Below are positions 1-64,000 of a DNA stretch of 64,000 nt, piece by piece (position 1 is the first letter of the stretch; each line of letters starts with the position of its first letter). Source of the DNA: Brevundimonas sp. PAMC22021. GTDB taxonomy: Bacteria; Pseudomonadota; Alphaproteobacteria; Caulobacterales; Caulobacteraceae. The translations under genes were made by a program, and so were the position numbers. Below the pieces are notes generated by a model that worked only from the letters and a program-made list of their open reading frames with translations, had not been told where the DNA came from and did not search any database. The stretch is from contig NZ_CP080376.1 of NCBI RefSeq assembly GCF_019443405.1, positions 1,302,001-1,366,000 of the forward strand, read 5' to 3'.

Positions 1-740
1 CGCATGCCCTGGCGCAGCCGATTGGAGAAGACGGCGGCGACGCGCGGTCGCTCGGCCGCGATGCCGGTTTCCTTTTCGACGATGGAGGCCAGCACCAGCG
101 CCTCTTGCGGCGTGCGCACCACCGTGCCCGGCGAGCGCGCGGTCCAGAGCTCGGCCTGGTTGTCGCGCGCCGCGCGCTGCATTCTCGCGATCACCGACTG
201 GCGGGTCTCTCCGCGCGCGACCTCATAAGTGTCCGGCCAAAGCGAACCCTCTTCAGGCGCCGCGCCCGCCGGGCCGGCCAGCACGGCCTCGCCGTTCAGG
301 ATGTCCACGGCCTGCGCCGACGACCAGCCCTCCGGCAGGGTGACGAAGTGGCGAACGCCGCGCCCCTCGGCCAACATGCGGATCACGCCGCGGAGCGACG
401 CGCCGGACGGGATTTCGTATTCGCCCGCCTTCAGCCTCCGGTCGTCGCCGGTCAGGGCCGCCGCCGCCTTGAACAGATCGGTCGAACGGATCACGCCGCT
501 GGAGCGCAGGTTCGCCGCGATGGCCGAGACGCCTGCGCCGCTCGGCAGGATCACGATGGTGGACTCGCCCTGACGTGCGCTGGGTCCCGGACCAAAATAG
601 ATCGCCCAGGCCGCGATCAGCGCCACGATCAGGAACAGCCCGAACGTCGCCGCCCCGGTCAGCAGCGCGACCGGTCCCGACCGTCTTCCGACCGGTCGCT
701 TGCCGGGCTGGCGGGTCACGCGGCGCGGGCGACGCGGCAT
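1..740 (-). CDS. mltG: Endolytic murein transglycosylase MltG, C-terminus cut by the window edge
   Basis: MltG (YceG family) is an inner-membrane lytic transglycosylase that cleaves nascent peptidoglycan and can end glycan-strand growth. Reading from ATG at 740, the visible 246 residues show a basic N-terminus, one membrane segment at about residues 24-49, the YceG periplasmic domain, and the family motif LASIVEKET. Its glutamate, E222, aligns with the catalytic Glu of MltG. The start codon lies one base after the fabF stop (TGA-g-ATG), so translation is probably coupled to the fatty-acid operon. This fab-mltG order is common in alphaproteobacteria. The gene runs off the left edge, so roughly the last third is missing here, by comparison with the family's usual 340-400 residues. 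Confidence 0.9.
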   Translation of the reverse strand, partial: MPRRPRRVTRQPGKRPVGRRSGPVALLTGAATFGLFLIVALIAAWAIYFGPGPSARQGESTIVILPSGAGVSAIAANLRSSGVIRSTDLFKAAAALTGDDRRLKAGEYEIPSGASLRGVIRMLAEGRGVRHFVTLPEGWSSAQAVDILNGEAVLAGPAGAAPEEGSLWPDTYEVARGETRQSVIARMQRAARDNQAELWTARSPGTVVRTPQEALVLASIVEKETGIAAERPRVAAVFSNRLRQGM

Positions 741-741
741 C

Positions 742-2013
742 TCAGTCGACCTTCCGGAAGATCACCGAGGCGTTGGTGCCGCCGAAACCGAAGCTGTTGG
801 ACATGGCCACGTCGATCTTCATCGGCTTGCCCTTGTGCGGAACAAGGTCGATGGGCGTCTCGTGCTCGGGATCGTCCAGGTTGATCGTCGGCGGTGCGAT
901 CTGATCGCGGATCGCCAGCGCGCAGAAGGCCGATTCGATCGCGCCGGCCGCCCCCAGCAGATGTCCGGTCATCGACTTGGTGGACGACACGGCGAGGTCC
1001 TTGGCGTGGTCGCCGACCAGCCGCTCGACCGCCTTCAGCTCGATCCAGTCGGCCATGGTCGAGGTGCCGTGGGCGTTGACGTAGTCCAAGTCCGACGGCT
1101 CAAGCCCCGCCCGCTTCAGCGCCGCCTTCATGGCGCGGAGCCCCCCGTCGCCATCCTCGGACGGGGCGGTGATGTGATAGGCGTCCCCGCTCATGCCATA
1201 GCCGACCACCTCGCAGTAGATGGTCGCGCCGCGCGCCTTGGCGTGCTCGTATTCCTCCAGCACCAGGATACCGGCGCCCTCGCCCATGACAAAGCCGGCG
1301 TGCTCCCGGTCGTAGGGACGCGACGCCTTCTCCGGCGTGTCGTTGAAGGCGGTGCACAGGGCCTTGCAGGCCAGAAATCCCGCGATGCCGATCGGCACGA
1401 CCGAGCTTTCGGCGCCGCCGCAGACCATCACGTCCGCATCGTCCAGCGCGATCATCCGCGCCGCGTCACCGATGGCGTGGGCGCCTGTCGCGCAGGCGGT
1501 GACGGCGGCGTGGTTCGGACCCTTCAACCCGTGCCGGATCGAAATCTGTCCGCCCGCGAGATTGATCAGCGCAGACGGGATAAAGAAGGGGCTGACCCGT
1601 CGCGGCCCCTGTTCCTTCAGGATGATGGCGGTTTCGGCAATGGGGCCCAGGCCGCCGATGCCCGCCCCGACCATCACGCCGGTGCGTTCCTTGTCCTCGT
1701 CGCTCTCGGGCTTCCAGTTTGCGTCGTTCAACGCCTCGTCGGCCGCCGCGATGGCGTAGAGGATGAAGTCGTCGACGCGCTTGCGATCCTTCGCCGACAT
1801 GATCTTGTCAGGGTCGAAGTCGCCTTCGCCCCCGCCGCCGCGACCATCCACGCTCGGCACCTCGCCGGCGATGGTGCAGGCATAACCCTCGGTGTCGAAG
1901 GCGGTGATCGGACCGATGCCCGAGCGTCCCTCGACAATGCCCTTCCAGGTTTTTTCGACGCCCCAGCCCAGGGGGGTCAGAAGGCCGATGCCCGTGACGA
2001 CGACGCGGCGCAT
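742..2013 (-). CDS. fabF: 3-oxoacyl-ACP synthase II (KAS II)
   Basis: FabF condenses malonyl-ACP with acyl-ACP in the elongation cycle of cytoplasmic type II fatty acid synthesis. The 423-residue protein has a full thiolase fold. The active-site cysteine C174 lies in VTACATGAHA, the catalytic histidines are H315 (NAHGTST) and H351 (SMTGHLLGAAG), and the structural lysine is K346. A glycine- and acid-rich loop at about residues 57-70 is slightly longer than usual for the family. It lies downstream of acpP, separated by a stem-loop, and is followed after one base by mltG. Length and motifs support FabF rather than FabB. Confidence 0.96.
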   Translation of the reverse strand: MRRVVVTGIGLLTPLGWGVEKTWKGIVEGRSGIGPITAFDTEGYACTIAGEVPSVDGRGGGGEGDFDPDKIMSAKDRKRVDDFILYAIAAADEALNDANWKPESDEDKERTGVMVGAGIGGLGPIAETAIILKEQGPRRVSPFFIPSALINLAGGQISIRHGLKGPNHAAVTACATGAHAIGDAARMIALDDADVMVCGGAESSVVPIGIAGFLACKALCTAFNDTPEKASRPYDREHAGFVMGEGAGILVLEEYEHAKARGATIYCEVVGYGMSGDAYHITAPSEDGDGGLRAMKAALKRAGLEPSDLDYVNAHGTSTMADWIELKAVERLVGDHAKDLAVSSTKSMTGHLLGAAGAIESAFCALAIRDQIAPPTINLDDPEHETPIDLVPHKGKPMKIDVAMSNSFGFGGTNASVIFRKVD

Positions 2014-2086
2014 GGATGGCTCTCCCGTTGATCTCGATCTTGCGCCCGCGAATCCCTGCTCGAGATTCCGGGGGTCAGAAACAGTA

Positions 2087-2127
2087 AAGGCCGCCGGGCG
2101 TCTCCGCTAGGAGCGCCAGGCGGCCTT
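2087..2127 (-). terminator. Stem-loop between acpP and fabF (attenuator or partial terminator)
   Basis: The arms AAGGCCGCC (2087-2095) and GGCGGCCTT (2119-2127) are perfectly complementary over 9 bp, and the loop contains a further short GGCG/CGCC pairing. On the minus strand the stem is followed by a moderately T-rich stretch (TTTACTGTTT). It lies right after the acpP stop and before fabF. A partial terminator here would give more acyl carrier protein than downstream enzyme, which is the usual stoichiometry. That function is inference. Confidence 0.55.
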
Positions 2128-2151
2128 GAACCGTTCAGCCGAATGGCTGGA

Positions 2152-2391
2152 TCAGCCCGCCGACTTCTCGTCGATGAACTTCACCGCATCGCCGACCGTC
2201 TGGATGTGCTCGGCGGCGTCATCCGGGATCTCGATGTCGAATTCTTCTTCAAAGGCCATCACCAGTTCGACGTTGTCGAGCGAGTCGGCGCCCAGGTCGT
2301 CGATGAAGCTGGCCTTTTCGGTGACCTTGTCCGGATCGGCGTCCAGGTGGTCGATGACGATCTTGCGAACGCGCTCGAGGGTATCGGACAT
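2152..2391 (-). CDS. acpP: Acyl carrier protein
   Basis: This small acidic four-helix protein of 79 residues carries growing acyl chains on a 4'-phosphopantetheine arm. The attachment serine is S37 in the classic DSL motif ([18 protein letters not shown]), followed by the recognition helix II. Length and charge are typical of AcpP. It sits between fabG and fabF, flanked on both sides by stem-loops and with about 150 bases upstream, so it may be transcribed partly from its own promoter and made in excess over its neighbours. Confidence 0.97.
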
Positions 2392-2504
2392 CGGTGTCTC
2401 TCTGCCTGTTTGTGTAGTCGCCGTAGAGGCGGGGTCTCATCGATAAATCGCCGTCTCACGGCAGCAAGGGCGACGCAAGCCCCAAAGGATGGGCCGCCAA
2501 AGCA

Positions 2505-2538
2505 TTCCCGCCCTTTAGCACAGCCATTCGGGCGGGAA
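2505..2538 (-). terminator. Stem-loop between fabG and acpP
   Basis: The arms TTCCCGCCC (2505-2513) and GGGCGGGAA (2530-2538) form a perfect 9-bp stem with a 16-base loop a few bases after the fabG stop. On the minus strand only a weak T-rich tail follows, so it may attenuate or protect the message rather than fully terminate. Confidence 0.5.
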
Positions 2539-2542
2539 ATAG

Positions 2543-3283
2543 TCAGATCATCGCCATGCCGCCGTTCACGTGCAGCGTCTGGCCCGTGACATAGGCGGCC
2601 TCCTCCGACGCCAGATAGACGGCGGCGGCGGCGATCTCCTCGCCCTGGCCCAACCGACCGGCCGGGATGCGGCCAAGGATCGCATCGCGCTGACTCTCGT
2701 TCAGCACATCCGTCATCGGCGAGGCGATAAAGCCGGGTGCGATGCAGTTCACGGTGATGCCGCGCGAGCCGACCTCCTGCGCCAGCGATTTGGAAAAGCC
2801 GATCATTCCGGCCTTGGAGGCGGAATAGTTGGTCTGTCCCGGATTGCCGGTGACGCCCACCACGGAGGTCACGCCGATGATCCGGCCCTGTCGACGCTTC
2901 ATCATGCCCTTCACGGCGGCGCGGGTCAGGCGGAAATAGCTCTCCAGATTGACCTGCAACACCGAGGCGAAGTCCTCGTCCTTCATCCGCATCAGCAGGC
3001 CGTCCTTGGTAATGCCGGCGTTGGCGACCAGGATATCGAGCGGCGCGCCGGCCGCCGCTTCCGCCGCCGCCACCAGGCCGTCGACCGAAGCCGCTTCCGA
3101 CAGGTTGGCCGTTGCGAAATGCGCCCGCTCGCCCAGCTGCGACGCCAGATCCGCCAGCACCGCCTCACGTGTACCGGACAGGACGACCGTGGCCCCTTGC
3201 GCATGCAGGGCCCGCGCGATCGCGCCGCCGATGCCGCCGGTCGCGCCGGTCACCAGCGCGGTTTTTCCTGCGAGATTGAACAT
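2543..3283 (-). CDS. fabG: 3-oxoacyl-ACP reductase
   Basis: FabG is the NADPH-dependent short-chain reductase that makes 3-hydroxyacyl-ACP in each elongation round. The 246-residue protein has the Rossmann motif TGATGGIG (12-19), the NAG motif (88-90) and the catalytic set S140, Y153 and K157 (YSASK). Its C-terminal GQTLHVNGGMAMI is typical of bacterial FabG. It is the second gene of the cluster, with fabD about 80 bases upstream and acpP downstream. Family length and context make the assignment secure. Confidence 0.96.
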   Translation of the reverse strand: MFNLAGKTALVTGATGGIGGAIARALHAQGATVVLSGTREAVLADLASQLGERAHFATANLSEAASVDGLVAAAEAAAGAPLDILVANAGITKDGLLMRMKDEDFASVLQVNLESYFRLTRAAVKGMMKRRQGRIIGVTSVVGVTGNPGQTNYSASKAGMIGFSKSLAQEVGSRGITVNCIAPGFIASPMTDVLNESQRDAILGRIPAGRLGQGEEIAAAAVYLASEEAAYVTGQTLHVNGGMAMI

Positions 3284-3362
3284 CCGTGTCTCTCCGAGAG
3301 TGGCGAGTGATTAGTGGCTAGGGGCGAGAAAAAGCAAAGCGGCGGCGAACATTCGCCACGCG

Positions 3363-4319
3363 TCACTCGCCACTCGCCACTTCCTTTGCGAACGCTTCCA
3401 GGTCGTCCGGCGTATTCAGGGCCAGGCTCTCGGCGCCGGGCGCGATGCGCTTGGCCATGCCGGTCAGAACCTTGCCCGAGCCGACCTCGACGAAGCGGGT
3501 GACGCCGCCTTCGGACGCCAGCCATTCCATACTCTCGCGCCAGCGCACCCGCCCGGTCACCTGCTCGACCAGCAGACGGCGGAGGGTCTCCGGATCGGTC
3601 TCAGGCCGCGCCGTAACGTTGGCCACCACCGGGAGACGCGGCGCGGTGATCGGGGCGGACGAGAGCGCCTGCGCCATCTCGTCGGCCGCCGGCTGCATCA
3701 GGGGGCAGTGGAAAGGCGCCGAGACGTTCAGCGGAATGGCGCGCGCGCCCAGTTCCTTGGCCTTTTCAATGGCGCGGTCCACGGCGGCCTTGTCGCCCGA
3801 AATGACGATGTTGCCGGCGTTGTTGTCGTTGGCCACGACGCAGACGCCGAGCGCCGAACCCGCCTGAGCGGCCGCCTCGGCAAGCGCCAGGTCGGTCTTG
3901 GGTCCGATCAGCGACGCCATCGCGCCCCGGCCGACCGGCACGGCGCGCTGCATCGCCTGGCCGCGCAGCTTCAGCAGACGCGCGGTGTCCGCCAACGCCA
4001 GGGCGCCCGACGCCGCCAGGGCGGAGTATTCGCCCAGCGAGTGGCCGGCGACGAAGCTCGCCCGATCGACCGCGACGCCGAAGTCCCTGTCCAGCACCCG
4101 TACGACGGCCAGCGACACCGCCATCAGCGCCGGCTGGGCGTTCTCAGTCAGGGTCAGCTGGTTCTCGGGACCATCCCGCATCAGACCGGACAGGTCCTGG
4201 CCCAGCGCCTGATCGACCTCGGCGAACACCTCGCGGGCCGAGGCGAAGGCGTCGGCGAGCGCCGCGCCCATGCCGACCGCCTGACTGCCCTGTCCGGGAA
4301 AAAGAAGCGCTGTGGTCAT
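3363..4319 (-). CDS. fabD: Malonyl-CoA:ACP transacylase
   Basis: FabD moves malonate from CoA to ACP to supply the extender unit. The start was set at ATG 4319, giving 318 residues beginning MTTALLFPGQGSQ, the conserved FabD opening. A longer reading from 4412 would add 31 basic residues with no family match. The nucleophile is S94 in GHSLGEYSA and the catalytic histidine is H204 (SAPFHCPL). The GQGSQ oxyanion motif is at residues 9-13. It heads the minus-strand fab cluster, and the 131 bases to the divergent HIT gene probably carry both promoters. Confidence 0.95.
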   Translation of the reverse strand: MTTALLFPGQGSQAVGMGAALADAFASAREVFAEVDQALGQDLSGLMRDGPENQLTLTENAQPALMAVSLAVVRVLDRDFGVAVDRASFVAGHSLGEYSALAASGALALADTARLLKLRGQAMQRAVPVGRGAMASLIGPKTDLALAEAAAQAGSALGVCVVANDNNAGNIVISGDKAAVDRAIEKAKELGARAIPLNVSAPFHCPLMQPAADEMAQALSSAPITAPRLPVVANVTARPETDPETLRRLLVEQVTGRVRWRESMEWLASEGGVTRFVEVGSGKVLTGMAKRIAPGAESLALNTPDDLEAFAKEVASGE

Positions 4320-4450
4320 TGTCCGTCCACGATCCGTGATTCCGGCGCGAAGCGGTAAGCCCAACCTTCCGCCGGGGCAAGGGAGCGACGGCTTTCCCCT
4401 TGCCCTCGCCACTTGCTAGGCTCTGGCCGATCCACCAGCGGAGCCGCACG

Positions 4451-4888
4451 ATGAGCCTCTACGGCGACTACGATCCCGACAACATCTTCGCCCGCATCCT
4501 CCGCGGCGAGATTCCCAGCGTCGTCGTCTGGGAAGACGAGCACGTCCGCGCCTTCATGGATGTCTTTCCACAGTCGGAAGGCCATGTGCTGGTGATTTCC
4601 AGGACGTCAAAGGCCCGCAACATCCTGGACGTCGAGCCCGAGGTGCTGACGCGCCTGATGGCGGCCGTGCAACGCACCGCGCGCGCGGTCGAGACGGCGC
4701 TGAAGCCGGACGGTCTCAGCCTGATGCAGTTCAACGGAGACGCCGGCGGCCAGACGGTCTTCCACCTGCATTTCCACATCGTCCCCCGCTGGAGCGATCG
4801 CGCCATGAAGGGTCACGGCCATGCGCCGCAGGCGGACCCGGCGACGCTGGAGGCGCTGGCTCAGCGCATCCGCGCGGAACTCGACTGA
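4451..4888 (+). CDS. HIT-family nucleotide hydrolase (Hint-like)
   Basis: This histidine-triad protein probably hydrolyses phosphoramidate or acyl bonds on AMP-type nucleotides in the cytoplasm. The 145-residue protein has the catalytic HxHxH triad at H105, H107 and H109 (FHLHFHIVPRW) and the N-terminal DNIFARILRGEIP typical of Hint proteins. ATG 4451 was chosen because conserved sequence starts at once; an upstream ATG at 4400 would add 17 unmatched residues. It diverges from fabD and is followed by a tRNA gene. The substrate cannot be read from sequence. Confidence 0.92.
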   Translation: MSLYGDYDPDNIFARILRGEIPSVVVWEDEHVRAFMDVFPQSEGHVLVISRTSKARNILDVEPEVLTRLMAAVQRTARAVETALKPDGLSLMQFNGDAGGQTVFHLHFHIVPRWSDRAMKGHGHAPQADPATLEALAQRIRAELD

Positions 4889-4946
4889 GCACGCTTGCGA
4901 AAGCGAGGCGCGAAAAGCATAAGGACCGCTGATCCGCACGACGCGG

Positions 4947-5022
4947 GCCGGTTTAGCTCAGTTGGTAGAGCGCCAGTTTTGTAAACTGGATGTCGCGGGT
5001 TCGATTCCTGCAACCGGCACCA
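4947..5022 (+). tRNA. tRNA-Thr (anticodon UGU)
   Basis: A complete cloverleaf can be drawn: acceptor arms GCCGGTT and AACCGGC, D arm TAGCTCAGTTGGTAGAGC, anticodon stem CCAGT/ACTGG with loop TTTGTAA (anticodon TGT), and T arm GCGGGTTCGATTCCTGC. The discriminator A and the CCA end are encoded (5019-5022). UGU reads ACA and, by wobble, other threonine codons. Confidence 0.97.
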
Positions 5023-5122
5023 CGCGCTTCAGCGGGAACGATCCTGCAGCTTTGCAAGTTTATCTCGTGCCGGCCGAGCGTCGGGGGTTCGGTCCGCCGA
5101 GCGCCTTGCAGAGCCTGCGCTC

Positions 5123-5156
5123 GCCCCGCTGAGCCCTCGCGATCAGCGGGGCTTTT
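5123..5156 (+). terminator. Rho-independent terminator after the tRNA gene
   Basis: GCCCCGCTGA (5123-5132) pairs perfectly with TCAGCGGGGC (5143-5152) and is followed at once by TTTT. It lies about 100 bases after the tRNA and on the same strand, so it most likely ends the tRNA transcript. The 5023-5122 stretch holds no recognisable gene. Confidence 0.8.
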
Positions 5157-5243
5157 CCGTTGTGAATCTGGTCTTCACTCTCCCGTGGCGATACAGTGGG
5201 CCTTCATCGGGCGCGCCCCGATTCATCCTGTTCGTCAGGTGGA

Positions 5244-5870
5244 ATGTCCGACAACGTCAACAAGCTGGGCCACAGGATCGGCGCGCGCGGAGGTCGCACT
5301 CGTCGCTCCATCCTGGACGCCGCGCGCGGGCTGCTGAACGAACGGCATGTGGGCGAAATCCGCGTGGCGGACGTGGCCGCTGCCGCCGGGGTCTCGCCGT
5401 CGAACTTCTATACTTATTTCAAGACGGTGGAGGAGCCGGTTCTCGCCCTGTGCGAAGAGGCGGGCGCTGACTGCCGGGGATTGGAAAAGCACTTCCAGAC
5501 CGATTGGGCGGGCGAGCGCGCCTTTGCGTCTTCGCGCGCCTTCGTCACCGATCTTCTGGCGGTTTGGGACAAGCACGGGCCGGTCCTGCGGGTCGAACAC
5601 ATGCTGGCGGACAAGGGCGAGCCGGCTTTCGCCGAAAGCCGCATCAACCGTCTGCGCCGGCTGCACCTGGCGATCGAACGCCGCATCGCCCAGGCGCACC
5701 ACAGCGGCCTTATGCCCAAGACGCTGAGCCCCCGCCTCGCCTCCTATCAGGTCGCCAGCCTGGTGGAATCAACCGCCGCCGGCTTCGAACTGCTGCGCCG
5801 CGCGGACACGGCCGAGGCCATCATCGACACGACCGCGCATCTGGTGGTCAAGCTGACCACCGGCCGCTGA
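5244..5870 (+). CDS. TetR-family transcriptional regulator
   Basis: This is a predicted DNA-binding repressor of 208 residues from ATG 5244, which is preceded by AGGTGGA. The N-terminal domain has the TetR helix-turn-helix at about residues 38-60 (VADVAAAAGVSPSNFYTYF), including the hallmark FYTYF. The C-terminal half is helical and resembles no ligand-binding subfamily I can name. It converges with feoB, whose stop is only 7 bases away, and no adjacent co-oriented target gene is visible, so its regulon is unknown. Confidence 0.88.
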   Translation: MSDNVNKLGHRIGARGGRTRRSILDAARGLLNERHVGEIRVADVAAAAGVSPSNFYTYFKTVEEPVLALCEEAGADCRGLEKHFQTDWAGERAFASSRAFVTDLLAVWDKHGPVLRVEHMLADKGEPAFAESRINRLRRLHLAIERRIAQAHHSGLMPKTLSPRLASYQVASLVESTAAGFELLRRADTAEAIIDTTAHLVVKLTTGR

Positions 5871-5877
5871 TCCGCCG

Positions 5878-7749
5878 TCAGCCTGCGCCCAGCGCCACCC
5901 CGATCCGGTAGGTCAGGAAGGCGGCGAGATAGGCCAGGCCGAACATGTAGCCGATCATGATCCAGGTCCACTTGCGCGAGTTGGTCTCGCGTCGGACCAC
6001 GCCCAGGGTCGGCATGCACTGCGGGGCGAAGATGTACCAGGCCAGGAAGGCCAGACCCGTCGCCAGCGACCAGTTGGCGGCCAGCGTCGTCGCCATCATG
6101 CCGGTCGCATTCTCGGCGTCGGCCACCGCATAGACCGAGCCCAGAGCCGCCACCGCCACTTCGCGTGCGGCCATGCCGGGGATCAGCGCGATCACCATCT
6201 GCCAGTTGAAGCCGATGGGCGCGAACAGCGGCTCCAGCGCATGGCCCAGGATGCCCGCCAGCGAATAGTCGATGGCCGGCCCCGTCGCGCCTTCCGGCGG
6301 ATAGGGAAAGGTCGATGCGGCCCAGACCACGATCATCAGCGGCAGGATGATCCGCCCCGCGCGGTTCAGGAATATCCTGGCGCGGAGCCACAGGTTGAAC
6401 AGCACGCTGCGGATGTCCGGCAGCTTGTAGGCCGGCAGTTCCATCATGAACGGCTCGACGGCGCCGCGCCAGAACACGCGACGGATCAGGAAGGACACGG
6501 CCAGCGCGCTGGCGATCCCCGCTGCGTACAGGCCGAACATCACCAGCCCCTGCAGGTTAACGAAGCCCCACACCGTCTCATTGGGGATGAAGGCGGCGAT
6601 GATCAGCGTGTAGACCGGAATACGCGCCGAGCAGGTCATCAAGGGCGCAACCAGGATGGTGGTCAGGCGGTCACGCCGGCTCTCGATCACGCGCGTGGCC
6701 ATGATCCCGGGAATGGCGCAGGCGAAGCTGGACAACAGCGGGATGAAGGCGCGGCCATGCAGGCCCGCGCTGCCCATGATGCGGTCCATCAGGAAGGCGG
6801 CCCGCGCCATGTAGCCGAAATCCTCCAGCAGGATGATGAACATGAACAGGATCAGGATCTGCGGCAGGAACACCAGTACGCTGCCCACGCCGGAGATCAG
6901 CCCGTCCACGATCAGGCTTTGCAGCAGCCCGTCCGGAACCGCCGTGGCCACAAGCCCGCCCAGCGCCCCGACGCCCGCCTCGATCCCGTCCATCAGCGGA
7001 CCGGCCCAGGCGAACACCGCCTGGAACATGACGAACAGCAGGCCCAGCAGGATCAGCAGTCCCGCCAAGGGATGCAGCAGCACCGAATCGATCCGCCCCG
7101 TCAGAGTGTCGGGCCGCTCGGGCGGAAGCACGCAGGCCTTGAGGATGCGCTCGGCCTCACGGTGAGCCGAACGGATCTGCGCCGCGTCCGGCGCATGCCA
7201 GACGTTGTGCGTCTCGAGCCGCCACACGCCGGCCTCGGCCTCCACCGCCGCGACCAGATCGTCGATGCCCCGCTTGCGCGTCGCCACCGTGGTCACGATC
7301 GGCACGCCCAGTTCTTGGCGCAGCGCATCCAGATCGATGCGCAGACCCTGCCGCTGGGCGATGTCATACATGTTCAGGGCCAGCACCATCGGACGGCCGA
7401 CCTGCTTCAGCTCCAGCACCAGCCGCAGCACCAGTCGCAGATTGGTGGCGTCGGCGACGCAAATCAGCACATCCGGCGCGTCCTCGCCCGCCAGCTTGCC
7501 CAGCACGGCGTCGCGCGTGACCTCTTCGTCCGGGCTGCGGGCGCGCAGCGAATAGGTGCCGGGCAGGTCCAGCACCGTCATGGTGCGCCCGCCGCTCGAT
7601 CGGATCAGGCCCTCCTTCCGCTCGACCGTGACGCCGGCGTAGTTGGCGACCTTCTGATGCGCGCCGGTCAGGGCGTTGAAAAGGGCGGTCTTGCCGCTGT
7701 TCGGATTGCCGACCAGGGCGATGCGAGCGGGACGAACAGCGATGTCCAT
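5878..7749 (-). CDS. feoB: Ferrous iron transporter B
   Basis: FeoB takes up Fe(II) across the inner membrane under the control of an N-terminal G domain. The 623-residue protein has the P-loop GNPNSGKT (14-21), the DLPGTYSL G3 region, the NMYD G4 motif, and then a polytopic domain with two gate repeats, including the conserved cysteine of SFACAIPGIMATR. It is shorter than the roughly 770-residue enterobacterial protein, mainly at the C-terminus. Its ATG shares one base with the feoA stop (TGATG), so the pair is translationally coupled. No feoC follows. Confidence 0.95.
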   Translation of the reverse strand: MDIAVRPARIALVGNPNSGKTALFNALTGAHQKVANYAGVTVERKEGLIRSSGGRTMTVLDLPGTYSLRARSPDEEVTRDAVLGKLAGEDAPDVLICVADATNLRLVLRLVLELKQVGRPMVLALNMYDIAQRQGLRIDLDALRQELGVPIVTTVATRKRGIDDLVAAVEAEAGVWRLETHNVWHAPDAAQIRSAHREAERILKACVLPPERPDTLTGRIDSVLLHPLAGLLILLGLLFVMFQAVFAWAGPLMDGIEAGVGALGGLVATAVPDGLLQSLIVDGLISGVGSVLVFLPQILILFMFIILLEDFGYMARAAFLMDRIMGSAGLHGRAFIPLLSSFACAIPGIMATRVIESRRDRLTTILVAPLMTCSARIPVYTLIIAAFIPNETVWGFVNLQGLVMFGLYAAGIASALAVSFLIRRVFWRGAVEPFMMELPAYKLPDIRSVLFNLWLRARIFLNRAGRIILPLMIVVWAASTFPYPPEGATGPAIDYSLAGILGHALEPLFAPIGFNWQMVIALIPGMAAREVAVAALGSVYAVADAENATGMMATTLAANWSLATGLAFLAWYIFAPQCMPTLGVVRRETNSRKWTWIMIGYMFGLAYLAAFLTYRIGVALGAG

Positions 7750-8015
7750 CAGGCGGCGTCGCGCCGGATCAGCAGGCTGGCGGCCTCGCGCCGACGCAGG
7801 GCCACACGCATGTCGTCCACCTTCATCGCGATCGGATCGCCGCCGAACAGCCCCTGGTGCAGCAGCTCGACCTGGGCGCCTTCCACAAAGCCGAGCTCCA
7901 GCAGGCGGCGTTCCAGTTCGATCTCGTGTTCCTGGTGGTGGGACTGGTCGCCGACCTGGACAATGACGCCGCGATCGCCGCAGCGCGCCTGGCTCAGCTT
8001 GATGGTGTGGGTCAT
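7749..8015 (-). CDS. feoA: Ferrous iron transport protein A
   Basis: FeoA is a small SH3-like cytoplasmic protein required for FeoB activity. The 88-residue protein has the basic, valine-rich FeoA core (LLELGFVEGAQVELLHQ; GDPIAMKVDDMRVALRRREA). It is the first gene of the feoAB operon and ends by overlapping the feoB start. A Fur-box-like palindrome lies 42 bases upstream, consistent with induction under iron limitation. Confidence 0.93.
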   Translation of the reverse strand: MTHTIKLSQARCGDRGVIVQVGDQSHHQEHEIELERRLLELGFVEGAQVELLHQGLFGGDPIAMKVDDMRVALRRREAASLLIRRDAA

Positions 8016-8056
8016 GAACGCTCGCCTTGGCGGCGCCCCCCAGCGCCGCGGTTACC

Positions 8057-8071
8057 TGACAGTGATTATCA
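8057..8071. promoter_or_regulatory. Fur-box-like operator upstream of feoAB
   Basis: Read on the minus strand this 15-mer is TGATAATCACTGTCA. It matches the 7-1-7 Fur consensus TGATAATnATTATCA at 12 of 14 positions and lies inside a larger dyad (ACCTGA and TCAGGT, 8054-8074). Its position just upstream of feoA fits iron repression. It also lies upstream of the divergent cytochrome gene and could affect both. Binding is inference. Confidence 0.6.
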
Positions 8072-8171
8072 GGTGCTGCACCCCGGCGTCCAGCGCGACG
8101 GCTTGGACATCCTGCGCCATTGCGACACGCCTGGGCTGCGGTATCACCATTTCATCTGATCGGAGCCCGCC

Positions 8172-8663
8172 ATGATCCGCCTTGTCGCCGCCGCCCTCGC
8201 CGCCTTGTCGCTGTCCGCGTGCGGCGGAGATGACGTGGATGCGCCAGCCGCCACCAAGGCGGCTCCGATGACCGACACTCAAAAAGCCGTGCTGCTGGCG
8301 TCCCTCCCTGCGCCCTACAGTCAGGCGGACCTGGAGAACGGCCGCCGCGCCTTTGCCCGCTGCCGATCCTGCCATACCCTGACGGAGGGCGGGCCGAACA
8401 TGACGGGGCCAAACCTTTGGGGCGTGTTCGGACGCCAGGCGGGCTCGCACCCTCGCTACAACTATTCCAACGCGCTCAGCAGCGCGAACTTCGCCTGGGA
8501 CGCCGAGCGGCTGGATCACTGGCTGGAGAACCCGCGCACCTTCCTGCCCGGCAACAAGATGAGCTTTCCCGGCCTGCCGGATGCGACGGACCGGCGCGAC
8601 CTCGTCGCCTTCCTGAAGGTGGAGACAGGCTATGCGCCGCCTTCGACGCCGCCCGCCTCCTGA
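8172..8663 (+). CDS. Membrane-anchored class I cytochrome c (lipoprotein)
   Basis: This is a monohaem electron carrier on the periplasmic side. The 163-residue precursor starts with a lipoprotein signal whose lipobox (LSAC) puts the lipidated cysteine at C17. After a linker come the haem motif CRSCH (64-68) and the axial methionine M130 in GNKMSFPGL, the arrangement of cytochrome c2/c-550-like proteins such as the electron donors to aa3 oxidases. It diverges from feoA. Its partner oxidase is not in the window. Confidence 0.9.
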   Translation: MIRLVAAALAALSLSACGGDDVDAPAATKAAPMTDTQKAVLLASLPAPYSQADLENGRRAFARCRSCHTLTEGGPNMTGPNLWGVFGRQAGSHPRYNYSNALSSANFAWDAERLDHWLENPRTFLPGNKMSFPGLPDATDRRDLVAFLKVETGYAPPSTPPAS

Positions 8664-8666
8664 TCC

Positions 8667-11600
8667 TTATTCAGCCGGAGCCAAGCCTTCGGGACGCGGC
8701 GTTTCCTGCGCCTCCCATTCCTCGATCTTGCGGGCGGTGTATTCCGGCGACTTGGTGAAGCGCGCCAGCACGCCATAGATCACCGGCACCACAAACAGTG
8801 TCAGCAAGGTCGCGAAGATCGCGCCGGTGAAGATCACTACGCCGATGGTCTGGCGACTGCCGGCCCCCGCCCCCTGCCACAGGACCAACGGCAGAGCTCC
8901 GAAGGCTGTGGCGATGGAGGTCATGATGATCGGACGCAGCCGCAGGGTGGACGATTCGATGATCGCCTCGCTGATCGACCGGCCCTGGTCGCGCAGCTGG
9001 TTGGCGAACTCCACGATCAGAATGCCGTTCTTGGCCGCCACCCCGATCAGGATGATCAGGCCAATCTGCGAGTAGATGTTGAGGCTCGACCCAGCCATCA
9101 GCAGGCCAAACAACCCGCCCGCCGCCGCCAAGGGCACCGTCAGCATGATCACCGCCGGCGTGATCCAGCTTTCGAACTGAGCCGCCAGCACCAGGAACAC
9201 CAAGAGCAGCGCCAGCCCGAAAGCCGCCGCGACCGCGCCGCCCGCCTCCTGCTGATCGCGCGCCGCCCCGCCCCACTGCAGGGTGACGCCGCTGGTCTGC
9301 TGCTTGGCGGCCTCCGCCTCCAGGAAGCTGACGGCATCGGCGATGGTGGTGCCGGGGTTCAGGTCCGCCTGCAGCGATATCGAGCGTTGTCGGTCGAGGC
9401 GGCGCCGCTCGGGCGTGTCGCCGGTCGTCTCGGTGGTGACCACGGCCGAGAGCGGCACCAGCTGCCCGCCGCCGGTCGCCACATACAGCGCCTCGAGATC
9501 GCCGACCTCGCGGCGATTGTCCCGCTCGGTCTGCAGGATCACGTTGTACTCCTGCCCGCCCTTGATGTAGGTCGTGGCGCGGCGAGAGCCGAACATGGTC
9601 TCCAGCGTTCGCCCGATGGTCTGCGACGACACGCCGAGCGCCGCCGCCTTTTGCGGATCGACATCGACCAGCAGACGCGGCGAGTTCGGCTCATAGTTCA
9701 GCCGCGGACGCGAGAAGCCGGGGTTCTCCAGCGAAGCGGCCAGCACAGGCTGCAGCCAGGCGTAGATCTGGCTGTATTCGGACCCCGTCACGATCATCTC
9801 GACCGAGTTGGAGTTGCCGCCGCCGCGCTGGAAGGCTCCGGGCGTGGAGGCGTTAACCTGGGCGTCCGTCTGGCCGCGCAGCTTTCGGTTCAGCTCCTGC
9901 GCGATCTCGTCGGCCGAGCGATCCCGCACCGACCAGTCGGACAGCGTCAGGTTGGCGTTGCCCGAGTTGTAGCTGCCGCCGCCGAACCCGGGCGCGGACA
10001 CCAGGTAGCTGTCGGCTTCGCCCGAGGCCCGGTACTCCTCCAGGATCGGCTCCAGCCCCAGCATGATCCGGCGGGTGTAGTCGAAGCCCGCGCCTTCGGG
10101 TCCCTGCACACGCACGCTGACGCGCCCCCGGTCTTCCGGCGGCACCAGTTCGTCCGGCAGGGTGAAGAAGATGGCGGCCGCGCCGCCGCCGACCAGCAGG
10201 ATCAGGCCGGCGACGCCGAACACCGCCGCGCGACGCCCCAGCAAGGCCGACAGCGAGGCGCCGTACGAGTTCTTCAGCCCGTCCATCGCCCGGTCGACGC
10301 GACGAGCGACCCAGCCGCCGCCATGCGCCGGCTTCAGGATCTTGGACGCCAGCATCGGCGACAGCGTAAGCGCCAGGAAGGCCGAGAAGGCCACCGCCGC
10401 CGCGATCGCCGCCGCCAGCTCAACGAACAGCCGTCCGATGTAGCCCGGCAGGAACAACAGCGGCGCGAACACCGACAGCAGCACGACGGTCGTCGCCACG
10501 ACCGCAAAGAACACCTGGCGCGCCCCCCGCTCGGCCGCGACCAGCGGCGGCTCGCCCAGGTCCAGGCGGCGCTGGATGTTCTCGACCACGACAATGGCGT
10601 CATCGACCACCAGCCCGATCGCCAGCACCAGCGCCAGCAGCGTCAGCAGATTCAGCGAGAAGCCCAGCGGAGCCAGCACGATAAAGGTGGCCAAGAGACA
10701 GATCGGGGCCACGATCGACGGGATCAGGGCCGCGCGCAGGCTGCCCAGGAAGATGAAGTTGACCAGAGCCACCAGAGCCATGGAGATGCCGATGGTGATC
10801 CAGACCTCGTCGATGGCGTGCGAGGTGAAGACCGAATTGTCCGAGCCGATAGCCAGTTCGGTTCCCGGCGGCAGACTCGGCTGGATCTCCTCCATCATCG
10901 CCTTGACGCCGTCGGAGATGGCCAGGTCGTTGGACTGGGCCTGACGCGTCACGGCCAGGCCGATCTGGTCCACGCCATTGCCGCGGAACAGGCGGCGGTC
11001 CTCTTCGGGCGCTTCCTCGACGCGGGCGATGTCGCCCAGACGCGTCACATAGGTCGGCTGGCCCTGGATGATGGCGGCCGAGCCGCTGCCGGTGCCGGTC
11101 GCGGTGGCGTTCGACACCGAGGCCGAGCCGCGCGTGCCGATCGGCAGCTGGGCGAAATCCTGCGGTCGCGCATAGTTGCGGGCGACGCGTACCGTATAGT
11201 CCTTGGACGTGGACTCCAGCGAGCCCGCCGGCAGCTCCACGTTCTGAGTGGTCAGAGCCGTCTCGACGTCGGTGACGGTCAGGTTTCGTGCGGCCAACGC
11301 CGCCGGGTCCAGCCAGATGCGCATGGCGTAGCGCTGCTCGCCATAGATGTTGACCTGGGCAACGCCCGGCACGGTCGCCAGCTGGTCCACCAGGTTGCGG
11401 TCGGCATAGTCGGTCAGCTGCAGCCGGTTCATGCTGGTCGAGCGCAGGAACAGGATGATGATCGGCTGGCTGTCCGAATCGGCCTTGGCCACTTCGGGCG
11501 GATCGGCCTGGTCCGGCAGATTGCCGATCACGCGCGAGACCCGGTCGCGCACATCGTTGGCCGCATCGTCGATGTTGCGGTCCAGCGAGAACTCGATGTT

Positions 11601-11873
11601 GACGTTGGACCGGCCGTCGCGGCTGGTCGAGTTCAGTCGCTCGACGCCCTGGATGCCGGCGATCTGCTGCTCAATCGGCTCGGTGATCCGGCTCTCGATC
11701 ACTTCGGCCGAGGCGCCCGCATAGCTGGTGTTGACCGAGACGATCGGCGGATCGACGTCCGGCAACTCGCGCACCGGCAGGAAGAAGAAGGCGGCCAGGC
11801 CGATGACGCACAGGACGATGGAGGCGACGGCCGCGAAAACCGGACGGCGGACCGAAAGGTCGGAAATCATCAT
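8667..11873 (-). CDS. RND multidrug efflux permease (HAE-1, AcrB/MexB-like)
   Basis: This inner-membrane proton-driven exporter takes drugs or hydrophobic compounds from the periplasm. The 1068-residue protein starts with the RND opening MISDLSVRRPVFA. It has the 12-segment layout with two large periplasmic loops, the proton-relay aspartate pair in TM4 (GLVVDDAIVVVENIQRR, about residue 417) and the GVAAKNGILIVEFANQ segment of the second half. Its start overlaps the adaptor stop by 4 bases (ATGA). No outer-membrane TolC-type gene follows, so it must borrow one encoded elsewhere. Substrates cannot be predicted. Confidence 0.93.
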   Translation of the reverse strand: MMISDLSVRRPVFAAVASIVLCVIGLAAFFFLPVRELPDVDPPIVSVNTSYAGASAEVIESRITEPIEQQIAGIQGVERLNSTSRDGRSNVNIEFSLDRNIDDAANDVRDRVSRVIGNLPDQADPPEVAKADSDSQPIIILFLRSTSMNRLQLTDYADRNLVDQLATVPGVAQVNIYGEQRYAMRIWLDPAALAARNLTVTDVETALTTQNVELPAGSLESTSKDYTVRVARNYARPQDFAQLPIGTRGSASVSNATATGTGSGSAAIIQGQPTYVTRLGDIARVEEAPEEDRRLFRGNGVDQIGLAVTRQAQSNDLAISDGVKAMMEEIQPSLPPGTELAIGSDNSVFTSHAIDEVWITIGISMALVALVNFIFLGSLRAALIPSIVAPICLLATFIVLAPLGFSLNLLTLLALVLAIGLVVDDAIVVVENIQRRLDLGEPPLVAAERGARQVFFAVVATTVVLLSVFAPLLFLPGYIGRLFVELAAAIAAAVAFSAFLALTLSPMLASKILKPAHGGGWVARRVDRAMDGLKNSYGASLSALLGRRAAVFGVAGLILLVGGGAAAIFFTLPDELVPPEDRGRVSVRVQGPEGAGFDYTRRIMLGLEPILEEYRASGEADSYLVSAPGFGGGSYNSGNANLTLSDWSVRDRSADEIAQELNRKLRGQTDAQVNASTPGAFQRGGGNSNSVEMIVTGSEYSQIYAWLQPVLAASLENPGFSRPRLNYEPNSPRLLVDVDPQKAAALGVSSQTIGRTLETMFGSRRATTYIKGGQEYNVILQTERDNRREVGDLEALYVATGGGQLVPLSAVVTTETTGDTPERRRLDRQRSISLQADLNPGTTIADAVSFLEAEAAKQQTSGVTLQWGGAARDQQEAGGAVAAAFGLALLLVFLVLAAQFESWITPAVIMLTVPLAAAGGLFGLLMAGSSLNIYSQIGLIILIGVAAKNGILIVEFANQLRDQGRSISEAIIESSTLRLRPIIMTSIATAFGALPLVLWQGAGAGSRQTIGVVIFTGAIFATLLTLFVVPVIYGVLARFTKSPEYTARKIEEWEAQETPRPEGLAPAE

Positions 11874-13015
11874 CGCGCGGCGGCTCCACTCGCGGCCGGG
11901 GCTTGAGCCGCCGGCCGTCCCTGGACGCGGCCCGTGGTCACCGGCGCGCCAGGCTGGATGCGGTTAAGGCCCGATCCGACGATGCGGTCGCCGGCCTCGA
12001 GCCCGGCGATGATCTCCACAAAGCCGTTCTCGACTGCGCCGGTCTGAACCTCGACGCGCTGGGCGGTCGAGCCGTTGTCGCCGCGCGCGATGCGGTACAC
12101 GAACGCCCCGTCGCCCTGATACTGCACCGCGGCTTCCGGCGCGGCCGGCGCCTGGCGCTGGCCTTGCTGAACCGCCACGCGCAGCAGCATGCCGGGCCGG
12201 ATGCGGCCGCCCGGATTGGCGAACTCGGCGCGAGCCGTGGCGGCGCGCGTCGTTTCGTTCACACGCGTGTCGATCAAGGCGATCCGGCCTTGAAAGGCCT
12301 CGTCGCCATAGGCGTCGGCGGTGGCGGTGATCACCGCTCCGGGCCGCAGCTGATTCAGATATCGCTCCGGCAGGGGGAAATCGACGCGCACCGAGGAGGT
12401 GTCGTCCAGCGTCGCGATCACCGCGCCCGGGTTTATCAGGGTGCCGGCCGTCACGGTGCTGAGGCCAAGTGTCCCGGCGAAGGGCGCCCGGATCAGCCGA
12501 TCGCCGCGTCGCGCCTGCGCCGCCGACAGCGCGGCCTGCGCCGTCTCCAGCGCCGTCTCGGCGTCTTCGGCCGTCACGCGGGGAGCGATGCCGCGTTCGG
12601 CGAGCGCCTGATAGCGCTCATACTCCCGTCGCGCCTGGGCGACGGCGGCTCGCGCCTGGATGATGGCGGCGTCTTCCTCGCGCGCCTGCAGCTCGACCAG
12701 CGGAGCGCCGGCGGCGACGCGCTGGCCGTCGGTGAACAGGACGCGGGTGATCAACTCGGTCGTCGAGGAGGTGATGTTGACCGACCGCAATCCCCTCGCC
12801 ACGCCCAGCACGCGAATCTGATCGGAGAACTGGCGTGGCGCGATCACCGCTTCGGACACCTGCTGCCCGCGTCCTCCACCACCCCCGCCTGGGCCGCCCG
12901 GCCCGCCGGCTCCGCCTTGTTCGTCACCTGCGAAGCCGATCTTGACGATCGCGGCGACGACCATGGCGGCCAGGAGGCAAGCGGCGGCTATAAGAAAGAA
13001 GTGGCGTTTGATCAC
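11870..13015 (-). CDS. RND efflux periplasmic adaptor (membrane fusion protein)
   Basis: This MexA/AcrA-type adaptor links the pump to the outer-membrane channel. The 381-residue protein has an N-terminal membrane or signal segment (about 7-27), a striking Gly-rich linker at about residues 34-50, the lipoyl/coiled-coil region (QAREEDAAIIQARAAVAQAR), the barrel domain and a C-terminal membrane-proximal domain. No lipobox is visible, so a single N-terminal anchor is likely. It precedes the permease with a 4-base overlap and has about 107 bases of upstream sequence that may hold the promoter. Confidence 0.92.
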   Translation of the reverse strand: MIKRHFFLIAAACLLAAMVVAAIVKIGFAGDEQGGAGGPGGPGGGGGGRGQQVSEAVIAPRQFSDQIRVLGVARGLRSVNITSSTTELITRVLFTDGQRVAAGAPLVELQAREEDAAIIQARAAVAQARREYERYQALAERGIAPRVTAEDAETALETAQAALSAAQARRGDRLIRAPFAGTLGLSTVTAGTLINPGAVIATLDDTSSVRVDFPLPERYLNQLRPGAVITATADAYGDEAFQGRIALIDTRVNETTRAATARAEFANPGGRIRPGMLLRVAVQQGQRQAPAAPEAAVQYQGDGAFVYRIARGDNGSTAQRVEVQTGAVENGFVEIIAGLEAGDRIVGSGLNRIQPGAPVTTGRVQGRPAAQAPAASGAAAR

Positions 13016-13122
13016 GCTGGTGGTCTCGCGTCGGTCGGGGGCGCGACCGACTTACCCGTTCAGGGCGCCGGCGCAACATTAAGTGTCTGTAACGCGGGGC
13101 CCATCTGTTTCCGTCGCGTCGC

Positions 13123-13905
13123 TCAGAACCTTTTCCAGACCGCCAGCACGGGCCCGCGAGAGACCGGCGTCTCGCGGCCCGCGACGGTTTGCCGCCAGCC
13201 GGCCTGGACGCTCCAGCTACCCACATGGCGCACGACGGACGTCTCCGCCGACAGCCAGCGCGAGCCGCCGTCCGCCGCCCCGCCATAGGCCTGGCCCAGC
13301 ACCAGCCAACGCTCGCCGAAATGAGCGCCGGCGGTGAAGTCGACGCGGGTCTCGTCCGGCAATCCGTCGCGGATGCGCCGGGCGGCCTGGAGTTCCACGA
13401 AGCTGCGATCCGGCCCCCAGGACATTCGACGGCTCGGCCGACCAAAGGATCGCCCGACAGACGCCCGCGCCTCCCAGTCGCGCTCGCCCACGCCTGGAGG
13501 CGCATAGGCGGCGTTGCGTCCGTCGCCCGCCTCGGCGTAGCCGCCATAGAGGCTGACGGCCGTGTAGTCGTCGCGCCAGGCCTGCCAGGTCAGCCCGATC
13601 TCGACCGGCCCGCGCCCGTCATAGTCGATAAAGGCGTCCTCGCCCGACTGCCACTCGCCCTTGACCTGCAGGGTCAGCCGATCGGTCAGGCCGTATTCCG
13701 CAAAGACCCCCACCGCATTGTCGCGCTGCGGCGCCGGCAGCGGTTGCTCGTCTCCGGAGGGATCAAAGCCGCTATCAGCCTCCATCGCCTCGGCCTTGAC
13801 GATCACCTGCGCACGCCCTTTTGGCTGCACCCAGGCGCCGGCCAGCGCCGATGTGGCGATCAGGCTCGCGCCCGTCGCCCCGAGCACCAATGTCGCGGCC
13901 TTCAC
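13123..13905 (-). CDS. Predicted outer-membrane beta-barrel protein, function unknown
   Basis: The 260-residue protein begins with a clear Sec signal (cleavage likely after TSALA, near residue 22). It continues as alternating aromatic/polar strands (FAEYGLTDRLTLQVKGEW; AVSLYGGYAEAGDG) and ends in VLAVWKRF, a terminal phenylalanine as expected for BAM-assembled barrels. I do not recognise a named family. Its start overlaps the stop of the upstream class II aldolase gene by 4 bases, so the two are probably co-transcribed, and the RND operon follows. It is too small to be a TolC-type channel for that pump. Confidence 0.7.
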   Translation of the reverse strand: MKAATLVLGATGASLIATSALAGAWVQPKGRAQVIVKAEAMEADSGFDPSGDEQPLPAPQRDNAVGVFAEYGLTDRLTLQVKGEWQSGEDAFIDYDGRGPVEIGLTWQAWRDDYTAVSLYGGYAEAGDGRNAAYAPPGVGERDWEARASVGRSFGRPSRRMSWGPDRSFVELQAARRIRDGLPDETRVDFTAGAHFGERWLVLGQAYGGAADGGSRWLSAETSVVRHVGSWSVQAGWRQTVAGRETPVSRGPVLAVWKRF

Positions 13906-14678
13906 GCGTCGTAGCCCGGCGACTTGCGATCCAGCATTCTTAGTGCGCCCGGCCAGGCCAGGGCCGAGATGAAGCCGACGCCGCGTCCCTGCTCCTTCGT
14001 CTCGGCCTGCGCCGCATCCGGCGCCATCAGCACCCCGTCGCGTCCGGCGGACAAGGCCGCGATCTGCTGGGCGCAGGCGCGCTCCAGAAAGAACATGCCG
14101 ACCCAGGCTTGGGCAGCCGTCTCGCCCACCGCCAGGGTGCCATGGTTGCGCAGCAGCATCAGCGGCTTGTCGCCGAGGTCCGCCACCAGCCGTTCGCGCT
14201 CTTCATGGTTCAGGGCCAGGCCTTCGTAGCCATGATAGGCGACCTGATGCTGAAGCAGGCAGGCGTTCTGACCCAGCGGCAACAGGCCCTCCTTCTGAGC
14301 GGCCACGCCCACGCCGGCGACCGTATGCAGGTGCATGACGAACTTGGCGTCCTCACGCGCGGCATGCACCGCCGAGTGGATGGTGAAGCCCGCCGGGTTG
14401 ATGAAGCTGTCGGTCTGGTCGACGATGTTTCCTTCAAGGTCGACCTTGACCAGCGACGAGGCCGTCATCTCCTCGAAATACCAGCCATAGGGATTGATCA
14501 GGAAATGGTGCTCGGGTCCGGGGACGCGTGCGGAAATATGGGTGAAGATCATGTCGTCCCACCCGTTAAGCGCCACCAGCCGGTAGAGCGCAGCCAGATC
14601 GACCCGCGTGCGCCACTCCTCCGCCGAGACCCTGGCCTGCATCGCGCCAGCCGCTCCGTCCGCCATATCCGCCCCCAC
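13902..14678 (-). CDS. Class II aldolase/adducin family protein
   Basis: This cytoplasmic protein has the class II aldolase fold, whose members catalyse zinc-dependent retro-aldol or decarboxylation reactions. The 258 residues include the conserved opening LAALYRLVALNGWDDM, the zinc-ligand region MHLHTVAG (H116 and H118) and the later RNHG motif. Close relatives are annotated only as class II aldolase/adducin, so no substrate is assigned. It is followed with a 4-base overlap by the barrel-protein gene, and it diverges from the DUF2336 gene across about 125 bases. Confidence 0.88.
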   Translation of the reverse strand: MGADMADGAAGAMQARVSAEEWRTRVDLAALYRLVALNGWDDMIFTHISARVPGPEHHFLINPYGWYFEEMTASSLVKVDLEGNIVDQTDSFINPAGFTIHSAVHAAREDAKFVMHLHTVAGVGVAAQKEGLLPLGQNACLLQHQVAYHGYEGLALNHEERERLVADLGDKPLMLLRNHGTLAVGETAAQAWVGMFFLERACAQQIAALSAGRDGVLMAPDAAQAETKEQGRGVGFISALAWPGALRMLDRKSPGYDA

Positions 14679-14802
14679 CGCATCCTCTGGTTGCCGGCAG
14701 CGTCGAACGGCGCGCGCGCCTCGTCAAGCACCGGTTGCTAAGGCTCGGTTCGCCGCGCAAGCTTGCCGGCATGCGGATCAACGACGATTCGGAGCAAAGG
14801 TC

Positions 14803-15933
14803 GTGTCCAGCGCCGTCACCATAGACCGGCCCGAGGGCGCCATCGCTGACGCACCAGCGATGGCGGACCTGGTGGAACTGGCGCGCAGCCGGTCGGCGGA
14901 CGATCGTCGGCGCCTGCTGTCGGGCGTTCTGACGCTCTGTCGAACCGAACCGGGCGTTCGCGCCTCGCCCGTTCTCAGCGACATCTTCATGACGCTGGCC
15001 AGGCAGGCGGAACGAGACGTGCGGTTCGCCCTGTCCCAGGCGCTGGCCGCAGCCGACTGGGCGCCGCCGCCGCTGATCCACATTCTGGCCCTTGACGACA
15101 TAGAGATCGCGCGTCCGATTATCGCCGCCAGCCCCTTGCTGGCCGATGCGGACCTCTTGCGCATCCTGGTCGAGGCGACGCTTGAGCATCAGATCGAGGT
15201 GGCCCGACGCCCGCACCTGTCGCCCGTTGTGGCCGACGCCATCATCGACCAGGCGGAGCCGGCACCGCTGACGGCGCTCGCCGGCAATACCTCTGCACGC
15301 CTCAGCGATGAGGCGATGCGCCGGCTGGTCGAGCATTCGCGCCGGATCGCGGGCCTGCGCTCGCCCTTGTCTCGTCACCCGCGCCTGACCGAGGTCCTGG
15401 CCGCGCAACTCTATGCATGGGTGGGCCAGGCGCTGCGAGAGGCGATCAACGAACGCTTCCAGATCGAGGATGCGAGGCTGGCTCCGGCCATCGATCGCGC
15501 GGTCGACCAGGCGCGCGGCCGCACCGGCTCCTTTTCCCTCGGGGCGACCGACCCGGCCGCCAGCGACGAGGCGGATCGCCGGCTGGTGATGAAGTTGCAG
15601 GCCGGCGGCCAGCTTAGGGCCGGCCTTCTGGTTCGAGCCCTGCGAGAGGACCGCCTCAGCCTGTTCGAAAACGTGCTGGCGGCGCTGACGGGATTTCCAT
15701 TCAGCCAGATCCAGGCGGCCCTGCGTGCGCCCGGCCCAGAGGCGCTGTTCCTCGCCTGCACCGCCGCCGGTGTCGACAAGGCGGTGTTCTCACCCATGCT
15801 GCTGGAAGTGCGCAGACTCTGTGGCGGCCTGCCGGGCGGAGATGCGCACTGGCGTCCGCCCGTCGTCACGCGAGAGGGCGCCGCGCAGATGTTTCGACGG
15901 TTGACCGCGGCGCCTCACAGCTCTGCGGTTTGA
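14803..15933 (+). CDS. DUF2336 domain protein (first copy)
   Basis: This is a 376-residue, almost entirely helical cytoplasmic protein of the DUF2336 family, frequent in Caulobacterales and of unknown function. HEAT-like repeats run through the N-terminal half (RFALSQALAAADWAPPPLI; ILALDDIEIARPIIAAS). GTG 14803 was chosen as start because GGAG and AAGG lie just upstream; an earlier reading would extend back over the divergent aldolase gene. It is followed after 20 bases by the NAD kinase gene. A second family member lies at 17363-18496. Confidence 0.85.
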   Translation: MSSAVTIDRPEGAIADAPAMADLVELARSRSADDRRRLLSGVLTLCRTEPGVRASPVLSDIFMTLARQAERDVRFALSQALAAADWAPPPLIHILALDDIEIARPIIAASPLLADADLLRILVEATLEHQIEVARRPHLSPVVADAIIDQAEPAPLTALAGNTSARLSDEAMRRLVEHSRRIAGLRSPLSRHPRLTEVLAAQLYAWVGQALREAINERFQIEDARLAPAIDRAVDQARGRTGSFSLGATDPAASDEADRRLVMKLQAGGQLRAGLLVRALREDRLSLFENVLAALTGFPFSQIQAALRAPGPEALFLACTAAGVDKAVFSPMLLEVRRLCGGLPGGDAHWRPPVVTREGAAQMFRRLTAAPHSSAV

Positions 15934-15953
15934 CTCATGCGCCGAGCTGAGGC

Positions 15954-16763
15954 TTGCCTGCGGTCGTGACAGCCGTTCTTGATCCACGATCGCCGGGCAC
16001 AAGTCCGCGCCTGGCCTTTGTCGCCAGCGACCGACCGGAAGCCCAGTCGGCTCGGCGTGAGCTCTCCGCGCGCTATGGAGGCGTTACCGAGGACGAAGCC
16101 GACGTCATCGTCTCCCTGGGCGGCGACGGGCAGATGCTGGAGACGCTGCACGCGAATCTCCGGCGCGGCACCCCGGTGTTCGGCATGAACCGAGGCTCCG
16201 TCGGCTTTCTGATGAACGACTACGCCGAGGACGACCTTCTGGAGCGGATCGCCGAGGCCGAGCGCACCGTCATTCATCCGCTGCAGATGGACGCCTGGAG
16301 CGAAACAGGGGCGGTGCAGACCGGCCTTGCCCTCAACGAAGTGTCGCTGCTGCGCCAGACGCGCCAAAGCGCCAAGTTGCGGATCACCATCGACGGCAAG
16401 GTCCGGCTGGAAGAACTGATTTGCGACGGCTGCCTGGTGGCCACGCCCGCCGGTTCCACCGCCTACAACCTGTCGGCGCACGGGCCGATCATACCGCTGG
16501 ATGCACGGATCATGGCGCTGACGCCCATCAGCGCCTTTCGCCCGCGTCGGTGGCGCGGCGCGCTTCTGTCCCACGGCGCGCGGGTCCGGTTCGAGGTGCT
16601 GGAGCCGGACAAGCGGCCGGTCAGCGCCACGGCGGACGGCTTCGAAGTGCGACGGGTCGCCCGCGTCGATGTGTTCGAGCGCCGCGACCTGCAGCTGACC
16701 ATGCTGTTTGACGCGGGCCGCTCATTCGACGAGCGGGTGCTGGCCGAACAGTTCGCTGGCTAG
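15954..16763 (+). CDS. nadK: NAD kinase
   Basis: It phosphorylates NAD to NADP with ATP or polyphosphate in the cytoplasm. The protein has the GGDG motif (residues 56-59), the NE motif (ALNEVSLLR) and the glycine-rich [15 protein letters not shown], all diagnostic of the family, and its length of about 265-269 residues is normal. No ATG precedes the conserved sequence. The candidates are TTG 15954, which lies too close to the GAGG-like site at 15947-15952, and GTG 15966, which has better spacing. I show the longer form, but GTG may be the true start. Confidence 0.93.
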
Positions 16764-16824
16764 TGGTCACCGTATGTTAAGGCCGTGAGGGCATGCTCGG
16801 CGGAAATCGTCTGGGAAGTCGTCC

Positions 16825-17298
16825 ATGAGCAATCCGGCCCAGGTCATCCGGCCGCCCAACACCCTCCGCGCAAAGGTCGGCGGCGGTTTCGGCATCAACG
16901 CCGACGCGATCGCCAAGGCCGAAGAAGCGCTGAAGGCGATGTCCGCCCAGTTCGCTCAATGGCTGCAGGACGAGATCGCCAAGCTCGACAAGGCGCAGGC
17001 CGACATCCGCACCCTTGGCTACACGCCGGAGACCGCCGAGGCTCTTTATTTCCGCGCCCATGACCTGAAGGGCCTGGGCACGACCTACGAATATCCGCTG
17101 GTGACCCGGATCGCCGGGTCGCTGTGCAAGATGCTCGACGATCCGGCGCGGCGCATGGGCGCTCCCGTGGTCATCATCGATGCGCACATCGATGCGATTC
17201 GCGCGGTGGTTCGCGACGGCATCAAGACAGACGACCACCCGACTGGCCGCGCCCTGGCGGAGACGCTCGAAGCGCGGGTCGCCGAACACCTGGCCTAG
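16825..17298 (+). CDS. Hpt (histidine phosphotransfer) domain protein
   Basis: This is a probable phosphorelay intermediate of 157 residues. The four-helix Hpt core contains the phospho-acceptor motif RAHDLKGLGTTYEYP with H79, and helices on both sides. No kinase or receiver domain is attached, so it must work with a hybrid kinase and a response regulator encoded elsewhere. It lies 60 bases after nadK and ends at a strong terminator. Placement between two DUF2336 genes is suggestive, but no partner is proven. Confidence 0.88.
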   Translation: MSNPAQVIRPPNTLRAKVGGGFGINADAIAKAEEALKAMSAQFAQWLQDEIAKLDKAQADIRTLGYTPETAEALYFRAHDLKGLGTTYEYPLVTRIAGSLCKMLDDPARRMGAPVVIIDAHIDAIRAVVRDGIKTDDHPTGRALAETLEARVAEHLA

Positions 17299-17323
17299 CA
17301 ACACGCCAGCTTCCGATCTCGAG

Positions 17324-17349
17324 AGGCCCGCCTGATCGGCGGGCCTTTT
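17324..17349 (+). terminator. Rho-independent terminator after the Hpt gene
   Basis: AGGCCCGCC (17324-17332) pairs with GGCGGGCCT (17338-17346) over a 5-base loop and runs into TTTT. It lies between convergent genes and could work for both directions, though the T tract favours the plus strand. Confidence 0.85.
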
Positions 17350-17362
17350 CGCATCTGGATGG

Positions 17363-18496
17363 TCAGGCGGCCGCCATCCGCTGAGGCCGCGCGGGCACGT
17401 CCAGCCGCTCCATCAGATAGGCCAGGTCGTCACGCGAGGTATTCGGCCGCTGCGTCAGAAAGCGCTCCAGCATCTTGCCGCGAAAGGCGTCGCCGCTGGT
17501 GTCGGCCCCCTCGGCCTGCAGGGCGCGCCAGGTGTCGACACCGGCTCGAAAGGCCTGGAACAGGCGCGGCGGAAGCCCCGCGCGATCGTAGATCGCCTTC
17601 AGCCCCAGCGGTCCGGCGTCATGCACCATCTGCCAGGCGCGCGCGTGCGGCGTGTTGGCCAGTTCGGCCAGTCCATGCTCCAGCAGCGTCATCTGACCGC
17701 GCGCCAGCCCGCGCAGCAGCAGCGACGGCGTCAGCGCCCGTCGGGCGTTCAACTGGGTGACAAAGCCCGCGATGTCGGCGCTGGCCGCCGCCTGATCCAC
17801 CAGATCGACGGTGGCCCGCTCGCGCGCGAACTGCGACAGGCGGATGGCCGTCTCGGCGGTCACGGCGTGGCGCGTGACCAGGTGTTCGCGCACCGCGTCG
17901 CTGGCGAACGCGATCAGCCGCTCGGTAATCTCCAGCGGCAGCGCCTGGCGATAGGCCACGGCGGCCACGACCTCTGGAGCGCCGCCGTATCGATCGACGA
18001 TGACGGCCAGCGACCGCTCCGACAGGTCGGCGTTGTCGTTGGCGGCCAGGGTGCGCACCGCGGTCTCCGCCCCCTCCGCCGCCAGCACCTCGGCCACGTC
18101 GCGCGACACGCGAGGGCGCGCCGCCACCGCCGTCTGACGCACGCCTGAGCCGGCGCGCACGATCTCGATCAGGTCGTCGTCGCTGAAGGCAGGCGAGAAG
18201 CCGATCATCGGCAGGGCGATGGAATCCACATCCGCCGCCAGTCGCCGCGCGACGTCATTGGGGATGAGGTCCGAGCTTTTCAGCGTCACGGCCATGGCGC
18301 GCCTGACGAGCTCGGCCGCGTCCTGAGCCAAAACCCGCAGTATCTTCTGCGCCGCCGCCCGGTCCGCCGGATCAAGCGTCGCCCGCTCCATGCTGCGGCA
18401 CAGCTTGTGGGCGGCCTCGGCGCGTTCGTCCTCGTCCTCGGCCTTGACCAGCCGGCGGATGTCGACATCGGTCAGGCGGGCGCGAAAGGCGGTCAT
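17363..18496 (-). CDS. DUF2336 domain protein (second copy)
   Basis: The 377-residue all-helical protein has the same length and repeat style as the protein at 14803-15933 (AHKLCRSMERATLDPADR; LIEIVRAGSGVRQTAVAAR; LTPSLLLRGLARGQMTLLEHGL). The C-terminal LRGLARGQMTLLEHGLAEL matches LVRALREDRLSLFENVLAAL of the first copy in position and pattern, so the two are paralogues. The function is unknown. A CtrA-box-like sequence lies about 52 bases upstream, hinting at cell-cycle-controlled expression. It converges on the Hpt gene. Confidence 0.87.
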   Translation of the reverse strand: MTAFRARLTDVDIRRLVKAEDEDERAEAAHKLCRSMERATLDPADRAAAQKILRVLAQDAAELVRRAMAVTLKSSDLIPNDVARRLAADVDSIALPMIGFSPAFSDDDLIEIVRAGSGVRQTAVAARPRVSRDVAEVLAAEGAETAVRTLAANDNADLSERSLAVIVDRYGGAPEVVAAVAYRQALPLEITERLIAFASDAVREHLVTRHAVTAETAIRLSQFARERATVDLVDQAAASADIAGFVTQLNARRALTPSLLLRGLARGQMTLLEHGLAELANTPHARAWQMVHDAGPLGLKAIYDRAGLPPRLFQAFRAGVDTWRALQAEGADTSGDAFRGKMLERFLTQRPNTSRDDLAYLMERLDVPARPQRMAAA

Positions 18497-18547
18497 CGAG
18501 GGCTCGCAGCGAAATCGGACAGTCGGGCGATCATCCGCCTTTGTTGC

Positions 18548-18562
18548 TTAAGGAGCGGTTTA
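18548..18562 (-). promoter_or_regulatory. CtrA-box-like sequence upstream of the second DUF2336 gene
   Basis: On the minus strand it reads TAAA-N7-TTAA, compared with the Caulobacter CtrA consensus TTAA-N7-TTAAC (7 of 9 positions). It is 52 bases before the start codon. The match is imperfect and GC-rich genomes contain chance half-sites, so confidence is modest. Confidence 0.4.
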
Positions 18563-18576
18563 CCATGCGCCGACGG

Positions 18577-19377
18577 CTAGGCCGCGTCATCCGCCCGCGG
18601 CGTGAAGGCCTGGCCGAAGCCGCCTCCGCCGCTTGACCCATCCTGCCCCAGAAGAAGCGCCAGCAGACCCTGATCCTGACGGATGCGGTCAAGACGCGCG
18701 GCCAGCATCATGTCGGGATCAGCGGATTTCGGCGGGAGAACGTCGCCTGCTCCAATACCCGCGGCGGGCTCGCCTCCGCCGGCTGAACGCTGAAGGTTGG
18801 CGTGAACCTCGGCGACCGTGGCCGAACGGCCATCCCGATAGAAGATCGAGCGATTGGCCGAAGCCGCATCCGGGAACAAGGCGGCGGCGCTTGAGCCCGG
18901 CCGCGTCTGCATCGCCTCCATCAGCCTGGCGGCGCCGGCCGGTCCCAGGAAGTGCGCGGCGTACAGATCGCCGGCCCCTGGCTCCTGTCCCGTGCGGCCG
19001 CGCAGATAGGCGGCGTTGGACGCTGTCAGTTCCGCCGCCATCGAAGAGGCCGCCTGTGCGTCGAAGCGCAGGTCCAGCACCACGTTGCGTGCCGACCCCT
19101 CGACCCGCCAGCGCCCGTCGCCGCCCCGGTGGATCAGGTCCGCATACTGGCCATAGCCATGGTTCGGCCCGTGTTGCTTGACCGTCGCCAGCCACGTCTG
19201 CTCGATGAATTGGAACAGCCCCGCCGCCGAAGAGGTGCGCGCCTTGGCGGACGGATTCATCGCGCTCTCTCGACGCGCCGTCTTCATCAGGAAGTCGAAA
19301 TCCACGCCGGTCGCGCGAGAGGCGCGCCGAATCGCCGCCTCCACTCCGTTCCCGCCTGGAATCGCACCTACTGCCAT
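18577..19377 (-). CDS. SLT-type lytic transglycosylase
   Basis: This is a peptidoglycan-cleaving enzyme of 266 residues. The catalytic glutamate is E37 in ARRESAMNP, followed by the SLT motif SSAAGLFQFIEQTWL at about 49-63. The domain sits at the very N-terminus with no signal peptide, and a 100-residue Gly/Ala-rich tail follows. This layout resembles transglycosylases used locally for flagellum or pilus assembly in Caulobacterales, but no such genes are adjacent. No Shine-Dalgarno is visible before ATG 19377; a CtrA-like box 27-41 bases upstream would place transcription near the ATG, so a leaderless mRNA is possible. Confidence 0.86.
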   Translation of the reverse strand: MAVGAIPGGNGVEAAIRRASRATGVDFDFLMKTARRESAMNPSAKARTSSAAGLFQFIEQTWLATVKQHGPNHGYGQYADLIHRGGDGRWRVEGSARNVVLDLRFDAQAASSMAAELTASNAAYLRGRTGQEPGAGDLYAAHFLGPAGAARLMEAMQTRPGSSAAALFPDAASANRSIFYRDGRSATVAEVHANLQRSAGGGEPAAGIGAGDVLPPKSADPDMMLAARLDRIRQDQGLLALLLGQDGSSGGGGFGQAFTPRADDAA

Positions 19378-19403
19378 AGCGCGTTAACCATCGAAGAACG
19401 TAG

Positions 19404-19418
19404 TTAACCAAACACTAA
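19404..19418 (-). promoter_or_regulatory. CtrA-box-like promoter element of the transglycosylase gene
   Basis: In the gene's direction it reads TTAG-TGTTTGG-TTAAC, matching TTAA-N7-TTAAC at 8 of 9 positions. A second TTAACCA half-site lies at 19384-19390. The CtrA consensus in Caulobacter usually covers the -35 region, and this position fits that geometry. Binding is inference. Confidence 0.55.
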
Positions 19419-19439
19419 TACGCGCTCGGACCGACTGGG

Positions 19440-20462
19440 TTAGACGCTCCGGAGGCGAAAGCGTCCGGGTTCCAGTCGCCGGGCGTTGGCGCCCGCTGGC
19501 TTTCCGGTCACGCCCTGTGCGATGATCTGACCGGCCAACGGCCCGAGCAGCCAACCATTGCGACGCGGCGCCAGCGAAAGCCACAGGTCATCGGCGCCGG
19601 GTGCACGGCCCACGATCGGCAGGCCGTCAGGGCTGGCGCCGCGCACGCCGACCTTCCATTCCACAGGATGGTTGGACAGATCACGCGTCAGCAATCCGGA
19701 CGCCGCGGTCATCAGTCGCTCGCCTAGCACTGGATCGGGTTCGAGATCGCGCCGTCCGACATCCATGGTTGCTCCGACCACCGCACCGGTCGTTCCGGGT
19801 GCGACATAGACGCCCTGTCCACGAACCGCATGATCTACCAGCGGCGTGTCGAGCCGCCCGATCTGGCCTCGGATCGGCTGGATCGCGTCGAACAAGCGTG
19901 CGGTGACCGCCGGCAATCCCGCAGGGGAAGGCGCCGCGCCGGTGGCCAGCACAACCACCTTCGCCGTCGTCTCTTCGCCCTGATGGGTCACGATCCACCG
20001 CCCCTCTTCCCGTCGCATCGCCGAGACCTGGCCGGCGATTGTCCGCGCCCTGTGACGCATCGCCTGCATGGCCTGGACGGGATCGACCTGGAGCTCTTGC
20101 GTCGCCGTCAGCACGTCTCGGTCTCGCCGCACGTCGAAGCCGAGCGCGCGCATGCGCCGCTCCAGGTCGTGGATTCCAACGCCTCGCCATTCCGCACCTC
20201 GCGCAAGCAGGGTGATGCCAAAGGCATCCGCGAAGTCGGGCCAGAGGTCGCGGGCGCGTCGCAGCAGGGCCGCATGACCGGCATCGACGTCTTCAATCGC
20301 CGCCTCCATGGCCGGCGCGATCATGCCGGCGGCGACCGAGGAGGCGTTGTCTCCGCCCGGATCGATAACCACTACCGAGCGACCGCGCCGTTGGAGCTCC
20401 AGCGCCGCGCAGAGACCCAGCACGCCGGCGCCGATCACCACGATGTCGTTGTCCGAAGTCAC
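19440..20462 (-). CDS. FAD-dependent amino-acid oxidase family protein (ThiO/DadA-like)
   Basis: This is a DAO-fold flavoenzyme of about 340 residues. The N-terminal dinucleotide motif VVIGAGVLGLCAALEL is followed by the conserved SVAAGMIAP. The C-terminal GLPIVGRAPGADDLWLSLA and the PRRNGWLLGPLAG segment recall glycine oxidase (ThiO). GTG 20462 was taken as start because it lies just before the FAD motif; a longer frame back to 20543 would run over the divergent gene. No other thiamine genes are nearby, so a thiazole role is uncertain. Confidence 0.82.
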   Translation of the reverse strand: MTSDNDIVVIGAGVLGLCAALELQRRGRSVVVIDPGGDNASSVAAGMIAPAMEAAIEDVDAGHAALLRRARDLWPDFADAFGITLLARGAEWRGVGIHDLERRMRALGFDVRRDRDVLTATQELQVDPVQAMQAMRHRARTIAGQVSAMRREEGRWIVTHQGEETTAKVVVLATGAAPSPAGLPAVTARLFDAIQPIRGQIGRLDTPLVDHAVRGQGVYVAPGTTGAVVGATMDVGRRDLEPDPVLGERLMTAASGLLTRDLSNHPVEWKVGVRGASPDGLPIVGRAPGADDLWLSLAPRRNGWLLGPLAGQIIAQGVTGKPAGANARRLEPGRFRLRSV

Positions 20463-20537
20463 GTCCGGTCCATCGACCCTGCCACGCCGCGTGGCAAGCC
20501 CCTCCCCACGCCCGGCCGCGAAGGCTAAGAGAGGGAC

Positions 20538-21173
20538 GTGCAAAGCCTCGATGTCCTGTCCCGAGCGCCTGACGGCGCCCTTTCCTCACCCGCCGCGCGC
20601 CGCAACGCCGAGCCAATCCTGCGCGTGCTGAAGGCGCACCTGCCGGCGCGGGGACGGGTGCTCGAGGTCGCCTCCGGCTCGGGCGAGCACGCCGCGATCT
20701 TCGCCTCGGCCTTGCCCGACCTCGTTTGGACGCCGAGCGACGTCAGCGCCGAGGCGCGCGACAGCATCGATCGCTGGAGGGCCGCCGGAACCGCGTCCAA
20801 CCTCACAGCGCCGCTGACGCTCGACTGTCTGCGACCTGACGCCTGGCCGGAGGCCGCCTTCGATGCGCTCTTCTGCGCCAACATGATCCACATCAGCCCC
20901 GCCGAGGCGACGAACGGGCTGATGAGCCTGGCTGAGCGTGTCCTGCCGCGCCCCGGCGGACTGCTGGCCCTGTACGGACCGTTCCTGGAGGCCGACCAGC
21001 CGCTCGCCGCCTCAAACGCCGCGTTCGACGCCAACCTGAAGGCGCGCGATCCCGCCTGGGGTCTGCGTGACCGGGACGCCGTGATCGCGACGGCTCGCGG
21101 GCATGGCCTGGCCTTCACCCTGCGCATCGCCATGCCGGCCAACAATCTGATGCTGCTGTTCCGGCGCGCCTGA
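20538..21173 (+). CDS. DUF938-type SAM-dependent methyltransferase
   Basis: The 211-residue protein has a class I methyltransferase fold: motif I VLEVASGSGEHAAIFA, an acidic loop after strand 2 (TPSDVS) and CANMIHISP near motif IV. It resembles the DUF938 family, whose substrate is unknown. GTG 20538 is preceded by a GAGGGA site. Its stop overlaps the start of the pseudouridine synthase gene by one base (TGATG), indicating co-translation. Confidence 0.86.
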   Translation: MQSLDVLSRAPDGALSSPAARRNAEPILRVLKAHLPARGRVLEVASGSGEHAAIFASALPDLVWTPSDVSAEARDSIDRWRAAGTASNLTAPLTLDCLRPDAWPEAAFDALFCANMIHISPAEATNGLMSLAERVLPRPGGLLALYGPFLEADQPLAASNAAFDANLKARDPAWGLRDRDAVIATARGHGLAFTLRIAMPANNLMLLFRRA

Positions 21174-21931
21174 TGAGCTTTGTTCGCACCTTTGACGGCG
21201 CCGAGCCGATGCGCCTGAACAAGTGGCTGGGCCAGACCGGCGTTTGTTCCCGCCGGGAAGCCGAAGGGCTCATCGCCGACGGCCTGGTGTCCATTGACGG
21301 CGAGACGGTGCGCGATCCTGGCCGCAAGATTGAGCCGGGTCAGACCCTGACGCTCAACGACCGTGCCCAGGCTACGCTGGCGTCTGGCGTGACCATCGTG
21401 ATGAACAAGCCGGTCGGCTACGTCTCCGGTCAGCCGGAGCCGGGCAAGGTTCCGGCCGTGCGTCTGATGACCGCCGCCAATCGCGTGGGAGAAGGAGCGC
21501 CGCCATCGCGAGATGCGTCCCTGCCCCCCATCGGTCGACTGGACGAGGACTCCCACGGCCTTCTGCTGCTGTCGTCCGACGGAGTCGTGGCCAAGGCGGT
21601 GATCGGCCCGCAATCCGAACTGGACAAGGAATATCTGGTGCGCGTCGACGGTCGCGTGAGCGAAGCCGCCCTGTCGAGGCTGCGACATGGGCTCGAACTG
21701 GATGGCCGACAGCTGAAGCCCGCCCGCGTCACCCAGATCGAGCTTCAGCAGCTGCGCTTCGTCCTGACCGAGGGCCGCAATCGTCAGATCCGTCGCATGT
21801 GCGAACTGGTCGGGCTGGAGGTGATCGACCTTCAGCGCATCCGCATCGGACCGCTTAAGCTGGGCAGCTTGCAGGAGGGTCGCTGGCGCCACCTCACGCC
21901 GAGCGAGCGCGAGGCGCTGGTCAGGCGCTGA
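21173..21931 (+). CDS. RsuA/RluB/RluF-type pseudouridine synthase
   Basis: It isomerises a specific rRNA uridine. The 252-residue protein has an S4 RNA-binding domain (MRLNKWLGQTGVCSRREAE) and then the catalytic domain with D124 in GRLDEDSHGLLLL. The C-terminal TEGRNRQIRRMCELVGL is typical of this subfamily. The overall length and the GRNRQIRRM signature fit RluF or RluB more than RsuA, but the target position cannot be set by eye. It is coupled to the upstream methyltransferase gene. Confidence 0.92.
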   Translation: MSFVRTFDGAEPMRLNKWLGQTGVCSRREAEGLIADGLVSIDGETVRDPGRKIEPGQTLTLNDRAQATLASGVTIVMNKPVGYVSGQPEPGKVPAVRLMTAANRVGEGAPPSRDASLPPIGRLDEDSHGLLLLSSDGVVAKAVIGPQSELDKEYLVRVDGRVSEAALSRLRHGLELDGRQLKPARVTQIELQQLRFVLTEGRNRQIRRMCELVGLEVIDLQRIRIGPLKLGSLQEGRWRHLTPSEREALVRR

Positions 21932-22229
21932 TCGGCACGCCCGCCAACCCCGCCAGCCGCGTCAACTCCGCCACATGGCCCGCGAAGGCCGCCTTTCCGT
22001 TCGCCGTGAGACCGAGCCAAGTGCGCTGGCGCCCGGCAAAGGCGGCCTTGCGCACTTTGACGTAGCTGGCCTCTTCCAACTGCCTGACGTGCTTGGACAG
22101 AACGGAATCCGACACGCCGATGCCGTCGCGGACCACGCTGAACTCCACCTCGTCGGCCGCGGACAGCATGGCGCAGATCTGCAGCCGGCCGGGCGCGTGG
22201 ATCACGCTGTCGAAGACGGGCGCGCTCAA
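21921..22229 (-). CDS. Winged-helix transcriptional regulator
   Basis: This is a small regulator of 102 residues with a winged-helix domain (SVVRDGIGVSDSVLSKHVRQ) like the MarR/ArsR-type proteins that pair with membrane proteins. Its start is TTG 22229, which lies inside the stop of the upstream gene (TTGA) and 7 bases after a strong GGGAGG site. An upstream reading would only shadow that gene. It overlaps the end of the convergent rsuA-like gene by 11 bases. It probably controls its own operon. Confidence 0.8.
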   Translation of the reverse strand: MSAPVFDSVIHAPGRLQICAMLSAADEVEFSVVRDGIGVSDSVLSKHVRQLEEASYVKVRKAAFAGRQRTWLGLTANGKAAFAGHVAELTRLAGLAGVPISA

Positions 22230-22675
22230 GACCGCGCCTCCCCTTCCGCGAGATAGAGCCGCATCCACAGCCGCGACAGCGCAAGAGCGATCACAAAGGC
22301 CACGGCCCCGAGCGCCAGCGCCCAAGGCGCCTGATCCGTGTGGCCGAGATACAGCGCACCGACCATCAAGGCGCCGAGCAGGAGACCGACCAGAAGCGCC
22401 GCCCAGCGCGCGCGTCGGGGCGACAGGCCGGTGACGCTGACCCCGTTCTTGTCGGACCAGCGTTTCCACAGCAGCGCCAGGCACACCGCGCCGCCGACGG
22501 ACGCCAGCACATTGAACGGGATCGGCAAGGCCTGACCCGCCACCATCACCGCCGCTATGGCCGAGTAGCTGAGATCATAGAGCCACGAGCCGCGGGTCAC
22601 CCGTTGGCGAACAGTCTCCTGCGAGCGGCGAATGGCCGCCAGGGCCTGATCATGATCGTTGCGGTCGTCGGACAT
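22226..22675 (-). CDS. Small four-helix integral membrane protein, unknown
   Basis: The 149-residue protein has a charged N-terminus (to about 30) and four hydrophobic segments: WLYDLSYSAIAAVMVAGQAL, IPFNVLASVGGAVCLALLW, WAALLVGLLLGALMVGALYL and WALALGAVAFVIALALSRLW. ATG 22675 follows GAAGAGG, better placed than the upstream ATG at 22729. It is translationally coupled to the winged-helix gene through TTGA. Such regulator/membrane-protein pairs are common in proteobacteria but the role is not known. Confidence 0.8.
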   Translation of the reverse strand: MSDDRNDHDQALAAIRRSQETVRQRVTRGSWLYDLSYSAIAAVMVAGQALPIPFNVLASVGGAVCLALLWKRWSDKNGVSVTGLSPRRARWAALLVGLLLGALMVGALYLGHTDQAPWALALGAVAFVIALALSRLWMRLYLAEGEARS

Positions 22676-22754
22676 GGTCGCCTCTTCACCTATCGGCAGA
22701 AGAATGACCTCCACTTTCCACGTCGTCAAGACACGCCTTTCCGGTTCGGAAAGT

Positions 22755-23510
22755 TTAGTTCAGCGCCTCGAACCATCTCTGCAACACGATCGCCTCGGCC
22801 CGGATACGATCCGCACGTTCCGCCGCCTCCGCATCCACACCCCACTGCCCTTCCTGGAAGGCTTCCTCGAGCCGCGACAGTTCGAACGCCATCTCAGCCG
22901 CCAGGGCGCTGCGCTGCAGGGCCAGCGCCAGGACGGCCGATCCCAGGAGCGGCGTCGCGGTGGCCAGGCCCGTCAGGGAGAAGTCGTCCAGCGCCAGCGC
23001 CAGCGCCTTGACCCTTGCGATGGCCTCCGGCGACTGGGCCACATGAACGATGCCGGATGCGGCCGCCAACTGCACGCCCAGCTCCCGCTCGGCCCAGTCG
23101 CGCCATGGCGTCCAGGCCGCCGCCTGCCGTCGCTCCAGCGCGCCCTCGCCCAGGTAGCAGATGGCGTCGGACCCGGCATAGGCGGCGATCTCGTCCGCCA
23201 CCGCGTCGCGCGCCTGGCCGATCCGGTCGATGGCCGTGGACGCCAGCCGCGTGGCCGGCATGGTGGCTGGCTCCATGTACTCGCCCTGGGCCGCCCACTC
23301 ATCGGCCACCAGCCGTGCGGCGGCCTCGGTCGGCAGGACCAGCGGCTGCTTGGCCGGAGTCTTGGGCGTGCGGCCGTCCAGTTGCACCGCCCAGCCGCCG
23401 TCGACGGACGCGACGTCGGCCGTGGTCCAGAAACGCCTTATACGGTCCTCAATCTCGCTGAAGCCCTTCTTGGCTGCAATCATGGGGTCGAGATTGGGGA
23501 TGTGGCTCAT
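22755..23510 (-). CDS. ATP12-family F1-ATPase assembly chaperone
   Basis: ATP12 binds the F1 alpha subunit during assembly in mitochondria, and alphaproteobacteria carry homologues. The 251-residue protein has the typical N-terminal KKGFSEIEDRIRRFW, the VQLDGRTPKTPAKQPLVLPT block, and the C-terminal helical region ending SRLEEAFQEGQWG. Its start overlaps the stop of the upstream RluC-like gene by 4 bases. Conservation is over the full length. Confidence 0.9.
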   Translation of the reverse strand: MSHIPNLDPMIAAKKGFSEIEDRIRRFWTTADVASVDGGWAVQLDGRTPKTPAKQPLVLPTEAAARLVADEWAAQGEYMEPATMPATRLASTAIDRIGQARDAVADEIAAYAGSDAICYLGEGALERRQAAAWTPWRDWAERELGVQLAAASGIVHVAQSPEAIARVKALALALDDFSLTGLATATPLLGSAVLALALQRSALAAEMAFELSRLEEAFQEGQWGVDAEAAERADRIRAEAIVLQRWFEALN

Positions 23511-24502
23511 CGCTGCCTCCGCACGCCGTGGAACGGGTCCGCCTCAGCCTCATCCTCGGAGAAGCCGAAATGCGCGAACCCCGCCTTCATTTCGGGACTG
23601 AGGGGCGCCTCCACAACCAGGGCCCCGCCGGCGGGATGATCCAGTTCGATCCTGCGGGCGTGCAGTTGCAGCCTCAAGGGACCGCTCAGCTCGACCGAAG
23701 CCTCGGTCTTGTATTTGGGATCGCCCAGGATCGGGTGTCCCATGGCCAGCATGTGCGCCCGCAGCTGGTGCGTGCGACCGGTAAAGGGCCTCAACGCCAT
23801 CCAGGCCGCGCGGTGCGCGGCGCGAGAGACGGTGACAAAGGCGGTTTCGGCAGGCTCGGCCCCATGCTCCTTGGCGTCCGCAGGCCGCATCATCTCGAAG
23901 TCGTTGATGCCGGACTTCTTCAGCGGCAGGTCGATCTGCCCGGCGGCGGGCTTGGGATTGCCGATCACCACCGCCCAATAGGTCTTCTTGGCCTGGCGAC
24001 GGGCGAAGGCTCCGGCCAGCCGCTTGGCCGCCTCCGGCCCCTTGCCGAGCAGCAGGACGCCCGAGGTGTCACGATCCAGCCGGTGTACCAGGCGTGGCCG
24101 CTCCATCCCCTCGCCCCAGGCCGAAAGCAGCCGATCGACATGCTTGGTCGTCTTGGCGCCGCCCTGCACCGCCAGCCCGTGCGGCTTGTTCAGAGCGATC
24201 ACCAGCTCGTCCTCGTAGATCACCAGCGACCGGGCATATTCGATATCCCGCTCGCTGAGCTGATGCGGGTCGCCAGGCTGGCGCTCGATCACGTCGGGCA
24301 GCGGCGGCACGCGCACCGCGGCGCCGGCGGTCAGCCGGCCTTCCGGCTTGATGCGGGCGCCGTCCACGCGGATTTGGCCTGAGCGCGCCATCTTCTGCAC
24401 TTGGATGTTCGATAGGTGCGGCCAGCGCCGGCGGAACCAGCGATCCAGCCGGATGCCGTCCTCCGCCTCGGCCACATACAGCGTCTGGACCTCGCGGCTC
24501 AT
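23507..24502 (-). CDS. RluA-family pseudouridine synthase with S4 domain (RluC/RluD-like)
   Basis: It modifies 23S rRNA uridines. The 331-residue protein has an N-terminal S4 domain (IRLDRWFRRRWPHLSNIQVQ) and the RluA catalytic motif HRLDRDTSGVLLL with catalytic D143. Motif III is RTHQLRAHMLAMGHPILGDPKY. The S4 domain and length favour RluC over RluA. It is the middle gene of a three-gene overlapping unit with the fluoride channel and ATP12 genes. Confidence 0.92.
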   Translation of the reverse strand: MSREVQTLYVAEAEDGIRLDRWFRRRWPHLSNIQVQKMARSGQIRVDGARIKPEGRLTAGAAVRVPPLPDVIERQPGDPHQLSERDIEYARSLVIYEDELVIALNKPHGLAVQGGAKTTKHVDRLLSAWGEGMERPRLVHRLDRDTSGVLLLGKGPEAAKRLAGAFARRQAKKTYWAVVIGNPKPAAGQIDLPLKKSGINDFEMMRPADAKEHGAEPAETAFVTVSRAAHRAAWMALRPFTGRTHQLRAHMLAMGHPILGDPKYKTEASVELSGPLRLQLHARRIELDHPAGGALVVEAPLSPEMKAGFAHFGFSEDEAEADPFHGVRRQR

Positions 24503-24885
24503 GCGAACACCCGCCGCGCGATGAACAGGCCGGCGAACAGGGCGCCGACGGCCAGCATCACCGATCCCGCGACATAGGCGGCGGCCAGCGCCAGCTCCCG
24601 ACGCTCGATCATCAGCGCCGTCTCAAGCGAAAAGGCCGAAAAGGTGGTGAAGCCGCCGAGTACGCCCACGGCTGCGAACAGCCGAACCGTCTCCTGCTGC
24701 GCGCCGCCCCTCAAGGCCAGCCATCCGGCCAGCAGACCCATTAACAGTCCGCCGATCAGATTGGCGCAGAACGTGCCCCATGGCCACGCGGACTGCGGCG
24801 CCAGCCGACCGGCCATGGTTCCCAATCCATAGCGCGCCATCGCGCCCAGCGCGCCGCCCGCCGCAACAAGGAGAATACGTGTCAT
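24499..24885 (-). CDS. crcB: Fluoride channel Fluc/CrcB
   Basis: This is a dual-topology membrane protein that exports fluoride. The 128-residue protein has four hydrophobic segments and the family signature GGFTTFSAFSLE, including the phenylalanines lining the pores and the Na-site TFS region. It heads the unit crcB, pseudouridine synthase, ATP12, each overlapping by 4 bases. No fluoride riboswitch is apparent upstream. Confidence 0.93.
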   Translation of the reverse strand: MTRILLVAAGGALGAMARYGLGTMAGRLAPQSAWPWGTFCANLIGGLLMGLLAGWLALRGGAQQETVRLFAAVGVLGGFTTFSAFSLETALMIERRELALAAAYVAGSVMLAVGALFAGLFIARRVFA

Positions 24886-24971
24886 GCTGCGCCGCTATAC
24901 AGCCGACGCCCGCCGAAAGCGAAGCGCAGCGTCGGCCTCACGCAGAATGCGATCGTGGTCTTGCGCGGCGA

Positions 24972-25460
24972 TCAGCGCCGCAGGCTGCTCTGCACCGATC
25001 GCGCGTCATAGACCTGGGGTCGATCCGGGCGAGCGCCGCGTCCCATGATGATCTCCAGCGTGGTGGACGTCGGCGACGGCCCGCTGAAGTTCAGGCCGAG
25101 CCCGACGCCCACGCCCGACGACGACCAGCCGCCGTACCGCCCCGTTCCCGCGCCGACCGACACGCTGGGACGCACGCCGCCCGCGCCGTCCGGCCGGCCG
25201 TCGATCCAGCGCTGGGTGACCTCGAACCAGTCGTAGCCGTTCTCGGTCGTGACCTCGGCCGCACGCAGAAGCGCGAAATCGGCGACGGGGCCCGGCGCGC
25301 CTACGCCGTTGTAAGTCACGCGGAACCGGTCGGATTCGATCCGCTGCTCGATGAAGCCCTGCCCGTTCGGTCCGCGCTGCGGGCCATAGGGCGCCAGCGA
25401 TGCACAGGCGGACAGCGCCATGGCCGAAGCGGCGAGGGTCAGGACGGCGATGCGCTTCAC
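24972..25460 (-). CDS. Conserved Caulobacterales lipoprotein
   Basis: The 162-residue precursor has a lipoprotein signal with lipobox LSAC (C19), then a conserved domain (DRFRVTYNGVGAPGPVADFALLRAAEVTTENGYDWFEV) followed by a Gly/Ser-rich low-complexity segment and a short C-terminal strand. It resembles the CC0125/CC1285 family of lipoproteins, which has no known function. It is probably attached to the outer membrane. Confidence 0.8.
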   Translation of the reverse strand: MKRIAVLTLAASAMALSACASLAPYGPQRGPNGQGFIEQRIESDRFRVTYNGVGAPGPVADFALLRAAEVTTENGYDWFEVTQRWIDGRPDGAGGVRPSVSVGAGTGRYGGWSSSGVGVGLGLNFSGPSPTSTTLEIIMGRGARPDRPQVYDARSVQSSLRR

Positions 25461-25514
25461 GACGTAACTCCTTGAGCTTTGGCGAAATAGCGCCGCTGTA
25501 CGCGGCTTGGTTCC

Positions 25515-26243
25515 TTAGGGCAGCCCCATGGCGAGGCGGAGACCGGCGAAGTCGTCGGGCGCCGGCGCCTCCACGGTGATCGTGCCGCCCTCCGAGTGCG
25601 GAAAGGACAGCTTCGCCGCATGCAGCATCAGGCGCGGCGCCGCCCGTCCCGCAATCGTCAGCGCGCCGCCGTAGCGCACATCTCCGACAAGGGGCCGACC
25701 GATGTGCGCCATATGGACCCGCAACTGGTGCATGCGCCCGGTCAGCGGCTCCAGCTCCACCACAGCGCCATCTTCACTTGCGACCAGGGTGCGATAGCGG
25801 CTTTGCGAGCCCTGCGCACCCGGCGCATCAAAGGCGACGACCCGCATGTAGCTCTCGCGCCCGATCTCCTGACGCGCCAGCGGTGCGTCGATCGTGCCGC
25901 CGCGAGGATCCGGCGCCGCCGAGACCAGGGCCAAATAGGTCTTCCTGAACCGCCGCATCTGCAGCGCCTTGCCGAGGAACCCCGCCGCCGGCTTGGTCTT
26001 GGCCGCCAGGATCACGCCCGAGGTGTCGCGGTCCAGTCGGTGCACCAGGTCGGGCCGCTTCCCGTTCGACCGTGCAAAGGCCCACAGCAGGTCGTCCAAC
26101 GTGTGGGCCTTGATGCGCCCGCCCTGACTGCTCAGACCCGCCGGTTTGTTGAAGGCGACGACATGGGCGTCCTCGTGGATCACCCAGGATCGCACGGCGG
26201 CGATCTCTTCATCGGACAGGGCGACGGGCGGCGTAAAGGTCAT
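25515..26243 (-). CDS. RluA-family pseudouridine synthase without S4 domain
   Basis: The 242-residue protein is a compact RluA-type enzyme. The catalytic motif HRLDRDTSGVILA has D71; RMHQLRVHMAHIGRPLVGDVRY is the conserved C-terminal block. It lacks the N-terminal S4 domain of its neighbour at 23507, so it is closer to RluA/YlyB-type enzymes acting on rRNA and/or tRNA. The target site cannot be deduced. It lies 31 bases downstream of rarA on the same strand. Confidence 0.9.
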   Translation of the reverse strand: MTFTPPVALSDEEIAAVRSWVIHEDAHVVAFNKPAGLSSQGGRIKAHTLDDLLWAFARSNGKRPDLVHRLDRDTSGVILAAKTKPAAGFLGKALQMRRFRKTYLALVSAAPDPRGGTIDAPLARQEIGRESYMRVVAFDAPGAQGSQSRYRTLVASEDGAVVELEPLTGRMHQLRVHMAHIGRPLVGDVRYGGALTIAGRAAPRLMLHAAKLSFPHSEGGTITVEAPAPDDFAGLRLAMGLP

Positions 26244-26274
26244 CGCGGCTCTTGGCCCGGCGCCGACCGAACGG

Positions 26275-27591
26275 TCAAGGCGTCTCGGAGCCGGTCCGCA
26301 TCCGTGCTCGCATCTCGGCCCAGCGCTCCAGCCGCGCCTTGACTTTCTCCTCGTGCCCCTCGCCCTTGGGCTTGTAGAAGACGCGGCGCTCCATCTCGTC
26401 GGGAAAGAAGTTGGCGCCGGAAAAGCCTTCCGGCGTGTCCGGATCGTACTGATAGCCTTTTCCGTATCCTAGCGACTTCATCAGCTTGGTCGGCGCATTG
26501 CGGATGTGGGCAGGCGGCATCAGGGAGCCGGTCTCGCGCGCCGCCTTTTGCGCCGCCTTATAGGCTTCGTAGACGCCGACCGACTTGGGCGCGGTGGCGA
26601 GGTGCACCACGGCCTGCGCCAGCGCCAGCTCGCCCTCGGGACTTCCCAGGAAGTCGTAGGTGTCCTTGGCCGCATTGGCGACCAGGATCGACAGGGGGTC
26701 CGCCTCGCCGATGTCCTCGACCGCCATGCGCACGATGCGCCGCGCGAGATAGAGCGGATCCTCGCCCCCGTTCAGCATCCGCGCCAGCCAGTACAGCGCC
26801 GCGTCCGGGTCGCTGCCGCGCACCGATTTATGCAGCGCAGATATGAGGTTATAGTGTTCTTCTCTGGACTTGTCGTAAGCCGGCGCACGCCGTTGCAGCA
26901 CCCCGGCCAGACCCTGCACATCCAGCGTCTCTCCGGCCCGGAGGTCGAACAGAACCTCCGACATGGTCAAGAGATAGCGCCCATCCCCGTCCGCCAGCGC
27001 CAGCAGCGCCTGTCGCGCCTCCGGACTTAGCGGCAGCGCACGCTCCATGTGCGCCTCGGCCCGCGTCAGCAGTTGCTCCAAGGCTTGATCATCCAAGCGC
27101 TTAAGCACGAACACCTGAGATCGCGACAGAAGAGCGCCGTTCAGCTCAAAGCTGGGGTTCTCGGTCGTGGCCCCGACCAGCGTCACAACTCCCTGCTCGA
27201 CAAACGGCAAAAAGCCGTCCTGCTGCGCGCGGTTGAAGCGATGGATTTCGTCCACAAACAGCAGCGTCGACTGCCCCGCCGCTCGTCGACCCCGCGCCTG
27301 TTCGAAGGCCTTCTTCAAGTCGGCAACGCCGGAGAAGACGGCGCTGATCGCCTGGTATTCGTAACCGGCGGCCCTGGCCAGCAGCCGCGCGATGGTGGTC
27401 TTGCCGGCGCCGGGCGGTCCCCACAGGATCATGGAGCCGAGCCGCCCCGCCTCCACCATCCGCCGGATCGGTCCGCCTTCACCCAGCAGGTGGTCCTGCC
27501 CCACAACCTGATCCAGCGCGGTCGGCCGCAGCCGATCCGCCAGCGGGGCGTCGGGCGGGTGAATGCCGGAGGCTTCGAACAGGTCGCTCAT
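26275..27591 (-). CDS. rarA: Replication-associated recombination protein A
   Basis: RarA (MgsA) is an AAA+ ATPase that acts at stalled replication forks. The 438-residue protein has Walker A GPPGAGKTT (58-66), Walker B LLFVDEIHRF, sensor motifs, and the C-terminal oligomerisation domain with LARRIVRMAVEDIGEADP. The N-terminal LADRLRPTALDQVVGQDHLLG is diagnostic. It is 40 bases downstream of the HtrA gene. Confidence 0.96.
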   Translation of the reverse strand: MSDLFEASGIHPPDAPLADRLRPTALDQVVGQDHLLGEGGPIRRMVEAGRLGSMILWGPPGAGKTTIARLLARAAGYEYQAISAVFSGVADLKKAFEQARGRRAAGQSTLLFVDEIHRFNRAQQDGFLPFVEQGVVTLVGATTENPSFELNGALLSRSQVFVLKRLDDQALEQLLTRAEAHMERALPLSPEARQALLALADGDGRYLLTMSEVLFDLRAGETLDVQGLAGVLQRRAPAYDKSREEHYNLISALHKSVRGSDPDAALYWLARMLNGGEDPLYLARRIVRMAVEDIGEADPLSILVANAAKDTYDFLGSPEGELALAQAVVHLATAPKSVGVYEAYKAAQKAARETGSLMPPAHIRNAPTKLMKSLGYGKGYQYDPDTPEGFSGANFFPDEMERRVFYKPKGEGHEEKVKARLERWAEMRARMRTGSETP

Positions 27592-27631
27592 GGCGGGCAG
27601 ATGTAGGCGCTCCGCCCCGACCTTGAGAAGA

Positions 27632-29029
27632 TCAGATGCGGCCGGTCAGCAGACGGCCGCCACGATTGATGACGATCTCCGATCCCGGCTGCGCCCGCTG
27701 CAGGTCGCCGATGGCGGTCGCCGCGCGCCCGTTGATCGTCTGGATCACGTCACCGCGCCGGATACCCACCCGCGCTGCATAGCCACGACCCGAGACACCC
27801 GTCACGATCACGCCGCGCGCAAAGGGATCGCCGCCCAGCCGGTCGGCCAGCGCGGGATTGAGCGCCAAGACCTGCGCGCCGGAAAACGCGCCCTGCTCCA
27901 CCACCGTCGCCTGGTCGGTGTCGGCGTCGCCGGGCAGCACCTGTACCCGCGCGCGCAGCGTCTGGGGTCGTCCGTCGCGCAGGATCGCGACCTCGACCTC
28001 GTCGTTCGGATTGCGGGTGCCGACGCGGTAGTTCAGCCCGCCTTGGTCGTTGACCTCCTGCCCATCGACGGCGGTGATCACGTCGCCTTCGCGCAGGCCG
28101 GCGCGCGCGCCGGGACCGTTGGCGTAGAGCTCGGTCACCACAACACCCTGCGGCCGCTCGAGCCCCAGGCTGCGCGCGATATCGGCAGACACGGTGTCGC
28201 CCTTCACGCCCAGCCAGGGTCGCACAACGCTCTCGGCGCCGCCGACCGCGGAATCGACCACCCGCTTCACCATCGCTGCGGGCACGGCGAAGCCCACGCC
28301 GGCCGAGGAGCCCGAGCGCGAGAAGATCGCCGTGTTGATGCCGATCAGGTCGCCATCCATGTCGACCAGCGCCCCGCCCGAGTTGCCGGGGTTGATGGCC
28401 GCATCGGTCTGGATGAAGGAGCCGGAATCCGAAATGCCGGTCTCGGTGCGGTTCAGGGCCGAGATGATGCCGTTCGTCACCGTCTGGCCGACGCCGAATG
28501 GATTGCCGATGGCGAGGACGAGGTCGCCGACCTGCTGCTGCTCGCTGTCGTCGATCGGCAGGGTGGGCAGGCGCTCACCGACGTTCTCCAGTCTCAGCAC
28601 CGCAATGTCGGATCGCGCATCGGCCAGCACCACGGTCGCGGGGAACTCGCGCCGGTCGTTCAGCACGACCTTGATGGCCTGGGCGCCCTCGATGACGTGG
28701 TTGTTGGTCACCACGATGCCGTCGGCGCGGACGATGACGCCCGAGCCCACCGACTCGGCCACGCGCGCCTGCGGGATGCCGCCGCCGAAGAATTGGAAGA
28801 ACGGATCGGCCTGGACCCGCTGCACGGTGCGCGCCGAGATGTTGACCACCGCAGGGGCGGCCGTGCGCACCACGGGCGCAAAGCTCGACTTCATCGCCCC
28901 GGCGCTTTCCGGCGTCACGCGGTTGCTTTCGGCGAACACGCCGTCCTGCGCCTTGGAGGGATTCGGGTTGCCGCAGGCCGAGAGCATCAGGGCCGAGGCA
29001 AGGAGCAGGAATCTGGTCTTCATCGTCAT
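27632..29029 (-). CDS. HtrA/Deg-type serine protease with lipoprotein signal
   Basis: This is a periplasmic quality-control protease/chaperone. The 465-residue precursor has a trypsin domain with the triad H111 (TNNHVIEG), D141 (RSDIAVL) and S217 (NPGNSGGAL), and two PDZ domains (about 260-350 and 370-460). Its signal ends in LMLSACG, a lipobox with C19, so it is probably membrane-tethered rather than free as classical DegP. The start could be either of two nearby ATGs (29029 or 29023). Confidence 0.93.
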   Translation of the reverse strand: MTMKTRFLLLASALMLSACGNPNPSKAQDGVFAESNRVTPESAGAMKSSFAPVVRTAAPAVVNISARTVQRVQADPFFQFFGGGIPQARVAESVGSGVIVRADGIVVTNNHVIEGAQAIKVVLNDRREFPATVVLADARSDIAVLRLENVGERLPTLPIDDSEQQQVGDLVLAIGNPFGVGQTVTNGIISALNRTETGISDSGSFIQTDAAINPGNSGGALVDMDGDLIGINTAIFSRSGSSAGVGFAVPAAMVKRVVDSAVGGAESVVRPWLGVKGDTVSADIARSLGLERPQGVVVTELYANGPGARAGLREGDVITAVDGQEVNDQGGLNYRVGTRNPNDEVEVAILRDGRPQTLRARVQVLPGDADTDQATVVEQGAFSGAQVLALNPALADRLGGDPFARGVIVTGVSGRGYAARVGIRRGDVIQTINGRAATAIGDLQRAQPGSEIVINRGGRLLTGRI

Positions 29030-29101
29030 CCGCGCATCAGGGTTGCAGCCCGCTGGATTTCTGCGGACTTTTCAGGCCGCATCAAGGCGCAGCTTCGGCG
29101 C

Positions 29102-30328
29102 TCAAACGGCCGTGCGTTCAGCCCGTTCCGCACGCCTGGCGGTGATCCAGCCGAGACCCGCCGCAAGAAGCAGGATGACCGCCGCCACATAGAAGCTGAG
29201 GCCGATCTCCACCCGCGAGGAGACCGAATACAGCCAGCCAAAAAACAGGGGCGAGGCGACGCCGGCGACGGAGGCCACGCTCATGGTCGCGCCCTGCAGC
29301 TGCCCCTGTTCGCTTTCCGACACCTGGCGGGTGATCAGCGACTGCAGCGTCGGCATCGCCAGTCCCCACAGCGCGTTGGGCCCCATGGCCAGGATGAACA
29401 GAAGCGGCGTCGTCGCCCAGCCCATCAGCGCGATCCCGATCGTGCCGCCGATCAGTCCGACCAGCATGGTCGCGCGATCCCCCAATCGCTTGACCACGCG
29501 TCCGACGACCAGCCCCTGCACCGCCATGTCGAGCACCCCGACGCCGGCCAGCAGCAGCCCCACCTCCATCGGACCCCAGCCGTATGGGGCCTGGGCGTAG
29601 AGGACGAAAACGACCGAAAAGACGTGGTGAGCGAAATGCAGCAGAAAGGTCACGCCGGCCAGGCCGCTCAGTTCCGGATGCCGCCCCAGCAGCGTCAACG
29701 CCCCCACCGGATTGGCGCGCCGCCAGCTGAAGCGCATCCGCTTCTCCGGCGCCAGGCTCTCAGGCAGGACGAACAGGCCATAGAGGAAGGCGATGCCCGA
29801 CATCGCCGCCGCCGCCCAGAACGGCGCGCGCGGCCCGATCTCGCCCAGCAGCCCGCCCATCACCGGCCCCAGCACGAAGCCGCCCGAGAAGGCCGCGCCG
29901 ATCAGGCCATAGGCCCGCGCCCGCTCCTCCGGCGGCGTCACATCCGCCATATAGGCGTAGATGGTCGTGAAGCTGGACGAGGTGACCCCAGCCACGATCC
30001 GTCCCAGCGCCAGCCACCACAGGTTCGGCGCCAAGGCCATCAGCACATAGTCCAAGGCCAGACCCGCGCAGCTCAACAGGATCACCGGTCGTCGCCCATG
30101 CTGGTCCGACAGCGAGCCGATGATGGGCGAGGCGACGAATTGCATCCCCGCCCAGAGGGCCACGAACACCCCGTTGATGATGCCGGCGCGCGCGTTGGAG
30201 CCGACGAAGTCCTCGATCAGCTGCGGCAGCACGGGGATGATGATCCCCATGGCGACGATGTCGAGCGCCGCCGTCACGAAGATAAAGCCGACCGCCGCCT
30301 TCATCCGGTTGTGCGGCACGATCGACAT
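29102..30328 (-). CDS. MFS exporter of the TetA-like (TCR) family
   Basis: This 12-segment transporter of 408 residues probably exports drugs. It has the MFS motif A (GSLSDQHGRRPVI) after TM2, and TM1 residues TAALDIVAMGIIIPVLP like those of Tet(A)-type antiporters. Homology to TetA does not by itself imply tetracycline resistance; chromosomal relatives often have none. It lies 6 bases after the enoyl-CoA hydratase gene and so may be read from the valine operon. Confidence 0.88.
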   Translation of the reverse strand: MSIVPHNRMKAAVGFIFVTAALDIVAMGIIIPVLPQLIEDFVGSNARAGIINGVFVALWAGMQFVASPIIGSLSDQHGRRPVILLSCAGLALDYVLMALAPNLWWLALGRIVAGVTSSSFTTIYAYMADVTPPEERARAYGLIGAAFSGGFVLGPVMGGLLGEIGPRAPFWAAAAMSGIAFLYGLFVLPESLAPEKRMRFSWRRANPVGALTLLGRHPELSGLAGVTFLLHFAHHVFSVVFVLYAQAPYGWGPMEVGLLLAGVGVLDMAVQGLVVGRVVKRLGDRATMLVGLIGGTIGIALMGWATTPLLFILAMGPNALWGLAMPTLQSLITRQVSESEQGQLQGATMSVASVAGVASPLFFGWLYSVSSRVEIGLSFYVAAVILLLAAGLGWITARRAERAERTAV

Positions 30329-30334
30329 GGGACG

Positions 30335-31120
30335 TCAGCGGCCGGAGAAGCTGGGTTTGCGCTTCTCCACAAAGGCCGACATGCCCTCCTTCTGATCCTC
30401 GAAGGCGAACAGCGAGTGGAACAGGCGCCGCTCGAACCGCACGCCTTCCGCCAACGTGGTCTCCAGCGCGACGTTGACCATTTCCTTGTTCATCATCACC
30501 GCCAGCGGACTTTGCGCGGCGATCTTGGCGGCGGCGGCGCAAGCCTCGTCCAGCAGGGCGTCGGCCGCGACGACACGGCTGACCAAGCCGGCGCGCTCCG
30601 CCTCGGCCGCATCGATCATCCGGCCGGTCAGGATCATGTCCATGGCCTTGGACTTGCCGACCAGCCGCGTCAGCCGCTGCGAGCCGCCGATACCCGGCGC
30701 CACGCCCAGGTTGATCTCGGGCTGGCCGAACCTGGCGGTCTCAGAGGCGATGATGAAGTCGCACAGCATCGCCAGCTCGCATCCGCCTCCCAGCGCATAG
30801 CCGGACACCGCCGCGATGATCGGCTTTCTGAACCGCGTGATCCGGTCATGGCCCAGGGCGAAGAAGTTGCCCTTGAACATGTCGGCATAGGACTGGTCCG
30901 CCATCTCCTTGATATCGGCGCCGGCCGCGAACGCCTTGGCCGAACCGGTCAGCACCAGGCAGCGCACCGTGTCGTCGGTCTCGACGCTGTCGAGGAAGGC
31001 CGCCAGCTCGCCGAACAGGGTCGAGTTCAGCGCATTCAGCGCCTCCGGCCGGTTCAGGGTGACAACGGCATAACCTTCGTCGCGCCGGTCGATCAGCAGG
31101 GTGGAATAGGTGTCGCTCAC
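30335..31120 (-). CDS. Enoyl-CoA hydratase (probable methacrylyl-CoA hydratase)
   Basis: This crotonase-fold enzyme of 261 residues adds water to 2-enoyl-CoA. The oxyanion motif is AGADIKEM, and both catalytic glutamates are kept (GGGCELAML and [15 protein letters not shown]). Its GTG start at 31120 lies within the stop of the 3-hydroxyisobutyrate dehydrogenase gene (GTGA), giving tight coupling. Context makes methacrylyl-CoA hydration in valine breakdown the likely role, but the sequence also fits a general short-chain hydratase. Confidence 0.92.
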
Positions 31121-32022
31121 GCCGTGGTCTCCAGATCGGCCAGCCGGCCGCGCAGCAGTTGCAGCACGGCCGAGAAATCCCGCCCGCCATGACCCAGGCC
31201 GGCGAACATGGCGTAGAGCGCCTCGGACTGGGCGCCCAGCGGCGTGGCGGCGTTCGCCCTGGCCGCCGCCTCCTGGGCCAGCTTCAGGTCCTTCAGCATC
31301 ATGTTGGAGGCGAACCCGCCCTGATAATCGCGGTTCGACGGCGCCGTCGGCACAGGCCCGGGCCAGGGATAGTAGCTGGTCACGCTCCAGCACTGTCCCG
31401 ACGACTTGGAGGCGATCTCGAAGAAGCGGTCGGGATCCAGCCCCAGCTTCTCCGCCAGCGCGATGGCCTCGCAGGTCCCCAGCATGGAGATGCCCAGCAG
31501 CATGTTGTTGCAGATCTTGGCCGCCTGCCCCGCGCCGTGGTCGCCCGCACGGATGGTGATCCGGCTCATCGGCTCCAGCGCCGCCTCGACGCGCGCGAAA
31601 TCGGCTTCGTCGCAGCCGACCATGAAGGCCAGCGTGCCCGCGTCCGCCGCGGCGGTGCCGCCCGACACCGGGGCGTCGGCGAAGGCGTACCCCGCAGCCT
31701 GAGCCAGACCCGCCACCTTGCGCGCCGTCTCCACGTCGATGGTCGAACAGTCCAGCAGCAGGGCGCTGGTGGGCGCCGCTCCGATGATCTGCTCGGCATA
31801 GACCTGATGCACGTGCGGGCCGGCCGGCAGCATGGTGATGACCACCTCGGCGTCTCGAACCGCCTCCGCGATCGAAGCCGCTCGCGTGCAGCCGGCCCCG
31901 GCCGCCCGATCCAGGGCGGCTTCCGAAAGGTCGAAGGCCGAGACCTGGTGACCGGCCTTGGCCTGGTTCGCGGCCATGCCGCCGCCCATGTTGCCCAGGC
32001 CGATAAAGGCGATGCGTGTCAT
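31117..32022 (-). CDS. mmsB: 3-hydroxyisobutyrate dehydrogenase
   Basis: It oxidises 3-hydroxyisobutyrate to methylmalonate semialdehyde with NAD. The 301-residue protein has the N-terminal nucleotide motif [14 protein letters not shown] and the substrate-binding [11 protein letters not shown]. The catalytic lysine lies in [15 protein letters not shown]. These features place it firmly in the beta-hydroxyacid dehydrogenase family, and the valine-pathway neighbours fix the substrate. The next gene overlaps its stop by 4 bases. Confidence 0.94.
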
Positions 32023-32058
32023 GCCGGTGTTTCCTTTTTCCTTTGATCCTGCCGGCGT

Positions 32059-32814
32059 TTATCCCGGCTTGCGGAACCGATAAACGAACTGGTCGGTGCG
32101 GCCGCGGATCGCCTCGTCGAAGACGTTCAGCGTGCGGTCGTCCGCTGGATTGGCCACGGCCGTGCTTTCGCCGTCGAAGACGAAGCCGGCGGCCTCGATC
32201 TCGCGGCGCAGCTGCGCGCCCTCGATCCGGTGCAGGCTCTGGACCTGGCTGATTCCTGTGCCCGCCGCGCCCGAGTGGTCGATGACGACGAACAGACCGC
32301 CCGGCTTCAGGGCGTCGAACACCGCCCGGTTCATCCGCGCCACGTCCACGCCAAAGCCCGGGATGTGGAAGTCGTGGTACTCCTGGCTCATGAACACGAG
32401 GTCCAGCGGCTGGTCGAACCGCATCGTGTCGAGTTCGCCGTTCACGCGCGCCACGTTCGGATAGGCCGCGACAAGCGCGTCCGCCGGTGCGTTTTCCCGC
32501 GCCGCCGTCCGATTGGGCACAAAGGCGTAGACCCGCCCCTCCGCGCCGGCGACGTCAGCGAACAGGCGGGTGAAATAGCCCGCGCCCGGCCGGATATCGG
32601 CGATGCGATCCCCCGCCTGAACCTGGGCGAAAGCCAGCATCTCGGCCGGATGCCGCAGCGGGTCTCGCGCGACCTCCTCCGCCGGGCGCTTGGTGTCGGC
32701 GACGGCGGCGGCATAGGCGGCGGTCATGGCCGGCGTGGGCTCGGTCATGCTGGACGTGGCGCACCCCGTCAGCACGGCGGCGCAGGCGGCGGCGAGAAGA
32801 AGCGGCTTCAGCAT
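32059..32814 (-). CDS. Exported lipoprotein with a methyltransferase-like fold
   Basis: The 251-residue precursor has a lipoprotein signal with lipobox LTGC (C18), then a domain recalling SAM-dependent methyltransferases ([47 protein letters not shown]). Members of this predicted-methyltransferase family (COG4798-like) occur in many proteobacteria. Motif I reads [10 protein letters not shown] rather than a perfect DxGxGxG, and the periplasm has no SAM supply, so it may not methylate. It lies between the two hydroxyisobutyrate genes on the same strand. Confidence 0.8.
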
Positions 32815-32838
32815 CGGTGTCCCTCCAGACGGTTCGGC

Positions 32839-33912
32839 CTAGCTACGCGCTGAACCGGCGCCGGACGCAAGCGGCGTCCACGCCTCGTCGTCTGGCAGAG
32901 GCGCGAACAGGGCGCCCAGATCGGCGTCGGTGACATCCTCCAGCCGCGCGGGCGACCATTTCGGCGCGTTATCCTTGTCCACGATCACGGCGCGGACGCC
33001 TTCCTGGAAGTCGTGCGTGCGCACCACACGCCCTCCCAGCGCGTACTCCATCGCCATGTTGTCGGCGAAGCTGTTCAGCGTCGCCCCGGTGCGCAGCTGG
33101 CGCAGGGTCACCTTCAGCGACTGCGGCGACTTGGTCCGAAGCGTCGCCAGTTGCGCCAGCGCCCATTCAGAACCATCCGCCTCGAGCGCGGCGACAATCT
33201 CCTCGACCGTGTCAAAGGCGAACAGCCCGTCGATGGCTTCCCGGTGAGCGGCGAGCGGCGCCGGACCGGCGTCCGCGGCCCTTCCACCCGCGATCGACTT
33301 CGGATCGCCCGGCGCATCGGCCAGATCGGTCTTGAAGCGTTCGACGCTCTCCGCAGTCATGAAGTGGGTGTGGATGCCCAGCGCCACCGTATCCGCCGCC
33401 TTCAGCCGTGCGCCCGTCAGCGCCAGCCAGACGCCGGTCTGGCCTGGCAAGCGCGGCAGGAACCAGCCGCCGCCCACGTCGGGGAACAGGCCGATCCCCG
33501 TCTCGGGCATGGCGTAGGTCGTCCGCTCGGTCGCGATCCGGACGCCCGCAGGCTCCGAGATCCCGACGCCGCCCCCCATGACGATGCCGTCCACGATCGC
33601 GGCGATCGGCTTCGGGTATTCGAACATCAGGTGGTTCAGCCGGTATTCGGCCAGAAAGAAGGTCCTGGCCTCGGAGGCGTCTCCCGCTCCGCTTTCGGCG
33701 ATCATGCGGATATCGCCGCCGGCGCAGAAGCCGCGCTCGCCGGCATGGTCGATCAGCACCGACAGGACGGCATCGTCCTCCCGCCACGCCAGAAGGGCTT
33801 CCGTCATGATCTCGCACATCGACCGGTTCAGCGCGTGGATCGCCTTGGGCCGGTTCAGGGTGATGCGGCCAAGACCATTCTCGACGCGCGTCAGGACTTC
33901 GGCTTCGCTCAT
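32839..33912 (-). CDS. 3-hydroxyisobutyryl-CoA hydrolase
   Basis: This crotonase-fold thioesterase releases free 3-hydroxyisobutyrate from its CoA ester. The 357-residue protein is longer than hydratases, as expected. It contains the family signatures GERGFCAGGDIRMI, KPIAAIVDGIVMGGGVGIS and MPETGIGLFPDVGGGWFLPR. It overlaps the acyl-CoA dehydrogenase stop by 4 bases. Relatives can be misannotated as enoyl-CoA hydratases; the FPDVGG motif distinguishes them. Confidence 0.94.
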   Translation of the reverse strand: MSEAEVLTRVENGLGRITLNRPKAIHALNRSMCEIMTEALLAWREDDAVLSVLIDHAGERGFCAGGDIRMIAESGAGDASEARTFFLAEYRLNHLMFEYPKPIAAIVDGIVMGGGVGISEPAGVRIATERTTYAMPETGIGLFPDVGGGWFLPRLPGQTGVWLALTGARLKAADTVALGIHTHFMTAESVERFKTDLADAPGDPKSIAGGRAADAGPAPLAAHREAIDGLFAFDTVEEIVAALEADGSEWALAQLATLRTKSPQSLKVTLRQLRTGATLNSFADNMAMEYALGGRVVRTHDFQEGVRAVIVDKDNAPKWSPARLEDVTDADLGALFAPLPDDEAWTPLASGAGSARS

Positions 33913-35048
33913 CCTCTGGCCAGCTCCCGCGCCACGATCATGCGCATGACCTCATTGGTGCCTTCCAGGATGCGGTGGACCCGCAGGTCTCGCACGATCC
34001 GCTCCAGCGGATAGTCCTTCAGATAGCCATAGCCGCCGTGCAACTGCAGCGCCTCGTCGGCGATCTGGAAGCAGGCGTCCGTGGCCATCCGCTTGGCCAT
34101 GGCGCACCATTTGGTCTTCTCAGGATGATCGTTGTCGATGGCCCACGCCCCACGCAGCACCATCAGCCGCGCCGCCTCAAGGTCCGTCGCCATGTCCGCC
34201 AGACGGAACTGCAGCGCCTGGAACTCGCCGATCGGCTTGCCGAACTGCTTGCGCGTGGCGACATAGCCTTGCGCCGTCTCCAGCGCCAGTCGCGCCCCGC
34301 CCAGCGAACAGGCGGCGATGTTCAACCGTCCGCCGTCCAGCCCCGCCATGGCGTAGCGGAAGCCCGCCCCTTCTTCGCCCACTAGGTTCCCGGCCGGCAC
34401 GCGGCAGTCGTCGAATTGCACGATGGCGGTCGGCTGGGCGTTCCAGCCCATCTTCTTCTCGTTGGCGCCGAAGGACAGGCCGGGCGTGTCCTTCTCCACC
34501 ACGATCGCGCTGATGCCCTTGGGGCCTTCGCCGCCGGTCCGGACCATGACGACGTAGACATCCGACACGCCCGCGCCCGAGATGAAGGCCTTGGACCCGT
34601 TCAGCACATAGTGGTCGCCGTCGCGGATCGCCGTGGTTCGCAGGGCCGCCGCATCGGACCCCGAGCCGGGCTCGGTCAGGCAATAGCTGGCGATCTTGTC
34701 CATCGTCACCAGGGACGGCACGAAGCGCGTCCGCAGCTCTTCCGAACCAAAGCGATCGATCACCCATGTCACCATGTTGTGGATCGACAGAAAGGCCGCC
34801 GTCGTCACGTCTCCGCGCGACAGTTCCTCGAAGATCAGGGCTGCATCGACGCGGCCCAGCGCCATGCCGCCATGCTCTTCGGCGGCGTAGATGCCGCAAA
34901 AGCCCATCTCGGCCGCCCGCCGCATGACGTCGACGGGAAAGTGCTTCTCCTCATCCCACCGGGCGGAGTTCGGCGCCAACTCGGCGTCGGAGAAGGCGCG
35001 CGCCGCCTCCTGGATCGCGCGCTGGTCGTCTGAAAGGGCGAAGTCCAT
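33909..35048 (-). CDS. Acyl-CoA dehydrogenase (probable isobutyryl-CoA dehydrogenase)
   Basis: This FAD enzyme introduces the double bond of methacrylyl-CoA. About 379 residues from ATG 35048, with GGAAGGAG 11 bases upstream; a GTG at 35060 is possible but too close to that site. Conserved blocks include SYCLTEPGSGSDAAALRT, the FAD-contact LQLHGGYGYLKDYPLERI and the C-terminal RILEGTNEVMRMI. Context in a valine operon favours isobutyryl-CoA, though other short branched acyl-CoAs are possible. Confidence 0.92.
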   Translation of the reverse strand: MDFALSDDQRAIQEAARAFSDAELAPNSARWDEEKHFPVDVMRRAAEMGFCGIYAAEEHGGMALGRVDAALIFEELSRGDVTTAAFLSIHNMVTWVIDRFGSEELRTRFVPSLVTMDKIASYCLTEPGSGSDAAALRTTAIRDGDHYVLNGSKAFISGAGVSDVYVVMVRTGGEGPKGISAIVVEKDTPGLSFGANEKKMGWNAQPTAIVQFDDCRVPAGNLVGEEGAGFRYAMAGLDGGRLNIAACSLGGARLALETAQGYVATRKQFGKPIGEFQALQFRLADMATDLEAARLMVLRGAWAIDNDHPEKTKWCAMAKRMATDACFQIADEALQLHGGYGYLKDYPLERIVRDLRVHRILEGTNEVMRMIVARELARG

Positions 35049-35073
35049 TCGTCTGCTCACTCCTTCCGCCCTT

Positions 35074-35186
35074 CCCCGTCATCCTGGGGCTTGACCCGAG
35101 TATCGGAGGCAGAGCGGCTGTGCGTCCGCCGGGTCGCATGGGCGGCGGACAGTCCGGCCCTCGGGTCAAGCCCGAGGGTGACGGGG
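35074..35186. repeat. Imperfect palindromic repeat in the intergenic region
   Basis: The left arm (35074-35100) and right arm (35160-35186) are 27 bases each. Left and reverse-complemented right agree at 25 of 27 positions (CCCCGTCAnCCTnGGGC then TTGACCCGAG). They flank a 59-base middle, so the whole could fold into a long hairpin between the mmsA stop and the dehydrogenase start. Such GTCAtCC...GGGCTTGACCCGAG units are a recurrent interspersed element in alphaproteobacterial genomes; copy number here is unknown. Confidence 0.7.
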
Positions 35187-35195
35187 CGGTTTGCG

Positions 35196-36698
35196 TCAGC
35201 GCATCGTCGGAATGACGAATGAGCTGTCGGCGTGTTCCAGCGCACTGTCGGGCCAGCGCGCCGTCACGGTCTTGGTCTTGGTCCAGAAGCGGACGCCCTC
35301 CATGCCGTGCTGGTTGATGTCGCCGAACGCGGACCGCTTCCAGCCGCCGAAGGTGTGATAGGCCACCGGCACCGGGATCGGCACATTGATGCCGACCATG
35401 CCGACGTTGACACGGGCGGCGAAATCGCGCGCCGCGCGGCCGTTCTGGGTGAAGATGGCGACGCCGTTGCCGTACTGATGCTGTGACGGCAGGGCCAGCG
35501 CCTCTTCGAAGCTTTCGGCGCGCACGATCTGCAGCACGGGGCCGAAGATCTCCTCGCGGTAGCTTTCCATCTCGGGCGTCACCCGGTCGAACAGCGACGG
35601 GCCGATGAAATAGCCCTTCTCATGCCCCTGCAGGCTGAAATCTCGGCCATCAACGACCAGTTCGGCGCCTTCCTCGACGCCCTTGCCGATCCACCCCAGC
35701 ACCCGTTCCTTGTGCGCCTGGGTCACGACCGGCCCGTAGTGAGCCTCGGCGTCGGTCGAGACGCCGACCTTCAGACGCGGGATCTCGTCCACCAGGCGCT
35801 CGCGCAGTTCGTCGGCCGTGCGCTGGCCCACCGGCACGACGACGGGCAGGGCCATGCAGCGTTCGCCGGCCGAGCCGAAGGCCGCGCCGCTCAGGTCCTT
35901 GACCACCTGGTCCATGTCGGCGTCAGGCAGGACGATGCCGTGGTTCTTGGCCCCGCCCATGGCCTGCACGCGCTTATGGTTGGCCGCACCGGTCTGATAG
36001 ACATAGTGGGCGATATCGGACGAGCCGACGAAGCTGACGGCGTGCACCAGCGGATGGGTCAGGATGGCGTCCACCGCCGTCTTGTCGCCGTGCACCACGT
36101 TCAGAACGCCGTTCGGCGCGCCGGCCTCCAGCATCAGCTCGGCCAGCCGCACCGGCACGGACGGGTCTCGCTCCGACGGCTTCAGCACAAAGGTGTTGCC
36201 GACCGCGATGGCCACGCCGAACATCCACATCGGGATCATGGCGGGGAAGTTGAACGGGGTGATGCCGGCCACCACGCCCAGCGGCTGGCGCATGGAGTAG
36301 ACGTCGATGCCGGGTCCGGCGCCTTGGGTGTATTCGCCCTTCAGCGCGTGCGGGATGCCGCAGGCGAACTCGATGACCTCAAGCCCGCGCTGGATGTCGC
36401 CCTTGGAGTCGGCGATGACCTTGCCGTGCTCGCCCGACAGCATCTCGGCAAGCTCGTTCATGTTCGCCTCGACCAGGCGCTTGAACTCGAACATCACCCG
36501 CGCGCGACGCTGCGGATTGGTCGAGGCCCAGCCTTCGAAAGCGTTCTGCGCCGCCTGCACGGCGCGATCGACCTCGCCCGCGCTGGCCAGCTGCACCCGG
36601 GCCTGAACCTCGCCGCTGTTGGGGTCGAACACGTCGGAAAACCGGCCGCTTGAGCCGTCGAAGGCCGAGCCGTCGATGAAGTGGCGGATGTCTCGCAT
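35196..36698 (-). CDS. mmsA: Methylmalonate-semialdehyde dehydrogenase (CoA-acylating)
   Basis: It converts methylmalonate semialdehyde to propionyl-CoA, with CO2 loss, the last step of the valine branch. The 500-residue ALDH-fold protein has the MMSDH-specific TPFNFPAMIPMWMFG, SFVGSSDIAHYVY, MGGAKNHGIVLPDAD and the active cysteine in GERCMALP, all diagnostic. It is the first gene of the valine cluster; the 276 bases upstream separate it from the divergent ABC ATPase gene and likely hold its promoter. Confidence 0.96.
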   Translation of the reverse strand: MRDIRHFIDGSAFDGSSGRFSDVFDPNSGEVQARVQLASAGEVDRAVQAAQNAFEGWASTNPQRRARVMFEFKRLVEANMNELAEMLSGEHGKVIADSKGDIQRGLEVIEFACGIPHALKGEYTQGAGPGIDVYSMRQPLGVVAGITPFNFPAMIPMWMFGVAIAVGNTFVLKPSERDPSVPVRLAELMLEAGAPNGVLNVVHGDKTAVDAILTHPLVHAVSFVGSSDIAHYVYQTGAANHKRVQAMGGAKNHGIVLPDADMDQVVKDLSGAAFGSAGERCMALPVVVPVGQRTADELRERLVDEIPRLKVGVSTDAEAHYGPVVTQAHKERVLGWIGKGVEEGAELVVDGRDFSLQGHEKGYFIGPSLFDRVTPEMESYREEIFGPVLQIVRAESFEEALALPSQHQYGNGVAIFTQNGRAARDFAARVNVGMVGINVPIPVPVAYHTFGGWKRSAFGDINQHGMEGVRFWTKTKTVTARWPDSALEHADSSFVIPTMR

Positions 36699-36929
36699 GA
36701 AAGCGTTTCCTTATGTCCCGGTTTCCGGTGGTTCCGCCGACCATAGCGGCATCCGCCGCCCTCGCCCATTTCAAAGACGACCGGCAAATGGGTCGAACGC
36801 GCAAGTTTCGGTCGGACATCCGACTTTTGGCGATCAGCCACGACCCCGTATCGACACCTTGGCTGCTCGCGCGCGCCGATCCCGCCAGGACGGGCGTCCC
36901 TTGGCGGCGGAGCCGACTTGTCCGACGAA

Positions 36930-36943
36930 TGTAACCGCTTACA
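36930..36943. promoter_or_regulatory. LacI-type operator upstream of the ABC ATPase gene
   Basis: TGTAACCGCTTACA is a near-perfect palindrome differing at one base from the perfect TGTAACCGGTTACA upstream of the lacI gene at 50105. It lies 31 bases before ATG 36975. The central CG and 5-base flanks are typical of LacI-family operators. It suggests the ATPase is under the locus A regulator. Confidence 0.65.
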
Positions 36944-36974
36944 GTGCCGCCATCTCAGCGCGGGTGACACTCAG

Positions 36975-38066
<1,092 letters not shown>

Positions 38067-38093
38067 AGCATCTCCTCCTTGCCGCGCAGCGGC

Positions 38094-38220
38094 GGGGAGG
38101 TGGATCGGCGGCGACAGCCGGCGAGACGGAGGGGCTTCTGTGCGTCTGACGGGTGACCCCTCCGTCACGAGGCTCCGCCTCGCGCCACCTCCCCATCTGC
38201 GATGGGGAGGTGGATCGGCG
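38094..38220. repeat. Complex repeat between convergent genes
   Basis: GGGGAGGTGGATCGGCG occurs twice as a direct repeat (38094-38110 and 38204-38220). Between them ACGGAGGGG (38126-38134) pairs with CCCCTCCGT (38157-38165). CACCTCCCCA (38186-38195) pairs with TGGGGAGGTG (38203-38212) as a strong hairpin. The block fills the space between the convergent ATPase and glycosidase genes, whose stop abuts it. It could act as a bidirectional terminator. Similar elements recur in Caulobacterales genomes as I remember them, which needs a search. Confidence 0.65.
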
Positions 38221-41200
38221 CTATCTAAGCACCACCCGCTTGCTGCCCGCCGGGATCGCCAGTTCGTCTCCCCTCCATGCCGCGGCACGGCCGTCGATGC
38301 GAACCGACCTCGGCCGCCCTTCGCCTTCCGGCCAGCGCAGAACGAAGCCGCCCGGCGGGGTCGCCTCGCCGGCGAAATCCAGTCGATAGTCGCGCCCCAC
38401 CTTGCGCAGCCGATAGGTCAGCTCCCCGTAGGGCGTCCTCAGCCCCGCCACGCCGACGCCCTCCGTCGTCTCGAACCAACGCACCGGCACGCCGGCCGCC
38501 AGCACCATGGCGCCGTCGTCGCGCTCATAGGCGAACAGGTCCAGCGCCGAGCGGATGTAGTCCGAGCTGATCCAGGCGTGCGGCATGTCGCCGATGAAGC
38601 GAGGCTCGCGCAGGTCTCTGCCCACCACCTCGGCCCAGCCGTTCCAGGCGCGCGGCCGAACGTCGGCGAAGTAGAACTCCAGCGCCCGCCACGCCTCCTC
38701 GCGCCGACCCAGCCGCACCATGGCGCTGACGTTTCTCAGCTCATAGGGGGTGTAGTCGCGCCACGGCTGACGGTTTTCCTGACGCGCGGTGAAGTTCGCC
38801 CACCACTTGTCGAAGGTGCCGTTCAGCAGGTCCTGCGGCAGCTCCTCCTGCAGGCCGCCGGGCGACAGGCCGATGGTGGTCGAGGTCGCGTCGAAGTCGC
38901 CCCGGTCCGCCGCGCCCGCGATCCAGTCGATGTTATGGAACGCGGCCGTGGCCGTGATGGAAGCCAGGATGTCTGTCTTGAACTGCTGCTCGGAAGCGCC
39001 GATGCGCCGTGCAGCTTCGACGTCGCCCAGCGTCTCCGCGATGAAGACCGCATCGCGATAGCCGCGCAGGCCCCAGAAGTCGTCCCAATAGGAATAGGCC
39101 GCCTTGTCGGAATAGCCCTCATGGCTGATCGTCGGCGGCAGCAGCCCGTAGAGATGGCGCGTCTCCGGCGACTGGAACTCGGCCGTGCGAGTCGATGCCC
39201 GCAGCTCGTCCATGTAGCGGATCGCGCCCTGCACCTGGGGCCAGACTTGGCGCAGCAGCTCGATGTCGCCGCCGTAGCGATAGGCCTCGGCCGCCAGGAA
39301 AACGAACTCGCCGTGGCTGTCGTTCTCCGGCACCGGATCGGCGCCCCGTGCATCGACGCAGCACGGGACCTTGCCGTTGGCGAACAGATAGGGCGCGTAC
39401 CAGCGCAGATAGTCTTCCGACAGGTCCGACAGCCCCAGCCGGTTCAACCCTTCGGCCATCATGGCGCCGTCGCGGATCCAGGAGCGATTGTAGGACCGCG
39501 TACCGGGCTGCAGGATCGGCCCCTGACGGCTCATCAGCATGTGAGCCAGCGAGGATTTCAGAACGTCCTCGACCCGCTGCCCCTCCGGCGGCAGGATCAG
39601 GTCAACGCGATCTATCCGCGCGCGCCAAGCGGCGGCGACGCGATCACGCACCGTGTCCAGCGCGGCCTCGATGCTGCCGCTCGTCGGCAGGTCGGCCGAC
39701 GCCTGGCCCAGGGGCGAGACCCAGCCGAAGGTGCGGCTTTCGCCCGGCTGCAGCGTCACCTCGAACGTGGCGGCTGCGGCGGGAAGGCCTGTCGGGTCCT
39801 CGATCGACGCCGAGGCCGGCCGAGCCGAGGCCAGCAGCGATTGCGGATCGGCGCCGGCGTCAAAGCTCGAGACGACCACCTGGCTGGGCGCGCTCAGCAT
39901 TCGCACTCGCGAGTCCTCGCCGAGGCTCAGGGTCGATCCGTCCCAGCCGATCCCCGGCAGCGGGCTGGCCCCGCCCGGCACCGCCAGGAACTGTACCGGC
40001 CCGTTGACCTGCATCGGCCGGCCCATCAACGCCAGGGTCAAGGCAATCGGCCGTGGCGAGGTGTTGGTCAGGACATAGCGACCATAAAGCTGGGCGGTCC
40101 CGAGCGCTCCATCCGCCATGGCGGTGACGTCCAGCGTCCAGTCGTCGTGGCTCCACCTGACGCTCGGGATCGGCAGATCATCCTCGAGAAGCGACGGCGC
40201 GATCTGGACGTCCGCCCAGGTGACCAGCCGGCCGTTGTCGATCACGAAAGGCTCCATGCTCGGCCCGCCGCGACGCAGTTCGATCGCTCCGTCCTCGCTG
40301 ATCAGGCCGCTTTCGCCGCCGCCGTCCACGCCGACCAGCGTCCAGTAGGGCTGCTCTCCGAAGAAGCCACGGGGATAGAGACCCCGCCTGTTCTCCTCGG
40401 CCACGGCCTCGAGAAAGGCGGTGTGGTCCTCGCCAAAGCTCAGCGGCTCGATCTCGAGCTCGTTCAAGGCGAAGGCGGTGGGAGCGGTCACGCCGAGCCG
40501 CTGTCCCGCTCCCGCCTGGCCCGAGACATCCGAGGCGGCGACCAGGGCGCGGGGCTCGAGCCGCAGCCAGCGGGCCGAGGCTTCGGGGGTGCGCAACCAG
40601 TCGACGCCGCCGTTGCTGCCGGCAACGGACGCCAGCGCTCGCCATGTCTCCCCGTCCGACGACGCGCTGATGCGGTAGTCGGAAGCCGCGCCGCGTTCGG
40701 CCCAGCGCAAGGTCAGGCCTCCGAACTCCCGCTCGTAGCCCAGGTCCAGCGTCAGGGCCGGAGCGTCGTCTGCCTGAGCCGTCCACGCGGTCGTCAAGTT
40801 CAGATCCACGGAAAGAGGCGCGGTGGATGATGCGGCGCCGTCGGTGGCGATCGGCTGCGGCGGCACGGCGGGATCCACGGGCAGCGGCCGCAGGGTCAGT
40901 TGGTCGATCTCGATCGCGCCTCTTCCGCTCTCGGCCGCGACCACCACGAACTCGACCCGCTCGGCGCGCCGCAGGATCGTCTCCGGGCTCGGCCCCCAGG
41001 CCTTTGACACCTGGCGGCGGCGAATGGTGAAGCGGGTCCAGCCGTCCGGCGCATCGTAGCGTGTGGTCTGCTTCCACCAGACGTTCTCGGCCTCGGCGTC
41101 CGTGAACTTGACCTCAAAGGTGTTGGCCGGCCCCTCCCCGCGCACCCAGAAGCTGACCTCGTAGTTGTCGGGCAGATCAAACGCCAACGCTCGGCTGGCG

Positions 41201-41418
41201 ACCGCATAGCCGGCCTTGCCGGTGAAGTCGTAGTCGAGGCGGATCGCACGCCCCTCCCGCCCCTCGACTGACGACAGGCGCGAGACGATGTCGGTCGAGG
41301 CGCTGGCCTCCCACCTTTCGGCGTCGTTCATGTCGTCCAGCACGCGCGCGTCCTGCTGCGCGACGGCGGTGGTCGCAAAGACGAGCGTCGCCGCCGTGGC
41401 GAGAAGAAGGGCGCGCAT
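38221..41418 (-). CDS. Large secreted six-hairpin glycosidase-like protein with N-terminal carbohydrate-binding-like domains
   Basis: The 1065-residue precursor has a Sec signal (cleavage near ATTAVAQ, residue 21). Next come a jelly-roll-like domain (about 25-195) and a discoidin-type domain (about 195-330; LSVDLNLTTAWTAQ, LTLDLGYEREFGGLTLRW). After a central beta-rich region, an (alpha/alpha)6-barrel-like part starts near 600, with SYNRSWIRDGAMM near 645 and ENDSHGEFVFLAAEAYRYGG near 700. These recall GH15/GH63-like six-hairpin enzymes, but I cannot place it in a CAZy family. It is the last gene of locus A, 18 bases after the permease, so it probably trims oligosaccharides from the locus substrate. 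Confidence 0.7.
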   Translation of the reverse strand: MRALLLATAATLVFATTAVAQQDARVLDDMNDAERWEASASTDIVSRLSSVEGREGRAIRLDYDFTGKAGYAVASRALAFDLPDNYEVSFWVRGEGPANTFEVKFTDAEAENVWWKQTTRYDAPDGWTRFTIRRRQVSKAWGPSPETILRRAERVEFVVVAAESGRGAIEIDQLTLRPLPVDPAVPPQPIATDGAASSTAPLSVDLNLTTAWTAQADDAPALTLDLGYEREFGGLTLRWAERGAASDYRISASSDGETWRALASVAGSNGGVDWLRTPEASARWLRLEPRALVAASDVSGQAGAGQRLGVTAPTAFALNELEIEPLSFGEDHTAFLEAVAEENRRGLYPRGFFGEQPYWTLVGVDGGGESGLISEDGAIELRRGGPSMEPFVIDNGRLVTWADVQIAPSLLEDDLPIPSVRWSHDDWTLDVTAMADGALGTAQLYGRYVLTNTSPRPIALTLALMGRPMQVNGPVQFLAVPGGASPLPGIGWDGSTLSLGEDSRVRMLSAPSQVVVSSFDAGADPQSLLASARPASASIEDPTGLPAAAATFEVTLQPGESRTFGWVSPLGQASADLPTSGSIEAALDTVRDRVAAAWRARIDRVDLILPPEGQRVEDVLKSSLAHMLMSRQGPILQPGTRSYNRSWIRDGAMMAEGLNRLGLSDLSEDYLRWYAPYLFANGKVPCCVDARGADPVPENDSHGEFVFLAAEAYRYGGDIELLRQVWPQVQGAIRYMDELRASTRTAEFQSPETRHLYGLLPPTISHEGYSDKAAYSYWDDFWGLRGYRDAVFIAETLGDVEAARRIGASEQQFKTDILASITATAAFHNIDWIAGAADRGDFDATSTTIGLSPGGLQEELPQDLLNGTFDKWWANFTARQENRQPWRDYTPYELRNVSAMVRLGRREEAWRALEFYFADVRPRAWNGWAEVVGRDLREPRFIGDMPHAWISSDYIRSALDLFAYERDDGAMVLAAGVPVRWFETTEGVGVAGLRTPYGELTYRLRKVGRDYRLDFAGEATPPGGFVLRWPEGEGRPRSVRIDGRAAAWRGDELAIPAGSKRVVLR

Positions 41419-41436
41419 GGCGGTCTCCGTAGAAGC

Positions 41437-42252
41437 TCAGCCCTTCACGCTGCCCGCGAGCATGCCGCGGATGTAGTAGCGTTGCAGGGCCAGAAAGAGG
41501 ATCAGGACGGGCGCGACCGTGACCACCGCACCCGCCATCATCAGCTCCACATCCTGCACGTGCTCGCGTGACAGGGCGGCTAGAGCGACCGGCAGGGTGT
41601 AGTTCGACTGGTCCGTCAGCACGATCAACGGCCACAGGAAATCGTTCCAGCTGCCCAGGAACACGAACAGGCCCAGGGTCACCACGATAGGCTGAAGTGT
41701 CGGCAGCACCACGCGGCGGAAGATCTGTCCCTCCGAGGCGCCGTCCACGCGAGCGGCTTCCAGCATCTCGTCGGGAATGCTGAGCGCATACTGGCGCACC
41801 AGGAAAAGCCCAAAGATCGACGCCAGCCAGGGCACCAGCGCCCCCGCATGGGTGTTCACCAGCCCCATGCTCTTCAGCATCAGGAACAGCGGCAGGGTCC
41901 CGATCTGGGCCGGCACCACCAGCGCCGCCACCAGCACCTGAAACAGCCGTTCGCGTCCCCTGAACCGCAGCTTGGCGAAGGCGTAGCCAGCCGGAACCGT
42001 GAACAGCAGCGCCAGGACCGTCGCCAGCGTCGCTAGGAGCACGCTGTTCAGCACATAGCGCCCCATGCCCTGGTTGAGGAACAAGTCCTGGTAGTGCTCA
42101 AGCGTGAAGCGCGAGGGGACCAGCGGCGGCGGAAAGGTCGCGGCTTCGCCCGTCGGCATGAAGCTGACGGACAGCATCCAGAGCAGCGGGAACAGCACGA
42201 TCAGGGCGATGATCGCGACCGCGAGGTTGAGCAGGATCGTTCTGGCCTTCAT
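41437..42252 (-). CDS. Sugar ABC transporter permease (MalG/UgpE-like)
   Basis: The 271-residue inner-membrane protein has six hydrophobic segments and the EAA coupling loop (DEMLEAARVDGASEGQIFRRVVLPTLQP), which contacts the ATPase. ATG 42252 overlaps the preceding permease stop by 4 bases. With its partner it forms the membrane channel of a type I carbohydrate importer. Confidence 0.93.
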   Translation of the reverse strand: MKARTILLNLAVAIIALIVLFPLLWMLSVSFMPTGEAATFPPPLVPSRFTLEHYQDLFLNQGMGRYVLNSVLLATLATVLALLFTVPAGYAFAKLRFRGRERLFQVLVAALVVPAQIGTLPLFLMLKSMGLVNTHAGALVPWLASIFGLFLVRQYALSIPDEMLEAARVDGASEGQIFRRVVLPTLQPIVVTLGLFVFLGSWNDFLWPLIVLTDQSNYTLPVALAALSREHVQDVELMMAGAVVTVAPVLILFLALQRYYIRGMLAGSVKG

Positions 42253-43187
42253 CGGCCGCGCTCCATCCGCCGGGCGACCGCCAGCTGCACCAGCGTCACC
42301 GCCAGGATGCACAGGAACAGCACAAAGGCGACGGCGGAGGCGGAGCCGAGGTTCCACCATTTGAAGCCCTCTTCGTACATGAAGTAGAGCACCGTCACCG
42401 TGCTTTGGGCCGGCCCGCCCTGCGTCATCACATAAGGCTCGGCGAACAGCTGGAAGAAGCCGGCGACGGAGATGATCGAGACCAGCAGCATGGTCGGGCC
42501 GATCGCCGGCAACGTCACATGCCGGAACCGGCCCCACGGTCCCGCGCCGTCGATCTTGGCCGCCTCGTAAAGGTCGTCAGGCACGGTCTGCAGCACGGCC
42601 AGGAAGATCAGCATGTTGTAGCCAAAGATCTTCCACACAACGAACATCAGGATCGCCGGGATCGAGGTCGACGGCTGACCGAGCCAGTCCACAGCGGGCA
42701 GGCCCACCCCGTCCAGCGCCCAGTTGATCACGCCGTAACGGGTATGCAGCAGGTAGCGCCACACCACCGCCGTGGCGACCAGGGTGGTGACATAGGGCGC
42801 AAAGAACATCACCCGCCAGATCGGTCGCCACTTCACCATCCGATCGTTCAGGATCACCGCCGCCAGCAGCGACGCCGCGATCGACAGCGGCACGCCCAGC
42901 ACGCTGAACCAGAGCGTGTTCCTCATCGCGCCCCAGAACAGCGGATTGGTCAGCAGTCGCTCATAATTCTGCGCGCCCACGAAACGCAGGTTGCCGAGAT
43001 CGGCCAGCGCATAGATGTCGAAATCGGTCAGGCTGAGCAAAAGCGCCGCGATCACCGGCAGCGCGAAGAACAGGCCGATCGCGATCATGGCCGGCGCGAT
43101 GAACCCCCAGGCCGCACGCTCGCGGCGCGTGCGTCCGGCCTGCGTCCGGCGGATCGGCGTGGTGGGAACCGGCGCGGTCAGGGTCAT
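42249..43187 (-). CDS. Sugar ABC transporter permease (MalF/UgpA-like)
   Basis: The 312-residue partner permease has a basic N-terminus, six hydrophobic segments and the EAA loop DDLYEAAKIDGAGPWGRFRHVTLP. ATG 43187 lies within the stop of the binding protein gene (ATGA, 4-base overlap). The upstream portion of the same open frame overlaps the binding-protein gene and is not coding. Confidence 0.93.
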   Translation of the reverse strand: MTLTAPVPTTPIRRTQAGRTRRERAAWGFIAPAMIAIGLFFALPVIAALLLSLTDFDIYALADLGNLRFVGAQNYERLLTNPLFWGAMRNTLWFSVLGVPLSIAASLLAAVILNDRMVKWRPIWRVMFFAPYVTTLVATAVVWRYLLHTRYGVINWALDGVGLPAVDWLGQPSTSIPAILMFVVWKIFGYNMLIFLAVLQTVPDDLYEAAKIDGAGPWGRFRHVTLPAIGPTMLLVSIISVAGFFQLFAEPYVMTQGGPAQSTVTVLYFMYEEGFKWWNLGSASAVAFVLFLCILAVTLVQLAVARRMERGR

Positions 43188-44458
43188 GCCGCCCTCCCCG
43201 TCTCCAGCATCCAGCGGCGCTTCTCCAGCAAACGATCGGCGCGGCGGTCGATTTCGCGTCCCGCGGCCTCGGGCGTGTATTCGCCCCGCACCATGCGCTC
43301 GGCCACGATCTGCATCTCGGTGACGATCCGCTCCCACTCGGGCACCTTGGGCACGGCCTTGGCGCGGCCGAGTTGCCCCTGGAACGGCGTCAGCATAGCG
43401 TCGCCCGCGATCGCCGGCGTGTTCCAGGCGCTCTGGCGCGCCGGCAGGTCGCCGACCAGGGTGTTGAACCGCTGCTGCACGGCCGGCTCCGACAGATGGC
43501 GCACCAAGGCCCAGGCCGCCTCCTGATGCGGAGAGGAGCGGAACACAGCCAGGCTGGAGCCGCCCGGCGCCGAGGCGCCCAGCCCCTGCGGCCCCGGCAC
43601 GCCGGCGGTCGCCCAATTCGGCTGGAAGCTCTCGGGCAGGCGCGAGCGGAAGTCGCCCACGCTCCACGGCCCGGAAAAGTAGAAGCTGAACCAGCCGCGC
43701 GCGAATTCGGTCCAGACGTTCGATATCTGCGTCGACGACGCCAGCGGCGCCAACCCCTCGTCGAACAGGCTCTTGTAGAAGGCGAGCGCCGAGACGAAGC
43801 CGGGGCTGGAGAAGTTTCCGCGCGTGTCGCGGTCGCGCAGCATCGGCTCCGACTGCTGAAGGCCGAAGGTCAGAAGCTGCTCGAACTCGTTCAGCGGCAA
43901 CAGGATCGCATAGGCGTCGCCGCCCGCGACCCGCTTCACCGCGTGCATCGACCGCTTCCACTCGGCCCAGGTCTGCGGCGGCGCCTCGAACCCCGCGCGG
44001 CGCAGCAGGTCGGTGCGGTAGAAGATCAGCCGGGTGTCCACATACCACGGCGTCGTCATGGCCCGGCCGCCGATGCGGTTGGTGTCCAGCACCGCCGGAA
44101 ACTGGTCGGTCAGCAGGTCGCCTGCGGCGGGCGGCGTCGGCGACAAGGCTCCGATGGCGGTCAGTTCCGCGACCCAGGTGTTGCCGATCTGGCTGACGTC
44201 CGGCAGCGACGACCCGGCATAGGCCGTCAGCAGCTTTTCATGCGCGGCGGTCCAGGGGATGGCCTGCACCTCCACCCGCACGCCGGGGTTTCGGCGCTCG
44301 AACTCGGGCATCAGGTTCGGAACCTGGCCGCCTTCGTTGCCCATGGCCCAGAAGCGCAGGCGGGTCTCGCCCGCCGGTCTCGGCGCGCACGCCGTCGCCG
44401 CGCCCGCCGCCATCAGGCCAAGCGCGTGACGACGATGCGGGCGCGCTGCACCCGTCAC
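43184..44458 (-). CDS. Extracellular sugar-binding lipoprotein of the ABC importer
   Basis: This substrate-capturing component of cluster B/UgpB type has 424 residues. GTG 44458 lies inside the upstream glucanase stop (GTGA). The signal ends with the lipobox ATAC (near residue 24), so the protein is tethered. The mature part shows the family patterns LMPEFERRNPGVRVEVQAI, PDVSQIGNTWVAEL, and GPWSVGDFRSRLPESF. The ligand is not readable, but the glucanase upstream suggests gluco-oligosaccharides. Confidence 0.92.
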   Translation of the reverse strand: MTGAARPHRRHALGLMAAGAATACAPRPAGETRLRFWAMGNEGGQVPNLMPEFERRNPGVRVEVQAIPWTAAHEKLLTAYAGSSLPDVSQIGNTWVAELTAIGALSPTPPAAGDLLTDQFPAVLDTNRIGGRAMTTPWYVDTRLIFYRTDLLRRAGFEAPPQTWAEWKRSMHAVKRVAGGDAYAILLPLNEFEQLLTFGLQQSEPMLRDRDTRGNFSSPGFVSALAFYKSLFDEGLAPLASSTQISNVWTEFARGWFSFYFSGPWSVGDFRSRLPESFQPNWATAGVPGPQGLGASAPGGSSLAVFRSSPHQEAAWALVRHLSEPAVQQRFNTLVGDLPARQSAWNTPAIAGDAMLTPFQGQLGRAKAVPKVPEWERIVTEMQIVAERMVRGEYTPEAAGREIDRRADRLLEKRRWMLETGRAA

Positions 44459-45939
44459 GTTCCGAGATATCCGCCGGTGAAGCCTGCGACCTCCAGCCCG
44501 CGCCGGATGTTCGGCTCGCCGCGCATGTGGCGCCACACGAAGTCGGAGCGGTGGTTCTCGGTCATGATGACGATCGGGCCCTGGTCGATGCCGAGATAAT
44601 CGCCGTCAACCCAGCCGATCCCGTCCACGATCCTGCCGTGCTGAAGCGGCCCGTCCCGCACCGTCAGCGTCGGATTGAAGCTGTCGAGGAAGCCCCACTG
44701 GGTATAGAGGCCGGCCCCATAACGCGCCTTGATCGCCTTGATGCAGGGCACGACGATCTCGGGCGCAAAGGCGATGGAGCCTGCGGCCGCCGTTGGCGCC
44801 ATCGTCCCGTCGTCCCGGTCGCCCGGACCGCGCGCGGAGTAGGAGAAGAACTCCCGCTCCTTGCCGTCGATGGTCTGCTTGAAGTCCCCAGGTCCGTCGC
44901 AGGCGGTCAGTCCCCATACCTCGGACGAATAGCCCGCCCAGCCGCCGGGATTGTCATGGGCGTACTTCTGCTGGGCGTAGACGGCGCGGCGGCTGTTCTC
45001 GAAATAGTCGAGCCGCTCGTCCCGCAGCGATGACTGGCCCCGCATCCAAGCGTCCTGGACGCCGCGGAAATCCACAAACATGTGGCTGTACTGGTGGCCG
45101 AAGATCGGGGCGAACTCCAGGTGCCAGCTGCCCCAACGTTCGGTCCAGCTCTTGTCGTAGCCATACGCCCATTCGTGCCACACCCCCGCGTCCAGCGGAT
45201 GCGTCGGGCTGCCCATCGCCAAGAGCAGGATCAGCATGCCTTCGTTGTAGACGAACCAGTCCGAGGGGATGAATCCGGTCTCCGGATGCCAGCCCATGCT
45301 GATGCGGTTCGGCCGCACCACGGCCCAGGGCCATTCGACCCGCTCATACAGGAACTGCGCCTTCTCCCGGATCTCCGCCTCGGCCGGATCGCGACCGTCG
45401 AAGTAGCGGGCGGCGAACAGCATGCCGGCGAGCAGCAGCGCCGTATCCACCGTCGACAGCTCGTTCGTTGCGAACCGAAGCCCGGCTTCCATGTCCAGGA
45501 AGTGATAGAAGAAGCCCTTGTAACCCGCCGTGCCGGACGCCTCCGGCCCCTGCGGCAGGGCGGCGAAGAAGCGCAGGGTGTTCAGCGTGCGCTCGCGCGC
45601 CTCCGCCCGGCTCATCCAGCCGCGCTCCACCCCCACCGGCCAGCAGGTCAGCGCGAACCCCACCGCCGCCACCGAGCAAAAGGATTTCGTCGGCCAGCGG
45701 TCCGGCGTCAGCCCCGTGCGCTTGTCCGTCACATGGGCGAACCAGCGAAAGGTCCGCTCCTGAAGTTGGTCGATCTCACGATCCAGCCTGAGCGGCCGGC
45801 GCCCGGTGCCGTTGACCGGATCCGCCACGACAGCGCGCGTCGGCGACGGCGTGGCTTGAGCCGACGCCACGCCCGGCGCCCCCACCGCCAGAGCCGCCGC
45901 ACCCGCCGTGGTCTGCATCAGAAGGTCTCGACGGTTCAT
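44455..45939 (-). CDS. GH144-like endo-glucanase (PF10091 glycoamylase fold), Tat-exported
   Basis: The 494-residue protein begins with the twin-arginine motif MNRRDLLMQT and a hydrophobic signal (cleavage near VASAQA). The mature part matches the PF10091 pattern throughout: RTFRWFAHVTDKRTGLTPDR, FFYHFLDMEAGLRF, ELSTVDTALLLAGMLFAARY, GMLILLLAMGSPTHPL, YSHMFVDFRGVQD and FNPTLTVRDG. Characterised GH144 members are endo-beta-1,2-glucanases, so beta-1,2-glucan is the leading substrate. It sits between the TonB receptor and the binding protein of the ABC importer. Related PF10091 enzymes have other activities, so this is inference. Confidence 0.85.
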   Translation of the reverse strand: MNRRDLLMQTTAGAAALAVGAPGVASAQATPSPTRAVVADPVNGTGRRPLRLDREIDQLQERTFRWFAHVTDKRTGLTPDRWPTKSFCSVAAVGFALTCWPVGVERGWMSRAEARERTLNTLRFFAALPQGPEASGTAGYKGFFYHFLDMEAGLRFATNELSTVDTALLLAGMLFAARYFDGRDPAEAEIREKAQFLYERVEWPWAVVRPNRISMGWHPETGFIPSDWFVYNEGMLILLLAMGSPTHPLDAGVWHEWAYGYDKSWTERWGSWHLEFAPIFGHQYSHMFVDFRGVQDAWMRGQSSLRDERLDYFENSRRAVYAQQKYAHDNPGGWAGYSSEVWGLTACDGPGDFKQTIDGKEREFFSYSARGPGDRDDGTMAPTAAAGSIAFAPEIVVPCIKAIKARYGAGLYTQWGFLDSFNPTLTVRDGPLQHGRIVDGIGWVDGDYLGIDQGPIVIMTENHRSDFVWRHMRGEPNIRRGLEVAGFTGGYLGT

Positions 45940-45974
45940 GGCGCCTCACGCAGTACAGGGCAGAAAAGAAGCGA

Positions 45975-46001
45975 CCGCCTCCCGCTCGATGCGAGAGGCG
46001 G
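45975..46001 (-). terminator. Stem-loop after the locus A TonB receptor gene
   Basis: CCGCCTC (45975-45981) pairs with GAGGCGG (45995-46001), a few bases after the receptor stop on the minus strand, followed by a T-rich stretch (TTCTTTTCT). It may reduce read-through into the glucanase gene or stabilise the receptor message. Confidence 0.5.
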
Positions 46002-46015
46002 CCAAACCAGGGAGA

Positions 46016-49000
46016 TCAGAACGAGTAGCGGGCGCCCACCTGGAACGTCCGGGTCGGGAACAGCACTCCGCTTGGCCGACCGAAGTTGGCGTTGGGGCTG
46101 GCAGCCGATCCCGTTCCCCCGTCGTAGCCTGTGAAGTTGCTGAAGTTGAACACGTTGATCGCGTCCACGAACACCTCGACCTGCTGCCCGTCGAAGACCT
46201 GGAAGTTCTTGGTCAGCCTTAGGTCCAGATTCCGGTAGGCAAAGGCGTCCGGCAGGAAGAACTGCTCCCGCTCGGGACGGCCCGCGTTGGGTCGATAATA
46301 AAACTGTGAGCCCCGCCCGTCAAAGACGTCATACGGCGTGCCCGAGCCTAGCGTCAGGATACCGGACAAACGGAAATCCAATGGCAGGTCGATGATGCCG
46401 TTGGCCACGATGCGGTGACGCTCGTCGTTGCCCGACGGCCGCATCGGCGAGCTCTCCACCGAGAAGCAATCAAAGCAGAAGTTGTCGGCGCCGCCGTTCT
46501 GCTCAGCTTTCGACAGGGTGTAGGCAACGTTCAGGCCCCAACCTGAATCAGCCGTGTAGGGCTTGTCCAACTTGACATAGAGGGCGGTAAACTCACGCTC
46601 CTTGTTGTGGTCGGACACCAGGTAAGAGCGGTAAGGGTTGGCCGCGCCGGGAGAACAGAAGCCGCCGTTGTCGCCGAAGCCGCCGTCGTCGTTGCCATAG
46701 GACGGTTCGCGACAACGGTTCAGATATTGCCAGGTGAACTCGTTCTCCGTCTTGCCGTAGGCCAGGGTGAACTCGGTCTGCCACTCGCCAACGCGCTGGC
46801 GGACGCCCAGGTTGAACTGGTCGGTGCGCGGCGGCTCGAAGTCGTTCTTCAGCAGGAACGCCTCGCCCTTGGCGGGGAAGCCGGCCAACAGGGCGTCCAA
46901 TCCGTCCGTCGTCGCGTAAACGGGATTCCAGCGCACCGGGTCCGTCGGGGTGCCATCGGCCACGCCGGCCGGTCGGCCCGTCGTCGAGAAGAAGACGTTC
47001 TGAGAGAAGTCGAAAGGCTTGGCCAGCTCGTCAAATGCAAAATTGAACTGCACCCGATCATAATACCGACCGGCGCCGCCGAAGATCACGGTCGAGCGGT
47101 CGCCGAAGATGTCATACGAGAACCCGAAGCGCGGCTGGAAGGCGTCGGTAAAGGGCTCGCGGTCACCGCTGCCGATATAGTCGTTGATGTTGAACCAGCT
47201 TGGGGCATACCCGGCCGGTTTCCCTCCGTCGGTAGACGCGATCCATTGGTTCAGTCCGGTGACAACCGACTGAGGCGTGACGTAGTCCGCATTATTGAAA
47301 TTGTCTTCATAGTCCCACCGCAGCCCAAGGTTCAATTCGAGCTTGTCGGTGATCCGCCAGTCATCCTGGATATACAGGCCATAGACGTTGTTGGTCAGGT
47401 CTATGGTCGGAAACTCATTGCCCAGTTCGACACGGTACGGCACGTCATCGTCACCGCTGGCAACGCCGTTCAAGTCATAAAAGAACTGGGGATTGCGCCC
47501 GAATTCTTTCTCCACGTTGTATGTCTGCTTGGAAAATTTTGCCCCCACCTTGATCGTATGAAAGCCGCGGAACTCCACATCCGTGAAAGTCAGATCGTTG
47601 CGGAAGGTCAGGGCTTCGTCCGTGATGTCCTGTCGGCTGTTGGCGCCGCCGATGTTTACGATGGCCACCCCGCCAAACGGATCATAAGGACCCTCAAAAA
47701 TGCGGTAGCTGGCTCCAGGCAGATCGAAGTTGGCTGCGGTCGGGTTGTAGTTGTAGTCGCGGTAATCGACCGCGAACTCGTTTAGAAAACCCGCCCCCTG
47801 CCACTGATAGCGCAGGTTGCCGCTCTTAGTAGTCTGGCGCAGGCCGCTGGCGCGCTCAAAGGTATTTGCGCCGCCAACCCCCGTGGTGTCCGCCTCATCG
47901 CGATAGGTGACGCTGAGGTCGATCAGGTGACCGTCCGCAGGCTGAAAGCTCAGCTTTCCGAAGATCAGGTCTTCTTCGAACGGGGTGGCGAAAGTGCCGA
48001 TGTATTCGTCGAACCGGCTGACGTATTCTGGATTCTGCCGCCCCAAGTTCACCTGGGCGGCGCGCTGCTCCTCCTTGCGCTCGTAGTTCACGAAGAAGTG
48101 CAGGCGATCCTGGATGATTGGACCGCCCAGAGCGGCGCCATACTGGCGCACCTCCAAATCCGCCTTTTCATCTCCGCGCCGCTCGGCGAACTCGTCCTGA
48201 GCGATGAAGCTTTCGTCGCGATACTGGCCGAACACTTCGCCGTGGAACTCGTTGGTGCCCGAGCGGGTGACGGCGGTGATGATCGCTGAGGAGGCCTGCT
48301 CGTACTCGGCCTTGAAGTTCTGGCTTACGACGCGGAACTCCTGGATAGAGCCCTGCGGGAAGGGATTGCCGCGACTGTCGTCCTGGCCCGCGATGCCGCC
48401 GCCGATGACGTTGGACTTCAGGCTGGCGCCGTCAATGAAGGCGTTGACGGATTCGGCGCGCTGGCCACCGGCGGTGATGGTCTGCTCCGTCTCGCTCTGC
48501 GACAAGCGCACGCCGGGCGCCAGCGCGGCGAAGTTCAGGAAGTTGCGGTTGATCTGCGGCAGGGTCTGGATCTGCTGCGTGGTGACATTGGTGGCGTTCT
48601 CAGGCGTGCGGACTTCGGCCAGCCGGCGGCCGACGACCACCACGTCCTCCACCGTGCTCTCGCCCGCATCAGCCGTTATCGCAGCGCCGATCGCCAGATC
48701 GAGATCGCCTACCTGTCCCACGCCGATCGTGACCGTATCCGTGGCGACGCCGCCGTCCGGGGCCGTTGCGGTGATTTCATAGGTGCCGGGGCGCAAGCCT
48801 GACAGCACATAGCCGCCCGACGCATTGGCCGTCGTGCGGGTCGTGAAGCCGGTGGACGTCTCGCGCGCCACCACAGTTGCGCCGGCCTCTGGCGCGCCGC
48901 CATCCGCGATGGAACCTCGGATAGTCGACGTCGCGGTCTGCGCCATGGCCCCGCCGGCGCTGAGCAGGCCGACGGAGAGGGCCAGCGCCGATGCGGCGGC

Positions 49001-49033
49001 AAGGGCGTGGTTGCGGGTCTTGATGTTAGGCAT
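46016..49033 (-). CDS. Oar-like TonB-dependent outer-membrane receptor
   Basis: This TonB-driven importer of about 1005 residues probably takes up oligosaccharides. After a Sec signal (about 1-31, ending GGAMAQ) comes a carboxypeptidase-regulatory-like beta-sandwich (TIRGSIADGGAPEAGATVVA). Then follow a VEDVVVVGRR TonB-box-like stretch, a plug with LPQINRNFLNFAALAPGVRLSQ, and a barrel ending in FQVGARYSF. ATG 49033 was chosen because the signal begins there; the lacI stop overlaps it by 8 bases, implying coupling. The N-terminal domain and plug style match the Oar subfamily. Confidence 0.92.
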   Translation of the reverse strand: MPNIKTRNHALAAASALALSVGLLSAGGAMAQTATSTIRGSIADGGAPEAGATVVARETSTGFTTRTTANASGGYVLSGLRPGTYEITATAPDGGVATDTVTIGVGQVGDLDLAIGAAITADAGESTVEDVVVVGRRLAEVRTPENATNVTTQQIQTLPQINRNFLNFAALAPGVRLSQSETEQTITAGGQRAESVNAFIDGASLKSNVIGGGIAGQDDSRGNPFPQGSIQEFRVVSQNFKAEYEQASSAIITAVTRSGTNEFHGEVFGQYRDESFIAQDEFAERRGDEKADLEVRQYGAALGGPIIQDRLHFFVNYERKEEQRAAQVNLGRQNPEYVSRFDEYIGTFATPFEEDLIFGKLSFQPADGHLIDLSVTYRDEADTTGVGGANTFERASGLRQTTKSGNLRYQWQGAGFLNEFAVDYRDYNYNPTAANFDLPGASYRIFEGPYDPFGGVAIVNIGGANSRQDITDEALTFRNDLTFTDVEFRGFHTIKVGAKFSKQTYNVEKEFGRNPQFFYDLNGVASGDDDVPYRVELGNEFPTIDLTNNVYGLYIQDDWRITDKLELNLGLRWDYEDNFNNADYVTPQSVVTGLNQWIASTDGGKPAGYAPSWFNINDYIGSGDREPFTDAFQPRFGFSYDIFGDRSTVIFGGAGRYYDRVQFNFAFDELAKPFDFSQNVFFSTTGRPAGVADGTPTDPVRWNPVYATTDGLDALLAGFPAKGEAFLLKNDFEPPRTDQFNLGVRQRVGEWQTEFTLAYGKTENEFTWQYLNRCREPSYGNDDGGFGDNGGFCSPGAANPYRSYLVSDHNKEREFTALYVKLDKPYTADSGWGLNVAYTLSKAEQNGGADNFCFDCFSVESSPMRPSGNDERHRIVANGIIDLPLDFRLSGILTLGSGTPYDVFDGRGSQFYYRPNAGRPEREQFFLPDAFAYRNLDLRLTKNFQVFDGQQVEVFVDAINVFNFSNFTGYDGGTGSAASPNANFGRPSGVLFPTRTFQVGARYSF

Positions 49034-50105
49034 GGTGAGGCTCCCCCCTGAGATTTCGGTCACGCCCGCTGGGGCGGGACGAGACCGTTTTTGATTGATG
49101 TTGCAAGGCGACGCTGGACTGACGCACGACCAGTGTAGGCCGGACGATCTCGGGCCCGGATTCCGGCAAGGCGCCGGTCGCGGGCGCCTGGATCAGCGTG
49201 ATCAGCCGCTCGAGCGCGCGCGCGCCGGTTCCGGCGATATCGACCTTCAGCGTCGTCAACGCTGGCCGCACGACCTCGGCGATGGGCACGTCGTCGAAGC
49301 CGACCACGGCGATGTCGTCCGGGCAGTTCAGGCCCGCCTCCTGGATCGCCAGCACGGCGCCGACCGCCATCATGTCGTTGGCCGCGAACACCGCATCCGG
49401 CGGGGAAACCTCGGCCAGCATCCGGGCCACGGCGCGGTAACCGGAACCCTGGGTGAAGTCGCCCGGCTCGATCCGGCTCTCGAGTCCGGCCGCTTCCAAC
49501 GCCTGACCATAGCCGCGCATGCGGTCGTCGGCTTCGAGATTGCCGACGGGCCCGCGTACATGGGCGATGCGACGACGACCTGTTTCCAGTAGGTGGGCGA
49601 CCGCTTGCGATGCCCCGTCATGATTGTCGATCGTGATGCACGGGCGATCCGTTCCAACGGCCGCCGCGTTCATCAGCACCACGGGCAGGGATCCGACCAG
49701 CCCTTCGGCGAGCTTCGCCGCATCGAGGTGCGGCGACAGCACGATCAGACCGTCGACCCGCCCGCGCATCGACCGCATCGCCATCGCGGCTTCTTCGGCG
49801 TCGTCGTGCGAGCTGGACACAATCAGATGCTTGCCGTGCGCACGCGCGGCGAGATCCATGCCGCGGATAAGCTCGGAGAAATACTCGCCGAACAGGTCCG
49901 GCAGGATCACGCCCAGGGTGTCGGTCCGCCGCATCGACAGGCTGCGCGCGCCGCTGTGCGGGACATAGCGCAGCGTCTCGACCGCCTCGAGCACACGCCC
50001 GCGCATGGCCTCGGTGACGGCCTCAGCGCCGTTAAGGACACGCGAAACGGACGCCACGGACACGCCGGACCGTTTCGCGACATCGCGGATCGTGGCCGAC
50101 CTCAT
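49026..50105 (-). CDS. LacI-family transcriptional regulator (locus A)
   Basis: The 359-residue regulator has an N-terminal helix-turn-helix (TIRDVAKRSGVSVASVSRVLNG), the hinge, and a periplasmic-binding-type effector domain (GVILPDLFGEYFSELIRGMD; CPDDIAVVGFDD). ATG 50105 was preferred over a start 18 bases earlier because family similarity begins there. It heads the minus-strand locus and its stop overlaps the receptor start by 8 bases. A perfect palindrome about 105 bases upstream is its likely own operator. The effector is probably a sugar from the glucan. Confidence 0.94.
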   Translation of the reverse strand: MRSATIRDVAKRSGVSVASVSRVLNGAEAVTEAMRGRVLEAVETLRYVPHSGARSLSMRRTDTLGVILPDLFGEYFSELIRGMDLAARAHGKHLIVSSSHDDAEEAAMAMRSMRGRVDGLIVLSPHLDAAKLAEGLVGSLPVVLMNAAAVGTDRPCITIDNHDGASQAVAHLLETGRRRIAHVRGPVGNLEADDRMRGYGQALEAAGLESRIEPGDFTQGSGYRAVARMLAEVSPPDAVFAANDMMAVGAVLAIQEAGLNCPDDIAVVGFDDVPIAEVVRPALTTLKVDIAGTGARALERLITLIQAPATGALPESGPEIVRPTLVVRQSSVALQHQSKTVSSRPSGRDRNLRGEPHHA

Positions 50106-50209
50106 CGGCCCATCCACCCGCACGTGGCCCAGCCCTCTGGCGGCAAAGTCAGTCCTCCCTGCAAACGAACCGTGCCAGCCATCCTATCGAAGGTCTGTCG
50201 ATATCGCCC

Positions 50210-50223
50210 TGTAACCGGTTACA
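50210..50223. promoter_or_regulatory. LacI-type operator upstream of the locus A operon
   Basis: TGTAACCGGTTACA is a perfect 14-bp palindrome with a central CG, the classic LacI-family operator shape. It lies upstream of the lacI gene and of the whole 50105-38221 operon. A near copy lies at 36930-36943. The rest of the 50106-50360 gap shows no gene; a bulged hairpin at 50331-50355 just past the antiporter stop may be a weak terminator. Confidence 0.75.
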
Positions 50224-50360
50224 TCGCACAGGCGCCGACCGCTTCGCAAGAGGCGCTGAGAGGCAAGCCGTCCAGCCGCCCCAAGCGTCGCGTGTTGGAC
50301 CAGGGATTCCGCTCGATCATCAGGCGCCTGGACTGATTGCCCAGCCAATCCAGTCAGCGG

Positions 50361-51626
50361 CTAACCAGGAGCATGTTCGGCGATCAGGCCATCTCGGCGC
50401 GCCTTGCGGCCATAGACCTGCTCGAACAGCGGCGAGGCCATCAGCGTGGTGATGATCGCCATCAGCACCAGGATCGAGAACAGCGCCGGCCCGATAATGC
50501 CGCGCTGCAGACCGATGTTGATGATGATCAGCTCCATCAGACCGCGCGCGTTCATCAGGGCGCCGATGCCCATGGCGGTCGGGTTGTCCTGACCAGTCAG
50601 GCGGGCGGCCGCCCAGCAGGCGCCCCCCTTGGCCACGATGGACCCCATCAGGATCAGCGCCGTCACTCCGAGCAGGCCGATGCTGTTGACCATGGTCAGC
50701 TGCGTATTCAGGCCCGAGAAGGTGAAGAACATCGGCAGCAGCACCAGGACGGCGAAGGGCTCAAGCTGGGTGCGGATCTGCTGGGTCAACAGACCCCGCG
50801 GCATGGCGACGCCCAGGATGAAGCCCCCGAACACGGCGTGGATGCCCACGGCGTCCATGACCCAGGCGCAGAGCATGAACAGGATCAGCACGATGCCGAG
50901 AACGCTCGCGCTGACCTTGCCTTCGCGTTCGACCTGACGGCCGAGCGGCGCGAGAAGCCGGGGTCCGAACGTCAGCATGAAGGCCGCAAAGGCCGCGCCG
51001 CCGCAGATGGCCTTGACGGCGACCATGGCGCCGCCCCCGAAGCTCGCCAGAACGATGGCCAGCACGCACCAGGCGCCGGCGTCATCAATCGCGCCGGCCG
51101 AAAGCGACAGCGAACCCATGCGCGTGCCGCTCAGTCCCCGCTCGTGGATGATCCGCGCCAGCATCGGAAAGGCGGTGATCGAGATCGCCGCGCCCATGAA
51201 CAGCATGGCTTGCCAGGTGACCATGCCTGGGCCGAACAAGCCCATCTGGATCAGCCATGGCGTGAGCGCGATGGCCACCAGGAACGGCGCGGCCATTCCG
51301 GCCAGCGACACCGCCACGGCGCTGCCGGCGTTTGTCTTGAAATGGTCGCGCTCGAAACCAAGCCCCACCAGGAACATGTACAGCCCGACGCCGAGCTGGG
51401 CGCCGACGAACAGCACCGATTTCGACTCGGCGGGAAACAGTGCGGCCTGAAGCTCGGGCGCCATCAGGCCGAACAGCGACGGCCCCAGGATCACCCCGGC
51501 GATCATCTCGCCGACCACCTGCGGCTGGCCCAGCCAGGTCTTGGCCGCCCAGCCCACCGCACGACAGGCGGCGATGATCACCGCCATCTGCAGGAAAAAG
51601 GCGACGCTGAGTTCCGCGTTCGTCAT
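50361..51626 (-). CDS. CPA2-type cation/proton antiporter
   Basis: This is an integral membrane Na+ or K+/H+ antiporter of 421 residues with about 12-13 hydrophobic segments. It has the conserved VGEMIAGVILGPSLFG near the N-terminus and the ion-binding aspartate pair SAGAIDDAGAW. ATG 51626 starts the hydrophobic core directly. No TrkA or regulatory domain follows. It diverges from the GH3 gene, so its link to the sugar loci is unclear. Confidence 0.88.
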   Translation of the reverse strand: MTNAELSVAFFLQMAVIIAACRAVGWAAKTWLGQPQVVGEMIAGVILGPSLFGLMAPELQAALFPAESKSVLFVGAQLGVGLYMFLVGLGFERDHFKTNAGSAVAVSLAGMAAPFLVAIALTPWLIQMGLFGPGMVTWQAMLFMGAAISITAFPMLARIIHERGLSGTRMGSLSLSAGAIDDAGAWCVLAIVLASFGGGAMVAVKAICGGAAFAAFMLTFGPRLLAPLGRQVEREGKVSASVLGIVLILFMLCAWVMDAVGIHAVFGGFILGVAMPRGLLTQQIRTQLEPFAVLVLLPMFFTFSGLNTQLTMVNSIGLLGVTALILMGSIVAKGGACWAAARLTGQDNPTAMGIGALMNARGLMELIIINIGLQRGIIGPALFSILVLMAIITTLMASPLFEQVYGRKARRDGLIAEHAPG

Positions 51627-51650
51627 GGGTCCCCTCCCTGCGACGCATTG

Positions 51651-51666
51651 GCGTTCTTGAGAACGC
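51651..51666. promoter_or_regulatory. Palindrome in the antiporter/bglX divergent region
   Basis: GCGTTCTTGAGAACGC has perfect 7-base arms around two central bases. It lies between divergent genes and overlaps a possible -35 (TTGAGA) for the plus-strand GH3 gene. It could be an operator, but unlike the other two it has no TGTAA arms, so another regulator would act here. Confidence 0.45.
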
Positions 51667-51759
51667 TCACATTGCTGATTAGGGTGGCCGAGATGAGCGG
51701 TGAAGACAAGCCGCCGCAATCGTCATGTCGCCAGACGACGCCCTGGGGAGGGAATCAAG

Positions 51760-54291
51760 ATGAAGCGTAGCCACAGCCTTGCCGCGTCCGCCGTTGCGCT
51801 CAGCGCCTCACTGAGCGCCTGCGCCGCCTCGCCCTCCGGCGGCGAGGTCGTTTCCTACGTCGCGGCGCAGGATTCGATCGTCACCGACGCTGCCCGAGCC
51901 CATCCCGCGCGTTGGCCGGCGGCGGCCTCTCCCGCGGAAATGAGCGACGCCGCCACGGAGGCGTTCGTAACCGAGCTGATGGGCCGGATGACGCTGGAGG
52001 AGAAGGTCGGCCAGACCATCCAGGCCGATATCGGCTCGATCACCCCGGACGACCTGCTGCGCTATCCGCTGGGCTCCATCCTGGCCGGCGGCAACTCCTC
52101 GCCAGGCGGAAACGAGCGGGGGCCGGCCCAGGCGTGGGTCGATCAGGCCCGGGCCTTTCGCGCCGCCGTGGCCCAGCGTCCTGGCGCGCGTATCCCGCTG
52201 ATCTACGGCATCGACGCGGTGCATGGGCACAACAATGTGGTTGGCGCGACCCTGTTTCCCCACAACATCGGCCTCGGCGCCGCTCGCGACCCCGACCTGA
52301 TCCGCCGCATCGGCGAGGCGACCGCCCTGGAAGTCGCGGTGACGGGCGCCGACTGGACCTTTGGTCCGACCCTGGCCGTGCCGCGCGACGACCGCTGGGG
52401 CCGCGCCTACGAAGGCTACGCCGAAAACCCCGAGGTGGCGCGCAGCTACGCCGGCCCGATGACGCTGGGCCTGCAGGGTCCGATCACGACGGCGCAAGGG
52501 CTGCAGCCCGGCCGCATCGCCGGCTCCGCAAAGCATTTCCTGGCCGACGGCGGCACCGACCAGGGCCGCGACCAGGGCGACTTCACCGGCTCGGAGCAAG
52601 AGCTGATCGATACGCACCTGTCCGGCTATCGCGAGGCGATCGATGCGGGCGTGTTGTCGATCATGGCCAGCTTCTCGTCTTGGAACGGGGTCAAGCATTC
52701 CGGCAACGAGACCATCCTGACCGACGTGCTGCGGGGCCCGTTGGGCTTTGACGGCTTTGTGGTGTCGGACTGGAACGCCCACGGCCAGCTGCCCGGCTGT
52801 TCCAACGAGAGCTGCGCGCTCGCCTTCAACGCCGGCATCGACATGTTCATGGCGCCCGACAGCTGGCGGCCGCTGTACGAGAGCACCCTGGCCCAGGCGC
52901 GCTCGGGCCAGATCCCGATGGCTCGGCTGCATGAGGCGGTGCGCCGCATCCTGCGGGTCAAGGTCAAGTCGGGTCTGTTCAACGAGGCCCGCCCCGTCGA
53001 GGGCAAGCTGAGCGAGCTGGGCTCGCCTGCGCACCGCGCCCTGGCGCGCGAAGCGGTGCGCAAGTCGCTGGTGCTGCTAAAGAACGAGGGCTCGGTCCTG
53101 CCGATCCGCCCCGGCGCGCGCGTGCTGGTAGCGGGGTCGGCCGACGACATCGGTCAGGCCGCCGGCGGCTGGACGCTCACCTGGCAGGGCACGGGTAACA
53201 GCAACCGCGATTTCCCCAACGCCCAGTCGATCTGGGGCGGCATCCAGGAGGCGGTGCGCCAGGGCGGCGGCCAGGCGACGCTCAGCGTCGATGGCGCCTT
53301 CACCCAGAAGCCGGACGTGGCCATCGTGGTGTTCGGCGAGACCCCCTACGCCGAGTTCCAAGGGGACGTCGAAACCCTGGACTTCCTGCCGGAAGGTCCG
53401 CTGCAGACGCTGAAGCGACTGAAGGCGGCGGGCATTCCCACCGTCTCGGTCTTCCTGTCGGGCCGCCCCATGTGGACCAACCCCGAGATCAACGCCTCCG
53501 ACGCCTTTGTCGCCGCCTGGCTGCCCGGTTCTGAGGGCGGCGGCGTGGCCGACGTGCTGATCGGAAATCGCCAGGGCCAGGCGCGCCACGACTTCACCGG
53601 CAAGCTGTCGTTCAGCTGGCCCAGGGACGCGGCGGCTCGCCCGCTGAACGTCGGGCAGGCCGGCTATGATCCGCAGTTCGCCTACAGCTACGGCCTGTCC
53701 TACGCCCAACCTGCCGGCGTGGGCCTGCTGCTGGAGAACAGCGGCGTGACGGCGCCGGCCGCCAGCGCCGACCGCTATTTCGCGGACGGCCGCTTCGTGG
53801 CGCCCTGGTCCCTGATGCTGCGCGATGCAGGCGGCGAGTTCCGCCTGGGGTCCGAGCGCACGGGCGCGAGCCCGCGCAACGGGGTCTCGGTGCGGGTCGC
53901 CGACGGCGAGGCCCAGGAGTCCGCACGCGCCCTGACCTTCGGCCCGTCAGGCGGCCAGGCGGTGATCGTCGCGGGACCCGTCGACCTGACACGCCAGGCC
54001 AACGGTGAAATGGCGCTCGCCTTCCGCTATCGCGTGGATGCGGCAGCGCAGGGTCCGGTGTTCTTGACGCTGGGAGACGCGTCCGTGGACATCTCCTCCA
54101 TGCTGCGTGCGGGTCCTGTCGGCGAATGGCGCACGATGAAGGTGCGGCTGTCGTGCCTGCGCGACCGCGGCGCCAACATCGCCGCCGTGGATCAGCCGTG
54201 GGGCCTGCGTTCGACCGGCGCGTTCGGCGTCACGGTCGAGGATATCCGTCTCGCCTCCAACGAGGGCGACGCGGTCTGCCCGGCGGCCTAG
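51760..54291 (+). CDS. GH3 beta-glucosidase, lipoprotein
   Basis: The 843-residue exo-glucosidase has a lipoprotein signal with lipobox LSAC (C21). The N-terminal GH3 domain holds K258-H259 (SAKHFLADGG) and the nucleophile D337 in GFVVSDWNAHG. A second GH3 domain follows, then a C-terminal beta-sandwich-like domain of about 180 residues, as in ExoP-type enzymes. ATG 51760 follows GGGGAGGGA. It converges on the MFS gene. It could split glucobiose or oligoglucosides in the periplasm, including products of the glucanase; linkage specificity is unknown. Confidence 0.92.
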   Translation: MKRSHSLAASAVALSASLSACAASPSGGEVVSYVAAQDSIVTDAARAHPARWPAAASPAEMSDAATEAFVTELMGRMTLEEKVGQTIQADIGSITPDDLLRYPLGSILAGGNSSPGGNERGPAQAWVDQARAFRAAVAQRPGARIPLIYGIDAVHGHNNVVGATLFPHNIGLGAARDPDLIRRIGEATALEVAVTGADWTFGPTLAVPRDDRWGRAYEGYAENPEVARSYAGPMTLGLQGPITTAQGLQPGRIAGSAKHFLADGGTDQGRDQGDFTGSEQELIDTHLSGYREAIDAGVLSIMASFSSWNGVKHSGNETILTDVLRGPLGFDGFVVSDWNAHGQLPGCSNESCALAFNAGIDMFMAPDSWRPLYESTLAQARSGQIPMARLHEAVRRILRVKVKSGLFNEARPVEGKLSELGSPAHRALAREAVRKSLVLLKNEGSVLPIRPGARVLVAGSADDIGQAAGGWTLTWQGTGNSNRDFPNAQSIWGGIQEAVRQGGGQATLSVDGAFTQKPDVAIVVFGETPYAEFQGDVETLDFLPEGPLQTLKRLKAAGIPTVSVFLSGRPMWTNPEINASDAFVAAWLPGSEGGGVADVLIGNRQGQARHDFTGKLSFSWPRDAAARPLNVGQAGYDPQFAYSYGLSYAQPAGVGLLLENSGVTAPAASADRYFADGRFVAPWSLMLRDAGGEFRLGSERTGASPRNGVSVRVADGEAQESARALTFGPSGGQAVIVAGPVDLTRQANGEMALAFRYRVDAAAQGPVFLTLGDASVDISSMLRAGPVGEWRTMKVRLSCLRDRGANIAAVDQPWGLRSTGAFGVTVEDIRLASNEGDAVCPAA

Positions 54292-54313
54292 AGGCCGCTC
54301 ACGGGCGGGCGGG

Positions 54314-55525
54314 TCACGCCGTGCGCGGAGTGGGCCCGCCCAGCGTCATCAGCCCGCCGGCCGCCAGCGACAGCAGCGCCAGCAGCAGGAGAAGCGGCCC
54401 GAACCGCCCTTCCGCCGCCAGCAGATAGGTCAACGCAGGCCCCAGAAGCGCTGGCAGGGTGTTGGTCAGGTTCAACAGACCGAGATCACGCCCCCGGTGC
54501 GCCGATGACGGCAACAGACGCATGGCGTAGGCGGACTGGATCGCCAGAAATGCGCCCAGGCCCACCGCGAACAGGGCGTAGCCGGCGACCGCCGTCCCCC
54601 ATTGCGGCCACAGGCCCATGATGGCGAGGCCGCAGGCGCAGGCGCACGCCAGTGCCGCCAGGCTTGCGCGCGCGCCGCCTCGCCGGTCGATCAGCCGGCC
54701 GATCGCCATCGACACAGGCGCGCTGACCAAGGTGACGATCCCGGTAATCCACGCCACGCGCGCGGCCAGTTGCTCGCCCGACGCCGCGCCCTGAGGTCCG
54801 GCCACGCTTTCGAAATAGAACAGGATAAAGGCGAACAGCACATTGCCGGCGACCTGCACCAGAAGGCGCGACAATCCCACGACGCCTAGACGCCAAAAGC
54901 CATGCACGCTCGTGTTCGTTGTTGGAGCCGCCGCTTCATACTGGACCGACCTCCGCGTCGTCAGCAGGAACGGCGCCGCCAAGGCTGTCACAAGGCCGAG
55001 GGTGCAGAACAGCCGCGCCGCCCAGCTCCAGTCCGGCGCCCAGGTGATCATCACCGCCGCCACCGTGCCCAGCGGATAGGCCGCGCCATAGACGCCGCCC
55101 AGCACGCCCTTCTGATCGTCTCCCGTCTCGTCCGCCGCGATGGCGATCAGCGGGGCCAGGAAGGTGTTCAGCGCCGCCTGGAAGAGCACCACCGCGGCCA
55201 CGAGCTCAGCCGGGTTCGAGGCAAGATGCAGCGTAATGTAGGACAAGGCCGTGCCGAACAGTCCCGCCACGGCTACCGCCCTTCGACCGAAGGGCCGCCT
55301 GGCCCACAGGTCGCTGACCATGCCCGCCAGGATGTTGCCGACGCTGGCCGCCAGCGCGCCCGCGATCGAGGCGAGGCTCAGCAGGGCCACCTTGCCGTCC
55401 GCCTCAGCGAGGCTTTCGACCTTCAGCGGCAACAGCAGCGTCAAAAGCGGCACATAGGCGCAAACCGCGCCGCCATAGGCCAAGCCGTAAAGCAGCAGAT
55501 AACCGCGTCGGCGATGTAGGATCAC
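54314..55525 (-). CDS. MFS transporter (probable sugar or sugar-derivative transporter)
   Basis: The 403-residue membrane protein has 12 hydrophobic segments and an N-terminal MFS pattern (GMVSDLWARRPFGRRAVAVAG). Such proteins in TonB-receptor loci of Caulobacterales usually carry mono- or disaccharides into the cytoplasm. Its start overlaps the upstream LacI stop by 4 bases, so it is the last gene of locus B. Substrate is unknown. Confidence 0.87.
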   Translation of the reverse strand: MILHRRRGYLLLYGLAYGGAVCAYVPLLTLLLPLKVESLAEADGKVALLSLASIAGALAASVGNILAGMVSDLWARRPFGRRAVAVAGLFGTALSYITLHLASNPAELVAAVVLFQAALNTFLAPLIAIAADETGDDQKGVLGGVYGAAYPLGTVAAVMITWAPDWSWAARLFCTLGLVTALAAPFLLTTRRSVQYEAAAPTTNTSVHGFWRLGVVGLSRLLVQVAGNVLFAFILFYFESVAGPQGAASGEQLAARVAWITGIVTLVSAPVSMAIGRLIDRRGGARASLAALACACACGLAIMGLWPQWGTAVAGYALFAVGLGAFLAIQSAYAMRLLPSSAHRGRDLGLLNLTNTLPALLGPALTYLLAAEGRFGPLLLLLALLSLAAGGLMTLGGPTPRTA

Positions 55526-56568
55526 GAAGGCGGACGCCCGGTTGACGCCCGTGTCGTCAGGGCGAAAGGCGTCAGGGTGATCGGTTGCAGGTCCTCTTCC
55601 CCGGCCTTGGCGCGGATCAGCAAACGAGCCGCCTCCGCCGTCATGGCGGCGATGGGCTGGGTGATGGCCGTCAGCGGCGGATGGCTGAAGCGCACGATGG
55701 GCGTGTCGTCGAAGCTGACGATCGACAGTTGCTCCGGCACGGCGACGCCTCGACCGTTCGCGACCTGCAACGCCGCCAGCGCCATCTGGTCGTTGCTGGC
55801 GACCACGGCCGTGGGCGGTGCAGCCAGGTCCAGCAAGGCCTCCATCGCCCGCACGCCGGAGGCAAAGGAGAAGTCCCCTCTCTGGATCAAGGCTGCGTCC
55901 GATGCGACATCCGCATGTTTAAGCGCCTGACAATAGCCGTCCAGGCGCGCGCCGCTGAGCGCATATTCGTCGCTGCCGGTGATAAAGGCGATGCGCCTGT
56001 GACCCAGCCCGAGCAGATGCTCGGTCGCCGCTCGCCCCGCCGCGGCGTCGTCCATAGCGATGGCGAAGCCGGCCCCATCGGTCATCGAGCCGATGCGCGC
56101 GAACGGCAGTCCCTGCCGCTTCAGCAGGTCGGTGATGAGCGGGTTGTCGGAGTGCGGCGGCGTCAGGATCACCCCATCCGGGTGCAGCGCAGCCAAGGCC
56201 CCCAGCACTTCGCGCTCGACCTGTGCGGAGTGGGTATCGACCAGTTCAAAGATCATGCGGTAGCCGTGCTCGGCGGATTCCAGCATGCCGCCCAGCAGCA
56301 TCTGGTCGACCCAGTCGGTCCCCTCACCCGAGCGCCAGCCCTCTATCGTGCGGTCACGATCGTTCAGCGCCAGCAGCAGAAACGAGCGTGATCCCCCCAT
56401 CCGCCTGGCAGCCAGGCTTGGCGTGTAGCCCAGCTTGGCCATCGCCTGATTGACGCGGGTCCGAACCTCGTCGCGCACGTTCGGGCCATTGTTCATGACG
56501 CGCGAGACGGTCTGAAGCGAAACGCCCGCTTCCTCGGCGACGTGACGGATCGTGACCTTTCGCTTCAT
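55522..56568 (-). CDS. LacI-family transcriptional regulator (locus B)
   Basis: The 348-residue regulator has HTH VTIRHVAEEAGVSLQTVSRV, hinge VRDEVRTRVNQAMAKLGY and an effector domain. It lies between the halogenase and MFS genes in the same operon, so it likely regulates its own operon in response to a sugar. It is a separate protein from the LacI of locus A, with different recognition helix residues (LQTVSRV against VASVSRV), so the two need not share operators. Confidence 0.93.
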   Translation of the reverse strand: MKRKVTIRHVAEEAGVSLQTVSRVMNNGPNVRDEVRTRVNQAMAKLGYTPSLAARRMGGSRSFLLLALNDRDRTIEGWRSGEGTDWVDQMLLGGMLESAEHGYRMIFELVDTHSAQVEREVLGALAALHPDGVILTPPHSDNPLITDLLKRQGLPFARIGSMTDGAGFAIAMDDAAAGRAATEHLLGLGHRRIAFITGSDEYALSGARLDGYCQALKHADVASDAALIQRGDFSFASGVRAMEALLDLAAPPTAVVASNDQMALAALQVANGRGVAVPEQLSIVSFDDTPIVRFSHPPLTAITQPIAAMTAEAARLLIRAKAGEEDLQPITLTPFALTTRASTGRPPS

Positions 56569-56569
56569 G

Positions 56570-58099
56570 TCACGCTCTTGGCGGCGGCGACGGCGCGGCG
56601 CAATGGGCGGCGATGAAGGCTTTGTGCGTTGGAAGCCCTTCCACCGTCCGCGTCAGCGTCTCGCGCGCCCGATCCATCTGCGCCGGCGCGCCATCAAAGG
56701 GAATCCGCTCGACCAAAGGATGGTAGCTGCGAGGGCGCACCCCCATGCCCTCCATCACGGATTGCCAGCTGACCGCCCGAAACAGCTCGTCGACGCCCTC
56801 GGACAGCGAGCCGTTGACGCAGAACAGGTCGATCTTGCGACGCAGCGTCTCCGGCGGCTCCATTTCCGCACAGGCGCGCCAGAACAGCGTGTCGTCCCGC
56901 TGGGTGGTGCAATAGTGCAGGATGATGAAGTCGCGGATCTCCTCGTAGTCCGTTCTCATCCGCCGATTGAACTCGTCCGCCAGCGCAGGCGCGCAATCGC
57001 GATCCGGCAGGTAGCGAAAGAAGAACTCCATGCCGCGATACACCAGGTGGATCGCCGTCGATTCCAGGGGCTCTATGAAGCCGCTGGCGAGGCCCAGCGA
57101 GAGCACGTTCCTGTGCCAGATGCGTTCGCGCATGCCCGTCTTGAACGGCACCACCATCGGCTGGACCACCGGCTCGCCCTCGACCTGCGACATCAAGGTG
57201 GCGGTCGCCTCATCATCCGACAGGTGCGCGCTGGAGAAAACATATCCGTTGCCGGTCCGGTGCTGCAGCGGGATGCGCCAGCGCCATCCCGCGTCCTGGG
57301 CGTGCGCCAGGGTATAGGGCGGCGGCGGCCCGACGTTCTCCGTCTGCACGGCGATGGCGCGGTCACACAGCAGCCAGTGCGACCAGTCCTCATAGCCCAC
57401 ATCCAGCGCCTTGCCGATCAGCAGCGCCCGAAAGCCGGAGCAGTCGATGAAGAAGTCCGCCTCGACCGACCGTCCGTCCTTCAACACCACCCGCTCGACG
57501 AAGCCGTCAGGCCGCTGGATCACCTCCTCAATCCGCCCCTCCGTGCGGACCACGCCACGCGCCTCCGCGAAGCGGCGCAGGAACAGGGCCACCTGGCGCG
57601 CATCGACGTGCAACGCATAGGCGGCGCCGCCCACCGCCGTCTTCCGCGCCTTGAACGGCAAGGTGAATCGGCCTTGTTCCATCATCACCGATGCGGGTGC
57701 GAACTCCTGGAGCTCGTGCGGGTAACCGTTCTGCCTTGCCTTCAGCCACACCTGATAGAAGTCACTGATGTCGACCGGCATGCCGATCACCCCGAACGGG
57801 TGGTAGTAGCTCTCGCCCTTGCGTCGCCAGTCGCGGAACTGGATGCCCAGCTTGAAGCTGGCCTGGGTTTCGCGGACGAACTCCTCCTCGTTGACGCCCA
57901 GCTTGGCCAGCAGCTGCAGAAAGGGGGGCACGGTGGATTCGCCGACGCCGATGGTCCCGATCTCGTCGGATTCGACCAGTTCGATCTCGCATAACCGACC
58001 TTTAAAGTGCTCGGCCATCAGGGCGGCCGCGATCCAGCCGGCGGTGCCGCCGCCAACAATGCAGATTTTGCGAAGCGGCCGGTGCTCGGTGTTGTCCAT
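56570..58099 (-). CDS. Flavin-dependent halogenase-family protein (first of two)
   Basis: The 509-residue protein has an FAD motif VGGGTAGWIAA (15-25), the FKLGIQF lysine (K83, aligned with the catalytic lysine of tryptophan halogenases), the WxWxIP motif in GWRWRIPLQHR, and IEPLEST with the catalytic glutamate region. Residues needed for halogenation therefore appear kept. The gene ends one base before the lacI start and is 12 bases after the second halogenase gene. Members in sugar-linked TonB loci have unknown substrate; no flavin reductase is visible. Confidence 0.9.
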   Translation of the reverse strand: MDNTEHRPLRKICIVGGGTAGWIAAALMAEHFKGRLCEIELVESDEIGTIGVGESTVPPFLQLLAKLGVNEEEFVRETQASFKLGIQFRDWRRKGESYYHPFGVIGMPVDISDFYQVWLKARQNGYPHELQEFAPASVMMEQGRFTLPFKARKTAVGGAAYALHVDARQVALFLRRFAEARGVVRTEGRIEEVIQRPDGFVERVVLKDGRSVEADFFIDCSGFRALLIGKALDVGYEDWSHWLLCDRAIAVQTENVGPPPPYTLAHAQDAGWRWRIPLQHRTGNGYVFSSAHLSDDEATATLMSQVEGEPVVQPMVVPFKTGMRERIWHRNVLSLGLASGFIEPLESTAIHLVYRGMEFFFRYLPDRDCAPALADEFNRRMRTDYEEIRDFIILHYCTTQRDDTLFWRACAEMEPPETLRRKIDLFCVNGSLSEGVDELFRAVSWQSVMEGMGVRPRSYHPLVERIPFDGAPAQMDRARETLTRTVEGLPTHKAFIAAHCAAPSPPPRA

Positions 58100-58111
58100 A
58101 AGCCCTTTGTC

Positions 58112-59629
58112 CTATGCCGTAAGCGAACGGTTGAGCGCCCGGAGAAACTCCGCATGCGTTGGACTGTCGGCCACCGCCTCGGCCACGGCGCGGCGCATGC
58201 CGTTCAACGCCTGGCCCAGGCTCGTCGGATCAACGCCGTCCAATGCAGGGTCGCGTCGGTCGGGATAGAGGCCGAAGCCGTCGTAGATCGCCAGCCAGCT
58301 CGCAGGATGGAACATTTCCCAGCGATAGCGCACGAACTGCCCTCGCGCCTTCCACAGGTCGAGCTTGCGCTGAAGCGTATCGGGAATCTCGCGCTCGCGG
58401 CAGTCGCGCCAGAACGGCTCGTCGCGGCCGTTCAGCTTGTAGTGCAGGATGATGAAGTCGCGCACCCGCTCCATCTCGCGCGCGGTCTGATCGTTGAACT
58501 CGTCAATGCTGGCCGGATCGAAATCGCGATCGGGAAACAGCTGCAGCAGCCGCTCGATGCCCGTTTCGATCAGGGCGATGGAGGTGCTCTCCAAAGGCTC
58601 GAGAAAGCCGGCCGCCAATCCAAGGGCAACGCAGTTCTTCCGCCAGGCCTGCTGCCGACGCCCCGGTCGAAACCCGATTCGGCGCGGCTCGGTCAACGGC
58701 CGCCCGAGCAGGCGAGGCCGCAGTTCGGCCAGCGCCTCATCGTCGGTCATATGGGCGCTGGAAAAGACCAGCCCGTTGCCGGCGCGGTGTCGCAAGGGAA
58801 TGCCCCATTGCCACCCCGCGGACCTGGCGGTGACCTGGGTCACGGGCCGGGGCGCCTCGTCAGCGTTCTCGCTCTGCACGGCGAAGGCGGCGTCGCACGG
58901 CAGCCATTCGCCCCAGTCCTGGTAAGGCACGCCCAGCGCCTGCCCGATCAGCAGACCACGAAACCCTGAGCAGTCGACAAACAGATCGCCTTCGATCTCG
59001 CCGCCGCCGTCAAGCTTGAGCGCCCGGATGAAGCCGTCCTCCGGCCGGAGATCCACCGACACAATCCGCGCATCCAGCCGCCTCACCCCTCGCTGTTCCG
59101 AATAGGTCCGAAGGAGCCCGGCGAACAGGCTGGCGTCCAGATGCAGCGCCCAGTCGAACACCGACAGCTCAGACGGCGGATTGCGGGACGGCAGGGTCAC
59201 CCGACCACCGCGCGCCAGGGCGGCTCCCAGTGAAAACTCAGCCAGCGCGGGCGCATGCCCCCCTTCGCGCAGCCGCATCCAGTAGTGGTGGAAATCGATG
59301 CCTTTCAGGTCCTGACCGTACCGCCCGAAAGGATGGATGAAGTCGGACCCTTCGCCGGACCAGCCCTTGAACTGGATGCCCAGCTTGCAGGTGGCCTCGG
59401 TCGCCTTCATCACCTCGGCGTCGCCAAGACCCAGTCCCGCATAGAAGCGGCGGATGGTCGGGATGGTCGCCTCCCCTACCCCGATCGTGCCGATCTCGGA
59501 AGATTCCACCACCGTGATCCGCAACGGCGCATTGGCGAAGCGGTTGGCCAGCGCCGCCGCCGCCATCCATCCCGCCGTGCCACCCCCCGCCACCACGACA
59601 TGGCGGATGCGCCTGTGGTCGTCGCTCAT
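58112..59629 (-). CDS. Flavin-dependent halogenase-family protein (second of two)
   Basis: The 505-residue paralogue of its neighbour has the same set: AGGGTAGW (14-21), CKLGIQFKGW with K82, GWQWGIPLRHR, and FLEPLEST. Sequence differs clearly from the first copy, so they are distinct enzymes rather than a recent duplication. ATG 59629 was chosen because the FAD motif begins soon after; a start 48 bases earlier has no similarity. It lies after the TonB receptor gene, separated by a hairpin. Confidence 0.9.
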   Translation of the reverse strand: MSDDHRRIRHVVVAGGGTAGWMAAAALANRFANAPLRITVVESSEIGTIGVGEATIPTIRRFYAGLGLGDAEVMKATEATCKLGIQFKGWSGEGSDFIHPFGRYGQDLKGIDFHHYWMRLREGGHAPALAEFSLGAALARGGRVTLPSRNPPSELSVFDWALHLDASLFAGLLRTYSEQRGVRRLDARIVSVDLRPEDGFIRALKLDGGGEIEGDLFVDCSGFRGLLIGQALGVPYQDWGEWLPCDAAFAVQSENADEAPRPVTQVTARSAGWQWGIPLRHRAGNGLVFSSAHMTDDEALAELRPRLLGRPLTEPRRIGFRPGRRQQAWRKNCVALGLAAGFLEPLESTSIALIETGIERLLQLFPDRDFDPASIDEFNDQTAREMERVRDFIILHYKLNGRDEPFWRDCREREIPDTLQRKLDLWKARGQFVRYRWEMFHPASWLAIYDGFGLYPDRRDPALDGVDPTSLGQALNGMRRAVAEAVADSPTHAEFLRALNRSLTA

Positions 59630-59665
59630 GATTGCCTCCCCGAACCTATCGATCGAACAAAGATC

Positions 59666-59695
59666 GGCCGGCGACAACCGAAGTCGTCGCCGGCC
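59666..59695 (-). terminator. Stem-loop after the locus B TonB receptor gene
   Basis: GGCCGGCGAC (59666-59675) pairs perfectly with GTCGCCGGCC (59686-59695) around a 10-base loop, 19 bases after the receptor stop. A T-rich run follows on the minus strand. It could lower halogenase expression relative to the receptor. Confidence 0.6.
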
Positions 59696-59713
59696 AAGTT
59701 GCTCAGGGAAGCA

Positions 59714-62700
59714 TCAGAAGCGAGCGCGCAGCCCGATCGAGTACCGCGGCTCGAACTCGTTGCGCGAATGGAACTGCTCGGCCCCGTCCTCGAACTCGAA
59801 ATAGTACTCTTCGATTTCGCCCAGGACATTGGAGCCATTGGCGTAGATTGTGATGTTCTCCGTCAGATCGTAGGTGACGTTCACGTCCACATACTGCGCC
59901 GTGTCCTGGTAGATCGGGATCTGACCAAAGGTCGTGGCGAGGCGCGGCGTGCGGAAGTTGTACGCCACACGCGTCTGAAGCCGGTCGCCCTGATACCAGA
60001 GGGCGGCGTTGACCTGGTGCTCCGAGTTGTCCGGAAATGGCAGGTCTTCTCCAGATAGGTCCGTGGCGTTGGATGAACTGTCGGAGAAGGTGTAGCTGCC
60101 GTCGAAGCCGAAGTCGCGGAAGGCGCTATCTTCCGGCAACACATCACTCAGCGCGATCTTGGCGCCGACCTCCACGCCCTGAAGCGAGCCGCCTTCTCCC
60201 TGAACGGGTCGGTTCACCGGCACGATCCGGCGGATCACGCCGTCCTGATCGGGGAATTCGCCGTCGTTGACGGTGGCCCGCGTGACGAAGCTGTCGATCT
60301 CGAGCTTGAACAAGGCGACGTTGAACAACGTCGCACTGCCCAGATAATACTCGAGACTCAGGTCGTAGTTGTCCGAGCGCCAGGGATTCAGCGACGGGCT
60401 GCCGGCGAAGGTCGCGCCCGTCACCCGGCGAACACCAACCGGCGGCGCCGTCGGATCCGTCGGCGTCGGCCCAAGCGAATCCGACGTCGAAATAGTGACC
60501 CCGCCACCGTAGTTGCCGAGATCCAGCGGGATCATGGTCTTGTTGTAGGCCGCCCGCAGCTTCAGCTGGTCGCTGAAGTCGTACATGAGGTTGATCGACG
60601 GCAGGTAATCCGAGTAGCGGCGGCTGGAATAGGTGTCGCCGACATCGAGATTGGTGTCGCCGTAGTTGCGGGTCTCGCCCGTCAGGTTCTGACGTACGTC
60701 GAGCTTGGTGCGGATCATCTTGATCCCCACGTCCCCGCTCAATCGTCCGAAGCTGATGCCGCCGTTCACATAGGCGCTGTCCTCGGTCAGGCCGACATCA
60801 TAGCTGTTGCCTGGGATGATGACCGGATAGGCGCTGCCGAACACCCGCGTCTGAAAATCCACCACATCATCGAAGTCGCGCGGATCAACGACCCACACGC
60901 CCGGTAGGCCCTGGGTGATCGAGCCATAGTCGCTCATGAAGTAGGTGTTGTTGTGGGTGTAGAGCTTGGTCGGCCGGTTGACCGTATAGCCTTGGAACAC
61001 CGTCGGCTGGTTGGTCGCGCTGACTGGCAGGCCAGGGTTGAAGGCCGGATTGGGCACCTGCTCGCCCGCCTGGCACTGGTTCTGGTTCATGACAACGTCG
61101 ATGGCCTTCCACTGGGCCGAACAGCCGTTCGGGCTGGTGGCGCCGTTTCCGGCGTAGAAGTCCGAGAACAGATGGAAGTTCTCGATCTGCACGTCGCGTT
61201 TGGCGTGGCGCAGCCCGACGTCGATGCGGGTCACAAAGCCCAGCATGCCGTCGCCTTCGAACTCGTACGAACCGTCCGTTCGCGCGACCTCCAGCTGCGA
61301 TTCGTTGCGCTGGTTGCCTTCGGACGAAAATGCCGCGACGGCATAGCTGTCCTGATTGGCCATGTAGTCTTGCAGCGTGCGTCCGGCGCCCAGGCCGCCC
61401 GCGATCGGCTGATCGAACCGGCTCCACACCGTCTTGTCGCCGCCGATGTTCAGGTGAACCAGAGGGTCCTGCGAAATACCCAGCGGATTGGGATTGACGT
61501 AGCGCCCGCCGTTCGAGCCCACGATGCCGTTCGAGTACTGCGAAGCCGGATAGAGCGCCGCGATGTTGGCCGGATAGAATGTGCCCCGTGTTCGATCGAG
61601 CGGATCACGGAACAGGGTGAAGGTCCGGTCCGCCGAATAGGTCCAGTCGCTGAGATCGCCTTGAACCTGGCCATTCATGCTCAGCAGCGAGGCGTCGGCC
61701 TTGATCGCACGCGCCGACCATTTGAACGGACCGCCACGATCGTATTTCAGTTCCAGGTTATAGTTGGTGGTCTCGTTCTCGGTTGTCCGGTTCACCGTAA
61801 ATGAGTTCAGCCACCAGACATCGAGATCGTATTCGGTGACGTCCAACCAAGGTTCACCGTTGGAGCCGTTGACACCGGTTTGGTCGAAAGCCGTCGGTGT
61901 CGTCCACCCGAGGCCGCTCCAGCGATTGGAGATGTTCAACCCGGCGGCGCGATTATGCTCCTCCAGCTTGGCGTAGAAGACTTCGCCCGTCAGTTCGAAA
62001 CCGTCGTTGATCTGCCAGGTGAAAGCGCCGTTCGCGCCGAGACGATCGCGTTCGACTACGCGCTTGAAGCTGTCGTAGCCGTGCGGCGCGATCCAGTTGT
62101 CGTCCGCCCCGCCCCAGTCGTTGTTGCCGAACGGTCCACCCGAAATGCCTGAATAGTTGTTGCCGAGATTGGCTTCGCTCTTCACTGCCGACAGCAGGAA
62201 GCCGAAGCGGTCGTTGCGCCAGTTCACCAGGGCGTTGAACAGATAATCGTTCTCGCGCGTGTCCTCGCCGGTCGCGTACTCCACGGCTTCGGCGGTGGTC
62301 AGGCCGTAGCCGAAGTCGAAGGGGCGACGGGTGCGCAGGTCGATGGTGCCCGAGATGCCCGACAAGGCGTTTCGCACGTCCATCGACTTGAACACCACGA
62401 TGGAGTTCATCAGTTGTGCGGGCACGTCGTTCAGGTTCGGCTGCGCGCTGCCCAGGTTGCCGGGGCTGAGATACTGCTCACCGTTCAGCAGGGTCACGAC
62501 CTGCGGCAGGCCCCGGATGTTGACCGTGGAGCCTTCGCCGGCGTTGCGCTGGATCTGGATGCCCGCAATTCGTTGCAGCGCGTCCGCAACCGTAACGTCC
62601 GGCAGCTTGCCGATATCCTCGGCCGAGATGGCGTCGACGATCGCCGCCTCGTTGCGCTTGATGTTGATGGCCTGCTGCTGCGAGGCGCGGATGCCGGTGA

Positions 62701-62827
62701 CGACGATCTCGTCCACCTCGGCGGGCTGGTCCTGATCGGTCGGCGCCGTCTGGGTCTGAGCCATCGCCGGCGACACCAGCGCGGTTGTCGCCAACAAGCC
62801 GGCGATGATGGATGCGTGCTTTCTCAT
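59714..62827 (-). CDS. TonB-dependent receptor of the Xanthomonas/Caulobacter type
   Basis: This is a 1037-residue outer-membrane importer. Sec signal 1-23 (ending SPAMAQ), TonB-box region VDEIVVTG, plug with DIGKLPDVTVADALQRIAG and VNIRGLPQVVTLLNGEQ, and a 22-strand barrel ending GLRARF. The plug signature matches the TonB-Xanth-Caul subfamily, members of which often serve plant or algal oligosaccharide uptake. ATG 62827 is preceded by AGGAGGAACAAGG. It is downstream of a GH3 gene and upstream of the halogenase pair. Confidence 0.94.
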   Translation of the reverse strand: MRKHASIIAGLLATTALVSPAMAQTQTAPTDQDQPAEVDEIVVTGIRASQQQAINIKRNEAAIVDAISAEDIGKLPDVTVADALQRIAGIQIQRNAGEGSTVNIRGLPQVVTLLNGEQYLSPGNLGSAQPNLNDVPAQLMNSIVVFKSMDVRNALSGISGTIDLRTRRPFDFGYGLTTAEAVEYATGEDTRENDYLFNALVNWRNDRFGFLLSAVKSEANLGNNYSGISGGPFGNNDWGGADDNWIAPHGYDSFKRVVERDRLGANGAFTWQINDGFELTGEVFYAKLEEHNRAAGLNISNRWSGLGWTTPTAFDQTGVNGSNGEPWLDVTEYDLDVWWLNSFTVNRTTENETTNYNLELKYDRGGPFKWSARAIKADASLLSMNGQVQGDLSDWTYSADRTFTLFRDPLDRTRGTFYPANIAALYPASQYSNGIVGSNGGRYVNPNPLGISQDPLVHLNIGGDKTVWSRFDQPIAGGLGAGRTLQDYMANQDSYAVAAFSSEGNQRNESQLEVARTDGSYEFEGDGMLGFVTRIDVGLRHAKRDVQIENFHLFSDFYAGNGATSPNGCSAQWKAIDVVMNQNQCQAGEQVPNPAFNPGLPVSATNQPTVFQGYTVNRPTKLYTHNNTYFMSDYGSITQGLPGVWVVDPRDFDDVVDFQTRVFGSAYPVIIPGNSYDVGLTEDSAYVNGGISFGRLSGDVGIKMIRTKLDVRQNLTGETRNYGDTNLDVGDTYSSRRYSDYLPSINLMYDFSDQLKLRAAYNKTMIPLDLGNYGGGVTISTSDSLGPTPTDPTAPPVGVRRVTGATFAGSPSLNPWRSDNYDLSLEYYLGSATLFNVALFKLEIDSFVTRATVNDGEFPDQDGVIRRIVPVNRPVQGEGGSLQGVEVGAKIALSDVLPEDSAFRDFGFDGSYTFSDSSSNATDLSGEDLPFPDNSEHQVNAALWYQGDRLQTRVAYNFRTPRLATTFGQIPIYQDTAQYVDVNVTYDLTENITIYANGSNVLGEIEEYYFEFEDGAEQFHSRNEFEPRYSIGLRARF

Positions 62828-62880
62828 GGTCCTTGTTCCTCCTCCTGTTGGCGCCGCCTCTGCGTGCGGCTTTCTGATCT

Positions 62881-64000
62881 TCAGGGTTTCAGCGTGCCCG
62901 GATTGATGATCGCTGTTCCTGAAAGGGTGTTGTCGAGGGCGTCGCGGCCGACGCTGACGCGGTAGCGCCCGCCGTCGATCCGCCAGCCCGGCAGATCGGT
63001 GTCGTATTTGGCCAGGATGCGCGGTTCGGCCGTCAGGGTGATCCGGCGAGTTTCGCCCGGTTGCAGCATCACGCGCGCGAACGCCGCCAGACGACGCGGC
63101 CGGTCGCCATTCTCCGGCGCGACATAGAGCTGGGGCGAGGTCGCCCCTGCGCGATCGCCGGTGTTGGTGACGTCCACCTCCACGATCAGGCCGTCGCCGC
63201 CCGTCGCCGACAGGCCGCCATAGGTAAAGGTGGTGTACGAAAGGCCGTGCCCGAACGGTAACAGCGGACGGCGTTCTTCCCGTTCGTACCAGCGGTAGCC
63301 GGCATCCGAACCTTCCGGATAGTCCACGGCGAACGGCTGAAAACCGGCGGCCGAGCCCGCGCCGGGATTGGACGCCGCCGCCGCGTCGGCCGCTTTCATC
63401 GCCGCCAGCCCCGGCGGTGTCGGGCGCGGCGCCTGGTCGGCGCTGCGTGGAAAGGTGATGGGCAGGCGGCCCGACGGATTGACCTCGCCAAACAGGATGC
63501 GCGCGATCGCCTCCCCGCCCCTCTGGCCCGGATACCAGGCCTGCACCACCGCCGGAACCTGGTCGATCCACGGCATCAGCACCGGTCCGCCCGTCTCCAG
63601 AACCACGGCCGTGCGCGGGTTCGCGCCGGCCACCGCCGCGATCAGGGCGTCCTGATCGTCAGGCAGGGACAAGGTCTCCACGTCCTGCGCCTCCGTAGTC
63701 CACTGGGTGGCGAAAACGAACACGGCGTCTGCGCCGGCGACGGCCCTGGCGGCCGCAACAGGATCGGCGCCATCGACAAAGGTCACCTCGGCCACCGGCG
63801 CCATCCGGCGAATGGCCTCCAGCGGCGAGGAGGCGTGATAGGTCAGGCGCGCAAAGGACATGGCCGCGCCGGAGGTCAGCGGCACCTCGACCGGAGCACC
63901 GCCCACCGAACGCACCTGGGATGAGCCGCCGCCGGACAGCACGCCCACGTCGGCATGGCCGCCGACCAGGACGATGCGCCGCGCGGTCTTCGCCGCGGGC
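62881..64000 (-). CDS. GH3 beta-glucosidase, N-terminus cut by the window edge
   Basis: The visible 373 residues are the C-terminal part of a GH3 enzyme. They include the second domain (ALIAAVAGANPRTAVVLETGG; WYPGQRGGEAIARILFGEVN) and the C-terminal fibronectin-III-like domain (LIVEVDVTNTGDRAGAT, RVMLQPGETRRITLTAE). The insert YERAPNG-like loop is not seen. The catalytic nucleophile domain lies beyond the edge at 64000. The frame is open to the edge, so no start is visible. It is the first visible gene of locus B and ends 53 bases before the receptor start. Confidence 0.93.
   Translation of the reverse strand, partial: PAAKTARRIVLVGGHADVGVLSGGGSSQVRSVGGAPVEVPLTSGAAMSFARLTYHASSPLEAIRRMAPVAEVTFVDGADPVAAARAVAGADAVFVFATQWTTEAQDVETLSLPDDQDALIAAVAGANPRTAVVLETGGPVLMPWIDQVPAVVQAWYPGQRGGEAIARILFGEVNPSGRLPITFPRSADQAPRPTPPGLAAMKAADAAAASNPGAGSAAGFQPFAVDYPEGSDAGYRWYEREERRPLLPFGHGLSYTTFTYGGLSATGGDGLIVEVDVTNTGDRAGATSPQLYVAPENGDRPRRLAAFARVMLQPGETRRITLTAEPRILAKYDTDLPGWRIDGGRYRVSVGRDALDNTLSGTAIINPGTLKP

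Follow-up and report, generated by a model that had tools for sequence, protein, structure and literature searches.

Gene organization of the operon

We analyzed a window of 64,000 nucleotides from Brevundimonas sp. PAMC22021 (NZ_CP080376.1, positions 1,302,001 to 1,366,000), which carries a minus-strand operon comprising, in order, a GH3 hydrolase, a TonB-dependent receptor (TBDT), two flavin-dependent halogenase homologues termed HalB and HalA, a LacI-family regulator and an MFS transporter. Successive genes are separated by 53, 84, 12 and 1 bp, and LacI and MFS overlap by 4 bp. The GH3 gene, of β-glucosidase type, starts with an ATG at 65154, beyond the window end, and stops at 62881, the window holding its C-terminal part (62881–64000); the whole protein matches PF00933, PF01915 and PF14310, and its amino terminus appears signal-peptide-like by eye. 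The receptor (59714–62827, 1037 residues; TIGR01782, PF00593, PF07715), likewise with a signal peptide as judged by eye, belongs to the TonB-Xanth-Caul type, scoring 475 bits against a TIGR01782 cut-off of 310. It is followed by HalB (58112–59629, 505 residues), which matches the structure 6frl with 846 bits, and HalA (56570–58099, 509 residues). The LacI-family gene (55522–56568; PF00356, PF13377) and the MFS gene (54314–55525; PF07690) complete the operon. An earlier reading made from the sequence alone had described this gene order and tight spacing, and the coordinates, the common minus strand and the gaps agree with it; its span was drawn too short, as LacI and MFS lie below the position 56570 at which it was taken to begin. 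LacI homologues occupy the equivalent place in Brevundimonas and Sphingomonas loci, and an MFS homologue follows LacI in nine other loci (L166, L169–L173, L179, L188 and L199).

A second GH3 enzyme with an Exop_C domain (51760–54291, plus strand; PF00933, PF01915, PF18559) runs convergently to the operon as a separate transcript, perhaps in related metabolism. Further along the window, a second carbohydrate-type locus on the minus strand (38221–49063) lies downstream of another LacI gene (49026–50123) and encodes an outer-membrane β-barrel protein with a carboxypeptidase-regulatory domain, a putative glucoamylase, two transport permeases and a protein with F5/8 type C domains. Consecutive minus-strand genes for an enoyl-CoA hydratase, an acyl-CoA dehydrogenase and an aldehyde dehydrogenase are found at 32839–36698.

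A LacI-type operator precedes the first gene

By comparison of related operons, we located a LacI-type operator, TTGTGAACGCTCTCAA, at 65384–65399 (window numbering), about 230 bp upstream of the GH3 start; a scan for strict 16-bp palindromes upstream of GH3 gave no match. No other site in the genome comes as close as two mismatches to the consensus TTGAGAACGTTCTCAA. Leaving aside the locus of the window (L245), 12 of 13 further GH3-first operons, all except L171, have a sequence with at most three mismatches to TTGAGAACGTTCTCAA ahead of their first gene. Likewise, the exact sequence AATGACAACGTTGACATT was found upstream of the receptor in 13 of the 30 receptor-first operons read, the named ones being from Caulobacter. 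The operon therefore combines a local LacI gene with a conserved near-palindromic site before its first gene, and from this arrangement we infer that the LacI protein controls it. Given these sites, the halogenases and the uptake genes probably share their induction through one local LacI protein. The word 'halogenase' does not occur in the available text of the LacI regulon paper (PMC4052901).

HalA and HalB belong to the flavin-dependent halogenase family

The HalA/HalB pair matches PF04820 over the full length with 624 and 602 bits (cut-off 21), and nothing else in the one-contig genome of 2.9 Mb matches this family at E up to 0.001. Residues K83, E346, S347, H100 and F102 of HalA, and K82, E347, S348, H99 and F101 of HalB, align to K79, E346, S347, H101 and F103 of PrnA, and both proteins keep the GxGxxG, WxWxIP and EPLES motifs. 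Together with agreement to the fold of solved halogenases, this places the two proteins in the flavin-dependent halogenase family (PF04820). The sequence-only reading had listed the FAD motif, the catalytic lysines K83 and K82, WxWxIP and EPLES, all of which were recovered in both proteins, and its description of two active-looking halogenases is in line with the intact catalytic and FAD motifs. By eye, neither protein has a signal peptide.

HalB is 73.9% identical to BrvH over 499 columns with identical catalytic residues, and falls into the BrvH clade (25 rows, SH-aLRT 100), which corresponds to a HalB core clade of 55 rows with support 99 in a larger tree of 236 rows. HalA, which shares 43.0% identity with HalB and 44% with BrvH, lies outside this clade and forms its own, comprising 24 rows in the smaller and 58 rows (support 100) in the larger tree. 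Judged by these trees, HalA is a paralogue of BrvH and not its orthologue. The catalytic lysine and glutamate are kept across the rows of both clades. The sequence-only reading had recognized the halogenase homologues but missed the kinship of HalB to BrvH, for which biochemistry exists (PMC5945002).

The operon itself contains no flavin reductase gene, and the genome's single PF01613 match is about 195 kb away. Neither aromatic-biosynthesis nor resistance genes were seen among the Pfam matches of the larger genes at 32–65 kb of the window. On both points this agrees with the initial description of the neighbourhood.

HalB and HalA recur as an adjacent pair

Of 149 genomes searched from the window genome's family, 70 contained a relative of HalB at E up to 1e-30. 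We analyzed 140 loci, of which 40 came from the HalB search, 80 were the best of 589 HalA-related named loci and 20 were hand-picked, so that the samples are non-random; 132 loci were nonredundant, and 130 of these had a called halogenase. HalB followed by HalA was found in 47 nonredundant loci, with every HalB deriving from the core clade. Further pairs occur in L172, where the gene caller had overlooked the arrangement, and in two loci with a third gene. HalA without HalB was observed in seven nonredundant loci (e.g. L174 and L185). In four, after deducting L172, one gene from the loose clade on the HalB side (74 rows, support 41) stands alone; the remaining loci contain other gene combinations. 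The receptor is the immediate same-strand upstream gene in 45 pairs, and the gap between HalB and HalA is between −14 and 43 bp for every pair but one (45 pairs), most commonly −4. The full GH3-TBDT-HalB-HalA-LacI-MFS order is also present in L166, L169, L170, L171, L173, L179, L188 and L199, all from Sphingomonas except L166, and L199 being a near-copy of L173.

Across 30 loci in which GH3 and LacI are present as well, the pairwise HalA distances correlate with those of HalB at 0.943. The receptor distances correlate with those of HalB (0.919) and HalA (0.915), and the LacI distances with HalB (0.852), HalA (0.921) and the receptor (0.918), with lower values of 0.770 to 0.820 for GH3. Operon inheritance alone would yield much of both the mirrored trees and the fixed order. 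As far as trees and gene order indicate, HalB and HalA are two co-inherited lineages that several proteobacterial groups keep adjacent, in constant order, behind receptors related to one another. The pairing had been attributed beforehand to Xanthomonas and Caulobacter genomes: it does recur, and does so in Caulobacter as well as in Sphingomonas and Brevundimonas, but the Xanthomonas loci in our sample carry one halogenase with SapC and Cupin_8 instead.

Several loci depart from this pattern. At L051 (7696–10761, minus strand) HalB and HalA are fused in one open frame of 1021 residues, with its relatives L052–L054 having two genes; this fusion, seen in one genome, could be real or a sequencing error, and it dropped out of the second gene set and hence of the later counts. 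In Brevundimonas nasdae (L174, 9998–11530) a GH3-receptor-LacI operon contains HalA without HalB. In five loci (L195, L196, L197, L200 and L206), from Cellvibrio and other gammaproteobacterial records, a LysR-type regulator, whose family was checked in L197, is immediately followed by one HalA-clade gene, with no receptor called alongside.

Halogenases are associated with TonB-dependent receptors

We quantified the association in ten genomes, each assembled into one or two contigs; two of these genomes had no PF04820 match. Of the 64 PF04820 matches, one fell short of the cut-off and was set aside, and joining fragments by their coordinates left 58 genes. Fifty of these 58 genes lie within 6 kb of a TIGR01782 receptor, counting the receptors listed above the cut-off, so that weak receptors are missing; when the halogenase positions were shifted circularly 1000 times, 3.6 genes on average, and never more than 15, fell this close. 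The other eight are far from any listed receptor. Conversely, 30 of 112 receptors have a halogenase, among the matches listed for the ten genomes.

For comparison of the receptors themselves, we dropped three uncertain ones and reduced 126 rows to 109 receptors below 90% identity, 46 of them near a halogenase and 63 serving as controls. On their tree the halogenase-near label requires 7 changes, compared with 35 for shuffled labels, and at least five of the seven are forced by well-supported branches. The group of the window receptor consists of 18 rows, all halogenase-near (support 98), within a wider group of 38 rows (support 87) of which 35 are near, and the remaining halogenase-near receptors are spread over other groups. 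By this label the coupling is to receptors that mostly belong to a few related lineages. Receptors that are 67–71% identical to a linked one can nonetheless differ in label, as does one pair at 87%.

The glycosidase genes differ between the receptor-halogenase loci and include GH3, GH10, GH43, GH13, GH31 and GH67, although nearby glycosidases need not belong to the same locus or regulon. Because of this variety, the halogenases seem tied to the receptor lineage more than to one sugar.

We then compared alignment columns, requiring tryptophan in more than 60% of the near receptors and an excess of more than 30 points over controls, and no halogenase-specific tryptophan column passed these limits among the 46 near and 63 control receptors. 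Some aromatic columns do differ, e.g. that of window residue 551 (32/46 near, 2/63 control), which may reflect shared ancestry or sugar stacking. Near receptors are richer in tryptophan and cysteine (p of 3e-5 and 2e-5, with relatedness ignored), but five independent pairs, too few to reach significance, gave no support for this excess. The length up to the plug motif, which was found in only 34/46 near and 32/63 control receptors, suggested no special amino-terminal extension of the near receptors.

Degenerate halogenases and further accessory genes

Eleven loci (L059, L060, L062, L067, L069, L073, L208, L213, L219, L231 and L258) carry a catalytically degenerate halogenase, each second in a tandem array behind an intact gene; the count omits L263, whose second halogenase is short and interrupted. 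The degenerate genes form a clade distinct from the HalA clade, with long branches and odd composition that put it at risk of false joins on the tree, and may go back to one event. Such degenerate second genes hint at heteromers in the halogenase family.

A run of receptor, SapC, Cupin_8 and halogenase genes is found in Xanthomonas loci (L222, L223, L226, L228 and L230) and is also present in Pseudoxanthomonas (L217), Sphingomonas (L216) and Steroidobacter (L224), as well as in three of the ten genomes. The same run was noted at L246, L247 and L248. Within 3 kb of a halogenase lie five of eight strong Cupin_8 matches, seven weaker rows being omitted, and three of 15 SapC matches (ten genomes). 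The Cupin_8 family includes side-chain hydroxylases. For Sulfotransfer_3, with five weaker rows omitted, four of 13 strong matches in the ten genomes are within 4 kb of a receptor and none within 3 kb of a halogenase. Examples at G131:C1:1470480, G096:C1:706794 and G094:C1:1739780 lie about 2.5 kb from receptors in halogenase-free surroundings and possibly encode a further receptor-linked modifying enzyme, and in L063 a Sulfotransfer_3 gene adjoins a halogenase. DUF6445, considered as another candidate modifier, was found in one of the ten genomes.

Possible function of the HalB–HalA pair

We put the chances at about even (probability roughly 0.5) that the locus is a LacI-controlled uptake operon equipped with an accessory, cooperating cytoplasmic pair of BrvH type, whose target goes with the receptor lineage. 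The operon would import a gluco-oligosaccharide or β-glucoside, and the presence of the inducing sugar would take the LacI protein off its operator. GH3 and the receptor would then be exported, with HalB and HalA remaining in the cytoplasm, where they may form a heteromer via the dimer contact typical of the family. A housekeeping or general reductase would supply FADH2, and O2 and halide, with bromide preferred as for BrvH, would give a hypohalite-derived species at the conserved lysine; halogenation chemistry as such has been demonstrated for this family, and for BrvH too. In a solvent-open pocket, an electron-rich aromatic group would finally be halogenated. The target could be the receptor as such, or else a factor or ligand property shared across its lineage, and would not depend on one particular sugar.

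Alternatively, the receptor may take up a phenolic or indolic glycoside from which GH3 frees the aglycone for halogenation by HalA and HalB, either for detoxification or for making a signal or an antimicrobial. A GH3 gene is indeed part of the operon, 41 of the 130 halogenase loci in the non-random sample have one at a distance of up to 5 kb, BrvH brominates indole at C3 in vitro without accepting tryptophan (PMC5945002, main text), and most indole-active enzymes also brominated phenol (PMC8269204, main text). The receptor-halogenase link, however, extends to loci with GH13, GH31, GH10, GH43 and GH67 genes, whose polysaccharides have no obvious common aglycone. Moreover, since GH3 and the receptor have signal peptides and the halogenases have none by eye, a freed aglycone must pass the inner membrane, for which the MFS protein could be the carrier. 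An aryl-glycoside aglycone as substrate, put forward in the sequence-only reading, is weakened by halogenases following receptors across loci with differing glycosidases, and we consider it possible but doubtful.

It is unlikely that the pair serves receptor maturation by modifying the receptor polypeptide at tryptophan or another side chain before export, in the manner of MibH, which halogenates a tryptophan within a peptide (PMC8269204, main text). The coupling to receptor lineages, the solvent-open substrate site of BrvH (PMC5945002, main text) and the proximity of Cupin_8 genes to halogenases would agree with such a role, but no tryptophan column is particular to the halogenase-linked receptors, the tryptophan and cysteine excess is unsupported once relatedness is considered (with few independent pairs), and related receptors exist without a halogenase nearby. 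A more specific form, where a heteromer of HalB and HalA, or of an active and a degenerate paralogue, oxidizes or halogenates the receptor or a partner peptide before export, appears rather improbable; if true, Cupin_8 and SapC proteins would take part in this maturation system at other loci.

That the two proteins are flavin oxidases or pseudo-enzymes sensing or balancing redox during uptake would fit the clade of degenerate relatives in related arrays and the absence of a linked reductase, but is very unlikely given the retained catalytic and FAD motifs of HalA and HalB, the lysine and glutamate kept in both clades, and the in vitro halogenation by BrvH, 74% identical to HalB (PMC5945002, main text).

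Comparison with known halogenase systems

Compared with the tryptophan halogenases PrnA, RebH and PyrH, to which the window proteins are 37–39% identical over about 405 aligned PrnA columns, no biosynthetic cluster was seen around the pair, and the Trp4 tryptophan-recognition motif of groups A and B, as described in the main text of PMC8269204, was by eye absent from HalA and HalB. MibH (PDB 5uao) is of the same family and acts on a tryptophan-bearing lanthipeptide, not on free tryptophan (PMC8269204, main text). Xcc4156 from Xanthomonas campestris (PDB 6y1w), possibly monomeric in solution according to its authors (PMC7336383, main text), falls outside the HalA and HalB clades, and the Xanthomonas loci found here, which are not its own, differ from the pair in having one halogenase with SapC and Cupin_8. 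For rebH/prnA-like transcripts reported from Colwellia and phages, competition or a redox function at virus-host receptors has been suggested as a guess (PMC11337851, available text). By title, we found no paper on a link between halogenases and TonB receptors in the openly licensed literature, which is weak evidence, and the term 'TonB' is absent from the main texts of PMC8269204 and PMC7336383.

The closest known system is BrvH from Brevundimonas sp. BAL3 (PDB 6frl), which prefers bromide, elutes as a dimer and, owing to its low activity, left its authors in doubt as to indole being the natural substrate (PMC5945002, main text). Its gene adjoins gene 13, encoding another halogenase of 42.7% identity, just as HalA (43.0%) lies beside HalB, and the pair is therefore already in print. 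The main text of PMC5945002 contains neither 'TonB' nor 'receptor' nor 'glucosidase', and we saw no work on the BrvH partner in it. The operon type and the adjacent pair were known, and our analysis adds the recurrent pairing of two lineages, the receptor link, the variety of glycosidases and the degenerate second genes. BrvH-type enzymes usually occur together with another halogenase and with a TonB-dependent receptor, so that assays of BrvH by itself may have looked at the enzyme in the absence of its partner. The linkage of pair and receptor narrows the substrate question for enzymes of this type.
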